Shown one piece after another: positions 1 through 62,090 of a stretch of DNA of 62,090 nt. The notes beneath the pieces were generated by a model. It ran no database searches, was not told the origin of the DNA, and saw only the letters and a program-made list of their open reading frames with translations. The stretch covers positions 1-62,090 of IMG/VR virus record IMGVR_UViG_3300021138_000028; one strand, 5' to 3'. The translations under genes were made by a program, and so were the position numbers. Each line of letters starts with the position of its first letter. The stretch's first letter is position 1. Origin of the DNA: a virus.

Positions 1-342
1 GACCCAAGCATCACCACAGACCCGAGCGTTGTCACGGACCTCAGCATTGTCACGGACCTCAGCATCGCCGTAGACCCAAGCATTGCCATAGACCCAAGCA
101 TCACCACAGACCCGAGCGTTGTCGTAGACCTGAGCACTGCCAGAGACCTCAGCATCGCCGTAGACCCAAGCATTGCCATAGACCCAAGCATCGCCGTAGA
201 CCCAAGCATTGCCATAGACCTGAGCATTGCCATAGACCCAAGCATCACCACAGACCCGAGCGTTGTCACGGACCTCAGCATTGTCACGGACCTCAGCATC
301 GCCGTAGACCCGAGCATCACCATAGACCTGAGCATTGCCATA
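1..342. repeat. 18-bp coding tandem repeat (19 units)
   Basis: Nineteen consecutive 18-bp units have consensus GACCYRAGCATYGCCRTA on the plus strand. Read on the minus strand each unit codes one hexapeptide (Y-G-N-A-x-V). Units 1-4 are repeated exactly as units 14-17 (1-77 equals 235-311), so the array has also grown by block duplication. It is coding sequence and has no spacers, so it is not a CRISPR. Confidence 0.95.
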
Positions 343-477
343 GACAATTCCTTCTAGGTAGACAGTAGGTTCAACGGATGCCGTCTTATACTTCCATCCT
401 TTTCCGTTTTCGTGCTGCGTCCAATCCTCGGCTATTGTGCCGGGGAACATTTCTAAGATTTGGTTAATAGTTCTCAT
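1..477 (-). CDS. Hexapeptide-repeat (left-handed beta-helix) protein, N-terminal part
   Basis: This is the first 159 codons of a gene that leaves the window at base 1 and resumes in the same frame at 62090 when the ends are joined; the joined product is about 258 aa. An ATG at 477 overlaps the TGA of the upstream gene (ATGA). About 38 non-repetitive residues (MRTINQILEMFPG...) precede a run of six-residue units of the type V-Y-G-N/D-A-x, as in VYGNAQVYGDARV. This spacing of small and aliphatic residues is typical of left-handed beta-helix hexapeptide proteins, and similar proteins of unknown role occur in many phages. It is coded by the 18-bp tandem repeat. The role is unknown; a structural or cell-surface-related role is only a guess. 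Confidence 0.8.
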   Translation of the reverse strand, partial: MRTINQILEMFPGTIAEDWTQHENGKGWKYKTASVEPTVYLEGIVYGNAQVYGDARVYGDAEVRDNAEVRDNARVCGDAWVYGNAQVYGNAWVYGDAWVYGNAWVYGDAEVSGSAQVYDNARVCGDAWVYGNAWVYGDAEVRDNAEVRDNARVCGDAWV

Positions 478-707
478 TCTTTGTCTCCGTCGATTTCCTG
501 CCATCCATCGGGTACTTGGGGGTAAATCCCTAGAACTGCGTCAATCTTTCCTGCGACATTGGTTACAACATCAGCGGATTCCAGTTCAGGGTCTAATTCG
601 ATTCCATAGACATCGACAACAACGTCAAAAGCAAACTCTTCTAGTTTCTCTCTGGATAACTGCGATATTGCTTGCCGTAGTTCTGATTCGGTCTTGATTA
701 TTGGCAT
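474..707 (-). CDS. Small acidic protein, unknown function
   Basis: 77 aa beginning MPIIKTESELRQAISQLS. It is acidic and probably mostly helical, with no motif I recognise. It lies four bases after the gene at 698-916, and its TGA overlaps the ATG of the hexapeptide-repeat gene, so the two are probably translated together. The spacing supports a real gene in the long leftward operon. Confidence 0.7.
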   Translation of the reverse strand: MPIIKTESELRQAISQLSREKLEEFAFDVVVDVYGIELDPELESADVVTNVAGKIDAVLGIYPQVPDGWQEIDGDKE

Positions 708-916
708 TCGATGATTCCTCCCATAAAGATAGTCGTTGCGTAAACAGAGCAGGTTAGTTCTTGCCCAAGGTATGACTTAGAACATAGGTAGCGAACCTCA
801 ACGATCTCGCCTTTGAGATTGGTGGTAGTCAGTTCGTCCTTGACTGTCCAGATCGCTTTATCTTTACCGCGCATTTGGAACTGAGTCCCTACTGTGATTC
901 TTGGATCGTGTGGCAT
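698..916 (-). CDS. Small protein, unknown function
   Basis: 72 aa from an ATG at 916 preceded by a good Shine-Dalgarno (GGAGAGAG). The frame stays open upstream to 1060, but that extension overlaps a better candidate gene (927-1100) and lacks a comparable ribosome site, so the shorter form is chosen. The residues (ITVGTQFQMRGKDKAIWTV...) suggest a small beta-rich fold. No family is recognised. Confidence 0.65.
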   Translation of the reverse strand: MPHDPRITVGTQFQMRGKDKAIWTVKDELTTTNLKGEIVEVRYLCSKSYLGQELTCSVYATTIFMGGIIECQ

Positions 917-926
917 TTCTCTCTCC

Positions 927-1100
927 TTACCGGCGTCTCTTCCCGCATGGATGCTTGGGCGTAGCTGTCTTGCAACCGTGGGAGGAAAATCCACGGTAGT
1001 CAGATCCTGGCCGCATTGCCCGTCGAATATCGCCATTCTGCATAGGTCCCATTGAAGCAAGTAGGGACATGGCTGCGATTGGGAAAGTTGATAGTTTCAT
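927..1100 (-). CDS. 57-aa basic protein with hydrophobic N-terminus
   Basis: This short gene fills the gap between 1106 and 916. Its ATG at 1100 follows a GGAGA ribosome site next to the stop of the upstream gene, and its TAA lies just before the ribosome site of the next gene. MKLSTFPIAAMSLLASMG could be a weak signal or membrane segment. The C-terminal half is rich in Arg, Lys and His and ends KHPCGKRRR. Support comes from gene packing and ribosome sites rather than homology. Confidence 0.6.
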   Translation of the reverse strand: MKLSTFPIAAMSLLASMGPMQNGDIRRAMRPGSDYRGFSSHGCKTATPKHPCGKRRR

Positions 1101-1105
1101 AGTTG

Positions 1106-1750
1106 TTAGTTCTCCTTCGTGATTGTTGTAGTAGCGATAGCATTTGCGAGAATGGCGTCCATTTCCTTGCGTTTTTTCGCCATTAGTTCTTCGTGTACCT
1201 TCTTGTCCCGTTCACGTTCTCCGTCGAAACAGTAGTTGGCTAGGGGGAACGTTCTAATCTCGTATGCCAAGTCTCGAAGATGCTGGGCGTAGTAGGCTTT
1301 GTCAAAATGAGGTTCCAGTTCATTCCAGATAGCTTGAATTTGATCCTCTGGGAACAGTGCGCGGATCTTGTTCATCCTGATATCCGTGATGTTGGTATCG
1401 GTGCTGCCGATCTCGACTCGGAAATCAACGGCATTCCATCGTTTAGCAATAACGACGGATACTCGTTTTAATGTCATGCCTGCAAATTTGTGTTCTCGGT
1501 CATGTTCGTAAGGCTCAATCTGTCCGGTGATAGTGATAGTTCGAGTTGAATTGTAATCGCCTCCGTCGCTGACGCAGATTGAGAAGGTGAACGTGCCAAG
1601 CTCGTTTGTGATTGTCAACCGGGGAATATCCTTGATCGCTTCGTCTGCCTGGGCAAGTAACGCAGACTTCTCTGCCTCTAGCTTCGATTCAAGGGCCTTG
1701 CGAATAGCGTTAAAACGGTTCTGGTTCTGGATATGTTGTTCAATGGTCAT
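1106..1750 (-). CDS. Hypothetical protein, 214 aa
   Basis: The N-terminal ~45 residues are helical and charged (coiled-coil-like), followed by a central beta-rich stretch (TFTFSICVSDGGD) and a Lys/Glu-rich helical C-terminus. No catalytic signature is seen. It starts at an ATG at 1750, two bases after the stop of the upstream gene, so it is part of the leftward operon. Confidence 0.75.
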   Translation of the reverse strand: MTIEQHIQNQNRFNAIRKALESKLEAEKSALLAQADEAIKDIPRLTITNELGTFTFSICVSDGGDYNSTRTITITGQIEPYEHDREHKFAGMTLKRVSVVIAKRWNAVDFRVEIGSTDTNITDIRMNKIRALFPEDQIQAIWNELEPHFDKAYYAQHLRDLAYEIRTFPLANYCFDGERERDKKVHEELMAKKRKEMDAILANAIATTTITKEN

Positions 1751-1752
1751 GG

Positions 1753-1983
1753 TTAGAGTTCTCCTTCGGTTCCTGTCAGTCGTTCAATATGTTGGTAGTA
1801 GTCGCGTCGGTACTGGTCGCGGATTCGTTTCAACTCCTTAATCTCTCGCTGGGTCTGGATTTTCTGAGCGAGAGTAAAGGCGCTAGACTTAGATACTTTC
1901 TCGGTCTGTTCGATCAGAACGCTCAATCGGGCCGTCACATAGCGGACAACCGTAGCTGCTTCGTCTTGTGTCGGCTTGCTCAT
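1753..1983 (-). CDS. Small helical protein, unknown function
   Basis: 76 aa, almost entirely predicted helix with a heptad-like central region (TLAQKIQTQREIKELKRIR), so possibly a coiled coil. Its ATG at 1983 overlaps the TGA of the preceding gene (ATGA). No family is recognised. Confidence 0.7.
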   Translation of the reverse strand: MSKPTQDEAATVVRYVTARLSVLIEQTEKVSKSSAFTLAQKIQTQREIKELKRIRDQYRRDYYQHIERLTGTEGEL

Positions 1984-2336
1984 TTCAAAGCCTCCGGTAT
2001 CACGTATTTGGTTCCGTCGTGCTGTCCCATGTCTTGCCTGATACGGATCAGGCTAGTGATGATTTGATCCAATTGGTCCTGCGCGGATTTAAGCGCAACA
2101 ACATTCGGGGATTGTCCATCTTCTCGCGGACTCGGGCCATACATTTCATGGCTGCCAAGTGTTGCATCGTTGAACCATAACCGGATTCGGTTACACGATC
2201 CCATCATTAAAGAGTGGGCTCGATTCAATTCGTCGGTCGCAATGCACCATGAACCCACGTTTAGGTTCTTATTCCAGTTGTTGTAAACCTTCCGAACATT
2301 CTGACAATGCTTGTGGTATGGGATCGCCATTTTCAT
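1980..2336 (-). CDS. Hypothetical protein, 118 aa
   Basis: MKMAIPYHKHCQNV... is basic in its first half, with several Cys and His that do not form a clear zinc motif, and helical in its last third. It is linked by ATGA overlaps to the genes on both sides, which strongly supports that it is translated. Function unknown. Confidence 0.7.
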   Translation of the reverse strand: MKMAIPYHKHCQNVRKVYNNWNKNLNVGSWCIATDELNRAHSLMMGSCNRIRLWFNDATLGSHEMYGPSPREDGQSPNVVALKSAQDQLDQIITSLIRIRQDMGQHDGTKYVIPEALK

Positions 2337-2953
2337 GCTTCGATCTCCTGAGCCTCATTGACTGCTTCCAATGCTTGAATTGCCAGCGCATCGAATTCGT
2401 CTGCATCACAGTAGGCAATCAGCCGCAAAGGGGAATGATCTAGGTGCCAGTCAATATTCCTAGCATCCAAGAATCCAGCCATTGCATCAGTCCATATCTT
2501 TCGGTTTGTTTCGATACTTTTCAGATCGCCTGAGCCAAAATAGTTCGCAGTTTCTAGATCATTGAACTGGACAACGTGTTTGCCTGAATCTCCAATCCAA
2601 TAGCCTCTGACTGAATCAGAGATAACATCGCTAAGCAATTCCAGTTCTTTAGCGTCTGCACTGGACTCGTCGGCAAACCAATAAGTTTCTCCGTCTGCGT
2701 CTGATACTTGGTAGTTGAATCGTCCATCAGTGTTACTCCAAGCCTCCTGCCCGTAAAGTTCTACAAACTCGTCTTGGTCGTAAACATCGCTGACAAGTTC
2801 GGCATGGGAACAAACAATGGGGCATTGGGATTCGAATTTGAGCCCATGACCAAAGCTATCAAAGATGTAGGCTCTGATTTCCGCATCAGTGTTAGCTGTA
2901 AATTCACGGTGGAGGCTGCCGTTGCTTGAGCGGTAGTAAAGTGTTCGCTTCAT
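2333..2953 (-). CDS. Acidic hypothetical protein, 206 aa
   Basis: A strongly acidic protein (many Asp and Glu, aromatic-rich) with no signal peptide or membrane segment. Highly acidic phage proteins sometimes act as DNA mimics, but nothing here shows that directly. The ATG at 2953 overlaps the stop of the upstream gene. Confidence 0.7.
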   Translation of the reverse strand: MKRTLYYRSSNGSLHREFTANTDAEIRAYIFDSFGHGLKFESQCPIVCSHAELVSDVYDQDEFVELYGQEAWSNTDGRFNYQVSDADGETYWFADESSADAKELELLSDVISDSVRGYWIGDSGKHVVQFNDLETANYFGSGDLKSIETNRKIWTDAMAGFLDARNIDWHLDHSPLRLIAYCDADEFDALAIQALEAVNEAQEIEA

Positions 2954-3252
2954 GCTGACACCTTCTTAGCTTCAAAGAACTTGATCGCATCATCTTTTGA
3001 GGTAAACGACTGCCCGAACATTGCGTTCATAGCATAGTCAAAGAACGTCACACTGTACTTACGGTTCGTCCATCGGGCCATTGATCCAGCAGGTTCGAAA
3101 CCTGGCTCATGCTGTTTGAACTTCCAAACTCGGTTAGCTTCGTCAATGGTCTGGTCAAGGATCGTAACCTGTGACATTTTGCCTTTAGCGTCGGCATAGT
3201 CAGCAATCAAAATCTTCCCTGCTGGGATATTGCGCTCTTGAATCTCAATCAT
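2950..3252 (-). CDS. Hypothetical protein, 100 aa
   Basis: The frame can start at GTG 3267 or ATG 3252. The strong AAGGAG ribosome site overlaps the GTG, so the ATG (MIEIQERNIPAGK) is preferred, although its spacing is long. The small domain has an FFDYAMNAMFGQSF stretch and no recognised family. It is the first gene after the candidate promoter at 3331-3350. Confidence 0.65.
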   Translation of the reverse strand: MIEIQERNIPAGKILIADYADAKGKMSQVTILDQTIDEANRVWKFKQHEPGFEPAGSMARWTNRKYSVTFFDYAMNAMFGQSFTSKDDAIKFFEAKKVSA

Positions 3253-3330
3253 GGTGTCGTATTTCACTCCTTTGTATGCCTTTTGAGTCTGAGCCTGCTT
3301 CGACGTGAATTCAGGCTCAAACCCATCAAA

Positions 3331-3350
3331 CTACATATTTATAATACACT
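3331..3350 (-). promoter_or_regulatory. Candidate early promoter, -10 region
   Basis: Read leftward this gives GTGTATTATAAATATGT, nearly identical to the element at 7881-7900 before another leftward operon. It lies in the gap between 3403 and 3252, upstream of a run of co-oriented genes. No good -35 is visible at 17-19 bp, so it may need an activator or differ from the TTGAC-type promoters elsewhere. Confidence 0.5.
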
Positions 3351-3402
3351 AATTCTTTGATTTCGTGCATTATTATTTTCATTTTATCGTGTGTTTTGCC
3401 AA

Positions 3403-4152
3403 TTATTCATGCTCGATCTCCTTCTTCTTGATTTGGTACGCCATCGTGCCTTTGTGTTTGAACCTGACAACTCCTAGGTCAGACTTAGCCTGCTCCATTG
3501 TCCTCCGAGAGATATTGAGTTCGGCTATTGCGCTAGTAATCTGCCTGCCTGATACCTTGTGTGGGTAAGTGCAATTCTCTTTGAGCCAGTCCTTTGCGTG
3601 TTGCCTTGCTTTGAGCCTATTTTGCTTCCTGACACGCTCTAGTCTGGACATTCGAACCTTAGCACCATAATCTCGAACTGCATCAGAGACCTTAATGTTA
3701 AAGTCAAATTGGTTCTCGGTCGCTATGACGTACTTCTTGTTGATCCAAAATAGGACATCACAGACTCTGACTCCTTGGAGCGCGGCAAACTCAGCTATTC
3801 CGATTGTCTCTCGGGAGTAATAGATTCGTCCATTAGGTGCCTTGACACCGGGAGGCTCTTTGACATAACTCCATCGACCCAATAGTTCGGGCTTACGGTG
3901 CTCTGCACCGGGCCAATCAACATCTGGCGTCATTGTGTCAACGATGGTCATTAACCACTTGCCTTGAAACCCTGGCTGCTTGACAGATTTGACTCCTATT
4001 CGGTCCTTGACTGCGATATATGTGGATCGTTTAATTCCGTGTGATTTCATCGCTTTGAGGACATCGACGGACGGGACTAATACTCCCGTTAGCATCAAAC
4101 GAAGCACTGATTCACACCTATCTGCGGGTTTAATGGATTCTTGCGTCTGCAT
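3403..4152 (-). CDS. Putative DNA-binding regulator with two winged-helix-like modules
   Basis: 249 aa and the first gene of the long leftward operon. A similar module appears twice. Residues ~15-72 contain MKSHGIKRSTYIAVKDRIGV followed by a W-L-M end. Residues ~186-243 contain AELNISRRTMEQAKSDLGV followed by a Y-Q-I end. The pattern GI-x-R-x-T then A/K-x-x-I/L-GV, then a basic turn, resembles the winged-helix module at the C-terminus of many phage primase/helicase proteins. A basic segment near 165-185 links them. The position next to the noncoding region suggests a transcription regulator or replication initiator; this is inference. The start lies six bases after a -10 element. Confidence 0.65.
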   Translation of the reverse strand: MQTQESIKPADRCESVLRLMLTGVLVPSVDVLKAMKSHGIKRSTYIAVKDRIGVKSVKQPGFQGKWLMTIVDTMTPDVDWPGAEHRKPELLGRWSYVKEPPGVKAPNGRIYYSRETIGIAEFAALQGVRVCDVLFWINKKYVIATENQFDFNIKVSDAVRDYGAKVRMSRLERVRKQNRLKARQHAKDWLKENCTYPHKVSGRQITSAIAELNISRRTMEQAKSDLGVVRFKHKGTMAYQIKKKEIEHE

Positions 4153-4158
4153 TCACAC

Positions 4159-4188
4159 AGGTTAGCACACTTCCATTTCGACCGTCAA
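4159..4188 (-). promoter_or_regulatory. Leftward promoter with near-leaderless start
   Basis: Reading leftward, TTGACG (4188-4183), an 18-bp spacer, then TAACCT (4164-4159), then six bases to the ATG at 4152. The -35 and 18-bp spacing match the two rightward promoters at 8441 and 8642. No Shine-Dalgarno lies between -10 and ATG, so the transcript would be leaderless or nearly so. Confidence 0.55.
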
Positions 4189-4553
4189 TTCATTGGGGTA
4201 ATGAGTCTGCACGTTTGAACCTAGCCTATGTTGATCTCCCCTTTGCACACAGTATTGAATTTCTCAGCATTAGCCAATGGATACATTTATCCTAACTTAA
4301 ACTCTGCGAGCTTATGTTGTGTATGCCTTTGCATGAGGGGAAGATTTGGGAAGTGATGTAAGTTTGCGCACAATAGGTTCAACTCTAAGCACTGAACTAT
4401 AGGGTAAGAATGCTAAGAATCCACAGGGCAATTTTCAAGTGTGCAACGAACCGGGGAATTTCAAGGCTTGAAATAAGATTCTTTCACAGAAAAACCTTGT
4501 TCCTCCTGACACCGGGAGACTTTTGGGGAAGTGCTGTTTTTTCCTTGCACATA

Positions 4554-4562
4554 TGGTACAAT
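4554..4562 (+). promoter_or_regulatory. Possible extended -10 element
   Basis: TGGTACAAT fits an extended -10, and it sits in an inverted repeat GGTAC - 9 nt - GTACC that could be an operator. No -35 and no obvious gene follow it, so this is weak. Confidence 0.2.
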
Positions 4563-4738
4563 GCCGTCGTACCTCTAGAAAGGGGGAAAGGGGGAAAGTG
4601 TATTTCAGCTTTCGCCCGATTACGATTTATGCGATAGACCCTTTGACTGTTTTCAAAAAGTAAGAGTTTGAAGAGTTCGTTTTTTGGATGTGGTTTGAGT
4701 CTTGGAAAATCATTCAAAATAGGCTTTGCATAGAATCA

Positions 4739-4951
4739 GGTTGGGGGAATGGGCCTATCGGCATCCAATCAGTAATCTTTTCCGGATCGCTTCGCTCATA
4801 CATGAAAACTTTCCGGATGTTCCCTCGCTCTGCTCGGATCACACCTGCTACGCTTCGCGGTAAGGGACGACTTTCAACCATATCAGATAAAAGGTTATTG
4901 AGGACGTTTAAAAGGGCGCTCGGCGCTCTACAACCGTTTGGTTGGGGGAAT
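4739..4951. repeat. Pair of 12-bp direct repeats
   Basis: GGTTGGGGGAAT occurs at 4739-4750 and 4940-4951, exactly 201 bp apart, in noncoding DNA. Related words (CCGGGGAAT) flank them at about 4451 and 5119. They could be protein-binding sites. Confidence 0.45.
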
Positions 4952-5282
4952 TGCGCTGAAACGGGCGTCTGGGCGGCAAAAAGTGGCAATTCTCGCGGGG
5001 TAAGAATCCTGCTTGAAAATGGTCACTCGGTCCTGGCTGCCTTCTGAGTTCTCGGAGGTTGACTGATTTCATTGGGGGAGTTCGATTGTCGGCTCGATCT
5101 GGGCCAGCTGCGAACTTCAACCGGGGAATCCTCACGTCGGGCTGAATTCCTTGCCTATTCCCAACTTCTATATAGAACTGCCACATTTCCACGTCTGTCT
5201 ACTGCATGATTTTCGAGGGTCCGGCGAGCGAACGCGAGCGGGTGATACTTAAACACTCATTTGACTATCGCCTCATACACCC

Positions 5283-5309
5283 AATAGTCTATCAACTAAG
5301 TAGACTATT
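5283..5309. repeat. Perfect 9-bp inverted repeat
   Basis: AATAGTCTA, a 9-nt loop, then TAGACTATT. It lies just past the leftward terminator at 5318-5356. It could be an operator or a second hairpin that helps RNA 3'-end formation. Confidence 0.6.
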
Positions 5310-5317
5310 CGCTTGAC

Positions 5318-5356
5318 GTAAAATAAAATCCACGGGGAGTAGACCTCCCGTGGATT
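5318..5356 (-). terminator. Rho-independent terminator of the 5382-7861 operon
   Basis: A perfect 10-bp stem (AATCCACGGG / CCCGTGGATT) with a 10-nt loop at 5327-5356, followed on the leftward transcript by a T-rich tract (TTATTTTA). It lies directly after the last gene of the leftward operon. Confidence 0.85.
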
Positions 5357-5381
5357 GGTTGCTTTCAGGTTCGCGTAGTCG

Positions 5382-5600
5382 CTAGCGATAGATACAAGGC
5401 TCTATCGTCCATCCATAGGTAGGGTGGTTCCATACTCGGAACTGCCTATCGGATAGCTGCACGAAAGTGTGGTGACCGGGGCCGCTGCGTAGGTGCATCT
5501 GTCCAGCAGGTGAGTCTATCCATTCCTGGAACGCTTGTTCCTCTTTCTCGAATAGCCAATACTTTCTGCCTTTGAAGTCGATCGGGGTTTGGTTGCTCAT
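5382..5600 (-). CDS. Small protein, unknown function
   Basis: 72 aa, rich in aromatic residues (FKGRKYWLFEKEEQAFQEW, NHPTYGWTIEPCIY), probably a compact beta-containing domain. It is the last gene before the terminator, and its start overlaps the stop of the gene at 5597-5836. No family is recognised. Confidence 0.7.
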   Translation of the reverse strand: MSNQTPIDFKGRKYWLFEKEEQAFQEWIDSPAGQMHLRSGPGHHTFVQLSDRQFRVWNHPTYGWTIEPCIYR

Positions 5601-5836
5601 AGACTTCTGTTCCTCTCGTGGAATGTGTCAAGGTCTATAGCTCCTACTCTTAGTAGAAGTACGTTGTGAAAATAGGCGGCGTCCCGTTGGTTTCCCTTGG
5701 CTTGCGCGTCTTCCACGTCGGCGCAAGATACTGCAATCGATCGGTTATAGTCGGGGCCATACTCCCGGTATTTAGAGTATGGCGATAGGTCGTATTTGGT
5801 GGTGGTTGGCACTAGATGTATCCCTGCCGTGGCCAT
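5597..5836 (-). CDS. Small protein, unknown function
   Basis: 79 aa starting MATAGIHLVPTTTKYD. It overlaps the end of the upstream gene by 25 bases and the next gene by four. No motif or membrane segment is seen. Support is operon spacing only. Confidence 0.6.
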   Translation of the reverse strand: MATAGIHLVPTTTKYDLSPYSKYREYGPDYNRSIAVSCADVEDAQAKGNQRDAAYFHNVLLLRVGAIDLDTFHERNRSL

Positions 5837-6081
5837 ACGATCTTGTTATCCTTGAACCGTAGGCTTGAATAGTGGCACGATCGTACGCGTATCCAGCAGT
5901 TTGATTCCTTCCCCCATGTTTCTTTCCGTAGGCTTATGGCTTGGAACTTGTACCGGTACTTGGTCCCGTCTGGTAGCGTCTTAACGTAGTGACCGAATTT
6001 ATCTTTGGTGAATCCGTAGGTTGTTAGAATCGCGATAGCTTGCGCGATATTTTGGCTCTGTGTTGTCTTGGTTGTTCTCAT
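5812..6081 (-). CDS. Small basic protein, unknown function
   Basis: 89 aa. The ATG at 6081 follows a good AAGAGGA ribosome site. The basic, aromatic C-terminal half (KYRYKFQAISLRKETWGK) might bind nucleic acid, but no family is recognised. Confidence 0.65.
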   Translation of the reverse strand: MRTTKTTQSQNIAQAIAILTTYGFTKDKFGHYVKTLPDGTKYRYKFQAISLRKETWGKESNCWIRVRSCHYSSLRFKDNKIVWPRQGYI

Positions 6082-6098
6082 TTGTTCCTCTTAAAATC

Positions 6099-6440
6099 CT
6101 AATAATTAGACAAACTAGTCCAACATGATGGACGGTGCCCGTCTGATGGACGCGCAAAATCTTCCACTACGTTGCCTGCGGCCAACCATATAGCATAGGT
6201 ATGTAGGGTTTCGGTTGTCATCTCGTCTATGGCTTCGACACCATAACTTTTAAGGCATTCGCGATAGAACGTGTCTGGCACTCGTGCTAATTGCCGATGG
6301 CACATACGTGCATAGAATAAACAGGCTTCCTCGCATTGTCCTTGGTGGTAGCACTCTTGAGCCATTGCTAGGGGAATGTAGAATTCAACGTCTGAGCCTC
6401 CCAGTGGCTGCACTTTGAATCTTGGTTTTGTTGTTCTCAT
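6099..6440 (-). CDS. Hypothetical protein, 113 aa
   Basis: The start is set at ATG 6440, which overlaps the TGA of the upstream gene (ATGA); the longer open frame to 6563 is ignored. The N-terminus MRTTKPRFKVQPLGG is basic. The middle is helical with several Cys and His (QECYHQGQCEEACLFYARMCH) that could bind a metal but match no known motif. Confidence 0.65.
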   Translation of the reverse strand: MRTTKPRFKVQPLGGSDVEFYIPLAMAQECYHQGQCEEACLFYARMCHRQLARVPDTFYRECLKSYGVEAIDEMTTETLHTYAIWLAAGNVVEDFARPSDGHRPSCWTSLSNY

Positions 6441-6739
6441 TTGGCTGATACCTCTAGTCGATCGTAAGTCGCGCAAGCATCCATATGTGCCTGATTCCAA
6501 AATATTCGCGCACGCTCCAAGCTGGTAGTACCTGCACATTCCCATAAGTTTAAGCCTCCACATAGGCGCAAGGATTCACGGAAATATGCACGTCTGATTT
6601 TAAGGAATAGTGGAGTAGATTTTATCCGTTTGTGACTATCTCCACCAGTCCAAGCTATCCGGTTGTACGTGATACCGTCAACCTTAACAGTTGTTAGTGT
6701 TGTATCACTCAGAGTAGGTTGTACGTCAAATCGCTTCAT
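6437..6739 (-). CDS. Hypothetical protein, 100 aa
   Basis: A basic protein (MKRFDVQPTLSDTTLTTV...) linked by four-base overlaps to both neighbours. No recognisable domain; the last third appears helical. Confidence 0.65.
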   Translation of the reverse strand: MKRFDVQPTLSDTTLTTVKVDGITYNRIAWTGGDSHKRIKSTPLFLKIRRAYFRESLRLCGGLNLWECAGTTSLERARIFWNQAHMDACATYDRLEVSAK

Positions 6740-7029
6740 AGCTTACCTACCGCCTTTAAGTGTCGTAGCTGATACTCACCTTCAGCTACGGCGCGGGCTG
6801 TCATCCCGATAGCGAAGACCCTTAGAAACTCGTCGGCTTCGGCTTGGGCTAGCCACCGATTTGTAAACTTGCCGCCGATCAGTGACTCGTTAGCTGGTTG
6901 GCCATTAACTACGAAGCGGTAGCGGTACATGTCGGGTGGTATCACTAGGTCGGTATCTACTTGTATATCGACCGAGACACAATGCGACTGCATAGCCTTA
7001 ATTACCTTCAGTGTTTCGGTTAGCGTCAT
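6736..7029 (-). CDS. Hypothetical protein, 97 aa
   Basis: The ATG at 7029 overlaps the TAA of a 33-codon upstream gene (TAATG), the main reason for choosing it over the in-frame ATG at 7044. It begins MTLTETLKVIKAMQSH and looks alpha/beta. No family is recognised. Confidence 0.65.
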   Translation of the reverse strand: MTLTETLKVIKAMQSHCVSVDIQVDTDLVIPPDMYRYRFVVNGQPANESLIGGKFTNRWLAQAEADEFLRVFAIGMTARAVAEGEYQLRHLKAVGKL

Positions 7030-7130
7030 TACCTTGTGCCCCATCGGGTCGCAGACTTTGCGCGTCTGGCTAGTCGGATAGTGTATTTAGCTGATGTTTT
7101 GGGCTTATCGCCGTATCGTCGTGTATTCAT
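7029..7130 (-). CDS. Very small basic protein (33 aa)
   Basis: MNTRRYGDKPKTSAKYTIRL... is strongly basic. The ATG at 7130 has an AAGAGGA ribosome site nine bases upstream, and the TAA overlaps the next ATG. This packing makes a coupled small gene likely. A basic peptide this size could bind nucleic acid. Confidence 0.5.
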   Translation of the reverse strand: MNTRRYGDKPKTSAKYTIRLARRAKSATRWGTR

Positions 7131-7157
7131 AGGTTGTGTATCCTCTTAACTCACTTG

Positions 7158-7204
7158 GAGCAGACTTCGGACTGCTCTTGTGGTTTACAACCTCTTGCGA
7201 GGTT
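7158..7204 (-). promoter_or_regulatory. Two tandem hairpins between genes
   Basis: AACCTC-ttgc-GAGGTT (7189-7204) and GAGCAG - 8 nt - CTGCTC (7158-7177) lie in the only sizeable gap of this operon. Neither is followed by a T-run on the leftward transcript, so they are more likely processing or stability elements than terminators. Confidence 0.45.
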
Positions 7205-7216
7205 GCCGTCACCATA

Positions 7217-7477
7217 CTAACTAACTAGCTCTCGCATCATATCATTTAGCTCTGCGATGCATAATTCCGTGCCTCCAAACTTGAAGCCATCAGGTGTACG
7301 GTCCTCAGCCATGCCGTACTGCTTAATGAACGAACGATACGGCGTTCTGCCCTTGTAGGACTGCATAAATCCGCAGGCCATTCTGTATAGTGGTTCGTCG
7401 TTGCCTATCCATAAGGCAATATTCCATGTCGCACGGTTCTTCCATCCGTTGTATCGCTCTGTCGTCTTAGTTGTCAT
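7217..7477 (-). CDS. Conserved phage protein, DUF7249-like
   Basis: 86 aa. The stretch NGWKNRATWNIALWIGNDEPLY resembles a small protein family common in phages (NGW-x-N-R-x-TW-x-x-x-LW). Function unknown. It is the third gene of a leftward trio starting at 7861 that carries common small phage families. Confidence 0.75.
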   Translation of the reverse strand: MTTKTTERYNGWKNRATWNIALWIGNDEPLYRMACGFMQSYKGRTPYRSFIKQYGMAEDRTPDGFKFGGTELCIAELNDMMRELVS

Positions 7478-7478
7478 A

Positions 7479-7664
7479 CTATTTACCTACCTTGTTGCAA
7501 GCTGCTCGGAACTTTGCCGCGTCGAATAGTGGATTGGTAGCATTTAGGTCTAACGTCAAACGATGAACTAGGATATCCAATACGTCTTGTGCTTCTGAAT
7601 GCTGATTCATGGCTCTAGCCTCTCGAATAGCATTGGCGATGAGTTGGTAGTCTTTGCGTGTCAT
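7479..7664 (-). CDS. Conserved small phage protein (MTRKDY family)
   Basis: 61 aa: MTRKDYQLIANAIREAR, a Leu-rich helical middle, and a C-terminal NPLFDAAKFRAAC. This layout is common among short phage proteins of unknown function. The start overlaps the stop of the gene at 7661. Confidence 0.75.
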   Translation of the reverse strand: MTRKDYQLIANAIREARAMNQHSEAQDVLDILVHRLTLDLNATNPLFDAAKFRAACNKVGK

Positions 7665-7861
7665 TGTTGCTCCAAAATAAAGAAGTCGCTAGGCTTACCG
7701 TTAAGGGTAATGCCGTCTGCCCATGTTAAGCCGATGATATAACCGTTATCACATACAATTAAAAATCGGCTTAAACGGTCAAGCATTACCTTGTAGTTTT
7801 GGTTCCCGCAGTAAACGGTCTTACCGTCTGCTACTGCGTCTTTGATCTCGTGGAGTGTCAT
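7661..7861 (-). CDS. Conserved small phage protein
   Basis: 66 aa: MTLHEIKDAVADGKTVYCGNQNYKV ... GLTWADGITLNGKPSDFF. Similar short proteins (an N-terminal 'IKDAV-x-x-GKTV' and a C-terminal 'GVTLNG') occur in many phages without known function. It is the first gene of the 5382-7861 operon and has an AAGGA ribosome site. Confidence 0.75.
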   Translation of the reverse strand: MTLHEIKDAVADGKTVYCGNQNYKVMLDRLSRFLIVCDNGYIIGLTWADGITLNGKPSDFFILEQQ

Positions 7862-7880
7862 TTGTTTATCCTTGTCTTAC

Positions 7881-7900
7881 TGACATATATATTATACACG
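7881..7900 (-). promoter_or_regulatory. Candidate early leftward promoter, -10 region
   Basis: On the leftward strand GTGTATAATATATATGT contains a consensus TATAAT (7896-7891), 30 bases before the ATG at 7861. It shares GTGTATWATAWATATGT with the site at 3331-3350. An inverted repeat GATAGC...GCTATC at 7903-7936 lies upstream and could be an operator. The -35 is poor. Confidence 0.6.
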
Positions 7901-8440
7901 TATGATAGCATATAGCAGTAAGAATTTTTGCTATCCTGACCGCAATAATCTATAGCATCCATCCATCATATCAGTCCTGGGAAAGCCGTCCAGCGTGGCC
8001 GATCGGGACTGCTTGGATGTAACCGTCCCTATGTTCCTGCTCGGATAATCGGGTTACCTATAGGGGGTGGGGGTACCCAGCTTTTCCCCGATCGACTCTA
8101 GGCGACAAGCCTCCTTCCGCATCTCAACCTATTTTGGGATGCCGAAACTTTTTCCATTAAAATCGGAGGTTTAACTTTTGGAGACTTTTCGATCAAGGGT
8201 CGGATGATTAGTTGCCAAGTATCGCAGGTTCCCTTGTTATCAGAATTCATTGGTGATAAGATGTTGAAGGCCGCAGCCACTTTCGTAATCATGGAAGCGA
8301 CACCCAGACAGGTAGGATGCGGCCCTATCTCCTAACTCAAGAATCCAAAGGCAAAATTAAGAAACCAGAGTCAAAATCAAGAAACCAAAGGTTCAAATAC
8401 TGGGAAACCCGAAGGGGTAAACAAAATTTGGATTGTTGTA
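7901..8440. other. Control region between divergent operons
   Basis: No convincing gene. A 64-codon leftward frame near 8098-8292 has no ribosome site. Nested inverted arms GTAACC/GGTTAC and CCCTAT/ATAGGG (8019-8065) have pseudoknot order, and a 20-bp tandem repeat lies at 8339-8398. The region could hold an origin or regulator sites. Confidence 0.5.
8339..8398. repeat. Three 20-bp tandem repeats (iteron-like)
   Basis: Units at 8339, 8359 and 8379 share the pattern AAGAA(T/A)CCAAAGgCAAAAT with a few changes. They are noncoding and sit about 45 bp upstream of the first rightward promoter. Tandem repeats of this size often bind replication initiators or transcription regulators. Confidence 0.6.
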
Positions 8441-8470
8441 TTGACTTGTGGTGTCGAAAGGTCGTAGGAT
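8441..8470 (+). promoter_or_regulatory. Rightward promoter P1
   Basis: TTGACT (8441-8446), an 18-bp spacer, TAGGAT (8465-8470). The sequence GTCGTAGGATGTTGTTG (8461-8477) is repeated exactly at promoter P2. The predicted start near 8477 would give an RNA of about 155 nt ending at the terminator at 8593-8633. Confidence 0.65.
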
Positions 8471-8476
8471 GTTGTT

Positions 8477-8631
8477 GAGCGAGATGTTCACACGTTAGCT
8501 TGCCCTGGTCGTTAGTCGTATTTCCTCCGGGGCTTTTAGGTTTTATTGGTGACTGGTCATTAAAGATCGGCGGTTCCTCCCTCTCAATTGGGCCTTGCGA
8601 GTTTTCATATCCTCGCAGGGTTCTTTTTTTT
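8477..8631 (+). ncRNA. Candidate short transcript between P1 and its terminator
   Basis: The interval runs from the predicted P1 start to the first terminator. It has no sizeable open frame (an ATG at 8484 gives only MFTR). It could be a small RNA or an attenuated leader of the late operon. Predicted from promoter and terminator only. Confidence 0.35.
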
Positions 8632-8633
8632 CT
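8593..8633 (+). terminator. Strong rho-independent terminator T1
   Basis: A nine-bp stem (CCTTGCGAG / CTCGCAGGG, one G-T pair), a ten-base loop, then TTCTTTTTTTT. It is oriented rightward although no gene lies upstream on this strand. Confidence 0.9.
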
Positions 8634-8641
8634 GTTAGGGG

Positions 8642-8671
8642 TTGACGGGACTTAATGGGATGTCGTAGGAT
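8642..8671 (+). promoter_or_regulatory. Rightward promoter P2
   Basis: TTGACG (8642-8647), an 18-bp spacer, TAGGAT (8666-8671). It carries the same 17-mer (8662-8678) as P1 and starts nine bases after T1. Its transcript meets terminator T2 after about 60 nt, before the first late gene. Confidence 0.65.
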
Positions 8672-8718
8672 GTTGTTGCTTAGTTGATTGGGTTTGGTGT
8701 TCTCAGTGGTTCTGGATT

Positions 8719-8745
8719 GGGGTTCTCTTAGGAGAACCCCTTTTC
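8719..8745 (+). terminator. Strong rho-independent terminator T2
   Basis: A perfect nine-bp stem GGGGTTCTC / GAGAACCCC, a four-base loop (TTAG), then TTTTCTGTTT. It lies between P2 and the first late gene at 8773. Confidence 0.9.
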
Positions 8746-8772
8746 TGTTTATGGTGTTATGATGGTGTCGTC

Positions 8773-9090
8773 ATGGGATTTTTAAAGACTTATGTGTTGA
8801 CCACACAGGATGGTTTGTTTGTTTGTCGGACGTTGGAGGATCGGGATGTGAAGGAGTTCGGGAAGCGAATTCACTCTGACGGTGGTTTTGTTCATGGGGT
8901 ATTGAAGTCGACTTGGGTTCCTGTGGGACGGGTGGAGAGAATTTCGGCATTGGGGGATGTTAGGGGGATGAAGCCTTTGGAGACTAAGGCTGTGATTGAG
9001 TATTCGAAGGATCGAGAGGCATCGGAGGGTATTGAGAGCATAGATTGGGTGGTTAAGAACTACGGAGGTGTATCTGATGGTGTTGAGTGA
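8773..9090 (+). CDS. Hypothetical protein, 105 aa, first late gene
   Basis: MGFLKTYVLTTQDGLFVCRT... has an N-terminal beta-like half and no recognised domain. The ATG follows a TATGAT (8758-8763) by nine bases and lacks a clear ribosome site. Its end overlaps the start of the endolysin candidate, suggesting coupled translation. The sense strand from here to about 9700 is notably rich in G and T. Confidence 0.65.
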   Translation: MGFLKTYVLTTQDGLFVCRTLEDRDVKEFGKRIHSDGGFVHGVLKSTWVPVGRVERISALGDVRGMKPLETKAVIEYSKDREASEGIESIDWVVKNYGGVSDGVE

Positions 9091-9694
9091 CGCTGGGAAT
9101 TATGTTGGGATAGATACGGTGGGTTCGACTTTTGAGAAGGCTCATGCTTTATATGATCTTGGTGTTAGGGTGGTTTTCAAGTATTCGGAGAACACTCATA
9201 CTTATCCTGAGAAGACTTTTGACCGGGATATGATTGTTGGGTTATCTACGATGGGCATTCGTCGTGGGTATATCTTTGAGCGATTTGATACGGTGGCTGA
9301 GTTTGCCGATGGGAATGCGGAGGTTTATGCTCGGATAGCGTCAGGGAAGATGAATGCTGACGGGGCTAGGCAGAATACTTTGTGTGTATTTTGTGTGGAT
9401 TTTGATGCGAGTGATGATGAGTTGGAGAACTTGATTGTGCCGTTCTTTGAGAAGGTACATGGGCTTATGAAGGCTGCTGGTTACTTCATTGGTGTTTATG
9501 GGTCAGGGAAAGTTTGTGCTCGGGTGAAAGGATTGGGGTTTGCTCATTGTTCGTATCTTGCTCAATCGAGTGGATGGGAAGGGACGAGTGAGTATGAGGA
9601 CTGGGATATTAAGCAGCATGAGAGTGCTACGGTATGTGGACTTGATGTTGATTGGATCGAAGTAAAACCTAGCGTGTTGGCTTATCTTGCATAG
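9077..9694 (+). CDS. Putative endolysin, DUF1906 (Rv2525c-like glycoside-hydrolase fold)
   Basis: 205 aa from ATG 9077, which has a GGAGG site eight bases upstream; GTG 9068 would lie on that site. Features match the glycoside-hydrolase-like DUF1906 family: GIDTVGSTFEKA near the start, CVDFDASDDE in the middle, FIGVYGSGKVCARV, then SGWEGTSEYEDWDIKQHE and CGLDVDW at the end. The Asp residues in VDFD and the DW(D)IKQ strand are positioned as in that fold. Such domains occur in phage lysins, and the gene sits among small membrane proteins, so a peptidoglycan-degrading role is likely but unproven. No signal peptide, so export would need a holin. Confidence 0.75.
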   Translation: MVLSDAGNYVGIDTVGSTFEKAHALYDLGVRVVFKYSENTHTYPEKTFDRDMIVGLSTMGIRRGYIFERFDTVAEFADGNAEVYARIASGKMNADGARQNTLCVFCVDFDASDDELENLIVPFFEKVHGLMKAAGYFIGVYGSGKVCARVKGLGFAHCSYLAQSSGWEGTSEYEDWDIKQHESATVCGLDVDWIEVKPSVLAYLA

Positions 9695-9728
9695 GTGGTG
9701 TATTCTGTTGTCGGCTGAGGGGTCTTAG

Positions 9729-10013
9729 ATGATGGTGGATTCCAAAGAGATGATAGGGTTAACAGCTACTTTCGGTGTTTTCTTTTTGTCCCTAGCCGCT
9801 GGTGGCTTGATTAGTTATTCGAAGATGGCTGGTAGGATGCTGGCACTTGAAGGGCAGGTTCAGGTATTGACTACAGCTTTGGCTGTCGCTCAGAAAACTG
9901 CGGACGAGATTAAGGGAATGGTTATAGCTATTCAGATCGCTCAAGCTAAGACTGATACAAGGGCAGAGACATTGCAAGCTATTCAAAGTGCCGTTCATCC
10001 AGGGCACCCTTAA
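9729..10013 (+). CDS. Small membrane protein with coiled coil (lysis or spanin candidate)
   Basis: 94 aa. One membrane segment (~residues 8-30, LTATFGVFFLSLAAGGLISY) is followed by a helical region able to form a coiled coil. This layout is found in phage inner-membrane lysis proteins. Placed directly after the putative endolysin. Confidence 0.6.
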   Translation: MMVDSKEMIGLTATFGVFFLSLAAGGLISYSKMAGRMLALEGQVQVLTTALAVAQKTADEIKGMVIAIQIAQAKTDTRAETLQAIQSAVHPGHP

Positions 10014-10040
10014 CGCTTTTATGTAGGGTACAAAGTACGC

Positions 10041-10304
10041 ATGGGTCGTACTGGTGGATGGATAAGTTGGCTGGTACTCTTGTTTACGCTACTCGCGTCG
10101 ACCTTGAGTGGCATTTCGTTGTATGTTGAGCTTCATGCTCCATCGAATGCCGAACTTGAATCCAAGATCAAAGGATTAGAATCTCAGAATGATGGGTTCA
10201 GGGAGCAGATCAAATACTTGCGCGGCAGGCAGGATCAGAATGATAAACTGCGGCAGGGTTTGAATGACCTCTATATAGAACTCAAGAAGGAAGGGAAATT
10301 ATGA
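10041..10304 (+). CDS. Small membrane protein, i-spanin-like
   Basis: 87 aa with an N-terminal membrane anchor (ISWLVLLFTLLASTLSGISLYV) and a charged coiled coil (ELESKIKGLESQND ... LRGRQDQNDKLRQ). This is the classic arrangement of an inner-membrane spanin subunit. A lipoprotein gene lies nearby at 10833 and could be the partner. Inference from topology only. Confidence 0.55.
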   Translation: MGRTGGWISWLVLLFTLLASTLSGISLYVELHAPSNAELESKIKGLESQNDGFREQIKYLRGRQDQNDKLRQGLNDLYIELKKEGKL

Positions 10305-10507
10305 ATGGTTTAACTCAGGCAGAATGTCAGCAGTTTTTAGATCTTGGTGGTAATGCTCAGACTGATTTGGGCGCACCAAGTACGGTTGCAGCAACGGCTT
10401 TGGCTATTTGGTCTTGGATTGATGGCTTGACAAATGTAACCGATCATTTGAATAAGCTGAATTTGATTCGGGCCTTTATTCGTGCGAACGGTGGCACTAG
10501 CAACTAA
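10301..10507 (+). CDS. Small hypothetical protein, 68 aa
   Basis: MNGLTQAECQQFLDLGG... overlaps the previous stop (ATGA). It is mostly helical with a Trp-containing amphipathic middle (ALAIWSWIDGL). No family is recognised. Confidence 0.6.
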   Translation: MNGLTQAECQQFLDLGGNAQTDLGAPSTVAATALAIWSWIDGLTNVTDHLNKLNLIRAFIRANGGTSN

Positions 10508-10509
10508 CG

Positions 10510-10656
10510 ATGGAAGAGAAGGATGAACGAGAAGATGAGTTTGAGATGGATCACTTTATCTCGGGCTGGATTATCTTGTTTGTGATCGGGTTCATCTTTG
10601 CTGTTGCGGTTTATCTCCTTGCTCCATTCTTGCCACCAGTTATCAGTTTGGGATAG
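10510..10656 (+). CDS. 48-aa single-pass membrane protein (holin candidate)
   Basis: A highly charged N-terminus (MEEKDEREDEFEMDHF) is followed by one long hydrophobic segment (WIILFVIGFIFAVAVYLL). Starts two bases after the previous stop and ends just before the next gene. Small size, one membrane helix and its place in the lysis block make it a holin or antiholin candidate. Confidence 0.55.
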   Translation: MEEKDEREDEFEMDHFISGWIILFVIGFIFAVAVYLLAPFLPPVISLG

Positions 10657-10657
10657 G

Positions 10658-10846
10658 ATGGTGGCTATGAGCAAGGGGAGATTCTTGTTTGAGGTAGGTC
10701 TTTATGCTGGCATTGCTGGCTTGACAGCTTACTTATCTGCGCCAGATCCTATAACCAAGCGGGGTGTGGTGATGATTTTGATTCCGATTCTGACCGTAGT
10801 GAAGGCGAAACTTTCGCCTGGGAGTAAGACAGATGGTAATTCGTAG
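10658..10846 (+). CDS. Small two-pass membrane protein (holin candidate)
   Basis: 62 aa from ATG 10658, one base after the previous stop; a longer frame would overlap that gene. Two hydrophobic stretches (FLFEVGLYAGIAGLTAYL and VVMILIPILTVV) are separated by a short polar turn and followed by a Lys-rich tail, a layout common in class II holins. Confidence 0.55.
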   Translation: MVAMSKGRFLFEVGLYAGIAGLTAYLSAPDPITKRGVVMILIPILTVVKAKLSPGSKTDGNS

Positions 10847-11207
10847 TTTGATTTGCGCTGGTGCTTTAGCGGTAGCTGCTTGTTCGATGGGCCAGTCGCT
10901 TGCAGGTTATGTGAGTAAGGGACAAGCTTATGTGGTCAATGTGACTCCACTCAAGACTGTGTTTTCCAGAGGAAATGTATCGGTTAAGACTGATATGCTC
11001 GTAGGACTCAAGGCTACCGATCCTGCTGGTGCTTTCGGGTTTGGTGGGACACTGACTTATCAGGTCAATAAGACTTATGGGGTGTTCGTTGGACTGGCTG
11101 AGGTTCAGGATACGGCTACTTGGTCGACCAAGAATTTGAGCCTGCAACGGGCACGATTGTTCGTTGGGATTAGTGGACCGATCAAGCTAGGCATTTTTGG
11201 GCTCTAA
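10833..11207 (+). CDS. Predicted lipoprotein, 124 aa
   Basis: MVIRSLICAGALAVAAC carries a signal peptide with a lipobox-like VAAC (Cys17). The rest looks beta-rich and ends in Gly and hydrophobic residues. It could be an outer-membrane spanin subunit, though it is long and beta-rich for that, or a surface-exclusion lipoprotein. It overlaps the preceding gene by 14 bases. A lipoprotein suits a didermic or a monodermic host. Confidence 0.6.
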   Translation: MVIRSLICAGALAVAACSMGQSLAGYVSKGQAYVVNVTPLKTVFSRGNVSVKTDMLVGLKATDPAGAFGFGGTLTYQVNKTYGVFVGLAEVQDTATWSTKNLSLQRARLFVGISGPIKLGIFGL

Positions 11208-11624
11208 ATGACCAAGGTTCAAGTTGTTGTGGAGTCCTGGTTTGGGCTCTTGTATTCAAAATGGGGCGGGATCGCCCGATACTTTCAGCATTGGAATGAT
11301 GCGAAGGTAGCAAGTGAGGTTGATATGGCATCAGTAAGTTTGAAAATTAGTGCGCCGACGTTTACCAATCCGATTGTGATTGCGATTGATCCGAGTGAGA
11401 TTGCTTCCCCAATTCCTGTGGATGCGACGTTCAAGGCTTTCAGTCCTGCCGGTTCTGCGAACTTGGAGACGATCACGGTGGATTTGAGCATCGGTGGATT
11501 GGAGATCGTCAAGAACCATGTGATTGATTCTTTCCCGATTGATCTTGGCGTCAAACTTGGATGGGTTGGTTCAATCGTAAAAGCGGCTGACGCGACTATC
11601 GAACTGGACATCGTAGCGGGTTAA
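11208..11624 (+). CDS. Hypothetical protein, 138 aa
   Basis: Starts immediately after the lipoprotein stop. The N-terminal ~35 residues are amphipathic with several Trp. The remainder is beta-rich and looks like an immunoglobulin-like sandwich, but no family is certain. It lies between lysis and packaging genes. Confidence 0.6.
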   Translation: MTKVQVVVESWFGLLYSKWGGIARYFQHWNDAKVASEVDMASVSLKISAPTFTNPIVIAIDPSEIASPIPVDATFKAFSPAGSANLETITVDLSIGGLEIVKNHVIDSFPIDLGVKLGWVGSIVKAADATIELDIVAG

Positions 11625-11632
11625 ATACGGAC

Positions 11633-12034
11633 ATGACAAACGAAGAGAATGTTCCTATTGAAGAAGTTGCTCCTACCGAAGAAGTGACTACCGAAGCTCC
11701 TGCGGTGGAAGAGGCTCCTGCCGTTGAAGCAGAAGTAACTTCCGAACCGGAACCAGAGGTTAAGCCAGAAGGTGAGCATGTTGCTCCTGCGGTGGAAGAT
11801 CAGGAATCTGATGTTCAACCAGAGGAAGTTGCGGCTCCGGTAGAGGAAGATGTTCCTACGGTAAAAGAGTTTCAGCCTGAGTGGAATGAAGTTATCCATG
11901 AAGAGAAGCATCGTATTGAATGGTGCCTCTTGGAGAATGGAAAATTTCGTATTCGGCCTATTTCTTTTCAAGGCCCGACGTATGACAGTGATACGTTGGA
12001 AGAAGGGCTCGCTCGGGTTCCTTTGCTTTACTAA
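11633..12034 (+). CDS. Acidic Pro/Glu-rich protein
   Basis: 133 aa. About 80 residues are low complexity (repeats of EEVAPTEE, APAVEE, EPEPEVKPE), presumably disordered. A C-terminal ~45-aa segment (HRIEWCLLENGKFRIRPISF) looks folded. It is the last gene before a strong terminator. Function unknown. Confidence 0.6.
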   Translation: MTNEENVPIEEVAPTEEVTTEAPAVEEAPAVEAEVTSEPEPEVKPEGEHVAPAVEDQESDVQPEEVAAPVEEDVPTVKEFQPEWNEVIHEEKHRIEWCLLENGKFRIRPISFQGPTYDSDTLEEGLARVPLLY

Positions 12035-12058
12035 GGGCTGCCTGGTCAGTAGTCGATT

Positions 12059-12090
12059 GGGGCTCGTGCTTTCACCACGATGCCCCTTTT
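12059..12090 (+). terminator. Rho-independent terminator
   Basis: GGGGC-TCGTG, a seven-base loop, CACGA-t-GCCCC (one bulge), then TTTTC. It closes the lysis block 25 bases after the stop at 12034. Confidence 0.9.
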
Positions 12091-12101
12091 CTTATGCCTT
12101 C

Positions 12102-12132
12102 TTGCTTGGTTCTGGCAACCTCGGTTTATAAT
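12102..12132 (+). promoter_or_regulatory. Promoter for the packaging/head operon
   Basis: A consensus TATAAT (12127-12132) with a TTGCTT 19 bp upstream. The -10 ends five bases before the ATG of terS, so transcription would start at or near the start codon. No Shine-Dalgarno is present, in line with a leaderless message. Confidence 0.55.
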
Positions 12133-12137
12133 GTGGC

Positions 12138-12773
12138 ATGGCTCTATATGACAACTTACCGGACGAGACCCCGGCACAGAAGCGACCAAAGGGATTGACC
12201 GACCAAGAATGGATGCTTGTTGTTGAGTATTCGGCTTGCAAAAATAAGCGTCGTGCGCTAGATAAGGCGGGGTATCCCAAACACGCTTTGCATATTTTAG
12301 AACAACCTCACATTCGGATTGCTATTGCCGCTGAGGTCAAGAGCCAGATTTCTAGGGCTCGAAAGACGGCTGATGAAGTCATTAAGGCTTGCGAAGACGT
12401 GGTGTTCTCGGACATTGAGGATTTGATCTTTGTCGACGCTGAGGGCAAGATTCGATTGAAGCCATTGGACGAGATTCCTGACGATAAGAAGGCATTGATC
12501 CAAGGTTTGATTATTCGCAGGGATGGTTCGATTGACCTAAAGATCCCAGAGAAAGCGGTGATGATGCGGCTACTGATGACGGCACATGGGCTGCTTACGG
12601 ATCGTGTTGAACACGTTACCGAAGATAATGTGCTCCATAAGATGTATGCCGTCGCTATGGCTCGGAATGGGATCAGTGAATCGGTTGCAGGTTCGATCAT
12701 TATTGATGTTCAGAGGCAGATTGAACTTATGCCTCGAGCAACCAAGAATATGACACCAAAGGAAGATGAGTAA
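12138..12773 (+). CDS. terS: Terminase small subunit
   Basis: 211 aa. It fits the Terminase_2-type small subunit. An N-terminal helix-turn-helix region (EWMLVVEYSACKNKRRALDKAGYPK, read in two parts) has the typical A-x-x-x-AGY element. A long helical section then leads to DIEDLIFVDAEGKIRLKPL and the L-K-P-L-D-E-I-P segment seen in this family. The small subunit recognises packaging sites in phage DNA and regulates the large subunit. It overlaps the next gene by eight bases, as expected for terS-terL. Confidence 0.8.
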   Translation: MALYDNLPDETPAQKRPKGLTDQEWMLVVEYSACKNKRRALDKAGYPKHALHILEQPHIRIAIAAEVKSQISRARKTADEVIKACEDVVFSDIEDLIFVDAEGKIRLKPLDEIPDDKKALIQGLIIRRDGSIDLKIPEKAVMMRLLMTAHGLLTDRVEHVTEDNVLHKMYAVAMARNGISESVAGSIIIDVQRQIELMPRATKNMTPKEDE

Positions 12774-13566
12774 GACCAACTTACCTATTCGATCCATGCG
12801 GGAAACCGTTGCGATCAAGAATATCACGAAGGATGCTATGGCGGCATTCCGATCAGCCCAATCTCCATCGGAGCGTCCGATGTGGCCTGATGAGTACATG
12901 GGCGATGATCCAGAATCAGCATTTAGGTTCGTAACTGAATGCTGGTGGACGGACAATGAAGCAGACAGGAAGATTGAACTGATTCCTAAGCGGGAATTTG
13001 TTTATGACTTCTGTGTGGAATGGGTGAATGCCTATCGACTTCGACAACCTATGATCTGCGAGAAGTCTCGACGTATCACGATTTCGTGGATATGCCGGGG
13101 ACTTGAAACTTGGGTCATGGGAAAGCAACGTGGATCGTGGATTATCATTGACCAAACTCATAAGAACGCTGCCGAACATCTGTGGCGAATTGATTTCTCG
13201 CTGAATCAGTTAAAGAACAGGAAGCCTGAGTACAACATTGAGTTCGAAACTCGTGGATCGGTTTTGATAAAGGAGCCGACGAACATCATTCTCGGAAATG
13301 GTTCGATGATTACGCAAGGTCACCAAGATGCAGGATCAGCACAAGGTAAAGGTAAGACGGGTGTTACACTTGAAGAGGTTTCAAAGTATGCGAACCCTAG
13401 TGAGTTTTGGGGACAAGCATTGATCGTTACTCAAGGTTCTGGTGAAGGGTCTGGTGGTTGGGTCTGTGGCATTGCCAATGCTTCTCCCAACGCTGACTGG
13501 CTCAAGATCAAGCATAACATGAGGGCTAGAGCCTTCCTTGGGATAGATGATAAGGATTGGATCTAA
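12766..13566 (+). CDS. Terminase large subunit, ATPase part (split terL)
   Basis: 266 aa covering the ATPase half of a phage large terminase. A P-loop-like element CEKSRRITISW lies near residues 97-107, with an Arg/Lys-rich loop in place of a classic GKT as in many terminases. The Walker B with catalytic Glu is GVTLEEVS near residues 198-205. The coupling motif region is GIANASPNADW. The frame ends at TAA 13564-13566, overlapping the ATG of the nuclease gene (TAATG). The usual single protein is 450-600 aa; the two parts add to 556 aa. Confidence 0.85.
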   Translation: MSKTNLPIRSMRETVAIKNITKDAMAAFRSAQSPSERPMWPDEYMGDDPESAFRFVTECWWTDNEADRKIELIPKREFVYDFCVEWVNAYRLRQPMICEKSRRITISWICRGLETWVMGKQRGSWIIIDQTHKNAAEHLWRIDFSLNQLKNRKPEYNIEFETRGSVLIKEPTNIILGNGSMITQGHQDAGSAQGKGKTGVTLEEVSKYANPSEFWGQALIVTQGSGEGSGGWVCGIANASPNADWLKIKHNMRARAFLGIDDKDWI

Positions 13567-14438
13567 TGGCGCATCCTGGTCATCCAGTTAAGGGTACCGA
13601 TCTTGCCGATGGGACTCGATATGTGGCTATTCATTTCTCTGCCGATTCGACCAAAGGGCAGGAATGGGAGCAAAAGAAAGCTCGTGGTATTCCCGAAAGA
13701 TCGTGGAAACGTGAAATGGGGATGCACGATGATGTCTATGAAGGAGAACCCGTATTCTCCGATTACTCGGACGTTAGGCATTGTCCTTTCAGTATTCGTG
13801 AGACAGGTATTCCGATCTTTCCCAACTCGGTCTATATCGGTGGTTGGGATAATGGGCTCACTCCTGCCTTTACGCTACTTCAAATTACGCCACTATTCCA
13901 AGTCCAGTGTATTTTGGAGGTTACGTCGGGTGGTGATGATCCGATGGAAACGTTTGCGCCAAAGGTTCTCAATGCTATCGCTAGAAGAATCCCCGGCGCA
14001 TGGGACGAGGTTTACCATATTGGTGATCCGTCGATCTGGAACAGGACTGCAACGACGGGTGATAGTCCTGGACTATTAGCCAAGCGGAAATTTGGGATCA
14101 ACATTCGACGGGCAAGTAACGTTTGGGGCGTCAGACAGTCTGCCGTGACATGGCTTTTGACCGATCAGATTGATCCGAAGACTGAACGATTTATTCTTGA
14201 TGCCAAACATTGTCCAATTTTGAGAATTGGTTTCCAAGGCGCATATCAATTTGAAATTTCGCCTCGTGGAGATACGATTGGACCGGGGCGTATTCTTATG
14301 GAACCATTGAAAAATGGCTACTCACACGTACATGACGGGCTCCAAGCAGCAGCACAAGCGGCTAGAAAGTTCTGCGAGGGCAAATTAGCTCTCGGGATGG
14401 GCCTTCATCATGATACAATGCCAAAACGATGGCACTAA
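13566..14438 (+). CDS. Terminase large subunit, nuclease part (split terL)
   Basis: 290 aa from ATG 13566 (TTG 13557 is an alternative). It has the RNase H-like nuclease layout of terminases: first acidic residue in GGWDNGLTPAF (~93), second in HIGDPSIW (~153), third in SHVHDGLQAAAQ (~256). This domain cuts the concatemer at the start and end of packaging. A stop at 13551-13553 in this frame and the absence of a slippery heptamer argue against ribosomal frameshifting. Termination-reinitiation giving two polypeptides is more likely. Confidence 0.85.
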   Translation: MAHPGHPVKGTDLADGTRYVAIHFSADSTKGQEWEQKKARGIPERSWKREMGMHDDVYEGEPVFSDYSDVRHCPFSIRETGIPIFPNSVYIGGWDNGLTPAFTLLQITPLFQVQCILEVTSGGDDPMETFAPKVLNAIARRIPGAWDEVYHIGDPSIWNRTATTGDSPGLLAKRKFGINIRRASNVWGVRQSAVTWLLTDQIDPKTERFILDAKHCPILRIGFQGAYQFEISPRGDTIGPGRILMEPLKNGYSHVHDGLQAAAQAARKFCEGKLALGMGLHHDTMPKRWH

Positions 14439-15373
14439 TTGACCAAAAAGTTCCTCAAGACATCGTAGATAGAGCGATTGCGAAAGCTCGCAACGTATTT
14501 ACGTGTCCTCATTGTGGCGCACCAAAAGGACAGCAATGTCGAAACGTCGGGTTAGACGATATTCATGATGTTCGGATGCCAAAAGGGATTGGATTTGCCG
14601 ATTTCCTTGACCTTGAAGCTAATTCTCCCAAGCTAGAGCAGATTGCACCTATGCTATTCGCTAAGAGGCTTGAAACGGTTAGGGTTCCCAAGCAGATTAC
14701 TCGTGGAGATATTGATTACAAGACTGCATCTGAGTCCGTAAGGGTTTTGGATGGTCGAATTCTTGTTGAAATGCTTCCTTCTGCGAAGCGATCTATTTTG
14801 ATTCCAGAATCAGTGGAGAGTAAACTAAGACCTCACCTTGGAGTCGTGTTGCAGTCGATGGAATACGCGACCCCGCGATGCGGAACTTACGTTTATCCTC
14901 CCAATCCGGGAACGATTGTGATTGTCAGGAGAACGGACGGTACTTGGATTACTGATGCTTACATGGGTGGCTATCAACCTCAAAATGAGGTTCGAGTTTA
15001 CGGTGTATATGGTGAGTTTCGGGGTCATCCTCAGATTTATGACTGGTGGGATTCTGTTCTTGCATCATATAATGAAGATATGGCTGCATGGGTACCCTAT
15101 GGGGATAAGATCCTCTTTCGACGTGATGCAAGTTTTGAAACAAGCGAAGGTGGGATTTATCTCCCTAATGGCTCACACCGTAGAACGGCAGAAGCAACTG
15201 TTGTTGCTGTCGGGCCGCTGGAAATGGATGTGAAGGTTGGCGATCGTGTTTGCTATGATCCATTCCATATTGAGCAGGTTGGCATTGAAGTCGACGGTGA
15301 AGTAGACATTGATCTTTTGATCGGTAGCCAACTTTCGATCAACTATGTGATCCCTGAGAAGGTGGTGGCATGA
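14429..15373 (+). CDS. Zinc-finger protein with two GroES-like domains
   Basis: 314 aa. Residues 26-49 hold C-P-H-C ... C ... H (Cys26, Cys29, Cys37, His46), a short zinc finger like those at the N-terminus of some phage proteins. Residues ~222-309 match GroES/Cpn10 closely: PYGDKILFRRD, then SEGGIYLPNGS (the mobile-loop region), then EATVVAVGPLE, VKVGDRVCYDP and a closing hydrophobic strand. Residues ~105-175 look like a second, more diverged GroES fold (VLDGRILVEMLPSAKRSILIP ... LGVVLQS ... GTIVIVRR). The protein might help host GroEL fold capsid proteins, as T4 gp31 does, or be a virion component. It overlaps terL and is translationally coupled to the next gene. Confidence 0.7.
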   Translation: MALIDQKVPQDIVDRAIAKARNVFTCPHCGAPKGQQCRNVGLDDIHDVRMPKGIGFADFLDLEANSPKLEQIAPMLFAKRLETVRVPKQITRGDIDYKTASESVRVLDGRILVEMLPSAKRSILIPESVESKLRPHLGVVLQSMEYATPRCGTYVYPPNPGTIVIVRRTDGTWITDAYMGGYQPQNEVRVYGVYGEFRGHPQIYDWWDSVLASYNEDMAAWVPYGDKILFRRDASFETSEGGIYLPNGSHRRTAEATVVAVGPLEMDVKVGDRVCYDPFHIEQVGIEVDGEVDIDLLIGSQLSINYVIPEKVVA

Positions 15374-15498
15374 ATACTCGTTACCTTCAATGGTGGGACA
15401 ATCATCTAGCGTTACAGTTGCTTATTATCGGTGCAGGATTAGCACTCGTTTTGTATTTCGTTGTATCCAAACAAGTCAAAAAGAAGGGTCTTAAATGA
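15370..15498 (+). CDS. 42-aa single-pass membrane protein
   Basis: MNTRYLQWWDNHLALQLL... has one hydrophobic helix (LQLLIIGAGLALVLYFVV) and a Lys-rich tail (KQVKKKGLK). Its ATG overlaps the previous TGA and its TGA overlaps the next ATG. Function unknown; membrane proteins this small are unusual between terminase and portal. Confidence 0.65.
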   Translation: MNTRYLQWWDNHLALQLLIIGAGLALVLYFVVSKQVKKKGLK

Positions 15499-15707
15499 AC
15501 ATACCAAGACAATACGCTCCATCGGAGCATGAGAAGGCATTCAGCAAGATTGGCGACCTTTGGGCTGGCAATAAAGCCATTGCCTTTATGGAAGAGAAGC
15601 GCAAGGAATTGAACAATACCTTAGCCGCTTGGATCGACCTCGACAACGATAAACAAGAAATTATCGTGATGTGGGACCCAAGCAAAGCGATTCCTGAGAC
15701 AGAATAG
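15495..15707 (+). CDS. Small hypothetical protein, 70 aa
   Basis: MNIPRQYAPSEHEKAFSK... is helical and charged with a C-terminal hydrophobic strand (EIIVMWDPS). It is coupled to the upstream membrane protein by ATGA and lies six bases before the portal gene. Unknown function. Confidence 0.65.
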   Translation: MNIPRQYAPSEHEKAFSKIGDLWAGNKAIAFMEEKRKELNNTLAAWIDLDNDKQEIIVMWDPSKAIPETE

Positions 15708-15713
15708 AAGCAC

Positions 15714-17180
15714 ATGGCATTAGTTGAACTCTCAGACGACATGAAGGGCAAGATCGGAAGGAAACTTCTGATGTATGTCGACGCAGGGCTCAACGCTATG
15801 GGCAGAATGCCTCAATGGTGGCTTGATGTTGAAAGGCAATACCGGAATGAAAATCCTGGCTTGAACCAAGGGCCTGATGGACAGAATAAGGGATACGATG
15901 AATTCCATATACCTTTGACTCAACCAAGGCTTGATATGCTTACGGCTCAAGTCACCACCGTTATTGGCAAGCAGAACCCGTACATGACGGACATGACCGA
16001 TCCAGAAGCTATCAGTGAACCCAAACAGCAATTGGTTCACTCGATATGGAAGGATGCTGGATTTGAAACCAAGATCCGTGATGCGGCAACAATTGTAGGA
16101 TGTACTGATGTTGCGTTCTATCGGCTATGCCCGAATTATGCCCAACGTGGCGCGGTAGACCTTGATGTTATTCACCCTGACTCGATGATCGTCTACCCTG
16201 CTTTGCCGAAAGGAATTCAAGCAGCGACTTGTGTTGGTCATAGGCTTGAAATGCGTCGATACTTAATTGAGTCGATGCAGGATGGAAAGACCTACTATAA
16301 AGGTGATCCTCCTACAACTTCATCTCAAGATGAGCATGATGCTGACCGTGAGCAAATGCACACTGGCGCAAATCTTGGTGATCTTGCTCCTGATGATGCT
16401 ACGGAACTTTGCGAGATTTGGCCTTTGGTCGTTCGGCTTGACCTAAAGCATATTGAAGATCCTTATACCAAGGAAAGAAACGAACGACTTTACCAAGCGA
16501 CGTTGGATTATAAGTCTGGTCGGCTCCTTCGACTTGAAGAGTATGACTTCGACTATATTTGGTATTTCAGGTCGCAGTACATTGGCTCACCACGCTATTT
16601 CTATTCTGGACAGTCAGTAGGTAGGAACCTTTATCCTGTTCAGGATATGTATAACTCCTTGTGGTCTGGATTCTTTGCTGGTGCCATGCAAGCGGCCTCG
16701 GGTGGTCCGGTAATTGGAGAAGGATTAACTTCTGGTGAGAAGTATCAGAAGTTTGGAATGACGACGGTTATTGAGTCTGATTCCCCTGTGACTCCGTGGC
16801 AAGGTTCAGTTCATTTTGACGGACAACCTTTCCCCCGTATGATTGCTTCTTGTGAAGAGATAGCAGATAAGATTGCTCGTATCTCTCAGAACACTCAGGG
16901 AGCGCAAGCACAAGGATCAACGACAGCTACGGAACAGTCGATCATCGCGGCTGGTGTTGCTGTTGGTATCGAACAGTTTATCGCTCGATTCTCTCAAGAC
17001 TTTCCTGCTATGGCGGCATTGACTTGCCAGATAGCCGCATCGGATTTTGAAGGGTTCTCTCAGAGGTATGGTCAGGATATTGTGATTCCTGATGATCTTG
17101 GAGGACCAGATTTAACCAACTTAGTTGGAAGCAACGTGGACGTATCACCTAACATCGTGGAGGCTCCAATTGGACAATAA
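15714..17180 (+). CDS. Portal protein
   Basis: 488 aa. The portal forms the dodecameric ring through which DNA enters and leaves the head. Supporting features are position after terminase and before scaffold and capsid genes, usual length, and family-like segments: PQWWLDVERQYRNENPG at the N-terminus, a wing/stem region with RLDMLTAQVTTVIGKQNPYM, and YNSLWSGFFAGAMQAASGGPVIGEG with a long acidic helix before GAQAQGSTTATEQSI. It ends NIVEAPIGQ. The helical crown normally found after this point seems to lie in the next reading frame (17170-17700). Confidence 0.8.
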   Translation: MALVELSDDMKGKIGRKLLMYVDAGLNAMGRMPQWWLDVERQYRNENPGLNQGPDGQNKGYDEFHIPLTQPRLDMLTAQVTTVIGKQNPYMTDMTDPEAISEPKQQLVHSIWKDAGFETKIRDAATIVGCTDVAFYRLCPNYAQRGAVDLDVIHPDSMIVYPALPKGIQAATCVGHRLEMRRYLIESMQDGKTYYKGDPPTTSSQDEHDADREQMHTGANLGDLAPDDATELCEIWPLVVRLDLKHIEDPYTKERNERLYQATLDYKSGRLLRLEEYDFDYIWYFRSQYIGSPRYFYSGQSVGRNLYPVQDMYNSLWSGFFAGAMQAASGGPVIGEGLTSGEKYQKFGMTTVIESDSPVTPWQGSVHFDGQPFPRMIASCEEIADKIARISQNTQGAQAQGSTTATEQSIIAAGVAVGIEQFIARFSQDFPAMAALTCQIAASDFEGFSQRYGQDIVIPDDLGGPDLTNLVGSNVDVSPNIVEAPIGQ

Positions 17181-17700
17181 CACTCCTGCTCCGATTGAGC
17201 AAGCGTCAAGAACACTGTCCTTGCAAAAGACAGACCTATTGACTCATGTGAATTGGGAACCGACAGGTAAGAGCCCTGGTAATACGCCACAAGCCAAGTT
17301 GCAAGCGGCACAAATGTTCTTGCAGATGTTGGCTAATCCGTCGATTGCTCAATATATTAACCTACCTGCCCTGCTTACGATCATCCTAAAGGATGGTCCG
17401 TTGCAGAATGCTACCAATGTGTTGAAGTCTCAGCAAGAGGTTCAACAAATGGCGCAACAGCAACAGCAAGCGCAAATGGCTCAAATGCAAGCGCAACAAG
17501 GACCACCTAATGACCAATCTCAGCCGACAACAGCACCAGCTATTGATTCAGGGGCAGTTCCCGGACCTCCAGCGTCTCAAGGAGTTCCTGATGGGACCGG
17601 AATGGGAAGTATGTCAGGCGTACCTAATGCACCACCTATCAATAGCGGAATCCCGATGCCTGGATCTGGACCCGATTTCCCAGGCGTCATCCATCGCTAG
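17170..17700 (+). CDS. Portal C-terminal-like protein (split portal tail)
   Basis: 176 aa from TTG 17170, six bases after a GGAGG site and overlapping the portal stop by 11 bases. The first ~90 residues (KLQAAQMFLQMLANPSIAQY ... NLPALLTIILKD) resemble the helical C-terminal part of portal proteins. The rest is Gln-rich (QQEVQQMAQQQQQ) and then Pro/Gly-rich and probably disordered. It may be a separate subunit-like tail of the portal. Its last 191 bases are shared with the next gene in another frame. Confidence 0.65.
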   Translation: MDNNTPAPIEQASRTLSLQKTDLLTHVNWEPTGKSPGNTPQAKLQAAQMFLQMLANPSIAQYINLPALLTIILKDGPLQNATNVLKSQQEVQQMAQQQQQAQMAQMQAQQGPPNDQSQPTTAPAIDSGAVPGPPASQGVPDGTGMGSMSGVPNAPPINSGIPMPGSGPDFPGVIHR

Positions 17701-17815
17701 GGAGCAAGGTAAGGCTAAGTTTTTGAGACGATTCGAGACACCGGATAGCACTTTTACGGAAGTAAAAGATTTCTGGGAAAAGGAAATGAAGGAAAAATGG
17801 AAGACGAAATTGTAG
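17510..17815 (+). CDS. Helical head-region protein overlapping the portal-tail gene
   Basis: 101 aa. The ATG at 17510 has an AAGGA site seven bases upstream. The first 191 bases overlap 17170-17700 in another frame, yet both translations look protein-like. This one has DLQRLKEFLMGPEWEVCQAYLMHHLSIAE and a C-terminal RRFETPDSTFTEVKDFWEKE. Short helical proteins follow the portal in many podoviruses. It overlaps the scaffold start by 19 bases. Confidence 0.65.
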   Translation: MTNLSRQQHQLLIQGQFPDLQRLKEFLMGPEWEVCQAYLMHHLSIAESRCLDLDPISQASSIAREQGKAKFLRRFETPDSTFTEVKDFWEKEMKEKWKTKL

Positions 17816-18480
17816 AAGTCCCTGCTGACTATACCGGGGCAGAAACCCCTGTGAATTCGACCACCGTTGCTACAGAATCCCAAGCGGTTACCCCGCCTCC
17901 GATTATTGCGGCACCAGATTTTGAAGCACTTCGGGCGCAAGCTATCGAGGAAGGACGACGACTGGCACGAGAAGAGTTATTGGCTTCTCAGCAAGTTGCT
18001 CAAACTCCTGCTCCGGTAGCCACACCTAAGAGTGAATTGCCACCGGAGTTTTTTGAAGATCCAGAAGGGTACATGGATCGTAAAGCGGCTGCCCAAGCCA
18101 AACTTGCCGTTGAGCAAGCAATGGCGACGGTGATGCCGTATATCCAGCGTACTCAGTCTGATGATGTTGTTGGTAAGGTAGCAAAGGGCCTAACTCCTGA
18201 TGCTCAAGACTTTGCTCGTAAGATCGCAAGTCAAATTGCACCGGGCGTTAAGCTGGAAGGTGAAGCATTGGATCTTATACAACGTGCTACTCGTGACTAT
18301 GATCGTGAGGTCCGCGAGAAGCAAGCAAAGACAGTTGAACCAGCGGTAGCGGAAACGGCTACGGTTCGTATGAATTCTGACATGATGGATACGTTCAAGG
18401 CAAATAACGCTTTTCGCGCTAAACACAATTTGCCTCCTATGTCTGCGGCTGAATTCAAGGCCCAAATGGAGAAACAATAA
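17797..18480 (+). CDS. Putative scaffolding protein
   Basis: 227 aa, Ala/Glu-rich and mostly helical, lying between portal and capsid genes where scaffolds usually are. An acidic, Pro-rich N-terminus is followed by a long helix (FEALRAQAIEEGRRLAREEL), a PPEFFEDPEGYMDRKAAA segment and a basic C-terminal helix (FRAKHNLPPMSAAEFKAQME) of the kind that binds capsid protein. Scaffolds guide capsid assembly and are then lost. No protease gene is obvious. Confidence 0.7.
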   Translation: MEDEIVEVPADYTGAETPVNSTTVATESQAVTPPPIIAAPDFEALRAQAIEEGRRLAREELLASQQVAQTPAPVATPKSELPPEFFEDPEGYMDRKAAAQAKLAVEQAMATVMPYIQRTQSDDVVGKVAKGLTPDAQDFARKIASQIAPGVKLEGEALDLIQRATRDYDREVREKQAKTVEPAVAETATVRMNSDMMDTFKANNAFRAKHNLPPMSAAEFKAQMEKQ

Positions 18481-18848
18481 TGGCAATCGTTAAGTCTCAA
18501 ACAGAAGCTCCACGAGGGCGTATTGCTCGTGATCCAGATCGTCACTATATCAAGATTCAAAAGGATGCTCCCTTGATGGGATATGACACTCCTATTCATG
18601 ACTACTTGGACATCAGTAGTATTGAGAATCCTGATGAACCGATGTACCGAATCGACTCAGAATCGGCTCGTGACACGGGTTCTTCGCAGATGATTTTGTT
18701 GTCCTGTTCAAAGACGGACCACAAACTTGCTATCAAGCAACTCGCTGATATTGCCAAGCGCAATGAAGGGGCTGTCAATACAGATAGCGACGAAAAATCA
18801 GAAGGATATGAGGAAATTACGCGAAAAAGATCAGCAATTAGTTCCTAA
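18480..18848 (+). CDS. Hypothetical head-region protein, 122 aa
   Basis: Its ATG overlaps the scaffold TAA (TAATG). MAIVKSQTEAPRGRIARDPDRHY... has no recognised domain. The last 25 residues are acidic and disorder-like. It could be a head-completion or decoration factor given its place. Confidence 0.65.
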   Translation: MAIVKSQTEAPRGRIARDPDRHYIKIQKDAPLMGYDTPIHDYLDISSIENPDEPMYRIDSESARDTGSSQMILLSCSKTDHKLAIKQLADIAKRNEGAVNTDSDEKSEGYEEITRKRSAISS

Positions 18849-18870
18849 TCGCGTATCATAAAGACAATTG

Positions 18871-18896
18871 GACCCCTTATGGCTGGGGGGTGGGTC
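18871..18896 (+). promoter_or_regulatory. Leader hairpin with conserved loop (copy 1)
   Basis: GACCC ... GGGTC encloses CCCTTATGGCTGGGGG (18874-18889). The same 16-mer occurs at 37529-37544 inside a different but still complementary stem. The hairpin ends 15 bases before the ATG at 18912. There is no T-run, so it is not a terminator. Confidence 0.6.
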
Positions 18897-18911
18897 GCTG
18901 AAAGGAGAAAA

Positions 18912-19514
18912 ATGGCGGCACAAAGAGCTTTAGGTGTAGCGGGTCCGATTCCAGTTAGGATTGAGTGGTATCCCGTATACGCGTCTGCAACATTCGTCCA
19001 AGGGGATTTTCTTGTTCTACAAGGAACGACAACTGGTGTTACTATCGCGGCTGCGGCAGGTAATAACTTCACTACCCCTACTTCGCAAACTACAGCAATC
19101 GTTGGACGTGCAGAAGCACCTTCTAGCATCCAAACGGCTGATGCAACGTCGGTACAATGTACTTGGGTTCCGGTAACGGTAGCATCCCCCGATGTGTGGT
19201 TCCAGATTCCATTGTATTCGGCAACTGCGGCTAATGCTGTTGGCCTACTTGCTGAGATCGGGCGAGACTACGGTGGTCGCCAGGTAACCGCAAACTATCC
19301 TGCGGTCAACATTGACACGGTTGTTTCGGCAACAACTAACCCTACGACTGGCATTTTCCGAATTATGTCAATCGACTCTGCCGATAATCCCGGTTGGGCT
19401 ACGAGTGCAACTGGTACGGCTTATGCCGCTGGTACGACTCAGTTCTGTAACGTTTATGCCTCGGTTACCGCTCCCGCTTGCTTACTGTCGGGCGCAAGGA
19501 TGGTTGCTTACTAA
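18912..19514 (+). CDS. Putative capsid decoration protein, 200 aa
   Basis: The start is set at ATG 18912 after an AAAGGAG site. The protein is Thr/Ala/Val-rich and beta-structured (SATFVQGDFLVLQGTTTGVTI), typical of head decoration or fibre proteins. It lies directly before the major capsid gene, with its stop abutting the next ATG. The exact role is inferred. Confidence 0.6.
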   Translation: MAAQRALGVAGPIPVRIEWYPVYASATFVQGDFLVLQGTTTGVTIAAAAGNNFTTPTSQTTAIVGRAEAPSSIQTADATSVQCTWVPVTVASPDVWFQIPLYSATAANAVGLLAEIGRDYGGRQVTANYPAVNIDTVVSATTNPTTGIFRIMSIDSADNPGWATSATGTAYAAGTTQFCNVYASVTAPACLLSGARMVAY

Positions 19515-20429
19515 ATGGCTATTCTCGTACCTACACTCGCACTTGCGAGAAAGAACATTCTTGAAGTGTTCGTTGTCGAAGCTGATAAGCTCGAAAAGCA
19601 ATGGGACTTTGTTGTCGGAAAGGAATTCGACACAACTCAGGCTTTTGAAGTCTTTAAGCAGATCAAGCCATTGAGCCCTGCACAGCAGACGCCAGAAGGT
19701 CAGACTGTTGCTTACGATGATCTTGCTCAGATTTACACTCAGGCTTTCTATCCTGTCATGTTCACGAAAGGCTTGAAGTATTCAAAGCTATTTGCTTTCA
19801 CACTTCAATATCAGGACGTAATGAACAAGCAGGATCAGTTTGCTCGTGCGTTCACTCAGAAGAAGAACATCGTTGCGGCGAATATCAACAACCTTGGCTT
19901 CACGTCAACCACCTACGGTATGAACTCAGAGACTTTGTACTCGACGGCTCATAGCCAAGGTGCAGGTAACCCGACGTTCTCTAACCGTCCTGCCGCTGAA
20001 CTTCCGTTCGGGCCTCTTGCTCTTGAGCAGGGCCTTCAAGAACTTCGCGCACAGATCGATCCGGTTGGACAGCCAATGATGCTCACTGGTAAGGTGTTGC
20101 TTACTGTTCCGATTCAGAAGCAGGGTGTTGCTACTCGTGTCGTGAATTCGTTGAAGCTGGCAACCACGAACAACAACGACGTTAATACGTTCATCAAGGA
20201 TCGTATTGACTTTGAAGTTATCGACTACTACACCAGCTCAAACGCTTGGTTCCTTCGTATGCAGAAGGCTGGTGTCGGTGGACATGGACTGTTCATGTTG
20301 AACCAGATGCCATACGACATGGAACAGCTTGCTCGTGACGATGCCCTTATGGACAAGTGGGTCGGTTCCGAGTCTTACACTGTCGGTTGGAAGGATGCTC
20401 ACGGTTCTTGGGGAACCCTCGGGCAGTAA
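19515..20429 (+). CDS. Major capsid protein (HK97-fold candidate)
   Basis: 304 aa. Follows scaffold and decoration genes and has the expected size. An N-terminal arm with helix (ALARKNILEVFVVEADKLEKQWDF, read in parts) is followed by a central PLALEQGLQELRAQIDPVGQPMML and a LLTVPIQKQGVATRVVNS strand-helix. The C-terminus has DRIDFEVIDYYTSSNAWFLRM, similar to HK97-like/Mu gpT-like capsid proteins where a beta segment before 'WFL' closes the axial domain. No protease domain or cleavage site is evident. A ribosome site for the next gene (GGAG) lies right after its stop. Confidence 0.8.
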   Translation: MAILVPTLALARKNILEVFVVEADKLEKQWDFVVGKEFDTTQAFEVFKQIKPLSPAQQTPEGQTVAYDDLAQIYTQAFYPVMFTKGLKYSKLFAFTLQYQDVMNKQDQFARAFTQKKNIVAANINNLGFTSTTYGMNSETLYSTAHSQGAGNPTFSNRPAAELPFGPLALEQGLQELRAQIDPVGQPMMLTGKVLLTVPIQKQGVATRVVNSLKLATTNNNDVNTFIKDRIDFEVIDYYTSSNAWFLRMQKAGVGGHGLFMLNQMPYDMEQLARDDALMDKWVGSESYTVGWKDAHGSWGTLGQ

Positions 20430-20438
20430 GGAGAAAAA

Positions 20439-21518
20439 ATGCCCTCAGAAGGTACCCAATTTAAGAATAAGGTCTTCGGCATTCAGCCTCAATACGTCAA
20501 CGGGCTTCCAACCCTGTATGAAGGCTTGAACGTGCCGGGAACTTTTGCTTCGGCAACGTTCCTTGCGGGGACAGGTAACTCGACAAATCCAGTCAGCGGT
20601 ATTGGTGATATAGCCTATACCGCAACGACTCCAACCGTGTTGATCCCTGACAGTGCCGTTCCTTCGGGAATGCGCTGTTATATCACTCGATGCGACATTG
20701 ATATGCAGGGAAATACCCCTTGGGCAAACACAGGCTTCAATGCCTACTGTATGCTCTCGGACACGGCAAGCCATCCGCTTGTTTACGTTCCTCGTGCGGC
20801 TCTACAATGGGGCTTGTCGGAGTATGAACTTCCTCAAGCTAATATTGAAGTGCCATTACAGGTCACAGTGTCCTCGTATGCGGCGGCAACTGGTGTTATT
20901 ACTGTTCCGTCGATCTTTACGGCTGGTGCAGTAGCGGCTGCTAACCCTCCAATGAACAACACTCCGTTTACGGTTGTGGCTGGAACTGGACAGGGACAAA
21001 GCGCAATCATCAGTTCGTTTACTGCGACAACGGTAACTCCTGTTGGTGGTGCGGCGGCATTCCCAGTAGCCTTGGACAATACAAGCGTCTTGGCGTTTTG
21101 GTATTGGCCTGTTCAGGTCGGTGGTAGCTCAACGGTTATTAGTCTTTCTACTTTGAATACTAGCAACACGTTTGCGGCGAACTCACTCGACAATGGATTC
21201 AACCTCCTTGGTATTTCCTACCAGAGTGGTGCGGCTAGTGGAACGGTTCGTCCGATCCTATCTAATCAGGTGTACTCGGCTAACACGAGTGTTCCGACCG
21301 TCACAGCGGCTTTCGCCTTCAATACTAACCCTTCGGCTTATGACGTGATACAAATTACGAATAACACTGAAATGGCTGGTATTGTCGACATGGCAGTTGT
21401 GGATAAGTGGGCCGCTTCGCAGACAGGTAAGGGAATTCAGTTCACTACTGGTCCGGTTGGAACTTGGACTTCGGGATCTCCGCTCCGCATTTATGTGGAA
21501 GGATTCTTCGCGGTATAA
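20439..21518 (+). CDS. Capsid-associated structural protein with inserted beta-domain
   Basis: 359 aa, good ribosome site (AAGGAG). Beta-rich and Thr/Ala/Gly-rich, with its N-terminus (FKNKVFGIQPQYVNGLPTLYEG) followed by strands. Residues ~141-220 form a distinct module (SSYAAATGVIT ... VVAGTGQGQS ... TATTVTP ... ALDNTSVLAFW) that recurs in the nozzle protein at 24518-24735. Likely a minor capsid or decoration protein. It is the last gene before a terminator, so probably made in large amounts with the capsid protein. Confidence 0.65.
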   Translation: MPSEGTQFKNKVFGIQPQYVNGLPTLYEGLNVPGTFASATFLAGTGNSTNPVSGIGDIAYTATTPTVLIPDSAVPSGMRCYITRCDIDMQGNTPWANTGFNAYCMLSDTASHPLVYVPRAALQWGLSEYELPQANIEVPLQVTVSSYAAATGVITVPSIFTAGAVAAANPPMNNTPFTVVAGTGQGQSAIISSFTATTVTPVGGAAAFPVALDNTSVLAFWYWPVQVGGSSTVISLSTLNTSNTFAANSLDNGFNLLGISYQSGAASGTVRPILSNQVYSANTSVPTVTAAFAFNTNPSAYDVIQITNNTEMAGIVDMAVVDKWAASQTGKGIQFTTGPVGTWTSGSPLRIYVEGFFAV

Positions 21519-21542
21519 TCGCCTTACTTTCCAGGAATCAAG

Positions 21543-21575
21543 AACCTCGGTGGCTTATAACTATCGGGGTTTTTT
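21543..21575 (+). terminator. Rho-independent terminator after the capsid genes
   Basis: AACCTCG, a 15-nt loop, CGGGGTT (one T-G pair), then a run of five T. It lies 25 bases after the stop at 21518. Confidence 0.75.
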
Positions 21576-21586
21576 GGTATTTGGGA

Positions 21587-21592
21587 TAGAAT
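21587..21592 (+). promoter_or_regulatory. Candidate -10 close to a start codon
   Basis: TAGAAT six bases before the ATG at 21599, directly after a terminator. No clear -35 is found, but the arrangement repeats that at 12127-12138. No Shine-Dalgarno is present. Confidence 0.4.
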
Positions 21593-21598
21593 AAGTCA

Positions 21599-22186
21599 AT
21601 GCCAACTTACACAAATACTGCTGGATCAGTTAAAAACGTAGCGAGAGCTAGTTCTGTTGGTGTATGGTCAAATGCTGGTGCAGTTTGGAATGGAGCAAGC
21701 CAAGGTGCATATTATCAATTTACTGACTATCTTTGCTTTTACAATTTTGGATTTTCGATCCCATCTACAGAGAGTATTGTTGGAATTCAGGTTCAATATC
21801 CTATTTACAATTCCCCTGATACGAACGAAAAAGCCTGTGATAGTTCAGTCGTTTTAACGGCTGATGCTTTAACTCAAATTGTAGGATCAGTTGACCATGC
21901 AACTGCAACACCATATAGTAATATCTCCTTGACAACTCAATATCACGGCACTTCTGCGGATACATGGAGTGCTAGCCTTACTTATGCTCAGGCAAACTCT
22001 TCAAACTTTGGATTCATGCTATCTTGCAAGGAAACAACTGGTGGTGTTTCTGGCCCGACAAGTCAAGTCGCAAGTGCGACCCCAACGATTGTAATAACTA
22101 CTGTGGTAAACCCCACGTTGGTTCCAAATGCGTCTACAATGTATCAGGCAGGAATTATGCCGGTTAATGGTTCAAGGATTTTCTAA
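21599..22186 (+). CDS. Beta-sandwich virion protein
   Basis: 195 aa. It contains FGFSIPSTESIVGIQVQY, VVLTAD, then YHGTSADTWSASLTYAQANSSNFGFML and a closing PTIVITTVV strand. This series is found in phage structural proteins, where a beta-sandwich is often attached to tail or head appendages. First gene of a new transcription unit. The role (appendage or decoration) is inferred. Confidence 0.6.
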   Translation: MPTYTNTAGSVKNVARASSVGVWSNAGAVWNGASQGAYYQFTDYLCFYNFGFSIPSTESIVGIQVQYPIYNSPDTNEKACDSSVVLTADALTQIVGSVDHATATPYSNISLTTQYHGTSADTWSASLTYAQANSSNFGFMLSCKETTGGVSGPTSQVASATPTIVITTVVNPTLVPNASTMYQAGIMPVNGSRIF

Positions 22187-22708
22187 ATGGCAGCAGGAAA
22201 CGCAACTCCAAATCCAGTTTACGGTCAAGCTTATCGCTTCCCATTCAAGATCGTATCTCTTGCGACGGGAAACCCGATCACTGGTGGCTTAACTGGCCTT
22301 TCGACCTCTGGTAACTGCCAAGTAAGCAAAGATGGAGCAACGTTCGTCAACACAACGAATAATCCAGTGGAGATAGGAACTAGCGGCTATGGATACCTTG
22401 ATCTTACTGCCGCTGAGATGTCGTATTCATCATTGATCGTCCGAATTGCGGCAACCAACTCCAATGCCGTTGAATTCTCGATCACCATTCCAATCTGCTA
22501 TCTCCAACCAACGGCAGGTCGGGCCGACCAAGCAACGATTGTCCGAGTGGAACAGCTATTCCTTCAAGAATTCTATTTCTGGTTTAACAAGCAAGTTATC
22601 TCGTCTAACGTCCAGACGGTTTATCTCCCAGATGGTACAACGCCTTTAGCTTCGGGCGCCGTCTCAAACGATGGGAACGGTGGGTCAGTAAGGAACACAA
22701 TACAGTGA
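22187..22708 (+). CDS. Virion structural protein, 173 aa
   Basis: Starts directly after the previous stop. GNPITGGLTG, the QVSKDGATFVN segment, then EIGTSGYGYLDLTAAEMSYSSLIVRIAA matches a phage structural domain with the pattern 'S-x-DG-x-F ... G-x-Y-x-x-x-LTAAEM'. A helical C-terminus (VRVEQLFLQEFYFWFNK) follows. It belongs to the tail/head-joining block. Confidence 0.6.
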   Translation: MAAGNATPNPVYGQAYRFPFKIVSLATGNPITGGLTGLSTSGNCQVSKDGATFVNTTNNPVEIGTSGYGYLDLTAAEMSYSSLIVRIAATNSNAVEFSITIPICYLQPTAGRADQATIVRVEQLFLQEFYFWFNKQVISSNVQTVYLPDGTTPLASGAVSNDGNGGSVRNTIQ

Positions 22709-22977
22709 CGTACTTCCCTGCTTTCTCGAATGCTCCCCAAGGAACTTATCAAGCTCCTGCGGCAATGGCGGCATTATTCACGACGATGATCTTTACCTAC
22801 GTTCCTGACTCGGTAATCGTGAATACGCTTGATGTTGTTCCGAATTATGATGAGACAGGGGGTATCTGCCAACGAACAGGAAAGTGGTATGGTTCATCCC
22901 AATTAGTGAAAGACGGAACTGGACGAATAGTGGGTTCGGATCATGCTCTTGATGGAGGAAATAATTGGCTTTTCTAG
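22705..22977 (+). CDS. Small structural-block protein, 90 aa
   Basis: A GTG start at 22705 overlaps the previous TGA (GTGA). MTYFPAFSNAPQGTYQAPAAM... is not recognised. The overlaps on both sides indicate a real gene between two virion genes. Composition is aromatic and Gly-rich towards the end. Confidence 0.55.
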   Translation: MTYFPAFSNAPQGTYQAPAAMAALFTTMIFTYVPDSVIVNTLDVVPNYDETGGICQRTGKWYGSSQLVKDGTGRIVGSDHALDGGNNWLF

Positions 22978-23624
22978 TCAGTGATGTAACCGCTCAAGTT
23001 CGGCTTCACATGAGCGACTTTCCTTTGGACACCGATCCAGTGGCTTTGTCTATCGTAAATCTAGCATACAGTGACATCGTAGCAAAGGTCCGTCTTTATC
23101 CGACTTCGGCATTAACGATTTATCCAATTGCCAACCAACAAGAGTACACGCTACCTTCTTCAATCGTGCGTATCTGGTCAGCGAGATGGTGGACAAGTTC
23201 TACGACATCTATTCCAATCATGGAAACGTCAATTGACGAACTCGATTACGAGAATCCAGTATGGCGATCGGTCTCACCAAGCAATCAGCCATATAAATAC
23301 TACGAAGATGGAGGACAACTTGGATTCTTCCCGGCTCCAAGTACAACGGTAGCTTCAGGCTACCCTTGCGTGATTCTTCAAACTACGCTTTTTACTCCTT
23401 ACGCTACGATTTCCGATCCCCTTCCAACATATCTATTGAACGTTGATGCTTGGGTATGGGGAGTGTGCGCTCGATGGTCAGCGATGCAACACCATGATTC
23501 GGCAGATTACTTTGCGAATCTTGCTCTTAATGCTCGTGCTGAACTTATTGCATCCAGAAACAACTTGCTTGTCAGACAAAAGCCAATGGTGAAGGCTTCC
23601 TATAACGGTCCTCGTAATAGGTAA
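22965..23624 (+). CDS. Head-tail adaptor-like protein
   Basis: 219 aa, TTG start at 22965 with a GGAGGAA site four bases upstream. It fits podovirus adaptors (T7 gp11/P22 gp4-type): an N-terminal helix region (VTAQVRLHMSDFPLD), a LPSSIVRIWSARWW strand, an ETSIDELDYENPVWRS segment, a LGFFPAP strand, then helices with YFANLALNARAELIASRN. The adaptor joins portal and tail nozzle. It is followed by a large nozzle-like gene, as expected. Confidence 0.7.
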   Translation: MAFLVSDVTAQVRLHMSDFPLDTDPVALSIVNLAYSDIVAKVRLYPTSALTIYPIANQQEYTLPSSIVRIWSARWWTSSTTSIPIMETSIDELDYENPVWRSVSPSNQPYKYYEDGGQLGFFPAPSTTVASGYPCVILQTTLFTPYATISDPLPTYLLNVDAWVWGVCARWSAMQHHDSADYFANLALNARAELIASRNNLLVRQKPMVKASYNGPRNR

Positions 23625-23686
23625 TTCAGTGGGATCTAGTTTCCTTGTTACGACCCCAGCCAGGGTGAGACGACGATCCCATTGAA
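23625..23686 (+). promoter_or_regulatory. Long structured leader before the nozzle gene
   Basis: A 12-bp inverted repeat TTCAGTGGGATC / GATCCCATTGAA (one G-T pair) spans 23625-23686 and encloses a smaller ACCC/GGGT hairpin (23653-23666). It fills most of the gap between 23624 and the ATG at 23713. No T-run follows, so a processing or translation-control element is possible. Confidence 0.55.
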
Positions 23687-23712
23687 AGAGATTCATGCGA
23701 TAATAAATTACG

Positions 23713-26628
23713 ATGATTCCAAAGTCGCGTAACCCTCGGATTAAGGCCCCTGCTCAACAATTGATGCCATTCATGTCACCGGGCATGATTAAAGGGTTCA
23801 AATCATTTCCTGCGGCTTCATCTTTGACGCCTGACTATGCGGCATTACTTGGGAACACTCGTCTTGGGAACCAAGGGGTGCAAGCTAGAAACGGAAATGC
23901 GTCGGTATCGACTAGCCTTTCTGGAATTGTGCGTGGTGTCTATTCCTGCTCATTCAATGGGGTGCCTACGATTTTTGCCGCGACTTGGGATGGATCGACC
24001 CATATCTCAATTTACAGTTCAACAGACGAAGGTGCAACTTGGACCAACATCTCACCGACCTCTGGGAAATATGGAGACACTAGATTAACGGGTTCGGCTT
24101 CCTCTGGTCCTGTCTACTTCTCGGTGGTGACTGATAATGATATTTCTGGCACAAATCGGGATATGCTCATTATTGAAAATGGTACCGATACTCCTAGAAT
24201 TTACGGTTACAATGAAGTCTCGGCTATCACTGTTACGATGTCTGAGGCAATTCAGCCTCCTGCGGTTCCTAATACATCGAACCTCTATCAGCAAGCAGGA
24301 TTTGCCAATTTCTTCAATGTAAAGAATTTCGGATCACAGACCATTACAAATGGTGGTGGTGCGACTCCACCAACAATCACAAATGCGGCTGGTGCGGCAA
24401 TTGATTTAGCTATCGTTGCTGGCACAACTCTGAACAGTTGGGCGCAAGTTGTCTTTTCGTCGTCGGTAGATTTCAGCAAGTCAACCCAGCTAACGATGAT
24501 TGTTGACCAAGCATTGACGCTAACTGCGTCCTCTTATGCTTCGACTACGGGTGTGATTACATTCCCCGCAAACTCATTCAATACTGGTGGTCTTGTTGGT
24601 ACAACGGCCTATGTGTCGGCAGGAACAGGGGCGCGACAATCATTCACTGTTCAAGCCAATACTGCGACGACGGTAACTCCGACCAATATACCGACTGTAG
24701 CGTTGGATAACACGAGTGTAATCAAGTTTGCCGTGATGCCCGATCCTCAATTGCTTTACCAGAAACTAAAAATTGAGATTGGAGACGGTACGAACCGACA
24801 GACTTGCTTTGACCCATCCAACAACATCGGTAGCATTTTGGTTACGTCGTATCCATCGACGGTAAGTTCCACGGCACTTCAAATTGCGGTCCCGATGCCA
24901 ACGGCTTCGCCTTTGACTCTTTCGGCTATCACAACGATTCGCATTAGCTATGTTTCAAGTGCCGTCGTCAAGACTGATGCCCAATTCTATGTCATGGCTG
25001 CCGGGGGCATTACTCAGGGTGGCGCATCTTTTGGTGCCGCATATCATTCCTCGGGTTCTCACCAGACAGGACCGGGAACAGTTATCACCAACAAAAATCA
25101 AGTTCCTCTAAGCCAACTATCGGCAGGAACAGGCTACGGAAACCTGTATCTTATTGAAGATCAGCGATTCTTCTACGACTATCTTGTGAGTGCTGATATT
25201 CCATCTTCGACTTACACAACGCAAGGAATAGACATCTTGATCGTCTACCGTGAAGATGTTGGACAAGGATACTTCTACTTTGCGACCTATGGAATCTTTG
25301 CTACCTACTCGGCATCAAACTGGATTCTGTGGAATGCCGGCACAACAACAGTAACCGTTGGCTTGCTAGGAAATGCAGGTCCGGTAGGTGGAGGAAACTG
25401 CGGAAATCTAGTCAACTTCGGAAAACCACTCCCGAATGCTGGGAATGTATGCCTCCCTGTCGGTACAGCTTCTTTATGGATTGACGGACGTTGTTTTGTC
25501 TGTTCTGGATCAACACTGTGGATCTCGGAATACTCTCAGCCATTCCTATTCACCAAGGCCCAACGGTTCTTATCACCGGGCAATCCTGACCCTCTTTCTG
25601 GAACCACGATCCTCAAGTCAGGGGAGACGATTCAGCAAATAGTTGCCATTGGTGCAAGCCCAACATCTTCGACTTCGCTTGGTGGACCTCTGGACGGAAC
25701 CGGAACGGTTTACTTCTGGACAGACAAGAACTTCTACAAGGTCTTGGGGTTCTCTGCTCAAGGGTTGGATCAAACTTCACTGGTTGGAACTCATGGCACA
25801 TTGAGCCCAAACTCAGTCGCAAGGAATCGAACTGGAATCTATTGGCTTGATAACTTCGGGCAAGTTTGCTATTACACTGCTGGAATGTCCATGATTTACG
25901 GAGTCTCGATCCCCGATCAGCAAATCAATGTCATCTCGCTCTATAAGGTCGACAATGACATTCCGTACATCCCAAGCAATACTGGGTCTTCACCTTACAA
26001 TCGGAAACAATTTGTCGCAGGAGCTTGCAACAATAACCGCTATTACATGGCATACACCAAGTCAAGCGGGACAGCGAACGTCCAGGCCCTTGTGTTCTGC
26101 GAACAGTTGGGCACCTTCGATAGCTTGGATGACTTTGCTTATAGCGGGTCGACTTATAGTGCTGAATTTATCCTGCCTTACTATTCAGCATCGGCGGGAC
26201 GCGTCAAGACTCTCTATTTCTCACCAGCAACGACAACTACGAATGTCTTGGAGCATGAAGTACCGGGCAACACGAACACCGTGAACTATAAGTTCACGAC
26301 TCGTCAAATCTTTGACAACTTCGCAAATGCGATGGAGATTGATACGGTCACCGTAGGTATCTCAAATGACAATGCTAGTGGCTTTGCGCTCACCGTGGAT
26401 CGCTACTATATCACTCAGCTTGGTCAAACGACTCGAACGAGTACGCTTAACTTTTTGTCGCAAGGTGGCACTCCATCGTATCAAGTTCTGACTGATGGAC
26501 CTATAGGTGACACTGGAACGACGGCTCAACTTTCGATCTATGGAGCAGTACCAGGAGGCACAACTTTCCTTTCGCTTAATGCCGTCGTCCAAAGAACTAA
26601 GACAACCAACTATGTGAGAAGCACTTAG
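23713..26628 (+). CDS. Large tail protein, nozzle-like
   Basis: 971 aa. Placed after the adaptor, as T7 gp12 or P22 gp10 are. Repeated beta-strand blocks with alternating aromatic residues suggest a beta-propeller: GVPTIFAATWDGSTHI, YLIEDQRFFYDY, VYREDVGQGYFYFATY, LWISEYSQPFLFTKAQRF, GTVYFWTDKNFYKVLGFSAQ, RTGIYWLDNFGQVCYY. Residues ~268-340 hold a module shared with the protein at 20439. The nozzle is the channel end that seals the portal after packaging. No ribosome site is apparent; the leader is highly structured. Confidence 0.7.
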   Translation: MIPKSRNPRIKAPAQQLMPFMSPGMIKGFKSFPAASSLTPDYAALLGNTRLGNQGVQARNGNASVSTSLSGIVRGVYSCSFNGVPTIFAATWDGSTHISIYSSTDEGATWTNISPTSGKYGDTRLTGSASSGPVYFSVVTDNDISGTNRDMLIIENGTDTPRIYGYNEVSAITVTMSEAIQPPAVPNTSNLYQQAGFANFFNVKNFGSQTITNGGGATPPTITNAAGAAIDLAIVAGTTLNSWAQVVFSSSVDFSKSTQLTMIVDQALTLTASSYASTTGVITFPANSFNTGGLVGTTAYVSAGTGARQSFTVQANTATTVTPTNIPTVALDNTSVIKFAVMPDPQLLYQKLKIEIGDGTNRQTCFDPSNNIGSILVTSYPSTVSSTALQIAVPMPTASPLTLSAITTIRISYVSSAVVKTDAQFYVMAAGGITQGGASFGAAYHSSGSHQTGPGTVITNKNQVPLSQLSAGTGYGNLYLIEDQRFFYDYLVSADIPSSTYTTQGIDILIVYREDVGQGYFYFATYGIFATYSASNWILWNAGTTTVTVGLLGNAGPVGGGNCGNLVNFGKPLPNAGNVCLPVGTASLWIDGRCFVCSGSTLWISEYSQPFLFTKAQRFLSPGNPDPLSGTTILKSGETIQQIVAIGASPTSSTSLGGPLDGTGTVYFWTDKNFYKVLGFSAQGLDQTSLVGTHGTLSPNSVARNRTGIYWLDNFGQVCYYTAGMSMIYGVSIPDQQINVISLYKVDNDIPYIPSNTGSSPYNRKQFVAGACNNNRYYMAYTKSSGTANVQALVFCEQLGTFDSLDDFAYSGSTYSAEFILPYYSASAGRVKTLYFSPATTTTNVLEHEVPGNTNTVNYKFTTRQIFDNFANAMEIDTVTVGISNDNASGFALTVDRYYITQLGQTTRTSTLNFLSQGGTPSYQVLTDGPIGDTGTTAQLSIYGAVPGGTTFLSLNAVVQRTKTTNYVRST

Positions 26629-26643
26629 TTCTATCTCCCGTTG

Positions 26644-26649
26644 TATAAT
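26644..26649 (+). promoter_or_regulatory. Possible -10 element
   Basis: A perfect TATAAT lies just after the nozzle gene and overlaps an in-frame ATG (26648). This argues for translation from ATG 26675. No -35 is convincing. Confidence 0.3.
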
Positions 26650-26674
26650 GAGGTTGGCTGGGCATGGGGTAACT

Positions 26675-27667
26675 ATGCTTTCTCAATCTTACGGAACTGC
26701 ATCCAACGAATTTGGAACATCTCAAAAGAACCCATATGCGATAACTCCGACTAAGCAACCTGCGACTGACAATAGTGCAGGTTCGATCATCAATGGTATG
26801 TCACAGCCATCTGCGACTGCCAACCCATATGCTGTTTCAAAGGCGCAAGCAACAAGCACTGGTGCGACTCCGCCGACCGCGAATACAGTTGCACCAAAGA
26901 CTGCGGCTTCGACCACGACTACGCCTCAGCTTGCGATCAACCAAAATGCTCAAGGGTATTACAATAATCCAATCAACTACCAGAGTTATAGCGGCAACCC
27001 TCTGTTCTCGATCATTGCGTCTCTGGGCCGATACATGGCACCTTTAGCTGGTCAGCAAGCGCAATTCGCTGGGCAAATGGAATCTGGACGAGAAGGAGCA
27101 TTGCAGAATTTCATCAATCAGTTTTCTCCACAATCTCAGCAAGCACAAGTAGCGACCTACGGTAGCCAAGCGAACGAAAATGCTGGGAAAGCGGCTCAAT
27201 ATGCGGCTGCTCAAGGAGCATCACAAGGTATCAGCCCTGCTTATACCGCTGGCAACACGGCATCTGAGTTTAATAATGCCGCGAACGCTACGAATCAGTA
27301 TCAAGCACAAGTCAATTCTCCACAATATCAGCAACAAGTTCTTCAATCGGTACTTGGTGCCTATGGACAGGCGCAACAAAATCCAACGTTGCAAGCGATT
27401 CTCGGTATGCAACCGGGTATTCAGAATCAGGAGCAGATCAATGCTCAGTCTGCATCTCAAGGCGGGATGCTTGGTGGACTCGGCGGCATTCTTGGTGCGC
27501 TAGGTGGTGGGGGTGGACTCAGTTCGATCCTCAATATGTTTGGTGGTGGTAGCGGTAGTTCTGCTAATACTTCACCAGCGGCAAATCCGTCGACACAAGG
27601 CTTCCAAGGACCTTTAAGCCCTGCACAACAAAATTACCAAGATTGGTACAACTATGGAGTGTGGTAA
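26675..27667 (+). CDS. Putative internal virion protein, 330 aa
   Basis: The start is set at ATG 26675 (MLSQSYGTASNEFGTS), because the in-frame ATG 26648 overlaps a TATAAT. The N-terminal ~100 residues are Thr/Ala/Pro-rich, the middle is Gln/Ala-rich helix (GQQAQFAGQMESGREGALQNF), and a Gly-rich hydrophobic stretch (GGLGGILGALGGG) lies near the end. It precedes two larger proteins of similar bias. Position after the nozzle suggests an ejection-type protein as in T7 gp14. Confidence 0.55.
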   Translation: MLSQSYGTASNEFGTSQKNPYAITPTKQPATDNSAGSIINGMSQPSATANPYAVSKAQATSTGATPPTANTVAPKTAASTTTTPQLAINQNAQGYYNNPINYQSYSGNPLFSIIASLGRYMAPLAGQQAQFAGQMESGREGALQNFINQFSPQSQQAQVATYGSQANENAGKAAQYAAAQGASQGISPAYTAGNTASEFNNAANATNQYQAQVNSPQYQQQVLQSVLGAYGQAQQNPTLQAILGMQPGIQNQEQINAQSASQGGMLGGLGGILGALGGGGGLSSILNMFGGGSGSSANTSPAANPSTQGFQGPLSPAQQNYQDWYNYGVW

Positions 27668-27670
27668 CCA

Positions 27671-29707
27671 ATGGCAATTAACGGTCTGCTATCAGCATTG
27701 TCGGCGGCAACGAACGCAGTAGGCAACTCGGCAACGGTTCCTTCTCCGAGTATGACTACGGATGCTTCTCAGGTCACAGCACAACCAATCAGCCCGACTC
27801 CGCAAGGTCAGTCGGTTGTCAATAAGGCAACAAAAGCGGCTAATCCTCCGGTGCCCAAGCAATCAGCGGCAACTCCGTCGACACAAGGTTTTCAAGGTCC
27901 GGTTCAGCCACAACCTTCCGTAAGTTCTCCAATGCCTAGCACGTTGGGTACTGGGCCAGGGCCGATCCATGCTCTAACAGCACTGGCAACGTTGCTCAAT
28001 CATCCTGAGTTTACGTCGGCTATGGCGAATACTGGTGCGCCGATCGTAATGCCTCCTGCGGCACAATCTTATAGTGATCCTCGGGCCGCAATCATGGGCG
28101 GCATGACTCAGCCTGCTGAATCACAACCAACGACTTCTGGTTACACTCAGCAATTCATGGCTGGTCCTCAATCTCAGGATCAGTCACAAGCAAATGATGC
28201 AGATTTAAGTGCTGTTCGCAGTTCTACGGATAAGTTGAATCAGGCAATTACTGATGCGGCTAAACAGAATATGCCTACGCCTCCCACTTTTCAGCAATTG
28301 GGTCCGTGGGACGATCAACAGAAGTTCATGGACTTGTTGAAGCAAGCCAACACTATGCGACTGCAAGCGGCAAACCAACCTGTTCCCAGGCAGCAACAGA
28401 TGAGCCCATTGCTTGCCTTACTCGCGGGTGCCTTAGCAACCGGTGATCGGTCAGGCAATTTTGCGAACAATTTCTTGCAAAACTTCAACCAGTCGGCTCA
28501 ATCTGCGAATCAAGGTGCGCTACAGCAATACCAAGAGAATCAGACTGCGGCAGGTATTGGGGCTCAACTCCCAGAACAAGAAGCTCAGAACTTACTGCAA
28601 CAACGAACACAGGCATTCCAGCAAATGGTGGATATGAATAAGAATGCCGTGGAGCAGTATAAAGCTGAACTTGGATATAACGGCAAGGTCAATCCAGCGG
28701 TCATTCGTGGATTGGTTTCTACAAACAATGCTCAAGTTCAAGCACAAGCAAGACAAACTGCGGCTGATATTCTTGCGAACTCTCATGTTCTCGCAGCGGG
28801 AACTACTTCTGCATGGAAGGTCTTTGGTGATCCGGTAGCTTCACAAGGGCAGAAGCAAGCGGCGTTGCAGGAAATCATGTCCAATAATCCAACGGTGTTT
28901 GGGGGCATGAGTCCAGAGGCCGTAGATGCCATTCTTTCGTCGGCTTCGCCCAAGCAAGTCGAATTGCTTGCCAAGGCTGATACGGATAAGGCTCGGGCCG
29001 CTTTCCTCTATGGCAAGACGGCAAATCTTCCATTGGAAGCACAGCAAGTTATTGCTCAGATTGGTCAGATTCAATCTAAGACAAACCTGTCTGATGCCCA
29101 GATGGGTCTAATAATGAAGCAGATTCAGAACTACGACACGAAATTCCAAGGGGATGCGGCTAAAGTTGCGGCTGAAACTGAATTGATTCGACAAAAGATA
29201 GCGAACGGTGGTGCAAGTGATCCTACCGATCAAATCAAGATCCTAAGTGCGGCAAATAATTCATTGAAGCAGGAAGCGGATATAGCGCAAAGGCAAATCA
29301 ATGAAATCAAGAAAAGTTATGGTGGGAATGCACCTCCTGATGGAAGCCCTGACACTAACCGATACATTGGGTTCAAAGCTATAGTCGATGCGGCTCCAAA
29401 GCAGATTGCAACTAATGTTGCGGCTATGAATGGTTTATTTGTAAAGCCAGTTGCGACTCAGACTCCAACACTAGGGGGTGCAGTGGGTTCTGGTATCGCC
29501 CATAACGTTCAATCGGGTCAGCCTCAGCAATCTCAAGCAGATCAAGCGGCCAAAGCTACAACTCCTTGGAATACGATGTATGTTCGACCAGGACTCCCAT
29601 CCGTTCGCGGGGATGTGTACTATCTAAGTCTAATTAAGCAAGGGTATCCTCCCGATAGGGCTCAGGCGATATTGCGAGATATGTATAACAGAGTAAACTC
29701 AAAATAG
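27671..29707 (+). CDS. Putative internal virion protein, 678 aa
   Basis: The Pro/Ser/Thr/Gln-rich N-terminal ~170 residues include STQGFQGP, also present near the end of the preceding protein. The remainder is long helical, Gln/Ala-rich (NFLQNFNQSAQSANQGALQQY) with few Cys, and ends SLIKQGYPPDRAQAILRDMY. Size and place match a T7 gp15-like ejection protein, but no homology signature is clear. Confidence 0.55.
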   Translation: MAINGLLSALSAATNAVGNSATVPSPSMTTDASQVTAQPISPTPQGQSVVNKATKAANPPVPKQSAATPSTQGFQGPVQPQPSVSSPMPSTLGTGPGPIHALTALATLLNHPEFTSAMANTGAPIVMPPAAQSYSDPRAAIMGGMTQPAESQPTTSGYTQQFMAGPQSQDQSQANDADLSAVRSSTDKLNQAITDAAKQNMPTPPTFQQLGPWDDQQKFMDLLKQANTMRLQAANQPVPRQQQMSPLLALLAGALATGDRSGNFANNFLQNFNQSAQSANQGALQQYQENQTAAGIGAQLPEQEAQNLLQQRTQAFQQMVDMNKNAVEQYKAELGYNGKVNPAVIRGLVSTNNAQVQAQARQTAADILANSHVLAAGTTSAWKVFGDPVASQGQKQAALQEIMSNNPTVFGGMSPEAVDAILSSASPKQVELLAKADTDKARAAFLYGKTANLPLEAQQVIAQIGQIQSKTNLSDAQMGLIMKQIQNYDTKFQGDAAKVAAETELIRQKIANGGASDPTDQIKILSAANNSLKQEADIAQRQINEIKKSYGGNAPPDGSPDTNRYIGFKAIVDAAPKQIATNVAAMNGLFVKPVATQTPTLGGAVGSGIAHNVQSGQPQQSQADQAAKATTPWNTMYVRPGLPSVRGDVYYLSLIKQGYPPDRAQAILRDMYNRVNSK

Positions 29708-29715
29708 GATGAATT

Positions 29716-32700
29716 ATGTCTGATGAATCCCAGAAGCCTTTAACGAATCCCGATGATGTAATCAAGGCATACGGCATTCCAAAGTATCAACCGTCAATCA
29801 CTACACCGGATGATGCTATCAAGGCGTATGGAATTCCAAAATATGATGCAACAAAACCTTTAACGAATCCCGATGATGTAATCAAGGCATACGGCATTCC
29901 AAAGTATCAAAAAGGGGCTCAACCTCCATCCATACCGGGTGCAGGTTTCGGTACTCCATCGGGCACAATTGGCACTCCTTCTCAGCCGATGAGTCCTAAC
30001 GACATCTCGGGTGCGCCTGATGTTCCTCCTGCCACAATGCCCGAACTTGGGTTAGCCTCAAGCATCCTGCCTGAGTTGGTTCAACCATACGCTAAAGCAT
30101 TTCAGCAAGCGGCGAATCAACAACACGCTGCTCAAGTCGCACAGCAAGCACCACAGGCAAATCAGCAATACCAATCGGTGCAGAACTTTTTGAATCAAGC
30201 ACGACAGCGATTCAGTGGGAACATGGGCAATATGTTGCCTACACAGCAAGCATCACAGCCCGTACAAAATGGTGGCGATGAATTGCTTCAAAGTCTCGGA
30301 ATTACACCTCCGAACGTCAATCCACAACCTGCCAAGGTGAAGCCAAAGAACGTTCGAGAACTGTTCCAAGGACAAACGTTGCCGCAGATGCAACAAACGA
30401 TTCAGCAATCGGCACAACAACCTCAGAATTGGGAAGTGCCGGGAATGGAGAACCATAACGTTGCTCCATCGTTAGAGGATGCTTCTAAGGCATTTCATGA
30501 CCAGATTGGAGTAGCCAATGACTATCTAAATAAAATCGGTCCCATTGGTCAGTTGTCAGCATTCGTCAAAGGGCTATTCCCGAATACTTCCAATAATGTT
30601 GACGCCATTCAAAAAGCACAATCGGGTGTTGGTGGCGCAATGAGCAATCTAGTCAATCCATTTATGCTGATGGATATGGTCACGAAAGGTAATACCGTCG
30701 ACCAAGTGATCCAAGCGGCACAAGACTTTCAAAATAGCAACTCTCCGATGGAAGGATTATCCAATGCTGTTCTGCATAATGCGGTAACGGGTTCGGCTGT
30801 AAATCCAAACTTGCAATTCTTAATGCCGTCGACGGTCACCAAAGATGTTATGGGTACATCGGCTCAAGGTATGCCAATTGTCAAGGCCCAAGAGTTTGAC
30901 CCACAAGCATACGGTGAAGCGGCAGGTAACGCTTTCATCATGGCAAAGGGAGGACTAGAAGGTCTTCATGCTATGCGTGGGGTTCCCAAGGCTGGGCCAG
31001 TAAGCGAAACGATTACTCCACCACCATTCCCGCAGGAATCAGTAGCCGAACCCGCTTCTGTGACTCAAAATCAATACTTGACGCACGATGATTTACTTAA
31101 CAATGTTAAGAATTCAATTAAAGAAATTCAAGATTATGTGGTTCAAAATGCACCAACACCAGAACACGCTGAATACTGGTCTACCCCGCTAAATGTGACG
31201 GGGATGGGAGCTTTCAGTACCGCAAAATCAGCTATTGATACGTTAAAGGATTACGCAAAACAACTAAAAGGTGAAGCAAGAACTAATGCAATTGACTCAA
31301 TAAATAAAGTAGAAAGCGTGAATCAAGCAGGAGGGGAATCAGGTTCACTATCTACACAACGTATATCCCCTGAAGGTGAACCATTTACGGTTCCAGAAGA
31401 AAAGGTGATTCAAGGTGTAGCCGATGCGCTAGTTCATCAATTGAAAGGGACACCAGATATTAATGGTTCGCGCTCTATACTTTTATCGCGATTCATGAAC
31501 GAATTGCAAAGTGGACAATACTCTGCGGAGATATTCAGCAAAATACAAAAGCTAATTGGTGAAGATAATCCTGAATTAGCAAAAAGCACGAACCCAGATG
31601 AATTAAGAGCAATAGCTGAACAGCAAGGCAAGAATGCGCTAGATAAAATTATGCAAGAAGGGGGTAAGCCTCAAGCCACAACTCCTACTCCTGAGCCGCA
31701 ATCGGCTCCAACTAAGCCACAAACGAATTCTGCACCTAAGCCTTATACCGCAAGCAATTGGCGGCAAGTAGCGCAAGAGAATATTGAGACTGCGAACCAT
31801 GCGTTGCAGAATATCAATCAGCGTGACGACCTAACCAACAGCCAAAAGCGTGGGTTGGCAATGGAACTTCGTGAGGTACGAAGTCAGTTGCAGGATTCAC
31901 TTGACTTCAATGAGCCTGCGCCATTTATGATTGACGAAATGAACGATGCTCACCAAGCATCGGGCATGGATGTTCATGATCTAGTTAAGCAACTTGTTAA
32001 CCACCAGCGGGATGTTTACGATATTCATCCAGATGAAATCCCTGCGGCAACGGACAAGATGTATTCTGACTTACGAGAATCGGGCGGCAAGATTACTCCC
32101 GATATGTTCTCGCATTATGAGGGTCGCATTGAACCCGAATCAGACATTCAGGAAAACCCAGCGCAAGAAAATACTGAAACTCATCTTGAGAATGGATCGG
32201 TAATTAAGCCTGAACCTGTAAGCGAAGCAGAACCAACGGAATCGAATCCTACTGATACGACTCGTGAGTCGATCACAACGAAACCTGCCAAGCCTAAAGC
32301 TGAACCTAAGCCACAGAAACCTCGTGGTGGAGCAAAAGCACTTATCGGAATGTCTCCAGATAGTGATGTTTTTGATCCGTTCAGCGACGACTACGATCCA
32401 GGGATTGTAGAGGCAGTTCTCAATCAGTTCGGGCCTCCTGATACTACTTATGACTACCACGAGGCAGGAAGTGCAGCAAGCCATTATCTTCAAGCGGCAC
32501 AAGAGGCACAGAGAGATGAAGACCTATATTTTGAGCAACGTGCAAACCGCTATGACACCTTTGGTAGTGAACTTAAAAATGTATTAAGCGATCCTCAAGT
32601 AATGAATTGGGGTGGTTGGAACAAATGGTCGAAAGTATACGGAAAAAGTAAATACGGAATAGCAAATAAAGTTATTTGGAAGCCAACTGGATTCATTAAA

Positions 32701-35700
32701 GGTGTCCCTTCTAACGGGATTGACCCAATTGTCAATGAAATGCTTGCGGAACACGCAACAAGGAATTACGGTGACCCAGAGTACCGATTAGCAAATAGCG
32801 AACAACATAAAGAAGCGTTAAATTCGGGCAATAAAGGCACAACAAAAATCGGGAAAAAACTTGACCGTATTCTTTCCAATCGAGATACGCCTCCATCTGG
32901 ATCAAAGATGGTTAGTGAAGTTGCATTGGATGACTATGGCGGGAATCGCCATATGTGGCCTTTGCCTCTTGTCCTAGACTTTATCAAGTCTGGTGACATT
33001 CCAATGACTGATCCAAGGCTCGAAGCCCCAACAAAAAGAAGAGGATTTACAAGTGCAGAAACAGAGCAAGCCCAACGATACTATTCCAAGCGTCCCAACG
33101 CTAAAATCACCAACGACCTCGACGTTAACCGTACCACCCAACCCTCCGGTGCCACAAGTGAACCAGTCGGTAACAATCAACCCACCGAAGTACGACCCAC
33201 AAGTGGAAGCGATCAAGCAACAACTTCGGGCAGGACGAATGCCGTCGTTGAAAACCCTGTTGGGGATCATAGCGGACGCGAAAATGGAGCAAATGAACCA
33301 GCACGATCAAATGGTTCATCAGAACCGAATGCAAAGCCAAGCACAAAGCAACTCAACCCAGACAGCGTTGCCGCAGTTGCCGCAGCTAGGCAAGACATTC
33401 AAGACGCCACCAACTTCTTAGCTCGGCTCGGAGCCAAAGTCAGTAGCGGCGTTGACATTACTGAGATCCCAGAAGCACTTACCCATCTTGGCAAGATGGC
33501 TAAAGCATGGGTAACTATTGGTGAAGTTCATGCACTCGATCTTGTTGACAAGGTAAATGATTGGCTAAAAGAGAACAACCTTACGATTTCGAAGGATGCT
33601 CTCAATAAAGTTCTTGCCGACCATGATCTTCTTCATCCATCTGAGTCTACGGAAAGTGCAGAAGCAAGCCAAGCGGTTACGCCACTACCTTTGAACGAAA
33701 ATGGTCGACCAACAACAACGGGTGGATCACGACGAGTCATCGAGGAACACGTTGCCGCTGGCGCATTGAAGCCTATCCCTAAAGGAACTTGGGATTCACC
33801 ACAGGAAACGATCAAGAAAGCTCAAGAATGGGTCGCAAACGGTGGTTCTCCTGATGCGCTCCTAGATGAGTTGGAGCAGAATAAGCGTCCAGCAAACGGC
33901 ATTGAGGTTCGTATTCTGGAAGAAGGCGATCTTGCCAAGCAACGGGCTATCAACAAGGCTCAATCAGAAGCATCGTCAACCAATGATCCTGCAAGGAAAG
34001 CGGCACTTCAAGCAGAAGTTTCTCGGCTGTCTGACGACTTACAGCAGTTCAAAGAACGACAACAAAAGATAGCGTCTCAAGCAGGAAACGTACTTGCTCA
34101 GTTCCAAGGGAATCGTGAGATTGACACTGGAAACTTTGCTCAAGTTCAAGCGGCAATAGAGAAGTCTCAAGGACGTAGCCTGTCAGCACCAGAACGAGAA
34201 CAGTTGCATCATATAATTGAGCAGTTAAAGTCTGACGATGCAGAACACAGGGACAATCTTGCAAGCCTGACTGAGAAACTTCACCAGCATGAACAGACTA
34301 TTCGTGAGACACAAGCACAGCTCGAACTCAATAAGTCGGTGCGAGAAACCCGAACCAAGGCTACTCGTGCATCGCTCTATGACGAAAGACAGAAGTTATT
34401 CCAAGATCTTGCTCGGGTCGGTTCACGTTTAAGTTCCAATCCTGCCGATGAAGTAGCAAACGGTTTTGTTATCCTCGGGAAACTGGCAAAGAACATTGCG
34501 GCAGAAGGGGTCTTGTCGATTGACGACTTGATGAGCAAGATCAAGACTCAACTTGCCGACAACAAGATCGATTTCCATTTCACAAAGAAGGATCTCATTG
34601 ACTCCATTATTGGAGACAACGGTAAAGAGAAACCAGTACAAAGCGAACAGCAAAAGAATTCCGCTGATGTTGTCAAAATGGCAAAGCTCCATGATGCCAT
34701 TGATGACATCTGGGAGAATGGGAACAAGGAATCTCCACCCAAAGTAAAGCAACCCGAACATCCAGAGGTAGCAAAGCTCAAAGCTGAATTCAAGTCAATC
34801 AAAAAGGCAACGGCACCTGCTAATGCTTCGCTTGATTACGTGGTTAAGAATGCGGCTGAAACGGGCAATTCCGATCTTAATGCACTCCTAGAGAAAGTCA
34901 AAAAGTCTTATCCGAATGCGACTCTTCGAGATGTTGTCGAATCGCTGTCCCCAAAAGAAGGCCGACCCAATACGCTTACACCTGAAAGCGCGAACCTGCG
35001 GGACGCACGAATGCAGGCCGATCTGACAAAGAAAATCGCAGATCAAGAAGTTAAGACTCCACGAAAGAACCCGTTAGAGAAACCTATTCCTGACAGTCCA
35101 GAGGTCACTCGGCTCAAGGGCCTTCTGGATGAAGCGCGGAAGAATAATCCTCAACCCAAGGTCTATAAGCCAACGGGCAATACAGTGAAGGACACGCTTA
35201 ATACGACCAAGGTTGGATCGTTCTCCGATCTCGTCAAAGAAGTTCAAGCCAAGCATCCTGAAATGAGCGAAGAGGACATTTACAATGCACTCTTAGAAAA
35301 GAAAGCGTCGGCTCAAGAATCGGCACGTCAAGTCACGAATCGGACTATTCGCAGCCAAGCGAAAATGATCAAAGATATTCGTGATCTTGAATCACAACTC
35401 AAGATGGGTAAGGCCGCTGAGTCAATCAAGGAGGCTGCCAAGACCAAGGATGCTGAATCGCAAGCACTTGAAACTAGACGAAAGAATCTCCAAAGTCTTG
35501 TTCGCAGCATGAGTCAATCGCAAAAGCCTACGAACCTTGCGGCAGTTTTGGCAGAAGGAGCTCGGTTTATAATTATGGCGAATCCAAGGTCTATTGCCCA
35601 TATTGCTCTTGCTGGTCCTGCGACAATGGCTATGGATGAGGCAGGCAAGATTCCTGCTGGAATTCGCAATACCGTCAACTCAGGTTTATACAAAGTATCT

Positions 35701-37002
35701 GGTGGCAAACTTGGAACGAATCAAATCCTCAATGCTGGGCCAAATTTGCCTGATTATATAAGGTCTGCCGCTACTGCACTTAAAGTCAAAGATGCGGCGA
35801 AATACGCATGGCGAGGTCAGAGTGAAGCGGAAATGCAACTCAATCAATCGCCCGATCAATACTATGGATCACATGGTCTTCAAACTCCTGCTAATAAAAT
35901 CAGAAACATGATTCGCAACCCAGAAGCACGAACCACGCAAAACACATTGAAAACTATTGAAGAACTCGAACATAGTGTTGGAACTTTGCATGGTGCCCTT
36001 CAACAACTTACAGCTAAGAATCCAGGCATGATGCGAACGGTCTTGGAGCAATCAAAGCTAATGGCGCATAACCTAAGTGAGCCTGAATTGCAAAGTCTTA
36101 GCCCAAGCCTCAAGAACCTCACAGGCAAACAGCTTCGATCTGCGGCTCAAACATATCTTGCGGAAAATCCAACCGCCGAAACAAAACAGAAAGGACTCGA
36201 TTATGGCAATCGTATTGCCAATATGAGCGACAACAACATCAATAAGCTTGTGGCAAACGTGCGAAGCAGTCTCGGGAAGACGGGTGAAACCGTCAATGAA
36301 ATCGGAGGCAAGAATAATGCGTCCAAACTTGCTAATGCTGGCATTACTTACGCTATGCCCGTTGCCAAGCCAAGTATCAATCAAGCGTTTATAAACGCTG
36401 AATATTCTCCGCTCGGTATAGCTCGTGGTGGATTTTCCCTTTTGTCTGATAGTTTGCACAATGCGACAAAGAACCTAGAACCTGGACAAAAGCCTTCTGC
36501 TAGTGCTTGGTCTAAATTGTCCGACGTGCTTCATGACACAACAACGAAACTTACGACAGAAGAGAAAGCGAATGCACAACGATTATTCGACCATGGGCTC
36601 GTAGGCACTGGCATGATTTACCTCGGAGCGCAAATGTACCTAAAGAACATGGCTACAGGTTCTTATCTTGGGCCGCAAGATAAAGAGCGGGCCGCAAACG
36701 CAAAGAGAGCAAAGCAGAATGCTACTGGCATCGTGCCTTCAGTTCTTGACACTGACAAAGGAATGGGTGTCGTTCCTGTTGGTGGAGGGATCGGACTACC
36801 ACTTCATATGTTTGGTGCGCTTGGGGCTGCTTTACTTGCTGGTGTCAACTTCGCAAAGCAACTTCTCGACGGACATCCTAATGAAGCACCAGAGGCTTTA
36901 GCTCATAGAATATATGAATCGTTACTGAACGACTACAATCCGATCAGTCCAATCATGAGCGCAATGGACAAGTTAAAGAATCTTTTCAAGCCAAAGAAGT
37001 AA
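29716..37002 (+). CDS. Giant internal virion (ejection-type) protein, 2428 aa
   Basis: The largest gene. A repeated peptide PDD-V/A-IKAYGIPKY occurs at residues 12-24, 31-43 and 52-64. Gln/Pro-rich and helical segments follow. Residues ~455-655 and ~935-1060 are coded by A-rich DNA and look like inserted domains. A module (LARLGAKVSS ... LGKMAKAWVTIGEVH ... ISKDALNKVLAD) near ~1230 returns diverged near ~1560 (LARVGSRLSS ... LGKLAKNIAAEG ... FTKKDLIDSIIGD). The last 500 residues contain hydrophobic stretches (FIIMANPRSIAHIALAGPATMA; GGGIGLPLHMFGALGAALLAG, read in parts) that could enter membranes. No lytic transglycosylase motif is evident. Comparable in role to T7 gp16, by position only. Confidence 0.7.
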   Translation: MSDESQKPLTNPDDVIKAYGIPKYQPSITTPDDAIKAYGIPKYDATKPLTNPDDVIKAYGIPKYQKGAQPPSIPGAGFGTPSGTIGTPSQPMSPNDISGAPDVPPATMPELGLASSILPELVQPYAKAFQQAANQQHAAQVAQQAPQANQQYQSVQNFLNQARQRFSGNMGNMLPTQQASQPVQNGGDELLQSLGITPPNVNPQPAKVKPKNVRELFQGQTLPQMQQTIQQSAQQPQNWEVPGMENHNVAPSLEDASKAFHDQIGVANDYLNKIGPIGQLSAFVKGLFPNTSNNVDAIQKAQSGVGGAMSNLVNPFMLMDMVTKGNTVDQVIQAAQDFQNSNSPMEGLSNAVLHNAVTGSAVNPNLQFLMPSTVTKDVMGTSAQGMPIVKAQEFDPQAYGEAAGNAFIMAKGGLEGLHAMRGVPKAGPVSETITPPPFPQESVAEPASVTQNQYLTHDDLLNNVKNSIKEIQDYVVQNAPTPEHAEYWSTPLNVTGMGAFSTAKSAIDTLKDYAKQLKGEARTNAIDSINKVESVNQAGGESGSLSTQRISPEGEPFTVPEEKVIQGVADALVHQLKGTPDINGSRSILLSRFMNELQSGQYSAEIFSKIQKLIGEDNPELAKSTNPDELRAIAEQQGKNALDKIMQEGGKPQATTPTPEPQSAPTKPQTNSAPKPYTASNWRQVAQENIETANHALQNINQRDDLTNSQKRGLAMELREVRSQLQDSLDFNEPAPFMIDEMNDAHQASGMDVHDLVKQLVNHQRDVYDIHPDEIPAATDKMYSDLRESGGKITPDMFSHYEGRIEPESDIQENPAQENTETHLENGSVIKPEPVSEAEPTESNPTDTTRESITTKPAKPKAEPKPQKPRGGAKALIGMSPDSDVFDPFSDDYDPGIVEAVLNQFGPPDTTYDYHEAGSAASHYLQAAQEAQRDEDLYFEQRANRYDTFGSELKNVLSDPQVMNWGGWNKWSKVYGKSKYGIANKVIWKPTGFIKGVPSNGIDPIVNEMLAEHATRNYGDPEYRLANSEQHKEALNSGNKGTTKIGKKLDRILSNRDTPPSGSKMVSEVALDDYGGNRHMWPLPLVLDFIKSGDIPMTDPRLEAPTKRRGFTSAETEQAQRYYSKRPNAKITNDLDVNRTTQPSGATSEPVGNNQPTEVRPTSGSDQATTSGRTNAVVENPVGDHSGRENGANEPARSNGSSEPNAKPSTKQLNPDSVAAVAAARQDIQDATNFLARLGAKVSSGVDITEIPEALTHLGKMAKAWVTIGEVHALDLVDKVNDWLKENNLTISKDALNKVLADHDLLHPSESTESAEASQAVTPLPLNENGRPTTTGGSRRVIEEHVAAGALKPIPKGTWDSPQETIKKAQEWVANGGSPDALLDELEQNKRPANGIEVRILEEGDLAKQRAINKAQSEASSTNDPARKAALQAEVSRLSDDLQQFKERQQKIASQAGNVLAQFQGNREIDTGNFAQVQAAIEKSQGRSLSAPEREQLHHIIEQLKSDDAEHRDNLASLTEKLHQHEQTIRETQAQLELNKSVRETRTKATRASLYDERQKLFQDLARVGSRLSSNPADEVANGFVILGKLAKNIAAEGVLSIDDLMSKIKTQLADNKIDFHFTKKDLIDSIIGDNGKEKPVQSEQQKNSADVVKMAKLHDAIDDIWENGNKESPPKVKQPEHPEVAKLKAEFKSIKKATAPANASLDYVVKNAAETGNSDLNALLEKVKKSYPNATLRDVVESLSPKEGRPNTLTPESANLRDARMQADLTKKIADQEVKTPRKNPLEKPIPDSPEVTRLKGLLDEARKNNPQPKVYKPTGNTVKDTLNTTKVGSFSDLVKEVQAKHPEMSEEDIYNALLEKKASAQESARQVTNRTIRSQAKMIKDIRDLESQLKMGKAAESIKEAAKTKDAESQALETRRKNLQSLVRSMSQSQKPTNLAAVLAEGARFIIMANPRSIAHIALAGPATMAMDEAGKIPAGIRNTVNSGLYKVSGGKLGTNQILNAGPNLPDYIRSAATALKVKDAAKYAWRGQSEAEMQLNQSPDQYYGSHGLQTPANKIRNMIRNPEARTTQNTLKTIEELEHSVGTLHGALQQLTAKNPGMMRTVLEQSKLMAHNLSEPELQSLSPSLKNLTGKQLRSAAQTYLAENPTAETKQKGLDYGNRIANMSDNNINKLVANVRSSLGKTGETVNEIGGKNNASKLANAGITYAMPVAKPSINQAFINAEYSPLGIARGGFSLLSDSLHNATKNLEPGQKPSASAWSKLSDVLHDTTTKLTTEEKANAQRLFDHGLVGTGMIYLGAQMYLKNMATGSYLGPQDKERAANAKRAKQNATGIVPSVLDTDKGMGVVPVGGGIGLPLHMFGALGAALLAGVNFAKQLLDGHPNEAPEALAHRIYESLLNDYNPISPIMSAMDKLKNLFKPKK
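29737..29910 (+). repeat. Coding direct repeats at the start of the giant gene
   Basis: 29737-29790 equals 29857-29910 exactly (54 bp, 120 bp apart), with a diverged third copy between them. Each codes NPDDVIKAYGIPKY or a variant. The perfect identity suggests a recent duplication or strong selection. Confidence 0.9.
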
Positions 37003-37057
37003 GGCCCATTCATAATTCAGAATTCAATCGTAAAATAATCAAGGCAGGAATATCAAA

Positions 37058-37498
37058 ATGGCAGAATCAGGAAATTGGATCGCAGGCGCAACAAAGAACA
37101 AGGGTGCATTACATCGTAAGCTCGGAGTACCAGAGGGTGAGAAGATCCCAAATAAAAAGATCGTTGCCGCCGAAAAGAAGGGGGGTACCATCGGTAAAGA
37201 AGCGCGACTTGCGGAAACACTTAAAGGTTTCCACAAAGAAGGAAATAAGGACGATATGAAAAAGCCAGAAGAAAAGAAGTTCGAGAAGTCTAAGTCGGAC
37301 AAAGACAAGGGTATGAAAGAAGATTCCAAGGCCGATAAGAAGGCCGACAAGAAGGCCGACAAGAAGGAAATGAAGTCGGAACCGAAAGGCAAGATCATCG
37401 GCTATGTTGGCAAAGAGATGAAAGGATCTCCTGACACTCTCGAAGGTCGACAAAAAGAAATGGCTGCAATCAAAGCCAAAATGCTCGGAAAGAAGTAA
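37058..37498 (+). CDS. Lysine-rich phage protein, 146 aa
   Basis: The N-terminal NWIAGATKNKGALHRKLGVPEGEKIPNKKI ... GGTIGKEARLAETLKG (read in parts) fits a conserved phage motif 'IAGAI-x-x-x-GALH-x-LGVP-x-GxKIP'. The middle is a Lys/Asp/Glu run with KADKK repeats, likely disordered. Possibly a DNA-binding or virion-internal protein; unproven. Ribosome site AAGGCAGGA. Confidence 0.7.
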   Translation: MAESGNWIAGATKNKGALHRKLGVPEGEKIPNKKIVAAEKKGGTIGKEARLAETLKGFHKEGNKDDMKKPEEKKFEKSKSDKDKGMKEDSKADKKADKKADKKEMKSEPKGKIIGYVGKEMKGSPDTLEGRQKEMAAIKAKMLGKK

Positions 37499-37526
37499 GG
37501 CAATCGCCCCACTACCGTTTGAATTC

Positions 37527-37550
37527 ATCCCTTATGGCTGGGGGAGGGAT
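37527..37550 (+). promoter_or_regulatory. Leader hairpin with conserved loop (copy 2)
   Basis: ATCCC ... GGGAT encloses the same CCCTTATGGCTGGGGG core as 18874-18889. The stem ends 17 bases before the ATG at 37568. The outer two base pairs differ from copy 1 (GA/TC versus AT/AT) but stay complementary. Confidence 0.6.
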
Positions 37551-37567
37551 AACACAGGCAACAAACT

Positions 37568-37915
37568 ATGTCAGGTTATCCAACTATTCGGGCCGACGGT
37601 CTAATTTCAGCCAACTACGATTATGCGCTAGGTTCGACAACCTATCAGCAAATCTCGGGTGGAAGCACAGCTTTAACTGTTCTGAACAATAAACTCCCTA
37701 GCACTGTTCGGCAGTCGATTATTGTTTCCAATCCACCAACATCTATTGGCACGTTGTATATCAGCACTGTCAGCACGTTGACCAACACTGGCGGCAAATC
37801 ATTTGCTCAACTTGCGCCTGGTCAAATGATGATTCTCGCTGTCAATGGGCTCTTTCCTCTTTATGTTCTTGGTAGTGCATCAGGAACCCTTGTGACCGTA
37901 TTGGAGGTCCAGTAA
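37568..37915 (+). CDS. Small virion protein, 115 aa
   Basis: Beta-rich: LTVLNNKLPSTVRQSIIVSNPP, then TLYIST, FAQLAPGQMMILAVNG and LYVLGSASGTLVTVLE. This resembles short beta-sandwich proteins found in phage capsid or tail decorations. It lies before a beta-rich 296-aa protein, likely as a pair. Confidence 0.55.
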   Translation: MSGYPTIRADGLISANYDYALGSTTYQQISGGSTALTVLNNKLPSTVRQSIIVSNPPTSIGTLYISTVSTLTNTGGKSFAQLAPGQMMILAVNGLFPLYVLGSASGTLVTVLEVQ

Positions 37916-37916
37916 C

Positions 37917-38807
37917 ATGATCGGATTTAAGGATGCTACGGTCAACAATACGATTACTACTCCATCGTATGTTGACATCAGTGATGGAACGTCGGCAACG
38001 AACGTAATCTCGCCGGGTACAACTCCTGCGGGTGTCAATGCACTTCTGACTGCTGGAACTTATTGGACTCCTACGGACTTTACGCCTACCGCATTAAACC
38101 AAAACCAGATTTACGATGTCGGAGCTTTCAAGAGTGTATCTCTTACTCAGATGACGTCGGGCACTACTGCGACTGTTGCGTTTCAAGTTTCCAATGATCC
38201 AACATTCTCTGTAAATGCTACCCTATTCTTGAATTTGACAACCACTACAATTGCCGGTGGATTTGTAAGTGGTTCTACCCAGTTTGCAAATACCCAAGGG
38301 CAAGCTTCCTTCTCAGGTTCCTTGCAGGGGTATAGGTACTTCCGATTGTACTGTACGGCGTATACTGCCCAGCCGACGTTCAAGATTTGTTTCTCGGCGA
38401 CTCCTGCCGCTGTGCCACCTGCGTTCAGAACTCCTACTCCCATAGCAGCGGACCCTTCTTCTTCTTACGGTGCCCTGACTTATATTGGCGCAGTATCCTC
38501 GGGATACAATGGTTGGGTGGGTGGAGTGTTAACCCAGATTAAAGCTACCGCAGGATTATTCTTTGGCGCGAAACTTTACAATCCAAACGCTTTTGTGGTC
38601 TATGTTGGAATCTTCAATGCCTCATCTATTACATACGGAACTACTGTTCCTTTGGAATGGATTGAGATCCCTGCTACCTCTTATGTTTCCTTTGACTCCC
38701 CTCTGGGAACTGGATTTAGCTCTGCCATGTACTACACCGTTAGTACTTCGCCAACAACGTTAACTGCTCCAGGAGCCGCTATTCAAGGCACAGCAAGGTA
38801 CATCTAA
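37917..38807 (+). CDS. Beta-rich virion or receptor-associated protein, 296 aa
   Basis: Two beta-rich halves joined by a Pro-rich linker (PAAVPPAFRTPTPIAADPSS). The first half has AFKSVSLTQMTSGTTATVAFQVS and a YRYFRLYCTAY strand; the second has KATAGLFFGAKLYNPN and SSAMYYTVSTSP. This composition suits an exposed appendage. There is no enzymatic motif, so receptor binding is only a possibility. Confidence 0.5.
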   Translation: MIGFKDATVNNTITTPSYVDISDGTSATNVISPGTTPAGVNALLTAGTYWTPTDFTPTALNQNQIYDVGAFKSVSLTQMTSGTTATVAFQVSNDPTFSVNATLFLNLTTTTIAGGFVSGSTQFANTQGQASFSGSLQGYRYFRLYCTAYTAQPTFKICFSATPAAVPPAFRTPTPIAADPSSSYGALTYIGAVSSGYNGWVGGVLTQIKATAGLFFGAKLYNPNAFVVYVGIFNASSITYGTTVPLEWIEIPATSYVSFDSPLGTGFSSAMYYTVSTSPTTLTAPGAAIQGTARYI

Positions 38808-39025
38808 TGCAACACTGCTACGTAGATTCAAACGGGACATACTTTCAACCTCAGGCACCTAATGGGGATATTACGTATGTATTATTTTGCCAATCCGACG
38901 GAGGAAGGGCAACTATGACTATGCTTACTTCAGGTGTTCCAGATCCTTCTTGGGCGATTGCCCCCGGGCTTACTGATGTAGGCGGGGGTGTATGGGTAAA
39001 CGGAAAGCTTGTCGATCCTAGCTGA
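38807..39025 (+). CDS. Small protein, last late gene
   Basis: 72 aa; its ATG overlaps the previous stop (TAATG). MQHCYVDSNGTYFQPQAP... with a C-terminal VGGGVWVNGKLVD. No known family. Followed by a terminator. Confidence 0.55.
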   Translation: MQHCYVDSNGTYFQPQAPNGDITYVLFCQSDGGRATMTMLTSGVPDPSWAIAPGLTDVGGGVWVNGKLVDPS

Positions 39026-39030
39026 CGTTC

Positions 39031-39090
39031 ACTATTCGCAAATAGTAAATAGCCTCTTTCTCTTATTGAGTCAGGGGCCTTTCTTATTTA
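39031..39090. terminator. Bidirectional terminator between convergent operons
   Basis: A hairpin ACTATT / AATAGT (39031-39046) and a second stem GCCTC / GGGGC (39052-39078) with T-rich tails on both strands. It lies where the rightward late block and the leftward 39084-48798 operon meet. Confidence 0.6.
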
Positions 39091-39353
39091 CAGTCCCATT
39101 TCTTGAGAGACTTGTTGATTCTGCTATTTGGGTCTTTGGCTGTCTTCTCGCTGGTCAACTTTTCTTTCATGCCTTCCATACGAGAGCAGAAACTTTTCCT
39201 GCGTTCTGCGGCTTTAGGTGACTTCTCTGCTTCTTTCTTTGAGACGGGTGGTTTAAGGTTATGACCTTCTGCTTTGGCCGATGCTCGACCTTTAGCGTTC
39301 AGCCCACCTTTAGGGTTCTTACCTTCTTTTCGTTGCCATGCTGGACTACTCAT
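39084..39353 (-). CDS. DUF6321-like conserved phage protein
   Basis: 89 aa. SPAWQRKEGKNPKGGLNAKGR followed by a basic AEGHNLKPPV matches a common small phage family (SPAWQR-K-E-G-KNP-x-GGLN-x-KGR). Last gene of the leftward operon. Function unknown; the strong basic charge suggests nucleic-acid or virion binding. Confidence 0.75.
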   Translation of the reverse strand: MSSPAWQRKEGKNPKGGLNAKGRASAKAEGHNLKPPVSKKEAEKSPKAAERRKSFCSRMEGMKEKLTSEKTAKDPNSRINKSLKKWDCK

Positions 39354-39411
39354 AAGTCTAGTTTACAACGGTTCTCTCCAATCATCAGAAACAGTCATAC
39401 AGATATACCGT

Positions 39412-39729
39412 TCAAAGAATCGTTTCCATAGTGTTTTTAGCTTGGTCATTTGGTTGATCCTCCACGATTTCAGTGTCTACGGTCTCAACAACCACCTTTG
39501 GGCGGCAGAGTAATACCTTGTAGCAAGAAGGATTTTTTGAGCACCTCATAAGATCGCTTATTTGAGAATAGCCTTGATTGAAATAATGCTCGTAAGCGTT
39601 ATAGATAGCTTCCGCTGGTCCGTATTTTGCTCGTATCACGTCTATCTCAGGGATCGCCACAATCACGTAATCGTTTTTGTCTCTTTGGATTGGCTGAATA
39701 GGGTTAAAGGTTGCTAGTAGATCGCTCAT
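39412..39729 (-). CDS. Hypothetical protein, 105 aa
   Basis: Start at ATG 39729, overlapping the TGA of the upstream gene. An alpha/beta domain (YVIVAIPEIDVIRAKYGPAEAIYN) with a possibly zinc-linked MRCSKNPSCYKVLLC segment. No family is known. Confidence 0.6.
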   Translation of the reverse strand: MSDLLATFNPIQPIQRDKNDYVIVAIPEIDVIRAKYGPAEAIYNAYEHYFNQGYSQISDLMRCSKNPSCYKVLLCRPKVVVETVDTEIVEDQPNDQAKNTMETIL

Positions 39730-40091
39730 TCCTTCACCCCAAACGTCTCTTTCCATTCGCAGAACAGATCTAGAATCGTAATGGGTTCTAAGTTATCAAC
39801 CTCAAGATTCATCACTTGAGATCGAAGCCAATAAATTTGCTCGCTATAAGTCAAACCCATAAACCCGTTGTCCTTATCCCAAGTCCGCATCTCATTCAAT
39901 GCCCATGCAGAGGCGTAGAGAATGGTTTCATCAAACTGTTTTAGGTGGTTGGTTAGGCTCCAATCATATTCTGAGTCATTTTCAATGTTGGTAAGAGAGA
40001 AGGACGCATACCAACCATCATCGACAACCGCGAAAGCAAACCTCTCCGGTGCCACATTACAAAGCCTTTCGGCTAGGTCTCTAGTTACCAT
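39726..40091 (-). CDS. Hypothetical protein, 121 aa
   Basis: Acidic, Trp-rich protein (DDGWYASFSLTNIENDSEYDW) with a C-terminal helix. Linked by ATGA to the gene below and overlapping the upstream gene by seven bases. Unknown. Confidence 0.6.
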   Translation of the reverse strand: MVTRDLAERLCNVAPERFAFAVVDDGWYASFSLTNIENDSEYDWSLTNHLKQFDETILYASAWALNEMRTWDKDNGFMGLTYSEQIYWLRSQVMNLEVDNLEPITILDLFCEWKETFGVKE

Positions 40092-40372
40092 CCTGCTATT
40101 ACCTCTGCTTGAATGCCGTTCTTTGCTAGCACGTCATAAACCATACGTCTTAGCATTTCATCCCCTTCTCTTACCTTGGCAATCACAACACTCCAATATG
40201 GTTGAGCGCCTTGCGGGTCCATTCTTAAAAATGGTTGGTGTAGTTCTACCGACACGGGTGGTCGTTGACTTGCATCAAAAGACACTTTCCATTGATTTGA
40301 ACCATCTCGCAAAATTTGATCCACGATCGTGTAAATGTGCTTGGCTTCTTTGGCTGGTTGTTCACCGTTCAT
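40085..40372 (-). CDS. Hypothetical protein, 95 aa
   Basis: MNGEQPAKEAKHIYTIVDQIL ... with a C-terminal helix (LRRMVYDVLAKNGIQAEVI). Probably an alpha/beta fold. It overlaps a short upstream gene by 11 bases. Function unknown. Confidence 0.6.
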   Translation of the reverse strand: MNGEQPAKEAKHIYTIVDQILRDGSNQWKVSFDASQRPPVSVELHQPFLRMDPQGAQPYWSVVIAKVREGDEMLRRMVYDVLAKNGIQAEVIAGW

Positions 40373-40538
40373 TCAAATCCTCCTTTGTACGTTCCTGTTC
40401 CTTCTTGTCTTGTACCGTTCGATTCCCTTGGCAGTATTCGCATAATCCGTGGTTACGGCAATGGTGCGAAACAGCTTTCGCTTTACGGTATGGTTTCCGC
40501 TTCTCTTTACCGTGTTCGATTGCTTTATCTAGGCTCAT
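40362..40538 (-). CDS. Conserved 58-aa phage protein (MSLDKAIEHGKE family)
   Basis: MSLDKAIEHGKEKRKPYR, then HHCRNHGLCEYCQGNR. This short protein with a Cys4/His-type motif is common in phages ('AI-x-HGKE-H/K-RKPY ... C-x-N-x-G-x-C-x-x-C'). The Cys pair suggests a zinc site. It is a clear family although short. Confidence 0.75.
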   Translation of the reverse strand: MSLDKAIEHGKEKRKPYRKAKAVSHHCRNHGLCEYCQGNRTVQDKKEQERTKEDLNER

Positions 40539-40542
40539 TCAC

Positions 40543-40779
40543 TTACACCTCGTAATCGAACGGCACGGTCACAACTTCAAAGTCATCACTCAACCAACCA
40601 TAAGGCTCTGATGGCATGGCCTGCTCGGTGCCACACGGCCAGCGTCGAATCTGCTTAGTCTCCTCTTCGGGTTCAACCACTTGGCAGTTCACGCCCCCGC
40701 AGGATTGGCACTGAGTGTGAGTAAGGGCGGTCATGGGTCCAACCCAAACCATTAAGCCGCCACAGTAAAAACAGGTCAT
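40543..40779 (-). CDS. Zinc-ribbon-like protein, 78 aa
   Basis: C-F-Y-C at residues 3-6 and C-Q-S-C at about 24-27 form a zinc-ribbon pair near the N-terminus. The rest is acidic with Trp and Tyr. It could bind nucleic acid or a protein partner. The start is overlapped by the stop of the upstream gene. Confidence 0.65.
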   Translation of the reverse strand: MTCFYCGGLMVWVGPMTALTHTQCQSCGGVNCQVVEPEEETKQIRRWPCGTEQAMPSEPYGWLSDDFEVVTVPFDYEV

Positions 40780-41066
40780 TTCTTGCCCCCTACAATGACT
40801 TCTGCGGGTTCGTTAAGTTGTTCTGCGACAATACACCCATCAGGATGTTTTACGCAGTCCTCAACGATTAGACGGGTCTGATGATCGACGTAGAAATAGA
40901 CTTTTCCTTTCTTGTTCAGTTGCCAAACTTCTCGACTTATGGCCCCTTCTGGATGATGGGTTTTGTAAGCATGAACATTGAAAACCCATACAGCACCCAT
41001 CATGCCAAGTCCAAATAGAAGCAAGGCGCAACAGGCATAGTAAAAAATTGAGGTGAATTTAATCAT
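40776..41066 (-). CDS. Membrane-anchored small protein, 96 aa
   Basis: One membrane helix (~residues 8-29, YYACCALLLFGLGMMGAVWVF) and a soluble C-terminal domain with a KGKVYFYVDHQTRLIVEDC strand. Likely an inner-membrane protein with one domain outside or inside. Unknown function. Confidence 0.65.
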   Translation of the reverse strand: MIKFTSIFYYACCALLLFGLGMMGAVWVFNVHAYKTHHPEGAISREVWQLNKKGKVYFYVDHQTRLIVEDCVKHPDGCIVAEQLNEPAEVIVGGKK

Positions 41067-41353
41067 TTCTCCCCTTCCTTTGGTTCAGTAAATGGGGGAG
41101 CGATGGCTTTTCTTAGTTGCTTAATTCGCTCAGGCCCACCGTTGGTATACGGATCAAGGCCCCAGTTGCAAAGATACGAGTGAGTTCGGTCGCAAAGTTC
41201 TTCTATTGACTCTCCCGGCTCCCATCCTTCACGGTGAGCTGAATTATAAAGGTCCACGATTAGCAAATGAGCCATGTTCAATTCATGGCGAAGATTGACC
41301 ACCTCTTTAACTAAGGAATCACAGTTAGGGCAGACGTTTTTCTCGGCTCTCAT
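41063..41353 (-). CDS. Hypothetical helical protein, 96 aa
   Basis: A CPNCDSL motif near the N-terminus (single C-x-x-C), a helix VKEVVNLRHELNMAHLLIVDLYN, and a Pro/Lys-rich tail. Possibly zinc-binding as a dimer. The start overlaps the stop of the upstream gene. Confidence 0.6.
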   Translation of the reverse strand: MRAEKNVCPNCDSLVKEVVNLRHELNMAHLLIVDLYNSAHREGWEPGESIEELCDRTHSYLCNWGLDPYTNGGPERIKQLRKAIAPPFTEPKEGEK

Positions 41354-41532
41354 TTAGCACTCCCTTTAGCCCAAGAAACAGATGGATGGCCGTATTTGCT
41401 GTAGCACCCGGTAACCAGAATCCCAGCCACAAATGCAACCACGACGATAACAACGATTAGGAACATACAACCCTGAACTGCACCATCAAACATTCCAGGA
41501 CCGATACCTCCGCGAATTCTAAAACGCTTCAT
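41350..41532 (-). CDS. Small membrane protein, 60 aa
   Basis: A basic N-terminus (MKRFRIRGG) then one long hydrophobic segment (CMFLIVVIVVVAFVAGILV) and a polar tail. A Cys after the segment (VTGC) sits where a lipobox would be, but the hydrophobic stretch is too far from the start for a normal lipoprotein signal. Unknown. Confidence 0.6.
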   Translation of the reverse strand: MKRFRIRGGIGPGMFDGAVQGCMFLIVVIVVVAFVAGILVTGCYSKYGHPSVSWAKGSAK

Positions 41533-41894
41533 TTCCCCTCCAATGCGTCTAAGGCACCTTTATCTGGTTTCAGAATCCCTTCCTCAATGGCGTAGGCTCG
41601 GCAAGCGTCGGTGCAACCGTTTAGCCACTGATTTACTAGGTCCGGTTGCCCATCGGTCACCAGGATGCAAAGCGGGCAATCTAGAATGCGTCCATTAAGT
41701 CCAGGGCTTTGAACCATGGCGGCGTTGATTCGCGACCAGCACCCCATTAGAGGATCAAAAATAGCGTCGTTGGTTTCGACCTCTTGCTTTATGTTTTGGA
41801 AAAGTTCTTGCCCTGATTTGGCCCCGAGTTCGTCAAGCCCTTTTGCTTTAAGCATCGCTTTCAAATCATCCCAATGTTCTTGGCACCAATTCAT
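41529..41894 (-). CDS. Conserved phage protein with two Cys motifs
   Basis: 121 aa: MNWCQEHWDDLKAMLKAKGL, then AIFDPLMGCWSRINAAM, then LDCPLCILV and a C-terminal helix. The N-terminal 'NWC-x-x-HW' and middle 'FDPLM-x-x-W' and 'CPLC' segments occur together in small phage proteins of unknown role. Possible metal binding by C/H residues. Confidence 0.65.
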   Translation of the reverse strand: MNWCQEHWDDLKAMLKAKGLDELGAKSGQELFQNIKQEVETNDAIFDPLMGCWSRINAAMVQSPGLNGRILDCPLCILVTDGQPDLVNQWLNGCTDACRAYAIEEGILKPDKGALDALEGK

Positions 41895-42208
41895 TTCTTT
41901 ACCTCGTGTTGCTCTTTGACAACGTTTGCTAGGCGTTCCTTATATGCCTTAATCGCGCCCGGTATCTCTATTGTGTGTACGTGATGATGCTCAATCCTGA
42001 AGAGCAAGTCTTCGGCCATTGACCGGCGACGGTTGGCGAATCCTAATTCATCTTTAAGCCGTTGCACTTCTTCACGTAGAGAGGTGAGTTCGGCTGTCAG
42101 TTTGTCGTTTTCATCGCAAAGCCTTAGAACGTGGTCAATGCACTCGTCTTTGGTTCGATTGCGAAGATATTGCGGTGTGATTGTTGATCGGATTTCGATA
42201 ATGCTCAT
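41891..42208 (-). CDS. Coiled-coil protein, 105 aa
   Basis: A central coiled coil with clear heptads (LCDENDKLTAELTSLREEV...). The last ~40 residues are basic and helical. A dimer is likely. Four-base overlaps with both neighbours. Unknown. Confidence 0.65.
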   Translation of the reverse strand: MSIIEIRSTITPQYLRNRTKDECIDHVLRLCDENDKLTAELTSLREEVQRLKDELGFANRRRSMAEDLLFRIEHHHVHTIEIPGAIKAYKERLANVVKEQHEVKK

Positions 42209-42792
42209 TGCGCTATCACCTCAACAACTTTTGGAATAACGGCATAGCCTGTCTTTACTTTGATGATCGTGTCACCCTTGCGGAATGGCATCCAACCAAA
42301 CTGATCTGAACTAACTTTGCCGCCTGTCAAAGTGTTTGAATTCCATTGACAATGATCGCCTTTTGTGCCGATCCATTTCTGAATAATGGAGGAACTATCG
42401 CCTGTCCCGTCAAACGTAACACCATCGCTAGGTTCTTCATGCTTATCGGGGTTCTGCTCCCATAACGTTTGATTCGTCATGGCGCATTGGAGAAAACTAT
42501 TCAACCTGAATACATCGCAAGTAATGTCGGAGCCGTCAAGAAGTTCACGCAACTTGCCACCTGAAATACTGCCAGAGCAATATGCGGCGGCGAGCATAAA
42601 CCCTTCGATGAAGTACCCAGCATGGCCTGATCCTGACAGCCAATTCAGACCAAAGAAGTTCGTATCCTTCGTTACTGGAATTTCTACTTTCCAATCTCCA
42701 AAGTCAAACTCTCGGCAAATAAAGTTATGAGCATGGATAGCCCGTTCCAGTGCGCTAAAACTGCGCGGGTTCTTGTTAATGTCTAGCTTCAT
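42205..42792 (-). CDS. Hypothetical protein, 195 aa
   Basis: No recognised motif. Gly/Ser/Asp-rich stretches (FDGTGDSSS), Trp-rich strands and a C-terminal GDTIIKVKTGYAVIPKVVEVI strand pair. Possibly a beta-rich domain. It overlaps its neighbours by four bases. Confidence 0.6.
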   Translation of the reverse strand: MKLDINKNPRSFSALERAIHAHNFICREFDFGDWKVEIPVTKDTNFFGLNWLSGSGHAGYFIEGFMLAAAYCSGSISGGKLRELLDGSDITCDVFRLNSFLQCAMTNQTLWEQNPDKHEEPSDGVTFDGTGDSSSIIQKWIGTKGDHCQWNSNTLTGGKVSSDQFGWMPFRKGDTIIKVKTGYAVIPKVVEVIAQ

Positions 42793-43304
42793 ACGTTGCC
42801 ATATTCCTTCGGAACCATGTCCGCATAAATTGATAATCCTTCATCGGTTGGCACGTATCCACCGATTCTTTCCCCGTCGCTGGTTTTAGAAATACCGTGG
42901 CCTTTTCGATAGGCAATTAGCCTTTTTTCAATCAACGATTGTTTAGCCTGTTTAGACATAAGGTCGCCAGCAAAAACTGGATAGCCATCGCAGATGTTTC
43001 TTAGTTGTTCGCATTCTAGTTTTGACAGTTCAACCATTGGTCTTTTTCTCCATGTATGTAATCCAGGCTCTATCTGCACTGGTGGTCTCTGGCATGACTG
43101 GACCGCCTTGGCTTTCTCGCACATGACGCAAAGGTTTGGCGAGTCAATCTGAATCTTTTCCCCGGACAAGATTGCCCCAGCTTCGAGCGGGTCCAAGTCA
43201 AACGGGTTGGTGGTCAAAACCGTGCTGGCGAATCGGTGCTTGTTGTAGATCGGCAGACGATGCCCACACTTGAACTCGATGTATGGTTGCGGGTGCAAGC
43301 TCAT
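42789..43304 (-). CDS. Hypothetical protein, 171 aa
   Basis: The start is set at ATG 43304 (MSLHPQPYIEFKCGHRLP), overlapping the upstream TGA. An FKCGHRLP and a later NLCVMCEKAK may form one zinc site. The C-terminal half is a helix-turn-helix-like LSKLECEQLRNICDGYPVF ... VPTDEGLSIYADM, similar to winged-helix ends. DNA binding is possible. Confidence 0.55.
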   Translation of the reverse strand: MSLHPQPYIEFKCGHRLPIYNKHRFASTVLTTNPFDLDPLEAGAILSGEKIQIDSPNLCVMCEKAKAVQSCQRPPVQIEPGLHTWRKRPMVELSKLECEQLRNICDGYPVFAGDLMSKQAKQSLIEKRLIAYRKGHGISKTSDGERIGGYVPTDEGLSIYADMVPKEYGNV

Positions 43305-43678
43305 TTCGTGACCTCCGATGCTTGTTTCACGAGTCGGTACATTCCGCAATCGGCTGCCCGAACACTATGAACTCCATTCATAGGATCAGCGACGAGAAGT
43401 GTTCGATCTGGTGTCCATGACTGCCTCACTGTAAATAAGTGTCCGGTGCCTCCAATATGCTGAATAACGTCGTCTTTCTGTAATGCTTTGAATTCGATTC
43501 TGGTCAATGTTCTATCTCCTGTCTGTGTGTATTTCCCGCAATCCATGATTCGGAAAAAGTAAGCGCGGTTACCGTCAAGTGGTCTTGCTCTAAGCGCCCG
43601 TCGTGTATTCCAAACTCCAACAACTCGCCATACCCTTCCTCCACCTTTGGCTAAGACAAAGTGGGTACCTAATTTCAT
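43301..43678 (-). CDS. Hypothetical protein, 125 aa
   Basis: The start is set at ATG 43678 with a GGAGAG site; the longer frame to 43789 would overlap the upstream gene. Two beta-rich halves look alike: residues ~1-45 (MKLGTHFVLAKGGGRVWRVVGVWN) and ~60-110 (LQKDDVIQHIGGTGHLFTVRQSW), each ending near a 'DCG-K/M-Y' segment, pointing to a tandem small beta-barrel domain. Function unknown. Confidence 0.6.
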   Translation of the reverse strand: MKLGTHFVLAKGGGRVWRVVGVWNTRRALRARPLDGNRAYFFRIMDCGKYTQTGDRTLTRIEFKALQKDDVIQHIGGTGHLFTVRQSWTPDRTLLVADPMNGVHSVRAADCGMYRLVKQASEVTK

Positions 43679-43688
43679 CTCTCTCCAT

Positions 43689-44186
43689 TCAGTCTTGGTC
43701 AAGTGATTGAACCCTCCCTTGTTTAAGCCAATCGGGATGGAACTTCCATTTCCCAACGGTGGTCGATAAGTATTCGTTGACTTCTCCATGATTTCGACAA
43801 CGGTTCAATGGGAGAAGCAATTCGTGATTCATATGAACCCAAGCGTCAAACTCTTCTGGATTGCATTGGAGAATATCAATACCTCCTTCCCTGGGACCAT
43901 AGAAGAGGCACTTCGCGGCTTGGATACAATGTCCTTCGTTGATATGCGAGAAAAGGAATGCTCGGGCCGATTCGACGGTCACTTTTGGCTTAGTCCGTTC
44001 TCGCTGATTCATCATCTCGATTACGCTTAGGTCTTCGCCTGGTCGCAACCATCCATCTCTCTTGACTCTTGCTGTGAGTTGCGAAGCGGCTAGCCCAAAC
44101 TCTTCCATGATTTGCATTCGCGGCTTATCTGTCTGGGTATAGGCTTTCTTGATCTTCGCCCAATTCAATTTTCTTCCGTTGCTCAT
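43689..44186 (-). CDS. Putative HTH DNA-binding protein, 165 aa
   Basis: NWAKIKKAYTQTDKPRMQIMEEFGLAASQLTARVKRDGW (read in parts) at residues ~8-46 has the form of a helix-turn-helix like that in terminase small subunits and phage regulators ('I-x-x-x-Y ... M-x-x-FG-x-x-x-x-x-V-x-x-R-x-x-x-x-GW'). The C-terminal half has several Cys/His without a clear motif. May regulate this operon. Confidence 0.6.
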   Translation of the reverse strand: MSNGRKLNWAKIKKAYTQTDKPRMQIMEEFGLAASQLTARVKRDGWLRPGEDLSVIEMMNQRERTKPKVTVESARAFLFSHINEGHCIQAAKCLFYGPREGGIDILQCNPEEFDAWVHMNHELLLPLNRCRNHGEVNEYLSTTVGKWKFHPDWLKQGRVQSLDQD

Positions 44187-44198
44187 GTTTCGTATTTC

Positions 44199-44927
44199 CT
44201 AAAAGCGTGTGTACTCGGGTGCGACAAACGTTGGGATGCCAGTTGCCTTCTCTACTTCTCGCTTGAACTTCTCAGCGTCAGCGTTTGCCGATGATAGATG
44301 GAGTAAGTGGATCTCGCGGCATGATCTCATATCATTCGCCTTGACCATTTCAATCACAGTATCAAGGCTCATGTGCGTCTCTAACGTTCGCTGGTATCTC
44401 GCTCGGTTTATCTCGTCGTTGAATGTTTTGTTCTTAATGATGTCCTTGTCATAGTTGCACTCAATAGCCAGAATGTCCATATCTGGGATCGTGTACTTCA
44501 CATACTGAGTGTCCGTGATATAGACAAGTCTTTCCCTACTCGAAGTGGAATCTATCACGAATCCAAAGGTGCCGTCTGAATCATGTTGAACCTCAAAAGG
44601 TGTGACAACCCAATTCGCTCCTACTGCGTGTGCATGATTGGCTTCGATGCAGGACACCCAAGGCGAGCTGTAGATGCCAAGTTGCTTCGCTGCTTCGTAG
44701 CTGGTGAAGATGGGTACGGTCTGTTTAATCATCTGTTGTACCGACTTAGCATGGTCACCATGACCATGTGATATTAGGCACCCATCCAGCGACGAGAGCG
44801 TAAATCCCGTCGCTTTCTGAATGTCTCCAAACTTGATTCCGCATTCGATCGCCAGTGAATCATCTCCATCTCGAACGACATAGAAGTTGCCACCAGAACC
44901 GGACGCGAACGCTTGGAAGTCGATCAT
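44199..44927 (-). CDS. MBL-fold metallohydrolase (YycJ-like, putative nuclease)
   Basis: 242 aa from ATG 44927, two bases after the recT stop. The metallo-beta-lactamase motif SHGHGDH is at ~53-59, a metal-binding Asp in VYITDTQYV near ~135, and a C-terminal LLHLSSANADAEKFKREV containing the last His. This matches the YycJ/WalJ-type members in phages. In this neighbourhood (RecT and SbcC-like ATPase) it could supply the 5'-3' exonuclease activity usually given by RecE or YqaJ. That function is inferred from context. Confidence 0.75.
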   Translation of the reverse strand: MIDFQAFASGSGGNFYVVRDGDDSLAIECGIKFGDIQKATGFTLSSLDGCLISHGHGDHAKSVQQMIKQTVPIFTSYEAAKQLGIYSSPWVSCIEANHAHAVGANWVVTPFEVQHDSDGTFGFVIDSTSSRERLVYITDTQYVKYTIPDMDILAIECNYDKDIIKNKTFNDEINRARYQRTLETHMSLDTVIEMVKANDMRSCREIHLLHLSSANADAEKFKREVEKATGIPTFVAPEYTRF

Positions 44928-44928
44928 T

Positions 44929-45933
44929 TTAGAACTCTTCGCCTTCCTCTGCGTCACCAAATGGATCAGCTTTGACTTCTACTTCGGCCTCGACCTCGGG
45001 CTCCTGTCGTGGGTCTCCACCAGCCGCTTCCGTTGTCATTGGTTCAGATACCGGAACAGCATCCTTCTTCTTGCTTGCCTTCGTCTCCGCAGGAGCCTTG
45101 TCTGGGACTGGAAGTGCTTGCGTGTTAGCGTTGGTTGTGATCTCTTCCGTGACCTCTGCGTCGATAGAGTCAAGGTCTTGTCGCTTGATTGATTCGAGGA
45201 CAACCATATCAGCCGATGAGTTGATGATCGGCTTGCAGTATCGTCTGAGTACCGTTCGACAACAAGCGATGTCAGGCTGTTCGGTATGGAACGTACCTCC
45301 ATATTGAAGGGTCTTAGACTTCTTCCATGATGTCTTGATCTGGTCAATGTCCATCAGTTCGATGCCCCATTCCTCAACCTCACCAGTATCAGGATTGGTA
45401 TAAGTGCCACCAGCATAGGCGCCGATGATCTCTTTCGACTTGCGCGGGAAGTCGATACTGTGTTCGCCAACAACGGTAATCAACCCTCGCTTGGATCGAA
45501 CCTTTTGAGGCTTAAATGTCTCACCCTTGTAGATAACGTCGGCATAGATTTTGAGTCCCGGTACGGCTCGTTCGGCTACGGCAATATCGCCAAAGTAGGA
45601 TCGCTGACCTTGAAGTTGATTACCATAGACAATCGGATAGATTTGCTTCTTGGCTACGTTCAATCCCTGGACTGCCATGTCAAACAGGAAGTTCACAATG
45701 GACTCCTGAGTGACAATTCCGGTGGGTCTACCGTTGGGATCGAGGATTCTCTTCTTCTCCTTGTTCTCGACGGTCAGAAGGGCAATCTTGGCTGACGCCA
45801 TAGCGTTTGCCACGTTGTAGTCGGGCGGGAATGTAAGTCCTCGCTGATTGACTGCAAGGTCAATCTGATGTTGTACCATCGCAAATACTGTCGGTGGCTT
45901 TTGGTCGGTGTTCTTAGCTAGCTCGTTGCTCAT
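44929..45933 (-). CDS. recT: RecT-family single-strand annealing protein
   Basis: 334 aa. The core GLNVAKKQIYPIVYGNQLQGQRSYFGDIAVAERA (read in parts) is characteristic of RecT/Redbeta-like annealing proteins. A central KEIIGAYAGGTY and a WKKSKTLQYGGTFH stretch also fit. RecT binds ssDNA and pairs complementary strands for recombination or repair of phage DNA. The last ~75 residues are Glu/Ala/Pro-rich and likely disordered. The ATG at 45933 overlaps the end of the ATPase gene. Confidence 0.85.
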   Translation of the reverse strand: MSNELAKNTDQKPPTVFAMVQHQIDLAVNQRGLTFPPDYNVANAMASAKIALLTVENKEKKRILDPNGRPTGIVTQESIVNFLFDMAVQGLNVAKKQIYPIVYGNQLQGQRSYFGDIAVAERAVPGLKIYADVIYKGETFKPQKVRSKRGLITVVGEHSIDFPRKSKEIIGAYAGGTYTNPDTGEVEEWGIELMDIDQIKTSWKKSKTLQYGGTFHTEQPDIACCRTVLRRYCKPIINSSADMVVLESIKRQDLDSIDAEVTEEITTNANTQALPVPDKAPAETKASKKKDAVPVSEPMTTEAAGGDPRQEPEVEAEVEVKADPFGDAEEGEEF

Positions 45934-47900
45934 TAAAATAGGGAGTCCTTGTTGCCTACGGCAACGGTCTTTGCCGATGGAACAAAACGCATGGTCTTGT
46001 CATTGGCACTAACGATAAGTCGAATTTGCTGTCCTCTCGTGGGTAGCAAGTCGGTTACGGATTCTGCTCCGTCTACAAAGATCGGAGGCGCGAACCCAAA
46101 ATGTTCTGAAAGGACGTTGATTACATCCAGTCCTGAGTTGATACAAGATGCGTGATTCAATCCTGCATCGTAGGCGACGTTGTTCACCATCGGAGTGCAA
46201 CATGGTTGGATACCACCATTTATATTCTCTTCAAATAGTCTGAACGTCGTGATCTTAAATCGTGAGTTGATTCGGTCAGTCAGAAGGTTACATTTCGTTC
46301 GGATAAACAGATCAATCAAGAATAGTTCCTTCTCAGCCTGCTCAAACTCCTTAGCGTATTCCTTCTGCTTGGTAGCCAATTCATCGACTCGGGCCTTTAC
46401 AGTAGCATTCCTGCTCTGCATGGCAACGTACTCTCTTGACTGCCTCAATAGTTCGTTGGCACGATTGATTTCTGCGTCAATGCTATCAAGCTCGCCTTGA
46501 ACCGATTCCTTAGCGGCAACGATTCGATTCTTCAAGTCTGCCTTCTCATTAGCAAGACTCACATACTCTGGATCAGATGTCGGGTCAGCTACAACATCAG
46601 ATGCGGCAGGGATGACAATGCTCTCGTAAGTAGCTTTTGTCTTTCCCAACATATCATTGAACTCGTCAAGTTCAACCAACTTAGCGGCTAGTTCCTCCTT
46701 CTTGGTATCCAGTTGCAGTCGAATCTGTTTCCCTTCGGAAATGATGTGCTCTCGGCTAGACGCCTTGATTGCATTCCATTCCTCTCGCTGGGATTCAATC
46801 TTGTCGGCAGATAATGGCTGATGACAAGCAAAGCAATTAGAATCGGGCGAGAACTCCTTTGCAGACAAAGTATCCAGTTCTGCTTTCTTTCCTGCTCGTC
46901 TTGTTTCGAGTCCTTGAATATCAACCTCAATCAAATGAGCCTGAGACTTAGTGCGTCCAATAGCTAATTCAAGTTCAGCAATTTCACGCTCAACATTGGC
47001 TTGCTTACGCAATGCTTCGTCTCTCGCAGGGTTACCTTGATTCAGGTATCGGTTCTTGATACTGATTTGCTTCCCTTCGATCTCCAAGACTTTGTTTTGA
47101 AGATCAGCAATAGCACCACCAGCATTCGCTTGCGCTCTTTTCTCTTGGAACGATGCAACTCGTGCTTCTCGCAATAGAACCTCGGCGGCATGATCCCCTG
47201 CTGGGATTTCCACGATAGAACGATTGGCTTCGTCAATCCGCAATGGAGTCGACTTCATCTCGTCGTTCAGTTCCTTGCGCCTTGCAATCAGAACGGTCTT
47301 GTGATCGTCGGGAGTACGACCATTCAATGCCTTTGCTAGTGGCTTGAGCCTTGGGTCCAAGTTCATAACATCGGAATCCAAGATGCTCGGTTCGGAGGCA
47401 AGTAGGATCTTGCGTCGATCCTGCCAAGGCAAAAGGGAGTTGAAGTACGTCGGATCAGTCAACGCACGAAATGTCTTTTCGTCGCAAAGTTCCTCGACTC
47501 GCTTCTTGTATTCAGTCGCGTTACATGGCACTCCGTCGACCCAATACGATGTCTCGTGTCCAGTAAATTCCTTTGACTCGCTACCACGCTTTTGCTCCCA
47601 TTTCTCGCGGTAAGTCCGCTTCAATGTGAGTGTCCTACTGTCAAGTTGAAACTCACCTTCAACCGTATGATCAATCATAGGAATAGGCTGTCCATCGGGT
47701 CCGTTCGTCTTGATTTGGAAGTCTGCTCGTTGCAAGGAATCCTTACCGAACAGCAACCACGAGAAAGCATCGGCCAACGTTGTCTTACCGACTCCGTTTG
47801 ACGCAAAGATGTCATAGTCCTGACCCAGCGGTTTGAATTCAAAGTCACGAACCGACTTGAAGTTAGTCAGTCTGAGAGAGATAAGATTGAGATTGGTCAT
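45933..47900 (-). CDS. SbcC/Rad50-like ATPase with zinc hook
   Basis: 655 aa. N-terminal strand RLTNFKSVRDFEFKPLG and Walker A SNGVGKTTLADAFSWLLFGK near residues 35-52, typical of AAA_23 SMC-like ATPases. A long coiled coil follows with a C-F-A-C motif (NCFACHQPL near ~355), the zinc hook of Rad50/SbcC. A second coiled coil leads to the C-terminal ATPase half with Walker B PIFVDGAESV. Likely acts on DNA ends with the neighbouring nuclease and RecT. Shorter than bacterial SbcC (~1000 aa) but usual for phage forms. Confidence 0.85.
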   Translation of the reverse strand: MTNLNLISLRLTNFKSVRDFEFKPLGQDYDIFASNGVGKTTLADAFSWLLFGKDSLQRADFQIKTNGPDGQPIPMIDHTVEGEFQLDSRTLTLKRTYREKWEQKRGSESKEFTGHETSYWVDGVPCNATEYKKRVEELCDEKTFRALTDPTYFNSLLPWQDRRKILLASEPSILDSDVMNLDPRLKPLAKALNGRTPDDHKTVLIARRKELNDEMKSTPLRIDEANRSIVEIPAGDHAAEVLLREARVASFQEKRAQANAGGAIADLQNKVLEIEGKQISIKNRYLNQGNPARDEALRKQANVEREIAELELAIGRTKSQAHLIEVDIQGLETRRAGKKAELDTLSAKEFSPDSNCFACHQPLSADKIESQREEWNAIKASSREHIISEGKQIRLQLDTKKEELAAKLVELDEFNDMLGKTKATYESIVIPAASDVVADPTSDPEYVSLANEKADLKNRIVAAKESVQGELDSIDAEINRANELLRQSREYVAMQSRNATVKARVDELATKQKEYAKEFEQAEKELFLIDLFIRTKCNLLTDRINSRFKITTFRLFEENINGGIQPCCTPMVNNVAYDAGLNHASCINSGLDVINVLSEHFGFAPPIFVDGAESVTDLLPTRGQQIRLIVSANDKTMRFVPSAKTVAVGNKDSLF

Positions 47901-48475
47901 TAGCTCTCCTTTGTGCCTTTTCCTTCACTGTCATTCTCAAACGTCAGTTTGAATAATGCGGCATTTTGGGAATGGAATATCACGATCCCTTCTGGGCTCA
48001 TAAACTTAGGGCTGGCGCTACTGCCTTTTGATCGCAATGATTCAAAGCATTCATTGATGAGTACCGAATCAAATGTAGCAAAGGTCGCTAGTGCCGGCAC
48101 AACATGGCAGACAGGAGCTTCGATACATCTCCAATCATCATCAGGTGATCCATGCCATTTCCTGACATCGAATAGAGAAAACCGTTTCTCACCTTTTGTT
48201 AATCCATATCCTCGTTTAATACCTGAGCCCCACCATTCGCCAAAGTGCAATCCAATGCCAAGTTGCTCAATAAGTGCATCCTTGTTTTCGGTTCCCCATC
48301 TCGCAAAATTGAAGTTATCGTCTTGCGGTGTGATGAGTCGCTTGCGTGACTGAAAGTGAATTTCGAGATCGGGAGTAATCACGATTGCCGCATTGGTGCC
48401 GTCAATCTTTTCTGTGATAACTACCTCACGTCGCAATCGAGCAATCTTAGTAAACGGGGTAAATTCAATACTCAC
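47900..48475 (-). CDS. RNA ligase (Rnl2-like nucleotidyltransferase)
   Basis: 191 aa. Nucleotidyltransferase motifs are visible: motif I TEKIDGTNA (Lys ~23), an Arg in HFQSRKR, motif III-like GEWWGSGIKRGYG, motif IV PEGIVIF and motif V LFKLTFEND. These make a minimal ligase core without an obvious C-terminal domain. It may repair tRNA or other RNA breaks. No polynucleotide kinase or tRNA genes are found here. Confidence 0.8.
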   Translation of the reverse strand: MSIEFTPFTKIARLRREVVITEKIDGTNAAIVITPDLEIHFQSRKRLITPQDDNFNFARWGTENKDALIEQLGIGLHFGEWWGSGIKRGYGLTKGEKRFSLFDVRKWHGSPDDDWRCIEAPVCHVVPALATFATFDSVLINECFESLRSKGSSASPKFMSPEGIVIFHSQNAALFKLTFENDSEGKGTKES

Positions 48476-48798
48476 TGTCCTTCCTCCTTTGGTTCAAACG
48501 GGAAAATCTCAGCCGCGTCTGCTGGGTGAACCTTCTCAAACGGGAACGGAGGATTCTTTCGATCCTTGCCGATGATGTGATGGATTACATAGCTCCCTTC
48601 GCTACCGGGCTTCTCTTCCCCAATAGCTTCATTGCGATCTTTCGCTGAAACTGTGTTATCGAAGTGGTGCGCTGGGACTCCGGTATAGCGATAAACGCCA
48701 TTCGGGAACTCCATATACATATGTTGTTTTGATGGATCGTAAGCAATTCGTGACACGTTGCCAGATGACGAAAGCGTATGCCTTTTAAGGTTATTCAT
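48472..48798 (-). CDS. KTSC-domain protein, 108 aa
   Basis: The start is chosen at ATG 48798 because earlier in-frame ATGs overlap the -10 sequence. SSGNVSRIAYDPSKQHMYMEFPNGVYRYTGVPAHHFDN (read in parts) matches the KTSC fold ('S-x-x-I-x-x-I-x-Y-x-x-x-x-x-x-L-x-V-x-F-x-x-G-x-x-Y-x-Y-x-x-V-P'). KTSC domains are attached to nucleic-acid enzymes or occur alone in phages; function unclear. First gene of the leftward recombination operon. Confidence 0.8.
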   Translation of the reverse strand: MNNLKRHTLSSSGNVSRIAYDPSKQHMYMEFPNGVYRYTGVPAHHFDNTVSAKDRNEAIGEEKPGSEGSYVIHHIIGKDRKNPPFPFEKVHPADAAEIFPFEPKEEGQ

Positions 48799-48808
48799 GG
48801 TCTTCATC

Positions 48809-48839
48809 ATGATAACAGAACCGAGAGAAAATATGTCAA
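48809..48839 (-). promoter_or_regulatory. Leftward promoter of the recombination operon
   Basis: TTGACA (48839-48834), 19-bp spacer, TATCAT (48814-48809). The predicted start is near 48802, four bases before ATG 48798, so the message would be nearly leaderless. Confidence 0.6.
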
Positions 48840-48864
48840 AGATTTGGAGGAAATCTGGAAAATA

Positions 48865-49089
48865 ATGTATATTGGTTCGGTGGAAGAAGAAATACTACGT
48901 CGGAAACCTTTGGGGCGAATCTGCCGGGTTGACGCGGATCAGGCAAAGAAAGTCTTCGGTCTCTATATGACTATGCCATTAGAGGATGTCGCAGACCATT
49001 TTGATTTGTCTCGCAACCGTGTCAGGTACCTGATTCAGTGGTATCGAACTCGACCCCAAACAAGAAACATGGAGAAAACTCATGAGTAA
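48865..49089 (+). CDS. Small HTH regulator, 74 aa
   Basis: The start is set at ATG 48865 (MYIGSVEEEILRRKPLG); the open frame extends further upstream but would cross the divergent promoter. MTMPLEDVADHFDLSRNRVRYLIQWYR is a probable helix-turn-helix. As the first rightward gene opposite the recombination operon it may control both. A GGAGG lies 13 bases upstream, an imperfect spacing. Confidence 0.6.
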   Translation: MYIGSVEEEILRRKPLGRICRVDADQAKKVFGLYMTMPLEDVADHFDLSRNRVRYLIQWYRTRPQTRNMEKTHE

Positions 49090-49426
49090 GCCAGTTGAAA
49101 CAATCAACCTTGTCGATGCGATTCTCGGGCTCGAAGGTGGTCAAACCATTGAAGAGTTTAAGGATCAAGTTCGTCTCGTCGTTCGCAAAGTCTTGGAAAC
49201 ACGTAAACCAGGCGCAGTTAGTTTGACTCTCAAGATCGAACTAGCGAATCCTGCCAATCCAAGTTCCTGCCAATTGAAGATCGGAGACGATGTGAAAGCA
49301 TCTGTTCCACGCATTGCAGGATCGACCCCATTCTACGGTACGGAAGATGGAAACCTTTCGCACTTTGACCCATTGCAGCCGTCGTTTGACGAACTGCGAG
49401 AACAGAACCGCAGAGGTAACAGGTAA
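49082..49426 (+). CDS. Conserved phage protein paired with DUF2303
   Basis: 114 aa. VRKVLETRKPGAVSLTLKIEL, then KIGDDVKASVPRIAGSTPFYGTEDGNLSHFDPLQ (read in parts) follows a pattern seen directly upstream of DUF2303 genes in many phages ('G-x-V-x-LTLKI ... DDV-x-x-x-VP ... F-x-x-x-x-G-x-L-x-x-x-DP'). Function unknown. Overlaps the previous gene by eight bases. Confidence 0.75.
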   Translation: MSKPVETINLVDAILGLEGGQTIEEFKDQVRLVVRKVLETRKPGAVSLTLKIELANPANPSSCQLKIGDDVKASVPRIAGSTPFYGTEDGNLSHFDPLQPSFDELREQNRRGNR

Positions 49427-50247
49427 TGGAAGAAGGTAGTTTGAAAGATGCCTTGGAGTACGTTGTTGGGCTAGAGACTGATAAGCCAGTCCAGATCGAA
49501 GTGGAAGGGCACCAGTTCGTTTACACCCGCAACAACTCAGGATTGCTGTCGGTTGTTGACTTTGAAAACACTCTTGCTCCTTTGCGCCCTACTCCACGTC
49601 GGACGGTTGCCCATCCTCAGTTCATTACGGTGGAATCATTCGCTGAATACTTTGAGGCTTTTGCTCCTGATGTCGCAGTTGGTCGTGGCATTCTCGTCCA
49701 AGGATCAATCGACAAGGCTGAGGTTCGTGCGACCCTTGACTATCATGCGGTGGATCATCCTGCATGGTGCGACCATACCGCGACTCTCATTTCCAAGCGA
49801 ACTCCTGAATGGGTTGAATTCAAGGCCGCAAGCGGTGTCCATAAGTCGCAGAAGGAATTCGCTGATTTCATTGACAAGTGGGGAGCATGGGTTATTGATC
49901 CAGTCCCGACTGAACTCATTAAGATCATTGAGGACCTAGAAGGACATACAGGTGGTGCTTGGGGTTCCAAGGTTGTCAGACAGAACGGAGCATTCCGGTT
50001 CTCTTACACTGAGGAAACGGTAACCAATATCACGGTGCCGACCAAGTTCGTCGTCCAGATTCAGCCGTTCTATTCGTCGGCTCCAATCAAAATCGACGTG
50101 AAGCTCCAATATCGCGTCAACAAGGAAGGTGGGATAACCTTTGCGATGATCCTCGACAATCCGCTGAACGTGGAATACAAGTGTCTGATGGAGACGTTTG
50201 CATCGGTGGAGTCTCTTATCAATACTCGTGTTCTCGTCGGGCCTTAA
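49426..50247 (+). CDS. DUF2303 (YfdQ-like) protein
   Basis: 273 aa. Central HPQFITVESFAEYFEAFA, ATLDYHAVDHPAWCDHTATL and a WVEFKAASGVHKSQKEFADFI segment are typical of DUF2303. Such proteins lie near recombination genes in phages; role unknown. Ends with a beta-rich IDVKLQYRVNKEGGITFAMI. Followed by a terminator. Confidence 0.85.
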   Translation: MEEGSLKDALEYVVGLETDKPVQIEVEGHQFVYTRNNSGLLSVVDFENTLAPLRPTPRRTVAHPQFITVESFAEYFEAFAPDVAVGRGILVQGSIDKAEVRATLDYHAVDHPAWCDHTATLISKRTPEWVEFKAASGVHKSQKEFADFIDKWGAWVIDPVPTELIKIIEDLEGHTGGAWGSKVVRQNGAFRFSYTEETVTNITVPTKFVVQIQPFYSSAPIKIDVKLQYRVNKEGGITFAMILDNPLNVEYKCLMETFASVESLINTRVLVGP

Positions 50248-50257
50248 TCAACGACCA

Positions 50258-50285
50258 AAGGGCTTCTGGCTGGGGAGCCCTTTTC
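50258..50285 (+). terminator. Rho-independent terminator after the DUF2303 gene
   Basis: AAAGGGCT, an 11-nt loop, AGCCCTTT with TTTTC following. The loop contains TGGCTGGGG, close to the loop of the leader hairpins at 18871 and 37527. The next gene starts seven bases after. Confidence 0.8.
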
Positions 50286-50291
50286 TATTTT

Positions 50292-50876
50292 ATGAACCTA
50301 TTCACTGACCCACAAGAAGAAGTCGACCCATTTGATACAGGCAAGCCTCATGCTTTCACTGGTGCGCTAGATAATTTACTTGATCGTGGTGGCGCTATTG
50401 ACGATGCAAGCGAACTGCTTCGGGACTACCTGAAAGAAGAGAAGGTAAAGAAAGGTCCGAAACTCGTAAAGGATGCCGCGCAATATCGTCGATCAATCAA
50501 GGACATCAATGCGATGTATCCTGGTTGGTATACCAAGTCGGAACATTATGCTCCTATCTATGGTGGCGGCATGGTCAAGCGAGATTTTGGTGGCTTTGCC
50601 GACTTATGCGGCGTTTCAAACTCAAAGTTCGTTGCGGTACAGGTTACAACCGTCGACCAAGTTGGTCCTCATATCCGCAAGTATGTCTCTGATGCTAAGT
50701 CCGGTGGGCTCGGAGACATAACGATTGAACAGAACCTACGTGCTTTCTTGCAGAACGGGGGAGTGTTCGTTATTCTTGGCTACCATAAGCCTGCCTCCCG
50801 ATGGGAATGCAAGCCTCTTGTCGTTACTGAGGCAACACTGGATGCGGCTATCGCAAGGAAAAGGAAATCAAAATGA
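50292..50876 (+). CDS. Putative nuclease-like protein, 194 aa
   Basis: The start is ATG 50292 just after the terminator; it has no Shine-Dalgarno. Residues ~85-150 contain GGGMVKRDFGGFADLCGV, then KFVAVQVTTVDQVG and later LRAFLQNGGVFVILGYHKP. The D-(x)n-QVT arrangement and a following helix/strand resemble PD-(D/E)xK-type phage nucleases of the 'D-x-x-G-x-x-D ... QVT' kind. Catalysis is unproven. It would suit the replication/recombination setting. Confidence 0.5.
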   Translation: MNLFTDPQEEVDPFDTGKPHAFTGALDNLLDRGGAIDDASELLRDYLKEEKVKKGPKLVKDAAQYRRSIKDINAMYPGWYTKSEHYAPIYGGGMVKRDFGGFADLCGVSNSKFVAVQVTTVDQVGPHIRKYVSDAKSGGLGDITIEQNLRAFLQNGGVFVILGYHKPASRWECKPLVVTEATLDAAIARKRKSK

Positions 50877-51325
50877 CCATACAAGACTATCAGAACGTAG
50901 CGTTCGGTACGACTCTTATTGTCGGGATCGCTGCTCACTTACTCGAAGTAAAGAACTACAATAAGTCCAACGATGAACTCAAAAAGAATGCAACTTATTG
51001 GGCTCGGGAAGCGACTAAGCTCCAAGAATTGCTAGACGAAAAACGGATAAAGGAAGAGTCTGTTAATTCTGATGTCATTTGGAGCCACGATGGTTGGACA
51101 ATTATGTCGTCAATCGAAGAGTTAGAGTCTAACGTAAGCGAGTGGCTTTGCCCGATTTGCGGACCTAACTTATCCAAAAGATTTAAGTCGATCAAGGCAT
51201 TGGAAAGCCATAAAAGACAGATGCACGATCCGCAGAATCATGATTGCGAATGTGGAAGATCCTTTACCTCTAAGCAAGGGTTAGGGCGTCATCGTCTCGC
51301 TTGCAAGGGTCCGAAAGACAAGTAA
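50873..51325 (+). CDS. C2H2-type zinc-finger protein, 150 aa
   Basis: An N-terminal hydrophobic stretch (FGTTLIVGIAAHLLEV), a coiled-coil-like middle (KKNATYWAREATKLQELLDEK), then two zinc fingers at the C-terminus. The first is C-P-I-C followed by H-x4-H after 16 residues. The second is C-E-C-x12-H-x3-C (CGRSFTSKQGLGRHRLAC), with spacing near the classic C2H2 finger. Possibly membrane-anchored DNA or RNA binding. Confidence 0.7.
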   Translation: MTIQDYQNVAFGTTLIVGIAAHLLEVKNYNKSNDELKKNATYWAREATKLQELLDEKRIKEESVNSDVIWSHDGWTIMSSIEELESNVSEWLCPICGPNLSKRFKSIKALESHKRQMHDPQNHDCECGRSFTSKQGLGRHRLACKGPKDK

Positions 51326-51583
51326 ATGGGGTTAAGGCTGACTCCTGTGAATCCTCACTCTTGGCGTGGTCGGTCACGTCAAGAGATTTATCGGCTTGTC
51401 ATACAATGGCAATCTGAGTTAGAATGCGACCCACTTGAAGATTTCCTTCGACTTGTCGATTCTTGCTATCCGTTTGGTGAGCGCAAAGGCGCACCGCATA
51501 AGGCTTGGCAGAAGGAATTTGGTCAGTGGTGCGCGTATCTTCGTGGTGTCGGACAGATGCCAGATGTAACGATTTTTGAATGA
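51326..51583 (+). CDS. Small hypothetical protein, 85 aa
   Basis: Starts directly after the previous TAA. MGLRLTPVNPHSWRGRSRQEIYRLVIQWQ... is basic at first and aromatic throughout, with no known motif. Likely helical. The tight spacing supports a real gene. Confidence 0.65.
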   Translation: MGLRLTPVNPHSWRGRSRQEIYRLVIQWQSELECDPLEDFLRLVDSCYPFGERKGAPHKAWQKEFGQWCAYLRGVGQMPDVTIFE

Positions 51584-51615
51584 TAGGGAACTAGCCGGTG
51601 GTGCGGCTTAAAGAG

Positions 51616-51750
51616 ATGCAGATTTATAAACAACTTCAAGGGCATAGTTGCCCGTCGTCAATATCATCAACCGGGGCTAGGACAGCGGATACTCGTCCGT
51701 GGCACCACCACGTCCGAACCTCGGTTCATGATTCAAGGGTGGGAATATGA
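51616..51750 (+). CDS. Possible 44-aa protein
   Basis: An open frame with ATG 51616 (GTG 51601 alternative) whose TGA overlaps the ATG of the truncated methyltransferase (ATGA). [21 protein letters not shown], then HHH-rich. It fills an otherwise empty 163-bp gap. Ribosome site is weak. It could be noncoding. Confidence 0.4.
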
Positions 51751-51941
51751 CCACCAAGCCAAGACTACTTGATTTGTTTTGCTGTGCTGGTGGATGCGGC
51801 ATGGGTTATCATCGTGCAGGATTTGAGGTTGTGGGGGTGGACATTAACCCTCAGCCTAGATACCCGTTTGAGTTTCATCAAGGGGATGCACTTGAATATA
51901 TTGGTAAGCAATTACTAGAGATTTTGGAGATTCCCGAATGA
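51747..51941 (+). CDS. Truncated DNA cytosine-5 methyltransferase remnant
   Basis: 64 aa. [21 protein letters not shown] is a full S-adenosylmethionine-binding motif I and [10 protein letters not shown] is motif II of C5-type methyltransferases, with [10 protein letters not shown] as motif III. The frame then ends before the catalytic P-C motif IV and everything after it. A functional enzyme needs ~200 aa or more, so this cannot methylate DNA alone. It ends in ATGA overlap with the primase-helicase gene, suggesting it persists as a translation leader or SAM-binding remnant. Confidence 0.7.
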
Positions 51942-53785
51942 CGCTGGACGAGTTTGCGTCAAGGCTACAGAAAGCCAAACCCAAAACATTCAAGGACGGT
52001 CCCGGTTATACCGCTTGCTGTCCAGCCCATGAAGATTCAAGCCCATCGTTCCGAGTCTGTGAGAAGGACGGTTGGCTCCATGTCAAATGTCTGACTGGTT
52101 GCACTGAGGATCAGATTTTATCCTCGATGGGTCTGACTGGTGAAGATCGTAGGGTTGTCCCATTTGTTCCTCATACCAATCAATCGAATGGGACGGTTCC
52201 CAAGAGTGGATACCGAAAATTCGTTTGTTCTTATACCTATACCGACGAGAAGGGACGATACCTGTTTGACAAGATGCGCTATGTCGATAGTGCGACGGGT
52301 AAGAAAGACTTCTTGCAGAAGGACAAGAACCGTGAGGATGGAAAGTTCGGGGTCGATCATCTTGGTGCGAACGCGAAGATCCTTTACCGCTATCACAAGG
52401 TCTTGGATGCCAAGGCTCGTGGACTCACGATCTACCTCCATGAAGGGGAGAAAGCCTGTGATCGCATGGAGAAGGAAGGGTATGTCTCGACCTGTCAACC
52501 GGGCGGCGCTACCAAAGATGCGATAAATAAGAGGTGGCTCCCACAACACACGAAAGCTCTAACTGGATGCCATGTTGTCATGGTCATGGACCCAGATGAA
52601 GCAGGAATGGCTTACGCTGCCTACGTTGCCGAACAAGTTCGTCCAGTAGCAAAGAGTTTCAGACTTGTCCAGTCCGCGACCAAAGGGGAGAAAGACGATG
52701 CTTACGATCATCTTGAAGCAGGATTTACCGTCGATCAGTTTATTGATCGGTCTGACCTTTTACCTGCTCGTGGATTCGAGCTAACAAAGATTGAAGATTT
52801 CGAGATTAAGCCTGTCGAATTCCTGATTGGAAGTCATATCCGTATTGGGCAGATTAACCTGCTTGACGGGGACGGGGCAGCCGGAAAATCGACGGTTGCT
52901 TTAGCTATTGCGGCTTGTGGATCAAATGGGTGGGACCCCATTACTCGAAAACAAATTATACCCTTCCGAACTCTTTATTTTGGTAGTGAAGATGAAGGAG
53001 CAGACATACGTTATGTCTATGAGTCACTTGGTGGTAAGCCTGGATTCTTAGAGGTTATGAGTGAGTCTTTCCCGCTTGACGCTCACCACCTAGCACTCCT
53101 TGAAGAGACGATTCACGATGGAGATTTCAAACTTATCATCTTTGATGCCGTGGCTTATTATCTCGGTGGCTTAGTCAAAGACCTCAACAACGCAGTCGAT
53201 CTTGTAGGGCCTCTTGGTGGGCTCCGTGATGTCGCTATGCGAACTATGTCGGCAGTCCTTAATCTGCGTCACACAGGCAAGGGGAAGGACGGAAAGCCTA
53301 TATCTGAATTAGGTATTGGATCAGTCCAGATCAGGAATGCTCATCGATCCCAGCTAGTCTTACGCTACCATCCTGATGAAGAGAACTATCCTGGTCTTCG
53401 TGTCATCACTCACGAGAAGGGTTCGATCCGTGTAGCTCGTGGTCCGATGTTCGCTTGGAAGTATGAGGACAATGAATTCCGCTGGGTCTATGACATAGAC
53501 GAGGCGACTCTGAACTATATTCCGAAGAAGGTTGGGGAAGATCCTTCCCATGCTATTGCTCGTCGTCAGATGATTGAGACTTGGATGCTTGCCAACTTGT
53601 CAGGGAAATACGTCATAGTGCGTGAAATGGTAGAACATCTCAAGTCGCTTGGTGCGAGTATGAAGCAGATAGAAGCAGCTAGGGCGAAGCTCAAGGTGCA
53701 ATCTATGATGCGCGGCAATGAACGGTACGCTCATATCGACCCATTTGCCGACGATGCGTTTGAAGGTGATGAGTCTGATGAGTAA
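51938..53785 (+). CDS. Primase-helicase (CHC2-type zinc, Toprim, RecA-like ATPase)
   Basis: 615 aa. Domains in order: zinc-binding [12 protein letters not shown] ... HVKCLTGC (~27-55); Toprim primase ([13 protein letters not shown] ~162-174, MVMDPDEAG ~213-221); and a RecA/AAA_25-type helicase (Walker [14 protein letters not shown] ~309-321, Walker B-like [10 protein letters not shown] ~396-405). C-terminal ~60 residues end in a basic winged-helix-like piece ([25 protein letters not shown]). It should make primers and unwind DNA at the phage fork. No polymerase is next to it. Confidence 0.85.
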
Positions 53786-54050
53786 GATCAGTAAGATTAG
53801 TCCTGAGACTTACGAGGCTTGCTTGCGGACTGCGGCTAGAATCCGCAAGTCAAATGGATTCGACTTCATACCTGCTCGTGTCGAATTCTTCTCGGTTACA
53901 GACAATGGTTCCCCGGTCTACAAAGTGTTTGGATCTCGGAACACAAAGAAGCCTGCTCAAGATGGAGGATTGTTTGGCAATCTCTTTGAGCAGGCTGAGT
54001 CAGAGTCTATTGAAGATTGGCTCTATGTATGGTCTTGGCAGATAAATTAG
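53778..54050 (+). CDS. Small hypothetical protein, 90 aa
   Basis: Start at ATG 53778, overlapping the primase-helicase stop, with AAGGTG upstream (ATG 53769 is possible). SKISPETYEACLRTAARIRKS and FFSVTDNGSPVYKVFGSRN suggest an alpha-beta fold. Ends tail to tail with the leftward MazG-like gene, sharing four bases. Unknown. Confidence 0.6.
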   Translation: MSKISKISPETYEACLRTAARIRKSNGFDFIPARVEFFSVTDNGSPVYKVFGSRNTKKPAQDGGLFGNLFEQAESESIEDWLYVWSWQIN

Positions 54051-54349
54051 TCACGGCCTTCTCTGGCTTTCTGGTTACGGTTCTTGACTATCTCAAACTT
54101 CTTTTCGACCTCTGCCTCCCAATTATTCCCAAGCATCTGTTTCGCTCGATAACTGAGCCCGATGGCTGCAATAATCACATCGGCTAGTTCTTGCCTGAGC
54201 CCTTGGGTTAAATAGTAGTCAGTCTCTATAACTTCAATGGCTTCCGCTTGGCATTTCAATGCTTGTTTGAGAAGCATGATAACATCAGTGTCTTCGTTGA
54301 ACGTTGCGAGATTCCATTTCCCTATTCGATCTTCAATGGATTCATTCAT
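54047..54349 (-). CDS. MazG-like nucleotide pyrophosphohydrolase, 100 aa
   Basis: The helix pattern QALKCQAEAIEVIE ... LRQELADVIIAAIGLSYRAKQM fits MazG/dUTPase-like helical hydrolases, with acidic ELADVI residues able to bind Mg. A shortened 'E-x-x-x-E' first helix makes the family only likely. Such enzymes cleave NTPs or (p)ppGpp-type molecules. Last gene of the long leftward operon. Confidence 0.6.
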   Translation of the reverse strand: MNESIEDRIGKWNLATFNEDTDVIMLLKQALKCQAEAIEVIETDYYLTQGLRQELADVIIAAIGLSYRAKQMLGNNWEAEVEKKFEIVKNRNQKAREGRD

Positions 54350-54774
54350 GCTTTCACATCCTTATCCAATGATGCGGAAACAAGTGTTCCGACTGGATTC
54401 GGTACGGTTCGATTGTACGTGGCTCTAAGTGTCACTTCTGGCACGATCTTGATCGTAGGAGATTCGTCCTGACCATAAGATCGCAACTCAATACAATCTC
54501 CTTTGCGTCCCCAAACGAACGCTCCCCTGAAAGCATCCTTATCCAAGGTGAACCGATCGCCTGCATGAATCGGGCCTCGATAGAATGGTTGTCCTGGTCG
54601 TGGCTTCGGTTGCCTTGTAACTCCATTTGTCTTACGTTGCCTTAGAATCTTATGGCAATCTGTCTTCCATTTCATCTTTGCGTAGCAGGTACAGCAAAGA
54701 CCATTACCTTTATGGGGCAAGTCAGTTTTCTGACAGGAAGTGCATCGGTCAAACTTCTTAGACCAGCGGGTCAT
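54346..54774 (-). CDS. Zinc-finger protein, 142 aa
   Basis: Start ATG 54774, overlapping the next gene's TGA. CTSCQKTDLPHKGNGLCCTCY (read in parts) at residues ~10-30 is a C-x-x-C ... C-x-x-C zinc finger common in phage proteins ('C-x-x-C-x-x-T-x-x-P-H-x-x-x-G-x-C-x-x-C-Y'). C-terminal domain is beta-rich. Likely nucleic-acid binding. Confidence 0.7.
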   Translation of the reverse strand: MTRWSKKFDRCTSCQKTDLPHKGNGLCCTCYAKMKWKTDCHKILRQRKTNGVTRQPKPRPGQPFYRGPIHAGDRFTLDKDAFRGAFVWGRKGDCIELRSYGQDESPTIKIVPEVTLRATYNRTVPNPVGTLVSASLDKDVKA

Positions 54775-54980
54775 GCCGCACACTCCCAATCTGCAACTCG
54801 TCTCACTTCCTCCCATACGCGTAAATGAGGGGCATAAAGAGCCCGTTTAATATGGCCTGTCTTGGCGATAATAAAGGTCGGGTGAATCTGTGTAACAAGC
54901 CATGTTCGATTCTTACGTGGGCTTGTCACATGGTCTTTTAGCCTAAGCCTCATTCCTAATTTTATTTGGTTGATTTCCAT
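54771..54980 (-). CDS. Small basic protein, 69 aa
   Basis: MEINQIKLGMRLRLKDHV... is a short basic beta-rich protein (LVTQIHPTFIIAKTGHI, then WEEVRRVADW). Overlaps the gene below by four bases. No family known. Confidence 0.6.
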   Translation of the reverse strand: MEINQIKLGMRLRLKDHVTSPRKNRTWLVTQIHPTFIIAKTGHIKRALYAPHLRVWEEVRRVADWECAA

Positions 54981-55022
54981 GGTTTAGTGGTGCCTCATAT
55001 CATGGTGCGCTCGGAATAGAAG

Positions 55023-55247
55023 TTAAAGGTTCAAGTGATCGTGTCTCAATTCAGGATGCGCCGCTTTGGTCTTTAGGTGGTGAACGTCGATAGGACCAGA
55101 ACATCCACCTAAATGAGCATCGAACCATACTAAACCGTGGAGACTAATCAATTCCTTTTTGGTCTTAGCATCTTCTATTTTGTTACGCTTTCCCATCTTA
55201 CCTAATTTAGATATAAGGGTGCGCCTTAATGGTTTGGAGCGTTTCAT
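55023..55247 (-). CDS. HNH nuclease-like protein, interrupted or truncated
   Basis: 74 aa. GGCSGPIDVHHLKTKAAHPELRHDHLNL is the central part of an HNH motif (DVHH, then PELR-x-D-x-x-NL). The frame stops at TAA 55025-55023 just where the last strand and C-x-x-C-H part should follow. Reading on in frame gives LLFRAHHDMRHH then a second stop at 54984, similar to the missing end though without its Cys. The gene seems decayed by a stop codon. Confidence 0.6.
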   Translation of the reverse strand: MKRSKPLRRTLISKLGKMGKRNKIEDAKTKKELISLHGLVWFDAHLGGCSGPIDVHHLKTKAAHPELRHDHLNL

Positions 55248-56152
55248 TCGTCGTCGGAATCGTCATTCGATGGGTCTTTGAGTAAAGGTTCTTCATCGCC
55301 CCAGTTAAACTCACATTGTCCGGCATCCAGTAATGCCATGTTTCGAGTCATTTGCTCAAAGTAGGACTGTTTGAGTTCCACGGCCCATGCCTTTCTACCT
55401 AGCTTGACTGCGGTAAACGGTTCTGATCCAATACCACCAAACGGACTAGCGACAACATCGCCGACGTTCGTCCAAAGAAGAATGCCGCGTTCAATAACGT
55501 CGAGTTGAAGAGGGCATATATGGCGCTCATCTTCATTCTCTCTCGCTGATCCCTTTTGAAGTGTGTTGGATTGCTTAATGTCCATCCAAACGGGAGAAGC
55601 GTATTGTTGCCACATACCCACGGGAAATGATTCGTTAGTATGTGTTACTGGTTCCAAGTTCTCGCCCGGTTTCCGCATAGTCACCAAATAATCAGGGATA
55701 CCTTGACGGCTCATGCACGAATCCTTTTTGATCTGCTTGTGAAGCAATCCGAGCGCTTTGGTTCGTTGCATAGCGGTAACTGGATCTTTCCAAATGCAAA
55801 CCTCAGAGTGAAAGATAAACCCGCATTCTTGGAATATCCGAATCATCATTCCGCGAAAGTCTTTGATCCCGATAAATCCGTCCCGTTCTTTGGAGTAGGG
55901 AAGATTCATACAATGGAATGACAGCAACCTACCGGGCTTGAGTGTTCTGTACAACTCAGGGACCAGAAACTTAAAGTGCTGATAGAACTCCTCATCTGTT
56001 GAACAGTTCCCCATATCTTTTGGTGATGCACTGTATGTATACAGTGATGCAAAAGGAGGACTAAAGATATAATAGTGAATGGAATCATCATCTAACTTTG
56101 CAACTTCCTCAACGCAATCACCGTGAACTAATTCATATCTTCCTTCAATCAT
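55244..56152 (-). CDS. DNA methyltransferase (N4/N6 type, SPPF)
   Basis: 302 aa from ATG 56152 overlapping the helicase stop. Motif IV S-P-P-F at residues 31-34 after YELVHGDCVEEV, and motif I DVVASPFGGIGSEPFTAVKLGRKAWAVEL (read in parts) near the C-terminus, giving the order of beta-class amino-methyltransferases. A central variable region (residues 100-200) should hold DNA target recognition. SPP-F/Y favours N4-cytosine but cannot decide. It could protect phage DNA from host enzymes. Tightly linked to the SNF2 helicase. Confidence 0.8.
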   Translation of the reverse strand: MIEGRYELVHGDCVEEVAKLDDDSIHYYIFSPPFASLYTYSASPKDMGNCSTDEEFYQHFKFLVPELYRTLKPGRLLSFHCMNLPYSKERDGFIGIKDFRGMMIRIFQECGFIFHSEVCIWKDPVTAMQRTKALGLLHKQIKKDSCMSRQGIPDYLVTMRKPGENLEPVTHTNESFPVGMWQQYASPVWMDIKQSNTLQKGSARENEDERHICPLQLDVIERGILLWTNVGDVVASPFGGIGSEPFTAVKLGRKAWAVELKQSYFEQMTRNMALLDAGQCEFNWGDEEPLLKDPSNDDSDDE

Positions 56153-57438
56153 CTCAAAACACCTCCGCAATACTTTTTAATCTCAATCGCCATATCATCA
56201 AAAGCCATCTGCTTTAGATCGACTGACGCCTTTACGCTTTCTAGCTCGTTGCATATCACCATATGGATATTAACGGGCCTTTTTTGACCGTAGCGCCACG
56301 ATCTACGGATGCCTTGGTATATTTGCTCAAACGAATAGGTAACACCGCAATTAACCTGCCTAGCGCAAATTTGAAAGTTCATCCCTTGTCCGGCGATCTT
56401 TAACTTGGTAATCAATCGCTTATACCGGCCATCGGCAAACCCGGATAACCGATCAACTTTCTTATCTGTGTCCAGTGACCCGTAAACACTGACAGCATCA
56501 GGGATCAACTTCTCTAGCATCCGTTGTTCTTTGTCCGTGTGGCACCAAATCAGCCATGACTCATCAGGCTCATCGTTGACCAGCCGTTGAACAACTTTCG
56601 CGCGTTCTTCTCCTGAGTTATTGAGAACCTTATACAAGTTCGTAGCTGACACATCATCACCAAACAATGACCCACCAACTAACGGGTCAACGTCAACGGT
56701 ATGAGTAAATAACTCCAATGGTGGCAAATCGTATCCATCCATCTCGTAACCTAAATCACGGGGATGATTAAATACCACCGCCCAACTGGAAACCCATCGC
56801 CAAAAGTCTCCTACTGCGTGTCTTTTGAGTCGCCATTTAGAAGTATCGGCCCCATCGTGACAGAAATAGGTAGCCAACATTTCTTGACGGGTTAACGCTC
56901 CCACAAACTCAGAATGAGTTCCTAACTCCATGTAATCGTTAGGCGCAGGAGTCGCGGTACATGCTAACTTGTACTGTGTTCCATCGAATCGGTCTTGAAT
57001 GTATTTCCGGTAATGACCATCGAACGATTTCAAAATGCTCGACTCATCAATAATGATTACGTCTACCGGGCATTCTATTTTCTCCAACCGTTCATAGTTA
57101 GTGATATAGATGCCTGACCCTTGGATGTCCTTGTCAGTGTTTGCTCGTTTGATAGTCACTTTGTTGTGAATCTCACCCTCATGAATTGTTTGTTCTGTAA
57201 CGCCCAACGGAGCAACGATTAAACGAACTCCGTCATGTTGTTTGGCAAACTCCGTCTGCATGACGGTCTTTCCTGTTCCGGTTCCACCAAAGATGCAAGA
57301 TCGGCCCTTCTTTAATGACCACTCCACTACGTCTTTTTGGAAATCATAGAGACATGGGGATAGACTAGATCTTTTGACCTTTGCGCCGTCGCCAGTAAAC
57401 GTTTTTGCTTTGGATGCTAGGAATTCTTCATATATCAT
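56149..57438 (-). CDS. SNF2-type DEAD/DEAH helicase
   Basis: 429 aa. Motif I GGTGTGKT (51-58), motif Ia region APLGVTEQTI, motif II DESS (~131-134), motif III TATPAPNDY, motif V region KIAGQGMNFQ and motif VI QGIRRSWRYGQ. The YQ-I/G-R-R-x-x-R-x-GQ end is typical of SNF2 ATPases. It moves along or remodels DNA or removes bound proteins. Adjacent to a DNA methyltransferase, a common phage pair. Confidence 0.85.
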   Translation of the reverse strand: MIYEEFLASKAKTFTGDGAKVKRSSLSPCLYDFQKDVVEWSLKKGRSCIFGGTGTGKTVMQTEFAKQHDGVRLIVAPLGVTEQTIHEGEIHNKVTIKRANTDKDIQGSGIYITNYERLEKIECPVDVIIIDESSILKSFDGHYRKYIQDRFDGTQYKLACTATPAPNDYMELGTHSEFVGALTRQEMLATYFCHDGADTSKWRLKRHAVGDFWRWVSSWAVVFNHPRDLGYEMDGYDLPPLELFTHTVDVDPLVGGSLFGDDVSATNLYKVLNNSGEERAKVVQRLVNDEPDESWLIWCHTDKEQRMLEKLIPDAVSVYGSLDTDKKVDRLSGFADGRYKRLITKLKIAGQGMNFQICARQVNCGVTYSFEQIYQGIRRSWRYGQKRPVNIHMVICNELESVKASVDLKQMAFDDMAIEIKKYCGGVLR

Positions 57439-57444
57439 AGCGTC

Positions 57445-57654
57445 TTAACCTATCCCTATCCCAATCTCCAATTCCCTTGTTTTATCGGCAAAATGCTTAC
57501 TGATTAAACCGGGTAAATCGTGCTTGTCGCACAAGTCGTCAAGTATCTCTCTAGCCGCTTCGAGTCCCATGACAAAACCTGCTTCTACGTCGGCAGGGTT
57601 AGAGCCTTTGGAAATTAGGGCTTTGAATTGTCTAAGGTAGGTGTAGAAGCTCAT
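57445..57654 (-). CDS. Small hypothetical protein, 69 aa
   Basis: MSFYTYLRQFKALISKGSNP... then helix VEAGFVMGLEAAREILDDLCDK. Helical with no motif. The start overlaps the stop of the gene at 57651. Unknown function. Confidence 0.6.
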   Translation of the reverse strand: MSFYTYLRQFKALISKGSNPADVEAGFVMGLEAAREILDDLCDKHDLPGLISKHFADKTRELEIGIGIG

Positions 57655-57899
57655 TCTCCACCTTTCTTTTGACTCATCCTATACTCAGCACTCCCATCTA
57701 TTGGAAGCAATGGGTTTTGAATTGGGTTTACATGATTCCACCATTTGGTAGCCTTCTTTGGAGTTGGCTCTGAGCTAATTGAATAGCCGCATCCGTGGCA
57801 CGTATACCAATAACAAACTTTGCGGCCCTTGTTGGTAATCCCTTCCCACCATTGTAGTTTTGGTTCGCCGTTGCATTTTTGGCATCGGTTTACTTTCAT
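57651..57899 (-). CDS. Zinc-ribbon protein, Lar/restriction-alleviation-like
   Basis: 82 aa, start ATG 57899 in ATGA overlap. C-Q-K-C at 6-9 and C-H-G-C at ~33-36 with KATKWWNHV at the end of the domain match the Lar-type zinc ribbon ('C-x-x-C ... C-x-x-CG-x-x-x-x-x-x-x-x-x-x-A-x-x-x-WN'). Lar of Rac alleviates type I restriction, but most relatives are unstudied. Confidence 0.7.
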   Translation of the reverse strand: MKVNRCQKCNGEPKLQWWEGITNKGRKVCYWYTCHGCGYSISSEPTPKKATKWWNHVNPIQNPLLPIDGSAEYRMSQKKGGE

Positions 57900-58570
57900 T
57901 CCTGCACCTTCCCAGTTCCCTTGCAGTGAGGGCACGTCTGTTCTACTTTGCGGTAAAGGGGGCCACCGGCGGAGGTTGAATCAGCATTTTTCAAATATTC
58001 GATCTCTTCCGCGCTAAATTCAGACGTGCGTTTTGATGGACCATACTTTGCTACCGTCTTGCGGGCTGCAGCAATCAGTCCGTCAAAATCCAATCCCTCT
58101 TCTTCCGCACATAATCGTCCTTCTTCCCAGATTTGAACCATCAATTTGTCGATGTCCAAAGGACCATCGGCGACACGCACGTATATCCAACCTTCAAAGC
58201 TCGGTGCCGTCCTTGTATTGATTTGTTCTTGATCTACTGTATTGGTAATGGGTTTGAACCAGACTAAGCCATACAATTCGTATGCTTCGCCTATTGTTCC
58301 GCATAGAGGATAAACACCGTTAAGCGTTGCATCTATCCAAACTGGTTTCCAACTTGGATGAGGCATATCATCCATATCCGTCACAAGTTCGTAACCTTCT
58401 GGTGCTGGAATTGGTTTGGCGTAGGTATTGAAATCTGATCTTTTGCCGTCTGGACACACTGTTTTCCATTTGCCAATCCAGTTTTGGTATTTCCAATTGT
58501 CTTCTTTCTTCTCGTCAGGGTCCGTTACCAGCATATAGCCGTAAGGTGGTTTGATCGTCATTTCGCTCAT
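57896..58570 (-). CDS. Hypothetical protein, 224 aa
   Basis: Start ATG 58570 in ATGA overlap with the gene above. Several aromatic-rich strands (PYGYMLVTDPDEKKEDNW) occur twice in similar form (APEGYELVTDMDDMPHPSW), an internal duplication. It ends in CPHCKGTGKVQE, half of a DnaJ-type zinc motif. Possibly a chaperone-like or binding protein; unknown. Confidence 0.6.
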   Translation of the reverse strand: MSEMTIKPPYGYMLVTDPDEKKEDNWKYQNWIGKWKTVCPDGKRSDFNTYAKPIPAPEGYELVTDMDDMPHPSWKPVWIDATLNGVYPLCGTIGEAYELYGLVWFKPITNTVDQEQINTRTAPSFEGWIYVRVADGPLDIDKLMVQIWEEGRLCAEEEGLDFDGLIAAARKTVAKYGPSKRTSEFSAEEIEYLKNADSTSAGGPLYRKVEQTCPHCKGTGKVQE

Positions 58571-58794
58571 TCGACCCTCCAAACTCTCGTTCCTTTGATT
58601 CCATCCTCAGTTGCGGTTCTAGTCGTGAACTTCATTGGTTTTGCTTGGCTCAAGAGTCCCGAGATAGTGGACGCCATACGGGGGATAAAGACTGAATCAC
58701 CGACCTCCATTTGTCTAAATGGATACTTCGATGTTCGTCCTCGTACATTTGGTTCTGGAACTGGAATTCCCTTGTCAATCTTGTATTCGCTCAT
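58567..58794 (-). CDS. Conserved phage protein (DUF7303-like), 75 aa
   Basis: IDKGIPVPEPNVRGRTSKYPFRQMEVGDSVFIPRM matches a short phage family with 'I-x-KGIPVP ... YPF-x-x-M-x-x-GDS'. The C-terminus ends GTRVWRVE, matching the usual 'R-x-WR' end. Start ATG 58794 overlaps the upstream TAA (TAATG). Role unknown. Confidence 0.75.
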   Translation of the reverse strand: MSEYKIDKGIPVPEPNVRGRTSKYPFRQMEVGDSVFIPRMASTISGLLSQAKPMKFTTRTATEDGIKGTRVWRVE

Positions 58795-59033
58795 TATTTC
58801 CTCCATCCCATCGGTCTAATGGGAAACGTATCTTCAATCTCTGCTTTACTATATCCCATATCATAGGCGTATGGGTGTTCTTTATTCAATTCGTCGCAAC
58901 GATCCATCGCTTGTTTCTCGTTGTAGTAGAACTCCATCGGGATAGCGGCCTGGAACCAGTACGGGTAGAACACGATGAATCGGTTGTGCGTCTCTGCCTT
59001 GACAGAGAACTTGTTTCGGTCAATGCTACTCAT
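58794..59033 (-). CDS. Hypothetical protein, 79 aa
   Basis: Start at ATG 59033 (MSSIDRNKFSVKAETHNR), in ATGA overlap; the longer open frame upstream is a shadow of the next gene. Aromatic-rich (FIVFYPYWFQAAIPMEFYY). No family. Confidence 0.6.
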   Translation of the reverse strand: MSSIDRNKFSVKAETHNRFIVFYPYWFQAAIPMEFYYNEKQAMDRCDELNKEHPYAYDMGYSKAEIEDTFPIRPMGWRK

Positions 59034-59251
59034 CGGGTCAGCCACACAAGATAGCAAGCTCCAAGGCAAGCGGCATAGAAGCAAATCCATCCAATAATGG
59101 GCACGATAGATGATCGAATTTTGACTTCCTTCTGGACTCGTTTGATCCCTTGATTGATCTCTACGGTATCGACATAACGGCCTTTGAATAAAGCGTCGGA
59201 ACACTTTGCCTTGTACTCGTCAATGATTTCTTGCTTGGTAATTTCATTCAT
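59030..59251 (-). CDS. Tail-anchored small membrane protein, 73 aa
   Basis: A charged helical N-terminal region (KQEIIDEYKAKCSDALFKG) and a C-terminal membrane helix (IVPIIGWICFYAACLGACYLVWL). The layout suggests a tail-anchored protein in the inner membrane. Function unknown. Confidence 0.65.
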   Translation of the reverse strand: MNEITKQEIIDEYKAKCSDALFKGRYVDTVEINQGIKRVQKEVKIRSSIVPIIGWICFYAACLGACYLVWLTR

Positions 59252-59459
59252 TGGTTATTTCTCCCTTGCGCTCCCGGCGTAAATCCCTAACTGCGAAACT
59301 AAGTGCAGCTTTCGCATGGTCATAGTTGAATCCAAGATCCTTGCGGATTTCTTTCTTCACTTCATCGGGTAGTTCCGATGCTTTGTTTGCTTTCAGTGCC
59401 ATCTTGCAATCCTGCCAGTCCTCGGCGCACTGGATCAGGTACTTCTCGGCCTTTGTCAA
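59244..59459 (-). CDS. Small helical protein, 71 aa
   Basis: MTKAEKYLIQCAEDWQDCKMALKANK... is entirely helical and charged. It overlaps the next start by eight bases and shares four bases with the gene at 59456. Unknown. Confidence 0.6.
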   Translation of the reverse strand: MTKAEKYLIQCAEDWQDCKMALKANKASELPDEVKKEIRKDLGFNYDHAKAALSFAVRDLRRERKGEITNE

Positions 59460-59914
59460 TCGTTTCCTCCTTTGGATCTCATAGGTAAAGATAATCGTCT
59501 TGACCCATCCATATTTCGATCACCGACAATGATCTCCTTGGCTATCTTTCGGTAATCCTCCATCCTGGAAAACCAGCAACCTCGACCAGAACCCATTTTT
59601 CGGTTGAGAGTGTAGCCTCGACGTATTGAATTACAATAACTGCAATTACAATTGGAACGCGCGGGGTATCTTTCGGAAAACCAATTTTGAGTGAACTGTT
59701 CGGGAAGCATTACTCGGTGGGCAATTTGCCATGAAATGAACTTTTGGCTATATGGGTAACTGTAACGGCAATAAGCCTCGAATTCAAGTCGATTCACATA
59801 TCGCTTTGCCGCTTGAATATAAGCATCAATCTCGTTGTTGTAGCCTCTACCGTAGATGTAATACCGCTTTACGGTTTTGACCCTTACGACTGATTTATCA
59901 ATTCGTTTCCCCAT
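59456..59914 (-). CDS. Basic Tyr-rich protein, 152 aa
   Basis: Very rich in Tyr and Arg. NCNCSYCNSIRRGYTLNRKMGSGRGCWF contains C-x-C-x-x-C that may bind zinc. An unusual composition, perhaps nucleic-acid binding. No family recognised. Confidence 0.6.
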   Translation of the reverse strand: MGKRIDKSVVRVKTVKRYYIYGRGYNNEIDAYIQAAKRYVNRLEFEAYCRYSYPYSQKFISWQIAHRVMLPEQFTQNWFSERYPARSNCNCSYCNSIRRGYTLNRKMGSGRGCWFSRMEDYRKIAKEIIVGDRNMDGSRRLSLPMRSKGGND

Positions 59915-60623
59915 CGTTTCCTCCTTCGATCACTCGGGGAATGGTCTTGCATCGGATAGTGCAGCCATATTCGCCTAAGAACAGGGTAATGAACTTGGTC
60001 ATGTCCATTGCAATCCCTCTGTCGGTCTTTCTCTCGCTAGGTTTCATAAATCGCCACAAGGCTTTCCGTAAATCCTCTTCTGCGGCTAAGATTCCTGCGC
60101 GGCCTTCCACCAATTCCCATTGCCATTTTATGTTGGCAATCACATAACGCTTAACTGCTGGTCGGACTCGTTCAACCTGCTCCAATACTCGGGTCAATCC
60201 ATCCGCTAGAGGATCAGATGTCACAGTGATGTCCAGCAAGTCAATAAGTTCGGTGTAGGTGTAACGATTCAAGCAAGCCTGAATTTCTCGTTCAATGGTA
60301 CGTCTCTCTCGATCTACCTCGAACTTCCCGTCCACGAGGTTGAATTCCGATCTACGCTTATACCTGGCGTCTCTGAGTGCTGAAATGTCTGCATCAGCAA
60401 TCAGATTGTTCATCTCGTCCACACTCAGGAATAAGTTGCATCGCTTCCGTCGAATCCTTCGGATAAGTTTCACTTTCCGACGCTTCAACCTGTTAAGTAG
60501 GGCTCGGTGCGTGATTTCGAGAACTTGAGCCGCAATCGACGTGTGGATCATAGGTTTGCCTGAATCATAATCAGTCACCTCGACCACCTTGGTTCCGAAC
60601 CGAATAAGGTTAGGGTTCGTCAT
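59898..60623 (-). CDS. Putative DNA-binding protein, 241 aa
   Basis: The start is set at ATG 60623 with an AAGGA site. An N-terminal HTH-like segment (IHTSIAAQVLEITHRALLNRL, residues ~26-46) is followed by a very basic stretch (KRRKVKLIRRIRRKR). The middle is helical. Could be a regulator of the middle operon; function unknown. Confidence 0.6.
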   Translation of the reverse strand: MTNPNLIRFGTKVVEVTDYDSGKPMIHTSIAAQVLEITHRALLNRLKRRKVKLIRRIRRKRCNLFLSVDEMNNLIADADISALRDARYKRRSEFNLVDGKFEVDRERRTIEREIQACLNRYTYTELIDLLDITVTSDPLADGLTRVLEQVERVRPAVKRYVIANIKWQWELVEGRAGILAAEEDLRKALWRFMKPSERKTDRGIAMDMTKFITLFLGEYGCTIRCKTIPRVIEGGNDGETN

Positions 60624-60642
60624 TGGGCATATTCCTTGTCGC

Positions 60643-60846
60643 TCATGCTGACCTACCCGGTAATTCACACCAGTAACTACCGAAGTGCCAATGGAAAGCC
60701 GTATCATCTCGATTGCCTGCGGTTTCTCCTTTCATAACTCTCCATGCAACCACTCCACCAAGGGCATCGTATCCAACTAGAATTTCCCTATCCATTGGGG
60801 CGTCCTGCATCCCGTCGTGGATGATGGTCATAAACATTTTGTTCAT
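60643..60846 (-). CDS. Small hypothetical protein, 67 aa
   Basis: Start ATG 60846 in ATGA overlap. MNKMFMTIIHDGMQDAPMDREILVGYDALGGVVAWRVMKG resembles small phage proteins with 'W-x-x-M-x-x-A-P-x-D' and 'V-x-x-W' segments, but the match is loose. Function unknown. Confidence 0.6.
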   Translation of the reverse strand: MNKMFMTIIHDGMQDAPMDREILVGYDALGGVVAWRVMKGETAGNRDDTAFHWHFGSYWCELPGRSA

Positions 60847-61067
60847 GATCCCCACTCCTGGGCTTCTCTAGCTTCTGCAATCCTCGTAGCTTCGCCCATT
60901 GTCTTGTAGCATCCAAGGCACAATGCCACACGGGTAATTGGGTTCCACGCATACATATCGTGTCGCATGATCCAGACTCCGCAACGACATTTACCGTCAC
61001 GGTTAGCGTTCGGCACAACACTGTAATCAAAATACGAACCGATGGAAAACCCTCGTCTGAATTTCAT
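60843..61067 (-). CDS. Small Cys-rich protein, 74 aa
   Basis: CRCGVWIMR and CLGCYKTM form two Cys pairs about 22 residues apart, likely a zinc ribbon. Basic N-terminus (MKFRRGFS). Tight overlaps with both neighbours support translation. Confidence 0.65.
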   Translation of the reverse strand: MKFRRGFSIGSYFDYSVVPNANRDGKCRCGVWIMRHDMYAWNPITRVALCLGCYKTMGEATRIAEAREAQEWGS

Positions 61068-61246
61068 CGTGCCTGATGCTCCATCTTGATCTCGGTCTGG
61101 ATTTCCTTGATAAGTTTAACGGATACGCTGACAAACTTCTGGACGGCAATTCGCTGCGCTAGGATTTCAGGCTTCATGTAGGCTAGGTCAACGTCCTGGG
61201 CTATCATCTGTCTGATTGCTTGTTCATGTACTGGATCGTGGTTCAT
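61064..61246 (-). CDS. Small helical protein, 60 aa
   Basis: MNHDPVHEQAIRQMIAQDVDLAYM... is helical with no motif, overlapping the gene below by four bases. Unknown. Confidence 0.6.
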   Translation of the reverse strand: MNHDPVHEQAIRQMIAQDVDLAYMKPEILAQRIAVQKFVSVSVKLIKEIQTEIKMEHQAR

Positions 61247-61254
61247 GGTTTTCC

Positions 61255-61710
61255 TTAGTCGATAGGTACGGGAATGCCGATGGTCTGATAAAGGGAGTCG
61301 ATTCGATACCCTTCTTTGACTTCATCAGCGAGATAGAGGTAGATAGGGCATCCTCTTGGATCACCTTGGACGTAGACTGCAAAGCCAATTTCGGCAGCAA
61401 TCTTTCGACACTCTTCGATCATTCGGTTAGCTCGTTCTTCGTTTCTTTTCTCTCCTTCTGGATCGGGAACTTCGATAGTTCGATACAACTTCTTTAAGCT
61501 AGGGGGAATGGTATATTCCTGGTCGATCGTCTTTCGGATACCATTGCACTCTCGTTCAAACGCAAAGCGAATAGACTTCGCCCGAACAACCAGTTCAATA
61601 CCAGCCTCGACCAAAGAGTAGTAACTAGCTTCAACCGTTTGCTTCTGATTCACTCGGTTAATGAACAAAGCGAACTGGCGCATCTGGTTTCGATTGAATG
61701 TTCGGCTCAT
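61255..61710 (-). CDS. Conserved phage protein (ECN ... QGDPRG family)
   Basis: 151 aa. IRFAFERECNGI, then NEERANRMIEECRKIAAEIGFAVYVQGDPRGCPIYLYL (read in parts) resembles a widespread phage family with an 'E-C-N' helix and a closing 'GDPRG-x-x-L/I-Y' strand. Function unknown. ATGA overlap with the hexapeptide-repeat gene upstream. Confidence 0.7.
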   Translation of the reverse strand: MSRTFNRNQMRQFALFINRVNQKQTVEASYYSLVEAGIELVVRAKSIRFAFERECNGIRKTIDQEYTIPPSLKKLYRTIEVPDPEGEKRNEERANRMIEECRKIAAEIGFAVYVQGDPRGCPIYLYLADEVKEGYRIDSLYQTIGIPVPID

Positions 61711-62090
61711 TCTTCGTCTCCTTTTTCGGATGCTGCCTGAGTCCCAAAAATAGCGGTGTCTCTCTTGGCGAACAGTTCAATGTAAAGACCATACTCTTCG
61801 ATTTGTGCCTCCGTGTAACCTTCTTTCTGCCCAATATCCTTGTATCGTTTCTGCCATGTGCTAATCCTATGACAATGGCATCCGATTTGGATATAACCAT
61901 GCTTGCAGTGAGTCAATGAATGGCGAGTGCCTAAAATGTGAAGTGGGGGTAATTCCCAAGCATTGCCACAGACCCGAGCATCGCCGTAGACCTGAGCATT
62001 GCCATAGACCCAAGCATCACCACAGACCCGAGCGTTGTCACGGACCTCAGCATTGTCACGGACCTCAGCATCGCCGTAGACCCAAGCATT
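61707..62090 (-). CDS. Hexapeptide-repeat protein, C-terminal part
   Basis: This is the end of the gene that begins at 477 and crosses base 1. Six or more hexapeptide units (VYGNAQVYGDARVCGNAW) are followed by a folded C-terminus: LPPLHILGTRHSLTHCKHGYIQIGCHCHRIS (read in parts) and KEGYTEAQIEEYGLYIELFAKR. This conserved end, with His/Cys residues that could bind metal, is typical of phage hexapeptide-repeat proteins. The 28 codons in 62007-62090 repeat those at 84-1. Confidence 0.8.
   Translation of the reverse strand, partial: NAWVYGDAEVRDNAEVRDNARVCGDAWVYGNAQVYGDARVCGNAWELPPLHILGTRHSLTHCKHGYIQIGCHCHRISTWQKRYKDIGQKEGYTEAQIEEYGLYIELFAKRDTAIFGTQAASEKGDEE
61953..62090. repeat. 18-bp tandem repeat (right end) and 84-bp terminal overlap
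   Basis: The same 18-bp units as at 1-342, in the same phase. 62007-62090 is identical to 1-84. The stretch 61987-62083 also equals 215-311 (97 bp), so the closing point lies inside a repeat and the true number of units is uncertain. Confidence 0.9.

Follow-up and report, generated by a model that had tools for sequence, protein, structure and literature searches.

The intergenic region and the late operon

The window is the whole virus record IMGVR_UViG_3300021138_000028, 62,090 nucleotides long. The record is probably complete, either as a circle or with redundant ends, because its first and last 84 bases are identical. An array of 18-bp tandem repeats lies at the record ends, at 1-345 and 61977-62090. 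Genes for RecT, an SbcC-like ATPase, an RNA ligase, a primase/helicase, a helicase and a methyltransferase are found elsewhere in the genome.

The leftward genes have their first start codon at 7861 and the rightward operon begins at 8773, leaving about 910 bp in which no convincing gene is found. Two promoter-like sites, P1 and P2, lie 201 bp apart in this region, and each is followed by an intrinsic terminator, T1 and T2, respectively (Table 1). An earlier note on this DNA had held that nothing of size is encoded in between; indeed, no ORF of at least 60 aa is present from P1 to T2 on either strand. On the leftward side, a Twister-P5 self-cleaving ribozyme is matched at 7160-7213 on the minus strand (50.1 bits versus a gathering score of 37.6), adjoining the small leftward gene at 7217-7477 on its downstream side.

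The late genes start just after T2, as the same note had said. Their order is a 105-aa gene, an endolysin-like hydrolase, membrane proteins, TerS, a terminase-like gene, GroES and portal. Each of the membrane or spanin-like proteins has a hydrophobic segment, and one of them is weakly Rz-like. The protein encoded at 14429-15373 has a phage zinc-finger-like stretch at its front and a GroES (Cpn10) domain at its end. All predicted genes from T2 to about 39 kb are co-directional, and the operon is about 30 kb long. A terminator-like hairpin at 21544-21570 sits in a gap inside this operon, after a gene for a 359-aa protein, and would have to be read through if the late operon is a single transcript. 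Further downstream, at 29737-29910, an exact repeat of about 54 bp, with copies 120 bp apart, lies at the 5' end of the gene that encodes a 2428-aa protein.

Table 1. Features of the region around P1, T1, P2 and T2
Feature	Position	Strand	Remarks
Three tandem A-rich 20-mers	8334-8393	+	Upstream of P1; possible activator sites, protein-binding sites or iterons
Genome maximum of G/T excess and minimum of C	8427-9844	+	From P1 across T1, P2, T2 and the first two genes (105-aa and endolysin)
P1 promoter-like site	8441-8470	+	TTGACT-N18-TAGGAT; predicted start about 8477-8478
17-mer GTCGTAGGATGTTGTTG, copy 1	8461-8477	+	Extended -10, -10 and discriminator of P1
Predicted P1-T1 RNA	8478-8633	+	About 155 nt; no ORF of size
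Extra hairpin and TTTTAGGTTTT in P1 leader	8502-8540	+	Weaker terminator- or pause-like site; hairpin 8502-8533
T1 intrinsic terminator	8590-8633	+	Stem 8590-8623, then U8 (TTTTTTTT)
P2 promoter-like site	8642-8671	+	TTGACG-N18-TAGGAT; predicted start about 8678-8679
17-mer GTCGTAGGATGTTGTTG, copy 2	8662-8678	+	P2
Predicted P2-T2 RNA	8679-8745	+	About 65 nt
T2 intrinsic terminator	8719-8745	+	Stem 8719-8740, then UUUUCU (DNA TTTTCT)
First gene after T2, 105 aa	8773-9090	+	No family match; no hydrophobic segment
Endolysin-like gene	9068-9694	+	Rv2525c-like glycoside hydrolase domain

Paired promoters, terminators and predicted leader RNAs

Both promoters reported in the earlier note are present at the positions given there, and the pair is unique in the genome. 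TTGAC-N18-TAGGAT occurs exactly twice on the two strands of the 62 kb, at 8441 and 8642, and a search with spacers of 18 to 20 nt finds no further site on either strand of the window. Taken singly, P1 and P2 are ordinary, with 9 of 12 consensus matches each; a rough sigma70 matrix, which assumes sigma70 rules that may not be those of the host, ranks them 18 and 32 among 124,100 positions. The 17-mer that they were said to share is exact; it begins four bases before the -10, includes it and runs on for seven bases, to about +1. Only these two copies exist in the window, and allowing up to three mismatches adds one site, which is intragenic (shuffle mean 0.11 matches). The longest exact repeat in 7862-8772 is 17, versus 15 in 1000 dinucleotide shuffles of that sequence, and two TTGAC/TANNAT promoters occur together in none of 3000 shuffles of the region. 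The two sites agree in TTGAC, at an equal distance, and in the 17 bp but otherwise differ in the 18-nt spacers, the pattern that a pair from one promoter class would give and a recent whole duplication would not. Recent duplication of the complete unit was rejected on the dissimilarity of both the spacers and the RNA bodies.

Other viral contigs (L003, L010-L071) match the 17-mer or its core in single copies, which were treated as chance; apart from the near-identical contig described below, none has two. Three of these contigs (L003, L011 and L012) read as unrelated sequence, and the single site in L010 looks intergenic. A leftward promoter-like site, TTGAGA-N17-TTTAAT, is located inside the P1 leader at 8559-8587 on the minus strand, facing P1. 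It ranks 7 by the matrix and could yield an antisense RNA.

The two terminators proposed earlier are the top two on the plus strand when sites are scored by hairpin energy and U-tract, T1 being the best in the whole genome, although their edges need small shifts, the T1 stem beginning at 8590. The T1 stem has 12 pairs (-18.6 kcal/mol, z -5.9) and that of T2 has nine (-17.6 kcal/mol, z -3.8). Whole-genome shuffles contain on average 0 sites that match T1 in quality and 0.6 that match T2, and two terminators as good as these appear in 0 of 300 local shuffles. The promoter-terminator arrangement is non-random, and the doubled unit is real and probably functional. The 7-nt sequence GGGTTCT, common to the 3' arm of T1 and the 5' arm of T2, was set aside, as a match of this kind would be expected by chance in such short arms.

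The predicted P1 and P2 RNAs are dissimilar beyond the first base or so, and the shared block belongs to the promoter DNA. In minimum-energy folds of the separate leaders, T1 and T2 are intact and no alternative antiterminator is evident. In the fold of the full read-through RNA, T2 is kept while the outer bases of T1 are re-paired, again with no specific antiterminator evident of the kind that attenuator-type refolding would need. The covariance models of Rfam 15 give no above-threshold match over 8441-8745. A chance match to a cyanobacterial sRNA at 8691-8742 reaches 20.7 bits versus a gathering score of 35.7 and is driven by the T2 hairpin.

The only related contig, IMGVR_UViG_3300021133_000036, is 99.4% identical over 7.66-21.7 kb and keeps both units. 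Within 8441-8772 it differs by two SNPs, at 8569 in the P1 leader and at 8607 in the T1 loop, both outside the promoters and the terminator stems. The unchanged units are consistent with constraint, in a relative too close for proof. Divergence between the two contigs is about 9% over 7657-8053 and near zero after 8053, which is likely to be a recombination boundary within the intergenic region. Protein and DNA scans of IMG/VR returned this one near-identical contig and no other relative, a genome scan with the primase/helicase found no relative, and 50,697 phage records searched with the DNA of 1-20000 and the late proteins gave nothing useful. These searches gave no distant relative, and with it no independent conservation of the two units.

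Base composition from P1 onwards

The DNA to the right of P1 has a distinctive composition. In a sliding analysis, the GC skew climbs to +0.4 past 8 kb. A change-point fit of G+T places a step at 8427-8428, with a support interval of 8410-8448, at P1, and an end near 9844. No other step in the genome is as large; the second largest, at position 400, adjoins a tandem-repeat array. The bias is sharpest at 8428, runs unbroken across T1 and T2 and decays rightwards. At the fourfold sites of the first two genes, 3 of 141 positions (2%) are C, whereas the remaining late genes have 16% (P = 3e-7), and runs of at least three G number 40 in 1.3 kb versus a median of 12. Both C and A are depleted while the GC content is little changed. 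Such a joint loss is as expected from deamination on an exposed strand rather than from Rho avoidance, which would deplete C alone.

The footprint suggests that heavy exposure of the non-template strand begins at P1 and that read-through, or an R-loop, occurs. With both terminators inside the biased stretch, transcription or R-loop formation must often have continued beyond them over evolutionary time. This argues for frequent read-through in the life of the phage, which fits a switch that opens. A foreign origin of the 1.4-kb piece would be an alternative reading of the bias. The lambda genome has no composition step at pR', and the idea that such a step is a general mark of late promoters was dropped.

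Continuation of the footprint past T1 and T2 also bears on whether the two units are simply small-RNA genes, whose stable terminated products of about 155 and 65 nt would act in trans while other or leaky transcription serves the late operon. Each unit is complete in itself, with a promoter, no ORF and a strong terminator, that of T1 ending in U8, and the pR'-tR' transcript of Stx phages is known to be processed into the sRNA StxS (PMC7873438). However, besides the continuing footprint, the two predicted RNAs have almost no sequence in common, their common block being promoter DNA, and the units abut a late operon for which no other late promoter of the P1/P2 class exists. We regard this explanation as rather unlikely on its own. 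A small-RNA role and a late switch are not exclusive, and would be compatible in the manner of StxS.

The same asymmetry could arise if the region were a transcription-primed replication origin, in which RNA from P1 and P2 forms an R-loop on the G-rich non-template strand and provides 3' ends as primers for DNA synthesis, and the plus strand, once displaced, gathers C-to-T and A-to-G changes. The sharpness of the step at 8428 with its rightward decay, the abundance of G runs and the tandem repeats in the 910-bp intergenic region are in keeping with such an origin. At fourfold sites, moreover, the G/T excess of the plus strand is either positive or close to zero in all segments, independent of gene direction; it is weak over most of the genome and peaks at 8.7-9.85 kb, a hint of a replication component. 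However, the minimum of the overall cumulative GC skew lies at 4304 and that of the detrended G/T curve at 41765, neither of them at 8.4 kb; no initiator gene adjoins the region, and heavy transcription or a foreign segment could give an equal bias. We judge an origin quite improbable. Still lower is our estimate for a doubled unit that is both late switch and transcription-primed origin, the terminated P1 and P2 RNAs priming via R-loops and the same starts feeding the operon; such a unit would account for the start of the genome's strongest strand asymmetry at P1, but we consider this combination very improbable.

Proposed late control and comparison with known systems

The reading that we favour, with moderate confidence, is a doubled late leader of the lambda pR'-tR' type, in which transcripts are held at T1 and T2 until read-through is allowed. 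It is based on the non-random anatomy, the order of genes after T2 and the G/T step that begins at P1 and crosses both terminators. Judging from the motifs, host RNA polymerase with its main sigma factor would start at both P1 and P2. Early on, given the strength of the terminators, most transcripts would stop at T1 or T2 as the two short RNAs, which may double as sRNAs. Later, polymerases from P1 and P2 would become termination-resistant, or so frequent as to pass T2, and read-through would then serve the roughly 30-kb operon, which encodes lysis, packaging and virion proteins. The simplest reason for an identical block next to unlike spacers would be recognition of these 17 bp, at the -10 and the start, by a factor. 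P1 transcripts would have to pass two terminators and P2 transcripts one, which would make the switch stricter and stronger.

The late switch proposed in the earlier note is partly supported: the anatomy and the position before the operon fit it, and the antitermination factor or RNA element that it invoked was not recognised. Family scans (PHROGs and Pfam) of nearly all ORFs, the 2428-aa protein being left out, recognised no Q-, N-, AlpA- or sigma-like protein, no phage RNA polymerase and no antitermination protein. Q proteins are diverse, and family scans could miss one. A promoter class of a phage polymerase or sigma factor was also considered; no gene for either was recognised, and the motif occurs at these two sites only, not repeated genome-wide. 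Inspection by eye finds a pause-like element, GATGTT, at about +7 to +12 in P1, no clear one in P2 and no sigma-pause element common to both.

These scan results are in accord with a plainer explanation, in which P1 and P2 are strong late promoters of an ordinary kind, insulated and followed by leaky terminators, and there is no dedicated switch. T1 and a weaker terminator-like hairpin upstream of P1, at 8115-8146, would shield the operon from stray transcription, and P2 or both promoters would drive the late genes, perhaps with an activator at the A-rich repeats. The concentration of terminators, with 4 of the 11 best plus-strand sites falling within 8115-8740, and the three A-rich 20-mers upstream of P1 fit this arrangement. 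T2, however, follows the last promoter and precedes the first gene, a place where it would cut the operon's own expression and makes no sense as mere insulation, and we judge this explanation unlikely. If the doubled late leader is correct, a lambda-like late switch exists as two consecutive copies in a phage group of which hardly any relatives have been sequenced, and, since no known antiterminator is recognised, the controlling factor would be new. The footprint from P1 would further mean that long-term transcription or strand exposure can be read from a genome, which is testable on other uncultured phages.

The earlier note knew of no exact match to the doubled arrangement, and this holds within what was searched; several known systems have features in common with it. 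In lambda, pR'-tR' produces a late leader (6S RNA) under Q antitermination. As there, a sigma70-like promoter is followed by a gene-free, terminated leader and then by lysis and terminase genes in a long operon, and the order of functions after T2 is that after lambda pR'-tR', for which the lambda lysis genes were checked. Unlike lambda, this phage has two consecutive units and lacks both a recognised Q gene and a clear pause or binding site of the Q type; its strong C-poor footprint has no counterpart in lambda. The put element of HK022, about 70 nt with two long stem-loops, acts on early transcripts (PMC9378689). As with put, an RNA element near the promoter could carry polymerase through terminators with no protein involved, but the P2 leader has little beyond the T2 hairpin and lacks the two stem-loops, and the P1 leader hairpins before T1 have no Rfam match. 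StxS is a functional sRNA from the Stx-phage pR'-tR' transcript, and resembles the present case as a by-product of a terminated late promoter that can be an sRNA; it comes from a single unit and is enterobacterial and Hfq-dependent (PMC7873438), and the likeness noted here is one of arrangement. AlpA of Pseudomonas aeruginosa is an antiterminator that binds promoter DNA and passes one or two terminators (alpB, PA0807; PMC7969949). In AlpA promoters, as here, the promoter is followed by intrinsic terminators, one or two for AlpA, before lysis genes or the second target operon. AlpA has one promoter per operon, with its element between -35 and -10, whereas the shared block here covers -10 to +1 (PMC7969949). 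AlpA is a precedent for an antiterminator that reads promoter DNA.

Follow-up and report, generated by a model that had tools for sequence, protein, structure and literature searches.

The large terminase subunit (TerL) is the usual marker gene of tailed phages, in which it is treated as one two-domain protein. According to two reports, most Arthrobacter cluster AY phages have a two-ORF terminase, with ATPase and nuclease in consecutive overlapping genes (PMC11920828; PMC12820723); BillyTP (PP978841) and BlueShadow belong to this cluster. In the Parabacteroides phage phiPDS1, the large terminase domains lie in two coding sequences, and the authors suggest a codon-table or an assembly issue (PMC10773633). 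In Jug phages, terL is reported to be interrupted by group I introns, whose splicing joins the pieces (PMC12363816). In the literature searched, which mostly left out subscription journals, we found no description of a TerL split after motif III or of a split TerL with reversed gene order.

Here, we analysed the whole stretch of 62,090 nt that makes up the viral record IMGVR_UViG_3300021138_000028 (hereafter, the window). With a probability of about 0.86, its large terminase consists of two polypeptides, produced from two adjacent, translationally coupled genes and assembling into the packaging motor.

The terminase locus

Reading of the ORFs bore out the coordinates, the frames and the junction that the preliminary description had given for a TerL encoded by two genes. 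The ATPase gene (ORF1) spans 12766..13566 on the plus strand, encodes 266 aa and stops shortly after motif III. The nuclease gene (ORF2), on the same strand, runs from the ATG at 13566 to 14438 and encodes 290 aa. The two genes meet in a TAATG junction (13564..13568, plus strand), in which the TAA at 13564-13566 overlaps the ATG at 13566-13568 by one base, with ORF2 in the -1 register. A Shine-Dalgarno-like AAGGA (13552..13556, plus strand) is placed 9 nt upstream of the ATG. In the frame of ORF2, the last stop before this ATG is the TAA at 13551-13553, so that the two frames overlap by 13 nt (13554-13566). When joined, the two halves align colinearly with single-gene TerLs.

The terminase small subunit gene (12138..12773, plus strand; phrog_51, E 1.6e-10) overlaps the ATPase gene by 8 nt. 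Downstream, on the same strand, a zinc-finger and GroES-like gene (14429..15373; Pfam Cpn10, E 1.2e-12; phrog_3188, E 1.5e-9) stands between TerL and the portal gene. On the basis of ORF reading, a similar gene lies downstream of TerL in four relatives (L013, L095, L101, and L102).

Farther away in the record, a 64-aa ORF (51747-51941) resembles by eye a DNA cytosine methyltransferase, over its initial part only, and is possibly truncated. The two record ends (1-60 and 62031-62090) hold similar short repeats like GTCACGGACCTCAGCATT; the assembly may have ended within a repeat.

A base gained or lost during sequencing or assembly, the true TerL gene being one ORF, would explain why a one-base shift nearly unites the two frames and why single ORFs run colinearly through the junction point in L013 and L095. 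A comparison of relatives across the junction had been proposed in the preliminary description, which considered an indel unlikely. The sister contig IMGVR_UViG_3300021133_000036, ~99.5% identical to the window over 17.4 kb (84 substitutions and 56 gap columns), has the identical TAATG junction and no difference at all within 12766-14438. Moreover, there are no homopolymer runs of four or more bases within 13481-13600, and other relatives are split with other geometries. An artefact is thus scarcely credible, barring a systematic error common to both assemblies. As the pair is invariant in the TerL locus, it is uninformative on selection acting on both ORFs. With the junction recurring in a contig that was assembled separately, and with two genes in many relatives, the two-gene arrangement is beyond chance, and two separately translated halves, as already proposed, are the best reading.

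Position of the cut

For each half, an AlphaFold2 structure model was generated from an alignment of 27 relatives. The ORF1 model (mean pLDDT 85) matched the ATPase of T4 gp17 (2o0j) with Z 17.2 and rmsd 3.0 over 196 aligned residues; against full-length gp17 (3cpe), it reached Z 16.7, model residues 34-258 aligning with gp17 residues 99-307. The only family match obtained for either half was that of ORF1 to phrog_2 (positions 272-409, E 5.3e-5). Pfam and NCBIfam gave no match for either half, phmmer of the halves against PDB sequences gave nothing credible, and a PF03354 search across the window's own record found no match.

The textbook Walker A is GxxxxGK[ST], and a deviant Walker A is usual for TerLs. 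The Walker A-like segment of ORF1, EKSRRITISW (residues 99-108; 13060..13089, plus strand), lacks the glycines of this pattern; its KSR is invariant in 27/27 aligned ATPase halves. It is followed on the same strand by a Walker B-like VTLEE (residues 200-204; 13363..13377), whose E204 is invariant in the ATPase-half alignment, and by motif III, IANASPN (residues 236-242; 13471..13491). Fold match, phrog_2 match and motifs identify ORF1 as the P-loop core of a packaging ATPase, with Walker B and motif III.

The ORF2 model (mean pLDDT 86) matched the D6E TerL (5oe8) with Z 19.4 and rmsd 2.6 over 176 aligned residues, and T4 gp17 (3cpe) with Z 14.2, model residues 61-277 aligning with gp17 residues 361-562. 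Near its start, ORF2 carries HFSAD (13632..13646, plus strand), the local form of a class motif, H-Y-S-A-D-x-x-K-D, that is near-invariant in the 27 aligned nuclease halves. Three acidic residues follow on the plus strand: D95 in GWDNG (13848..13850), invariant in the nuclease-half alignment, and D154 in GDPS (14025..14027) and D257 in HVHDG (14334..14336), each at least 90% conserved. Together with the D6E match, these residues identify ORF2 as carrying an RNase H-type nuclease. In a tblastn search, ORF2 matched TerLs of 11 phage records over their nuclease half, with 25-30% identity.

The two halves match gp17 residues 99-307 and 361-562, respectively; thus, gp17 residues ~308-360, which form the second ATPase subdomain (lid) and the linker, have their counterpart in the first ~60 residues of ORF2. 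On these models, the cut falls inside the ATPase domain, after motif III, and not at the ATPase/nuclease border, and ~60 residues of the lid region are carried by the nuclease protein. The preliminary description assigned the ATPase motifs to ORF1 and the nuclease acidic residues to ORF2, which holds for all of them, as the alignments show; to this picture it must be added that the rest of the ATPase domain is in ORF2. ATPase and nuclease are not encoded as one polypeptide here, unlike in a conventional TerL: the window has two ORFs, and relatives have separate genes.

Split TerLs among viral contigs

A first scan of genome contigs with a two-row nuclease alignment found no loci. The last scan of viral contigs used patterns from an eight-row nuclease alignment, one of which was H[YF]S[AC]D[PES]xK[DG]. 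A total of 142 rows (141 loci and the window) were classified as unsplit (93), split (40), cut by the contig end (8) or uncertain (1; L135, with a nuclease ORF and no visible ATPase ORF within its short locus). The 41 split or probable rows, mostly from uncultured viral contigs, formed 27 clusters at 80% identity. A motif-based scan selects for the class, so these counts are not a frequency. In an earlier scan without the class motif, 1/80 loci was split (L060) and 7/80 were cut off at the contig end. The term uncommon, used in the preliminary description, calls for qualification: the motif-free scan gave one split locus, the motif-based one a whole class.

The class motif was carried by 41/41 split rows vs 7/93 unsplit ones, and by all the split loci retrieved in motif-free scans (L060, L096, L097, L101, and L102). 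Where the loci were read through, ATPase ORFs end shortly past motif III and nuclease ORFs begin ahead of HYSADPxKD, with two exceptions: the nuclease ORF of L131 has no ATG, GTG or TTG before the class motif, and the ATPase ORF of L158 extends into other sequence. Among the five loci with a phrog_2 match, the coverage of this family is complementary, 250-413 for the ATPase ORFs and 420-607 for the nuclease ORFs. L093 is cut by the contig end ahead of the junction and is uninformative. The scoring model for ATPase ORFs (A8) holds many of the same rows, making those scores circular. An earlier model built on seven close members (A6) found a separate ATPase ORF in 38/39 other split loci, missing L145, although some of these matches reached only 8-46 bits and 4/38 loci are A6 rows themselves.

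The spacing between the halves ranges from a 40-nt overlap to a 2,160-nt gap, and in 5/28 mapped loci (L145, L148, L151, L153, and L154) the nuclease gene comes first. With this order, no cis process can fuse the halves. The nuclease gene is seen upstream of the ATPase gene in L145-L149 and L151-L154, and the ORFs of L145, so arranged, share 4 nt.

The gaps could be read as introns removed by splicing from a single TerL transcript, in the manner described for the terL of Jug phages, split by group I introns (PMC12363816), with the window as a degenerate case. Nevertheless, Rfam at the gathering score gave no match in the loci of the 17 relatives scanned; the halves of the window overlap, leaving nothing to splice; and a reversed gene order cannot be spliced in cis. 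We regard splicing as exceedingly improbable.

A tblastn search of 50,697 phage records with five nuclease halves (window, L148, L133, L143, and L134) yielded no more than weak or partial matches. Eleven TerL records selected for inspection, plus Altadena, have one TerL gene each. PHROGs includes short families annotated "terminase large subunit" that match one half only (phrog_5653, phrog_10250, phrog_7579, and phrog_5989); it is therefore probable that stand-alone halves had already entered protein clusters, unremarked.

Relatives of the window

The nearest distinct relatives have one gene: for the nuclease and ATPase halves, respectively, identity to the window is 56% and 37% in L013 (571 aa), and 53% and 37% in L095 (544 aa). 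In other relatives, which share 35-57% identity, the split falls at the same protein position. The halves overlap by 1 nt in L097, as in the window, and by 40 nt in L096; in L102 they are separated by an in-frame TGA and then a 12-nt gap, and in L101 by an 853-nt gap that holds a 301-aa ORF on the opposite strand. A young fission at most, our first reading after L013 and L095, was dropped once L097, L101, and L102 were found to be split.

The three closest split junctions (window, L096, and L097) are all in the -1 register, which frameshifting would also give. Programmed -1 frameshifting within 13554-13566 could yield a fused product, either instead of the two halves or in addition to them, and all three loci would require a shift of this sign. 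The overlap available for it is just 13 nt, and no slippery heptamer of the form X XXY YYZ occurs in 13480-13570, as the preliminary description had noted for the vicinity of the junction. Furthermore, frameshifting is unable to unite the halves of L101, L060, L125, L132, L134, and L156, with gaps of 853-2160 nt, or those of the reversed loci. Overall, we consider frameshifting unlikely. The ATPase tail of L096, RRLLGME, resembles the ARxxLG of relatives; this likeness may be due to chance, because these bases, read in the other frame, also encode the nuclease head, which is conserved.

L101 and L102 both come from one Armatimonadetes MAG. In Armatimonadota genomes, the nuclease profile matched in 29/291, mostly within longer single open frames. 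Among the strong matches, one genome (G099, locus L164) has two TerL genes 124 nt apart, and another (G125, locus L165) has an ORF for the nuclease alone, a search of 3.8 kb at this locus having revealed no ATPase ORF. An Armatimonadota host for the phage of the window is a guess.

Three further loci showed peculiar features. In L060 (822-2111), 1.29 kb with three small ORFs lies between the ATPase and nuclease genes, and the first of these ORFs is zinc peptidase-like by eye (HECIH), yet it has no Pfam match. L105 (3962-5821) has a nuclease gene with an intein-like insert immediately ahead of its final acidic motif (Hint_2, E 4e-9; Intein_splicing, E 4.8e-8). L167 (2-1414), from Armatimonadota, encodes a TerL of another family, with one in-frame stop after the motif III-like STPYGKANAFYRLW.

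The portal gene of the window also looks split, into 15714-17180 (488 aa) and 17125-17700 in the +1 frame, and its C-terminal piece matches the portal-type phrog_449 near the C end of the family. The portal is likewise split in the matching stretch of the sister contig, whereas L095 has both parts in one frame; thus, the lineage may tolerate breaks in morphogenesis genes generally. The portal used as bait retrieved only the sister contig, and its tblastn search against phages found nothing. Given the split portal, the TerL split could be a recent break without lasting role, in a phage population that is decaying or hyper-tolerant. Against this, the window and its sister contig differ in the N part of the portal at 10 synonymous and 0 non-synonymous sites, the two TerL halves retain every motif, and the split is common to relatives at 35-57% identity and to many clusters. 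A recent break appears very unlikely: the split TerL is a stable arrangement common to many uncultured relatives, and not a broken gene.

Probable fission and fusion history

A phylogenetic tree was inferred from 33 rows with both halves and 200 bootstrap trees, in which L144 is a long branch; it was rooted on L126 by choice, so the direction of change depends on this root. The split/unsplit state changed at least four times in all 200 bootstrap trees, and the single ORFs L013/L095, L108, and L130 were nested among split rows. Constraining the local split rows as one clade was rejected (p-AU 3.8e-48), as was constraining all the split rows (p-AU 9e-5), the constrained groups having been defined on inspection of the tree.

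One old fission followed by three re-fusions takes four changes, and repeated fission at the same residue needs more. This suggests that the single-gene relatives L013/L095, L108, and L130 are, most simply, re-fusions, and that the split is probably old in this lineage.

Discussion

The two-polypeptide reading implies a series of steps. One message would carry the small subunit, ATPase, nuclease and GroES-like genes. The ribosome would end the ATPase chain at the TAA (13564-13566) and re-start at the overlapping ATG (13566), helped by the AAGGA. The first product would be the ATPase core (266 aa), and the second a protein (290 aa) with the lid/linker segment and the DNA-cutting nuclease; the two chains may fold separately and then assemble together and at the portal, with the lid acting in trans on the ATP site. 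Because closure of this site depends on the lid segment in gp17-like motors, the ATPase half is expected to be poorly active alone. The single-gene state of the nearest distinct relatives, L013 and L095, is a counterpoint to the two-polypeptide reading.

A broader reading, which we advance only tentatively and hold to be rather doubtful, is that a two-subunit motor characterises a whole class of tailed phages, both large and old. In this class, the lid would be supplied in trans by the nuclease protein, the fission would lie within the ATPase domain, the reverse gene order would be tolerated, and at least three re-fusions would have occurred. If so, ATP hydrolysis would be tied to nuclease docking, and the ring could contain ATPase and nuclease chains in variable proportions, or in proportions that shift between packaging and cutting.

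Length filters and annotation would overlook or miscount a class of two-gene TerLs whose cut lies within the ATPase domain, and annotation may label half of such a TerL as hypothetical. Furthermore, the coupling of ATP hydrolysis, lid closure and nuclease activity in packaging motors has long been debated. A natural cut between the catalytic core and the lid would offer a system for testing it, with two separately purifiable pieces and L013 and L095 as natural single-chain controls.

Comparison with known systems

The TerL of the window resembles the canonical single-gene TerLs (T4 gp17, D6E, HK97, and phrog_2) in its ATPase and RNase H folds, in motif order, in the colinearity of the joined halves and in adjoining the terminase small subunit gene. 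Unlike them, it has two genes, cut between positions equivalent to gp17 residues 307 and 361.

The Jug phages likewise have a terL in pieces, joined by intron splicing, but the coding pieces of the window overlap. In phiPDS1, the halves measure 337 and 148 aa and the disruption falls at the start of the nuclease core, unlike in the window. The halves of BillyTP measure 359 aa (ATPase) and 198 aa (nuclease), vs 266 and 290 aa in the window. By eye, its ATPase ORF reaches just before the nuclease core and its nuclease lacks the HYSADPxKD head, which places the cut ~100 residues later. A cut of the cluster AY type comes after the lid and just before the nuclease core, whereas in the window ~60 aa precede the nuclease core. 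Two-ORF TerLs are therefore already in print, and the cut after motif III differs from those described.

Follow-up and report, generated by a model that had tools for sequence, protein, structure and literature searches.

The question raised by this locus is what a GroES-like protein with a zinc finger, encoded between terminase and portal genes, does for a virus of bacteria. The window, i.e., the whole stretch of 62,090 nucleotides that was analysed (a 62-kb virus contig from IMG/VR), holds one unbroken open reading frame at 14429–15373 (+) which, according to the ORF listing and translation, codes for 314 amino acids and, as translation and profile search indicate, is built of a zinc finger, a middle region and a C-terminal GroES domain. 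The product was filed as a GroES-domain protein, a probable co-chaperonin as judged from its sequence, and this lake virus of bacteria appears to carry its own lid for the protein-folding machine of the host. The 5′ end of the gene overlaps the terminase nuclease ORF, which ends at 14438, and downstream of the gene come a 70-aa ORF and then the portal from 15714, so the placement between terminase and portal given in the preliminary description holds. The 70-aa ORF has no detectable kinship to the small ORFs found beside GroES in relatives. In a second IMG/VR contig, 99.4% identical over 14 kb, the 314-aa protein is identical and the sole base difference within the gene is synonymous; given how little the two sequences differ, the second contig backs the assembly and not selection. 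This near-identical contig was the one found, among the matches listed, by IMG/VR pattern scans for the protein, the terminase, the portal and a terminase DNA motif, scans that used short degenerate peptides and that relatives at 40–60% identity may have escaped. A search of genome contigs for relatives yielded at first none and then a bacterial GroES alone.

The C-terminal ~95 residues of the protein are a true GroES/Cpn10 domain (residues ~219–308; 15083–15352, +), as recognized by Pfam, hhalign, AlphaFold2 and Foldseek. Pfam Cpn10 matches residues 223–286 (E=1.2e-12, 48.1 bits, cut-off 21.1), the PHROG co-chaperonin GroES profile matches the same domain with E=1.5e-9, and hhalign against a 17-sequence GroES alignment gives E=4e-12, so the GroES domain noticed earlier at the C terminus is upheld. 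The mobile loop retains its GG-hydrophobic tripeptide (EGGIYLP, residues 240–246, with the GGIYL motif), and the roof hairpin known from bacterial GroES is lacking, the stretch from VGP to VKVGD being 8 residues shorter in the alignment than in the GroES of L004. AlphaFold2 modelled the full-length protein poorly (mean pLDDT 42), and uninformatively outside the C-terminal domain; within the C-terminal domain five blocks reach pLDDT 66–78, others lie lower, and the strands are mostly at 56–78 from residue 251 on. All top Foldseek matches of the C-terminal model are Cpn10/GroES with probability 1.00, T4 gp31 (1g31) standing at rank 13 (E=0.013, 18% identity), with the reservation that the AlphaFold2 input alignment held GroES rows and the fold match is therefore not fully independent of the sequence match. 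The model thus places a GroES β-barrel in the C-terminal part with moderate confidence, and of the structural check proposed beforehand for two segments, the C-terminal one fell on Cpn10, whereas the middle one gave nothing meaningful.

A possible client of such a protein is encoded downstream. The ORF at 19515–20429 (+), the major capsid protein by hhalign and family HMM and the probable folding client, was compared with the capsid proteins of nine GroES-carrying phage loci and aligned over 274 columns (hhalign probability 99.3, E=7e-21), while 16 other proteins of the window gave no match in the same comparison. Related IMG/VR loci were collected by capsid match alone and not by GroES; they are the best-scoring 80 of each of two scans, among the matches listed, and hence a sample and not a family count. 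In all 96 of the testable loci, i.e., those with at least 2.9 kb of sequence upstream of the capsid gene, a GroES gene lies 1.8–2.9 kb upstream of that gene, and in 81/81 sampled loci with a portal found the portal precedes it. In annotated GroES-carrying phages the order is terminase, portal, at least one small ORF, GroES, three ORFs and capsid, with terminase or portal unlabelled in some of the records. GroES genes as such are known from many phages. Head-module GroES is also present in HTVC023P, DSL-LC04, Pag-Yong1, CRP-901, Caulobacter phage RW and Alcaligenes phage QDWS535, and for HTVC023P-type phages GroES was described as a core gene (PMC9599517). Head-module GroES is therefore ordinary in this capsid group, and what is unusual in the window protein is the N-terminal fusion and the gene position before the portal. 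The location, called unusual in the preliminary description, is so only in the latter respect. The 105 GroES proteins of the sampled relatives (31 clusters at 60% identity, many of the loci being closely related) are all single-domain and 97–181 aa long, and none of the 105 has a second GroES match or a finger of the C-C-C-H/C type.

Yet GroES is not found throughout the wider kinship of this capsid protein. It is absent from the examined region in three remoter capsid relatives (L179, L180 and L181), namely vir526 (Methanomicrobiales), Manatee Spring ct7ZZ929 and a faecal scaffold, which score 134.1, 127.9 and 73 bits on the capsid family HMM. The window capsid scores 97.9 bits, below two of these GroES-less relatives, so a need for GroES does not follow from capsid homology alone, and by its sequence score the window capsid falls in a zone where GroES is not universal. 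In the capsid tree the window is weakly nearest to GroES carriers, on a very long branch. As far as the literature was searched, the core status of GroES was known for HTVC023P-type phages, and the wider capsid group and its GroES-less boundary are new. A capsid group that keeps GroES beside its capsid genes makes the need for a dedicated GroEL lid directly testable, which matters more than the single protein. The GroES-less relatives, of which vir526 was assigned to a methanogen host, are useful controls for the need of the capsid for GroEL.

The best explanation of these data, and one that we regard as likely by sequence and by analogy, is that the protein is a phage co-chaperonin which, in the manner of T4 gp31, would close host GroEL so that head proteins can fold, the capsid protein probably among them; capsid folding was already a leading idea of the preliminary description, and both the GroES domain and the link of the capsid group to GroES speak for it. 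A ring formed by the C-terminal GroES domain would close host GroEL by way of its mobile loop (ETSEGGIYLPNG), and head proteins would fold in the cage, the major capsid protein being the most likely one. As in the T4 gp31 model, host GroES would give way on GroEL to the phage lid, which would allow the capsid protein to fold. Host GroEL would be used, because no Cpn60/GroEL gene is present within the window. For capsid folding a tested precedent exists in T4 gp31 (PMC3012670), which is likewise devoid of roof loops and has a wider opening as a result (PMC6318259). The simplest guess for the zinc finger and the middle region is that, as additions to the lid, they lie outside the open dome or on top of it, and that these N-terminal parts may serve to choose or retain the substrate or a further head component. 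The GroES chain starts at the lower outer side of the barrel, so a long N-terminal extension would more likely lie outside the cage than inside. The co-chaperonin reading is favoured by the GroES domain detected by Pfam, PHROGs, hhalign and Foldseek with the GGIYL motif kept, and by a capsid homologous to those of phages with head-module GroES, the gene being present in every testable sampled locus. Against it stand the two GroES-less relatives that are nearer to the capsid HMM than the window, the divergence of the GroES domain, and a 215-residue N-terminal part that would be borne by each of seven subunits, for which 0/105 relatives offer a precedent.

A further question is where the gene came from. 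It may be the GroES gene of the capsid group, moved and extended, or a separate acquisition, as far as sequences can tell. That a bacterial-type GroES was acquired independently and replaced the capsid-group gene, rather than that this gene was moved, is given slightly less than an even chance. The window GroES domain scores 39.6 bits on a bacterial-inclusive profile against 13.9 on the family-only profile, its highest identities are to bacterial GroES, and the free GroES trees set it outside the clade of the capsid group, although on a very long branch, and the AU test did not reject joining it to that clade (p=0.27 and 0.25). Such an acquisition concerns origin and is compatible with co-chaperonin function. 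The GroES matches H1, H3 and H5 were rejected as phage genes, since they lie on bacterial groES-groEL contigs labelled phage; L004, L005 and L006 (MT837166, MT836164 and Acinetobacter phage MD-2021a contigs) have groES-groEL of the usual bacterial kind, which gives them the look of contaminating bacterial DNA. Phage-labelled contigs of this kind served as bacterial references only.

It was also proposed that a second, weaker GroES-like segment precedes the first, in a layout resembling plant Cpn20. The protein would then be a tandem co-chaperonin with two GroES domains per chain and a zinc finger, the first domain being degenerate, which we consider unlikely. The middle region (residues ~104–204; 14738–15040, +), a possible degenerate GroES domain by weak collinear alignment, gave no family match in the Pfam profile search. 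It aligns collinearly with the whole GroES domain over 64–89 columns, RILVEML corresponding to the first strand and ILIPES, with its hydrophobic ILI, to the place of the mobile loop, followed by LGVVLQS and NPGTIVIVRR. Against GroES HMMs it scores 0–3.6 bits, and among 20,000 shuffles the respective score was reached by 84 with the broad model (P 0.004), by 247 with a smaller mixed model (P 0.012) and by 1315 with the family-only model (P 0.07), values weakened by the choice of the segment from the earlier claim and by the several models and segment limits tried. hhalign gives P ~0.01, but a probability of 4–5%, and on the first model 11 other segments of the window equal or exceed its score. 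For the middle segment alone AlphaFold2 returned a mean pLDDT of 37 and no usable fold, and Foldseek nothing meaningful. Cpn20 shows that the layout is workable (PMC5780408), yet no tandem was seen among the 105 relatives, and for two GroES domains in one chain there is a weak collinear match (P 0.004–0.07) beside an uninformative model. The second GroES-like segment was not confirmed, and a Cpn20-like barrel in its place is putative.

The N-terminal zinc finger, also noticed at the outset, was recovered by the PF24623 (Phage_zn_bind_8) profile at residues 21–49 (14489–14575, +) as C-x2-C-x7-C-x8-H (C26, C29, C37 and H46), in a single borderline match (E=1.3e-5; 25.3 bits, cut-off 24). Among the 8072 ORFs of the loci examined, none was found to be homologous to the N-terminal 215 residues, to the finger alone or to the middle region alone. 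In the open-access papers searched, no description of a phage GroES with a zinc finger was found, and we know of no other co-chaperonin with an N-terminal one; if working as a co-chaperonin, the protein would be the first and would indicate to what extent a GroEL lid can be lengthened. The description of PF24623 as putative DNA-binding suggests a different role, in which a structural or packaging protein, e.g., a component of the head or connector whose finger contacts DNA, would reuse the GroES fold independently of GroEL. The gene lies directly after the terminase and before the portal, where all sampled relatives with a portal have GroES after it, and the very long branch of the domain would agree with such a change. 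However, the GGI(Y)L motif for GroEL binding is preserved, the domain shows no obvious decay, the same capsid group carries ordinary GroES in the head module, and the window holds no GroES other than this protein, which makes the structural role improbable. The least probable proposal is that of a zinc-finger tandem co-chaperonin with one degenerate domain, in which a metal-binding module over the open dome would bring a component of the head or of packaging to GroEL.

Compared with known systems, the predicted co-chaperonin is closest in setting to HTVC023P-type and related phages, with which it shares the GroES domain, a head-module gene, a homologous capsid and an SU10-type portal and adaptor. 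In these phages (HTVC023P, DSL-LC04, Pag-Yong1, CRP-901, RW and QDWS535) GroES is single-domain, 97–181 aa long, devoid of a zinc finger and encoded between portal and capsid gene, whereas the window gene, of 314 aa, stands before the portal; placement of its GroES outside the HTVC023P-type clade is favoured and not significant. T4 gp31 and RB49 CocO are likewise phage co-chaperonins without a roof loop, and the window protein has a Foldseek match to 1g31, but they are single domains of ~100–110 aa without a zinc finger, at 18% identity (Foldseek). Chloroplast and apicoplast Cpn20 is a long co-chaperonin too, and Chlamydomonas Cpn20 is the best PDB sequence match of the 314-aa protein; tandem co-chaperonins exist in chloroplasts (PMC5780408), with two demonstrated GroES domains and no zinc finger, unlike the window protein, for which one GroES domain is shown. 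Helicobacter pylori HspA is a GroES with an added metal-binding part as well (PMC3856676), which is a His/Cys-rich C-terminal nickel-binding tail and not an N-terminal C-C-C-H finger.

Some features of the neighbouring genes deserve mention. The large terminase subunit (12766–14438) seems split into an ATPase ORF at 12766–13566 (+; phrog_2 terminase large subunit, E=5.3e-5) and a separate putative nuclease ORF at 13557–14438 (+), joined by a TAATG stop-start overlap; the latter gave no family match in Pfam and PHROG searches and was assigned by position and by a GWDNG motif seen by eye. Two-CDS annotation of the large terminase also occurs in Manatee Spring ct2G2228 (L024) and Caulobacter phage RW (L020). 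The portal (15714–17700) appears split over two frames: the main SU10-type part (15714–17180, +; PF23899, SU10_portal, E=1.4e-8) stops at TAA, and an overlapping ORF in the +1 frame (17125–17700) matches the C-terminal end of portal/adaptor families (phrog_449, E=6.5e-5). The two contigs show no indel in this region, and a programmed frameshift, two genes or a shared assembly error may each account for the split. The SU10-type head-tail adaptor lies at 22965–23624 (+; PF24175, E=8.2e-15).

Chaperonin-related genes were also met in other phages. In an unrelated IMG/VR phage (L014:41-3260) terminase and portal are directly followed by a 117-aa GroES, which suggests that head-module GroES occurs outside this capsid group as well. 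In Bacteroides phage DAC16 (L007:3989-5888) a GroES-like protein is followed by a full GroEL/Cpn60 (E=3.7e-73), both annotated as hypothetical, and the same GroES match is found in five sister phages.
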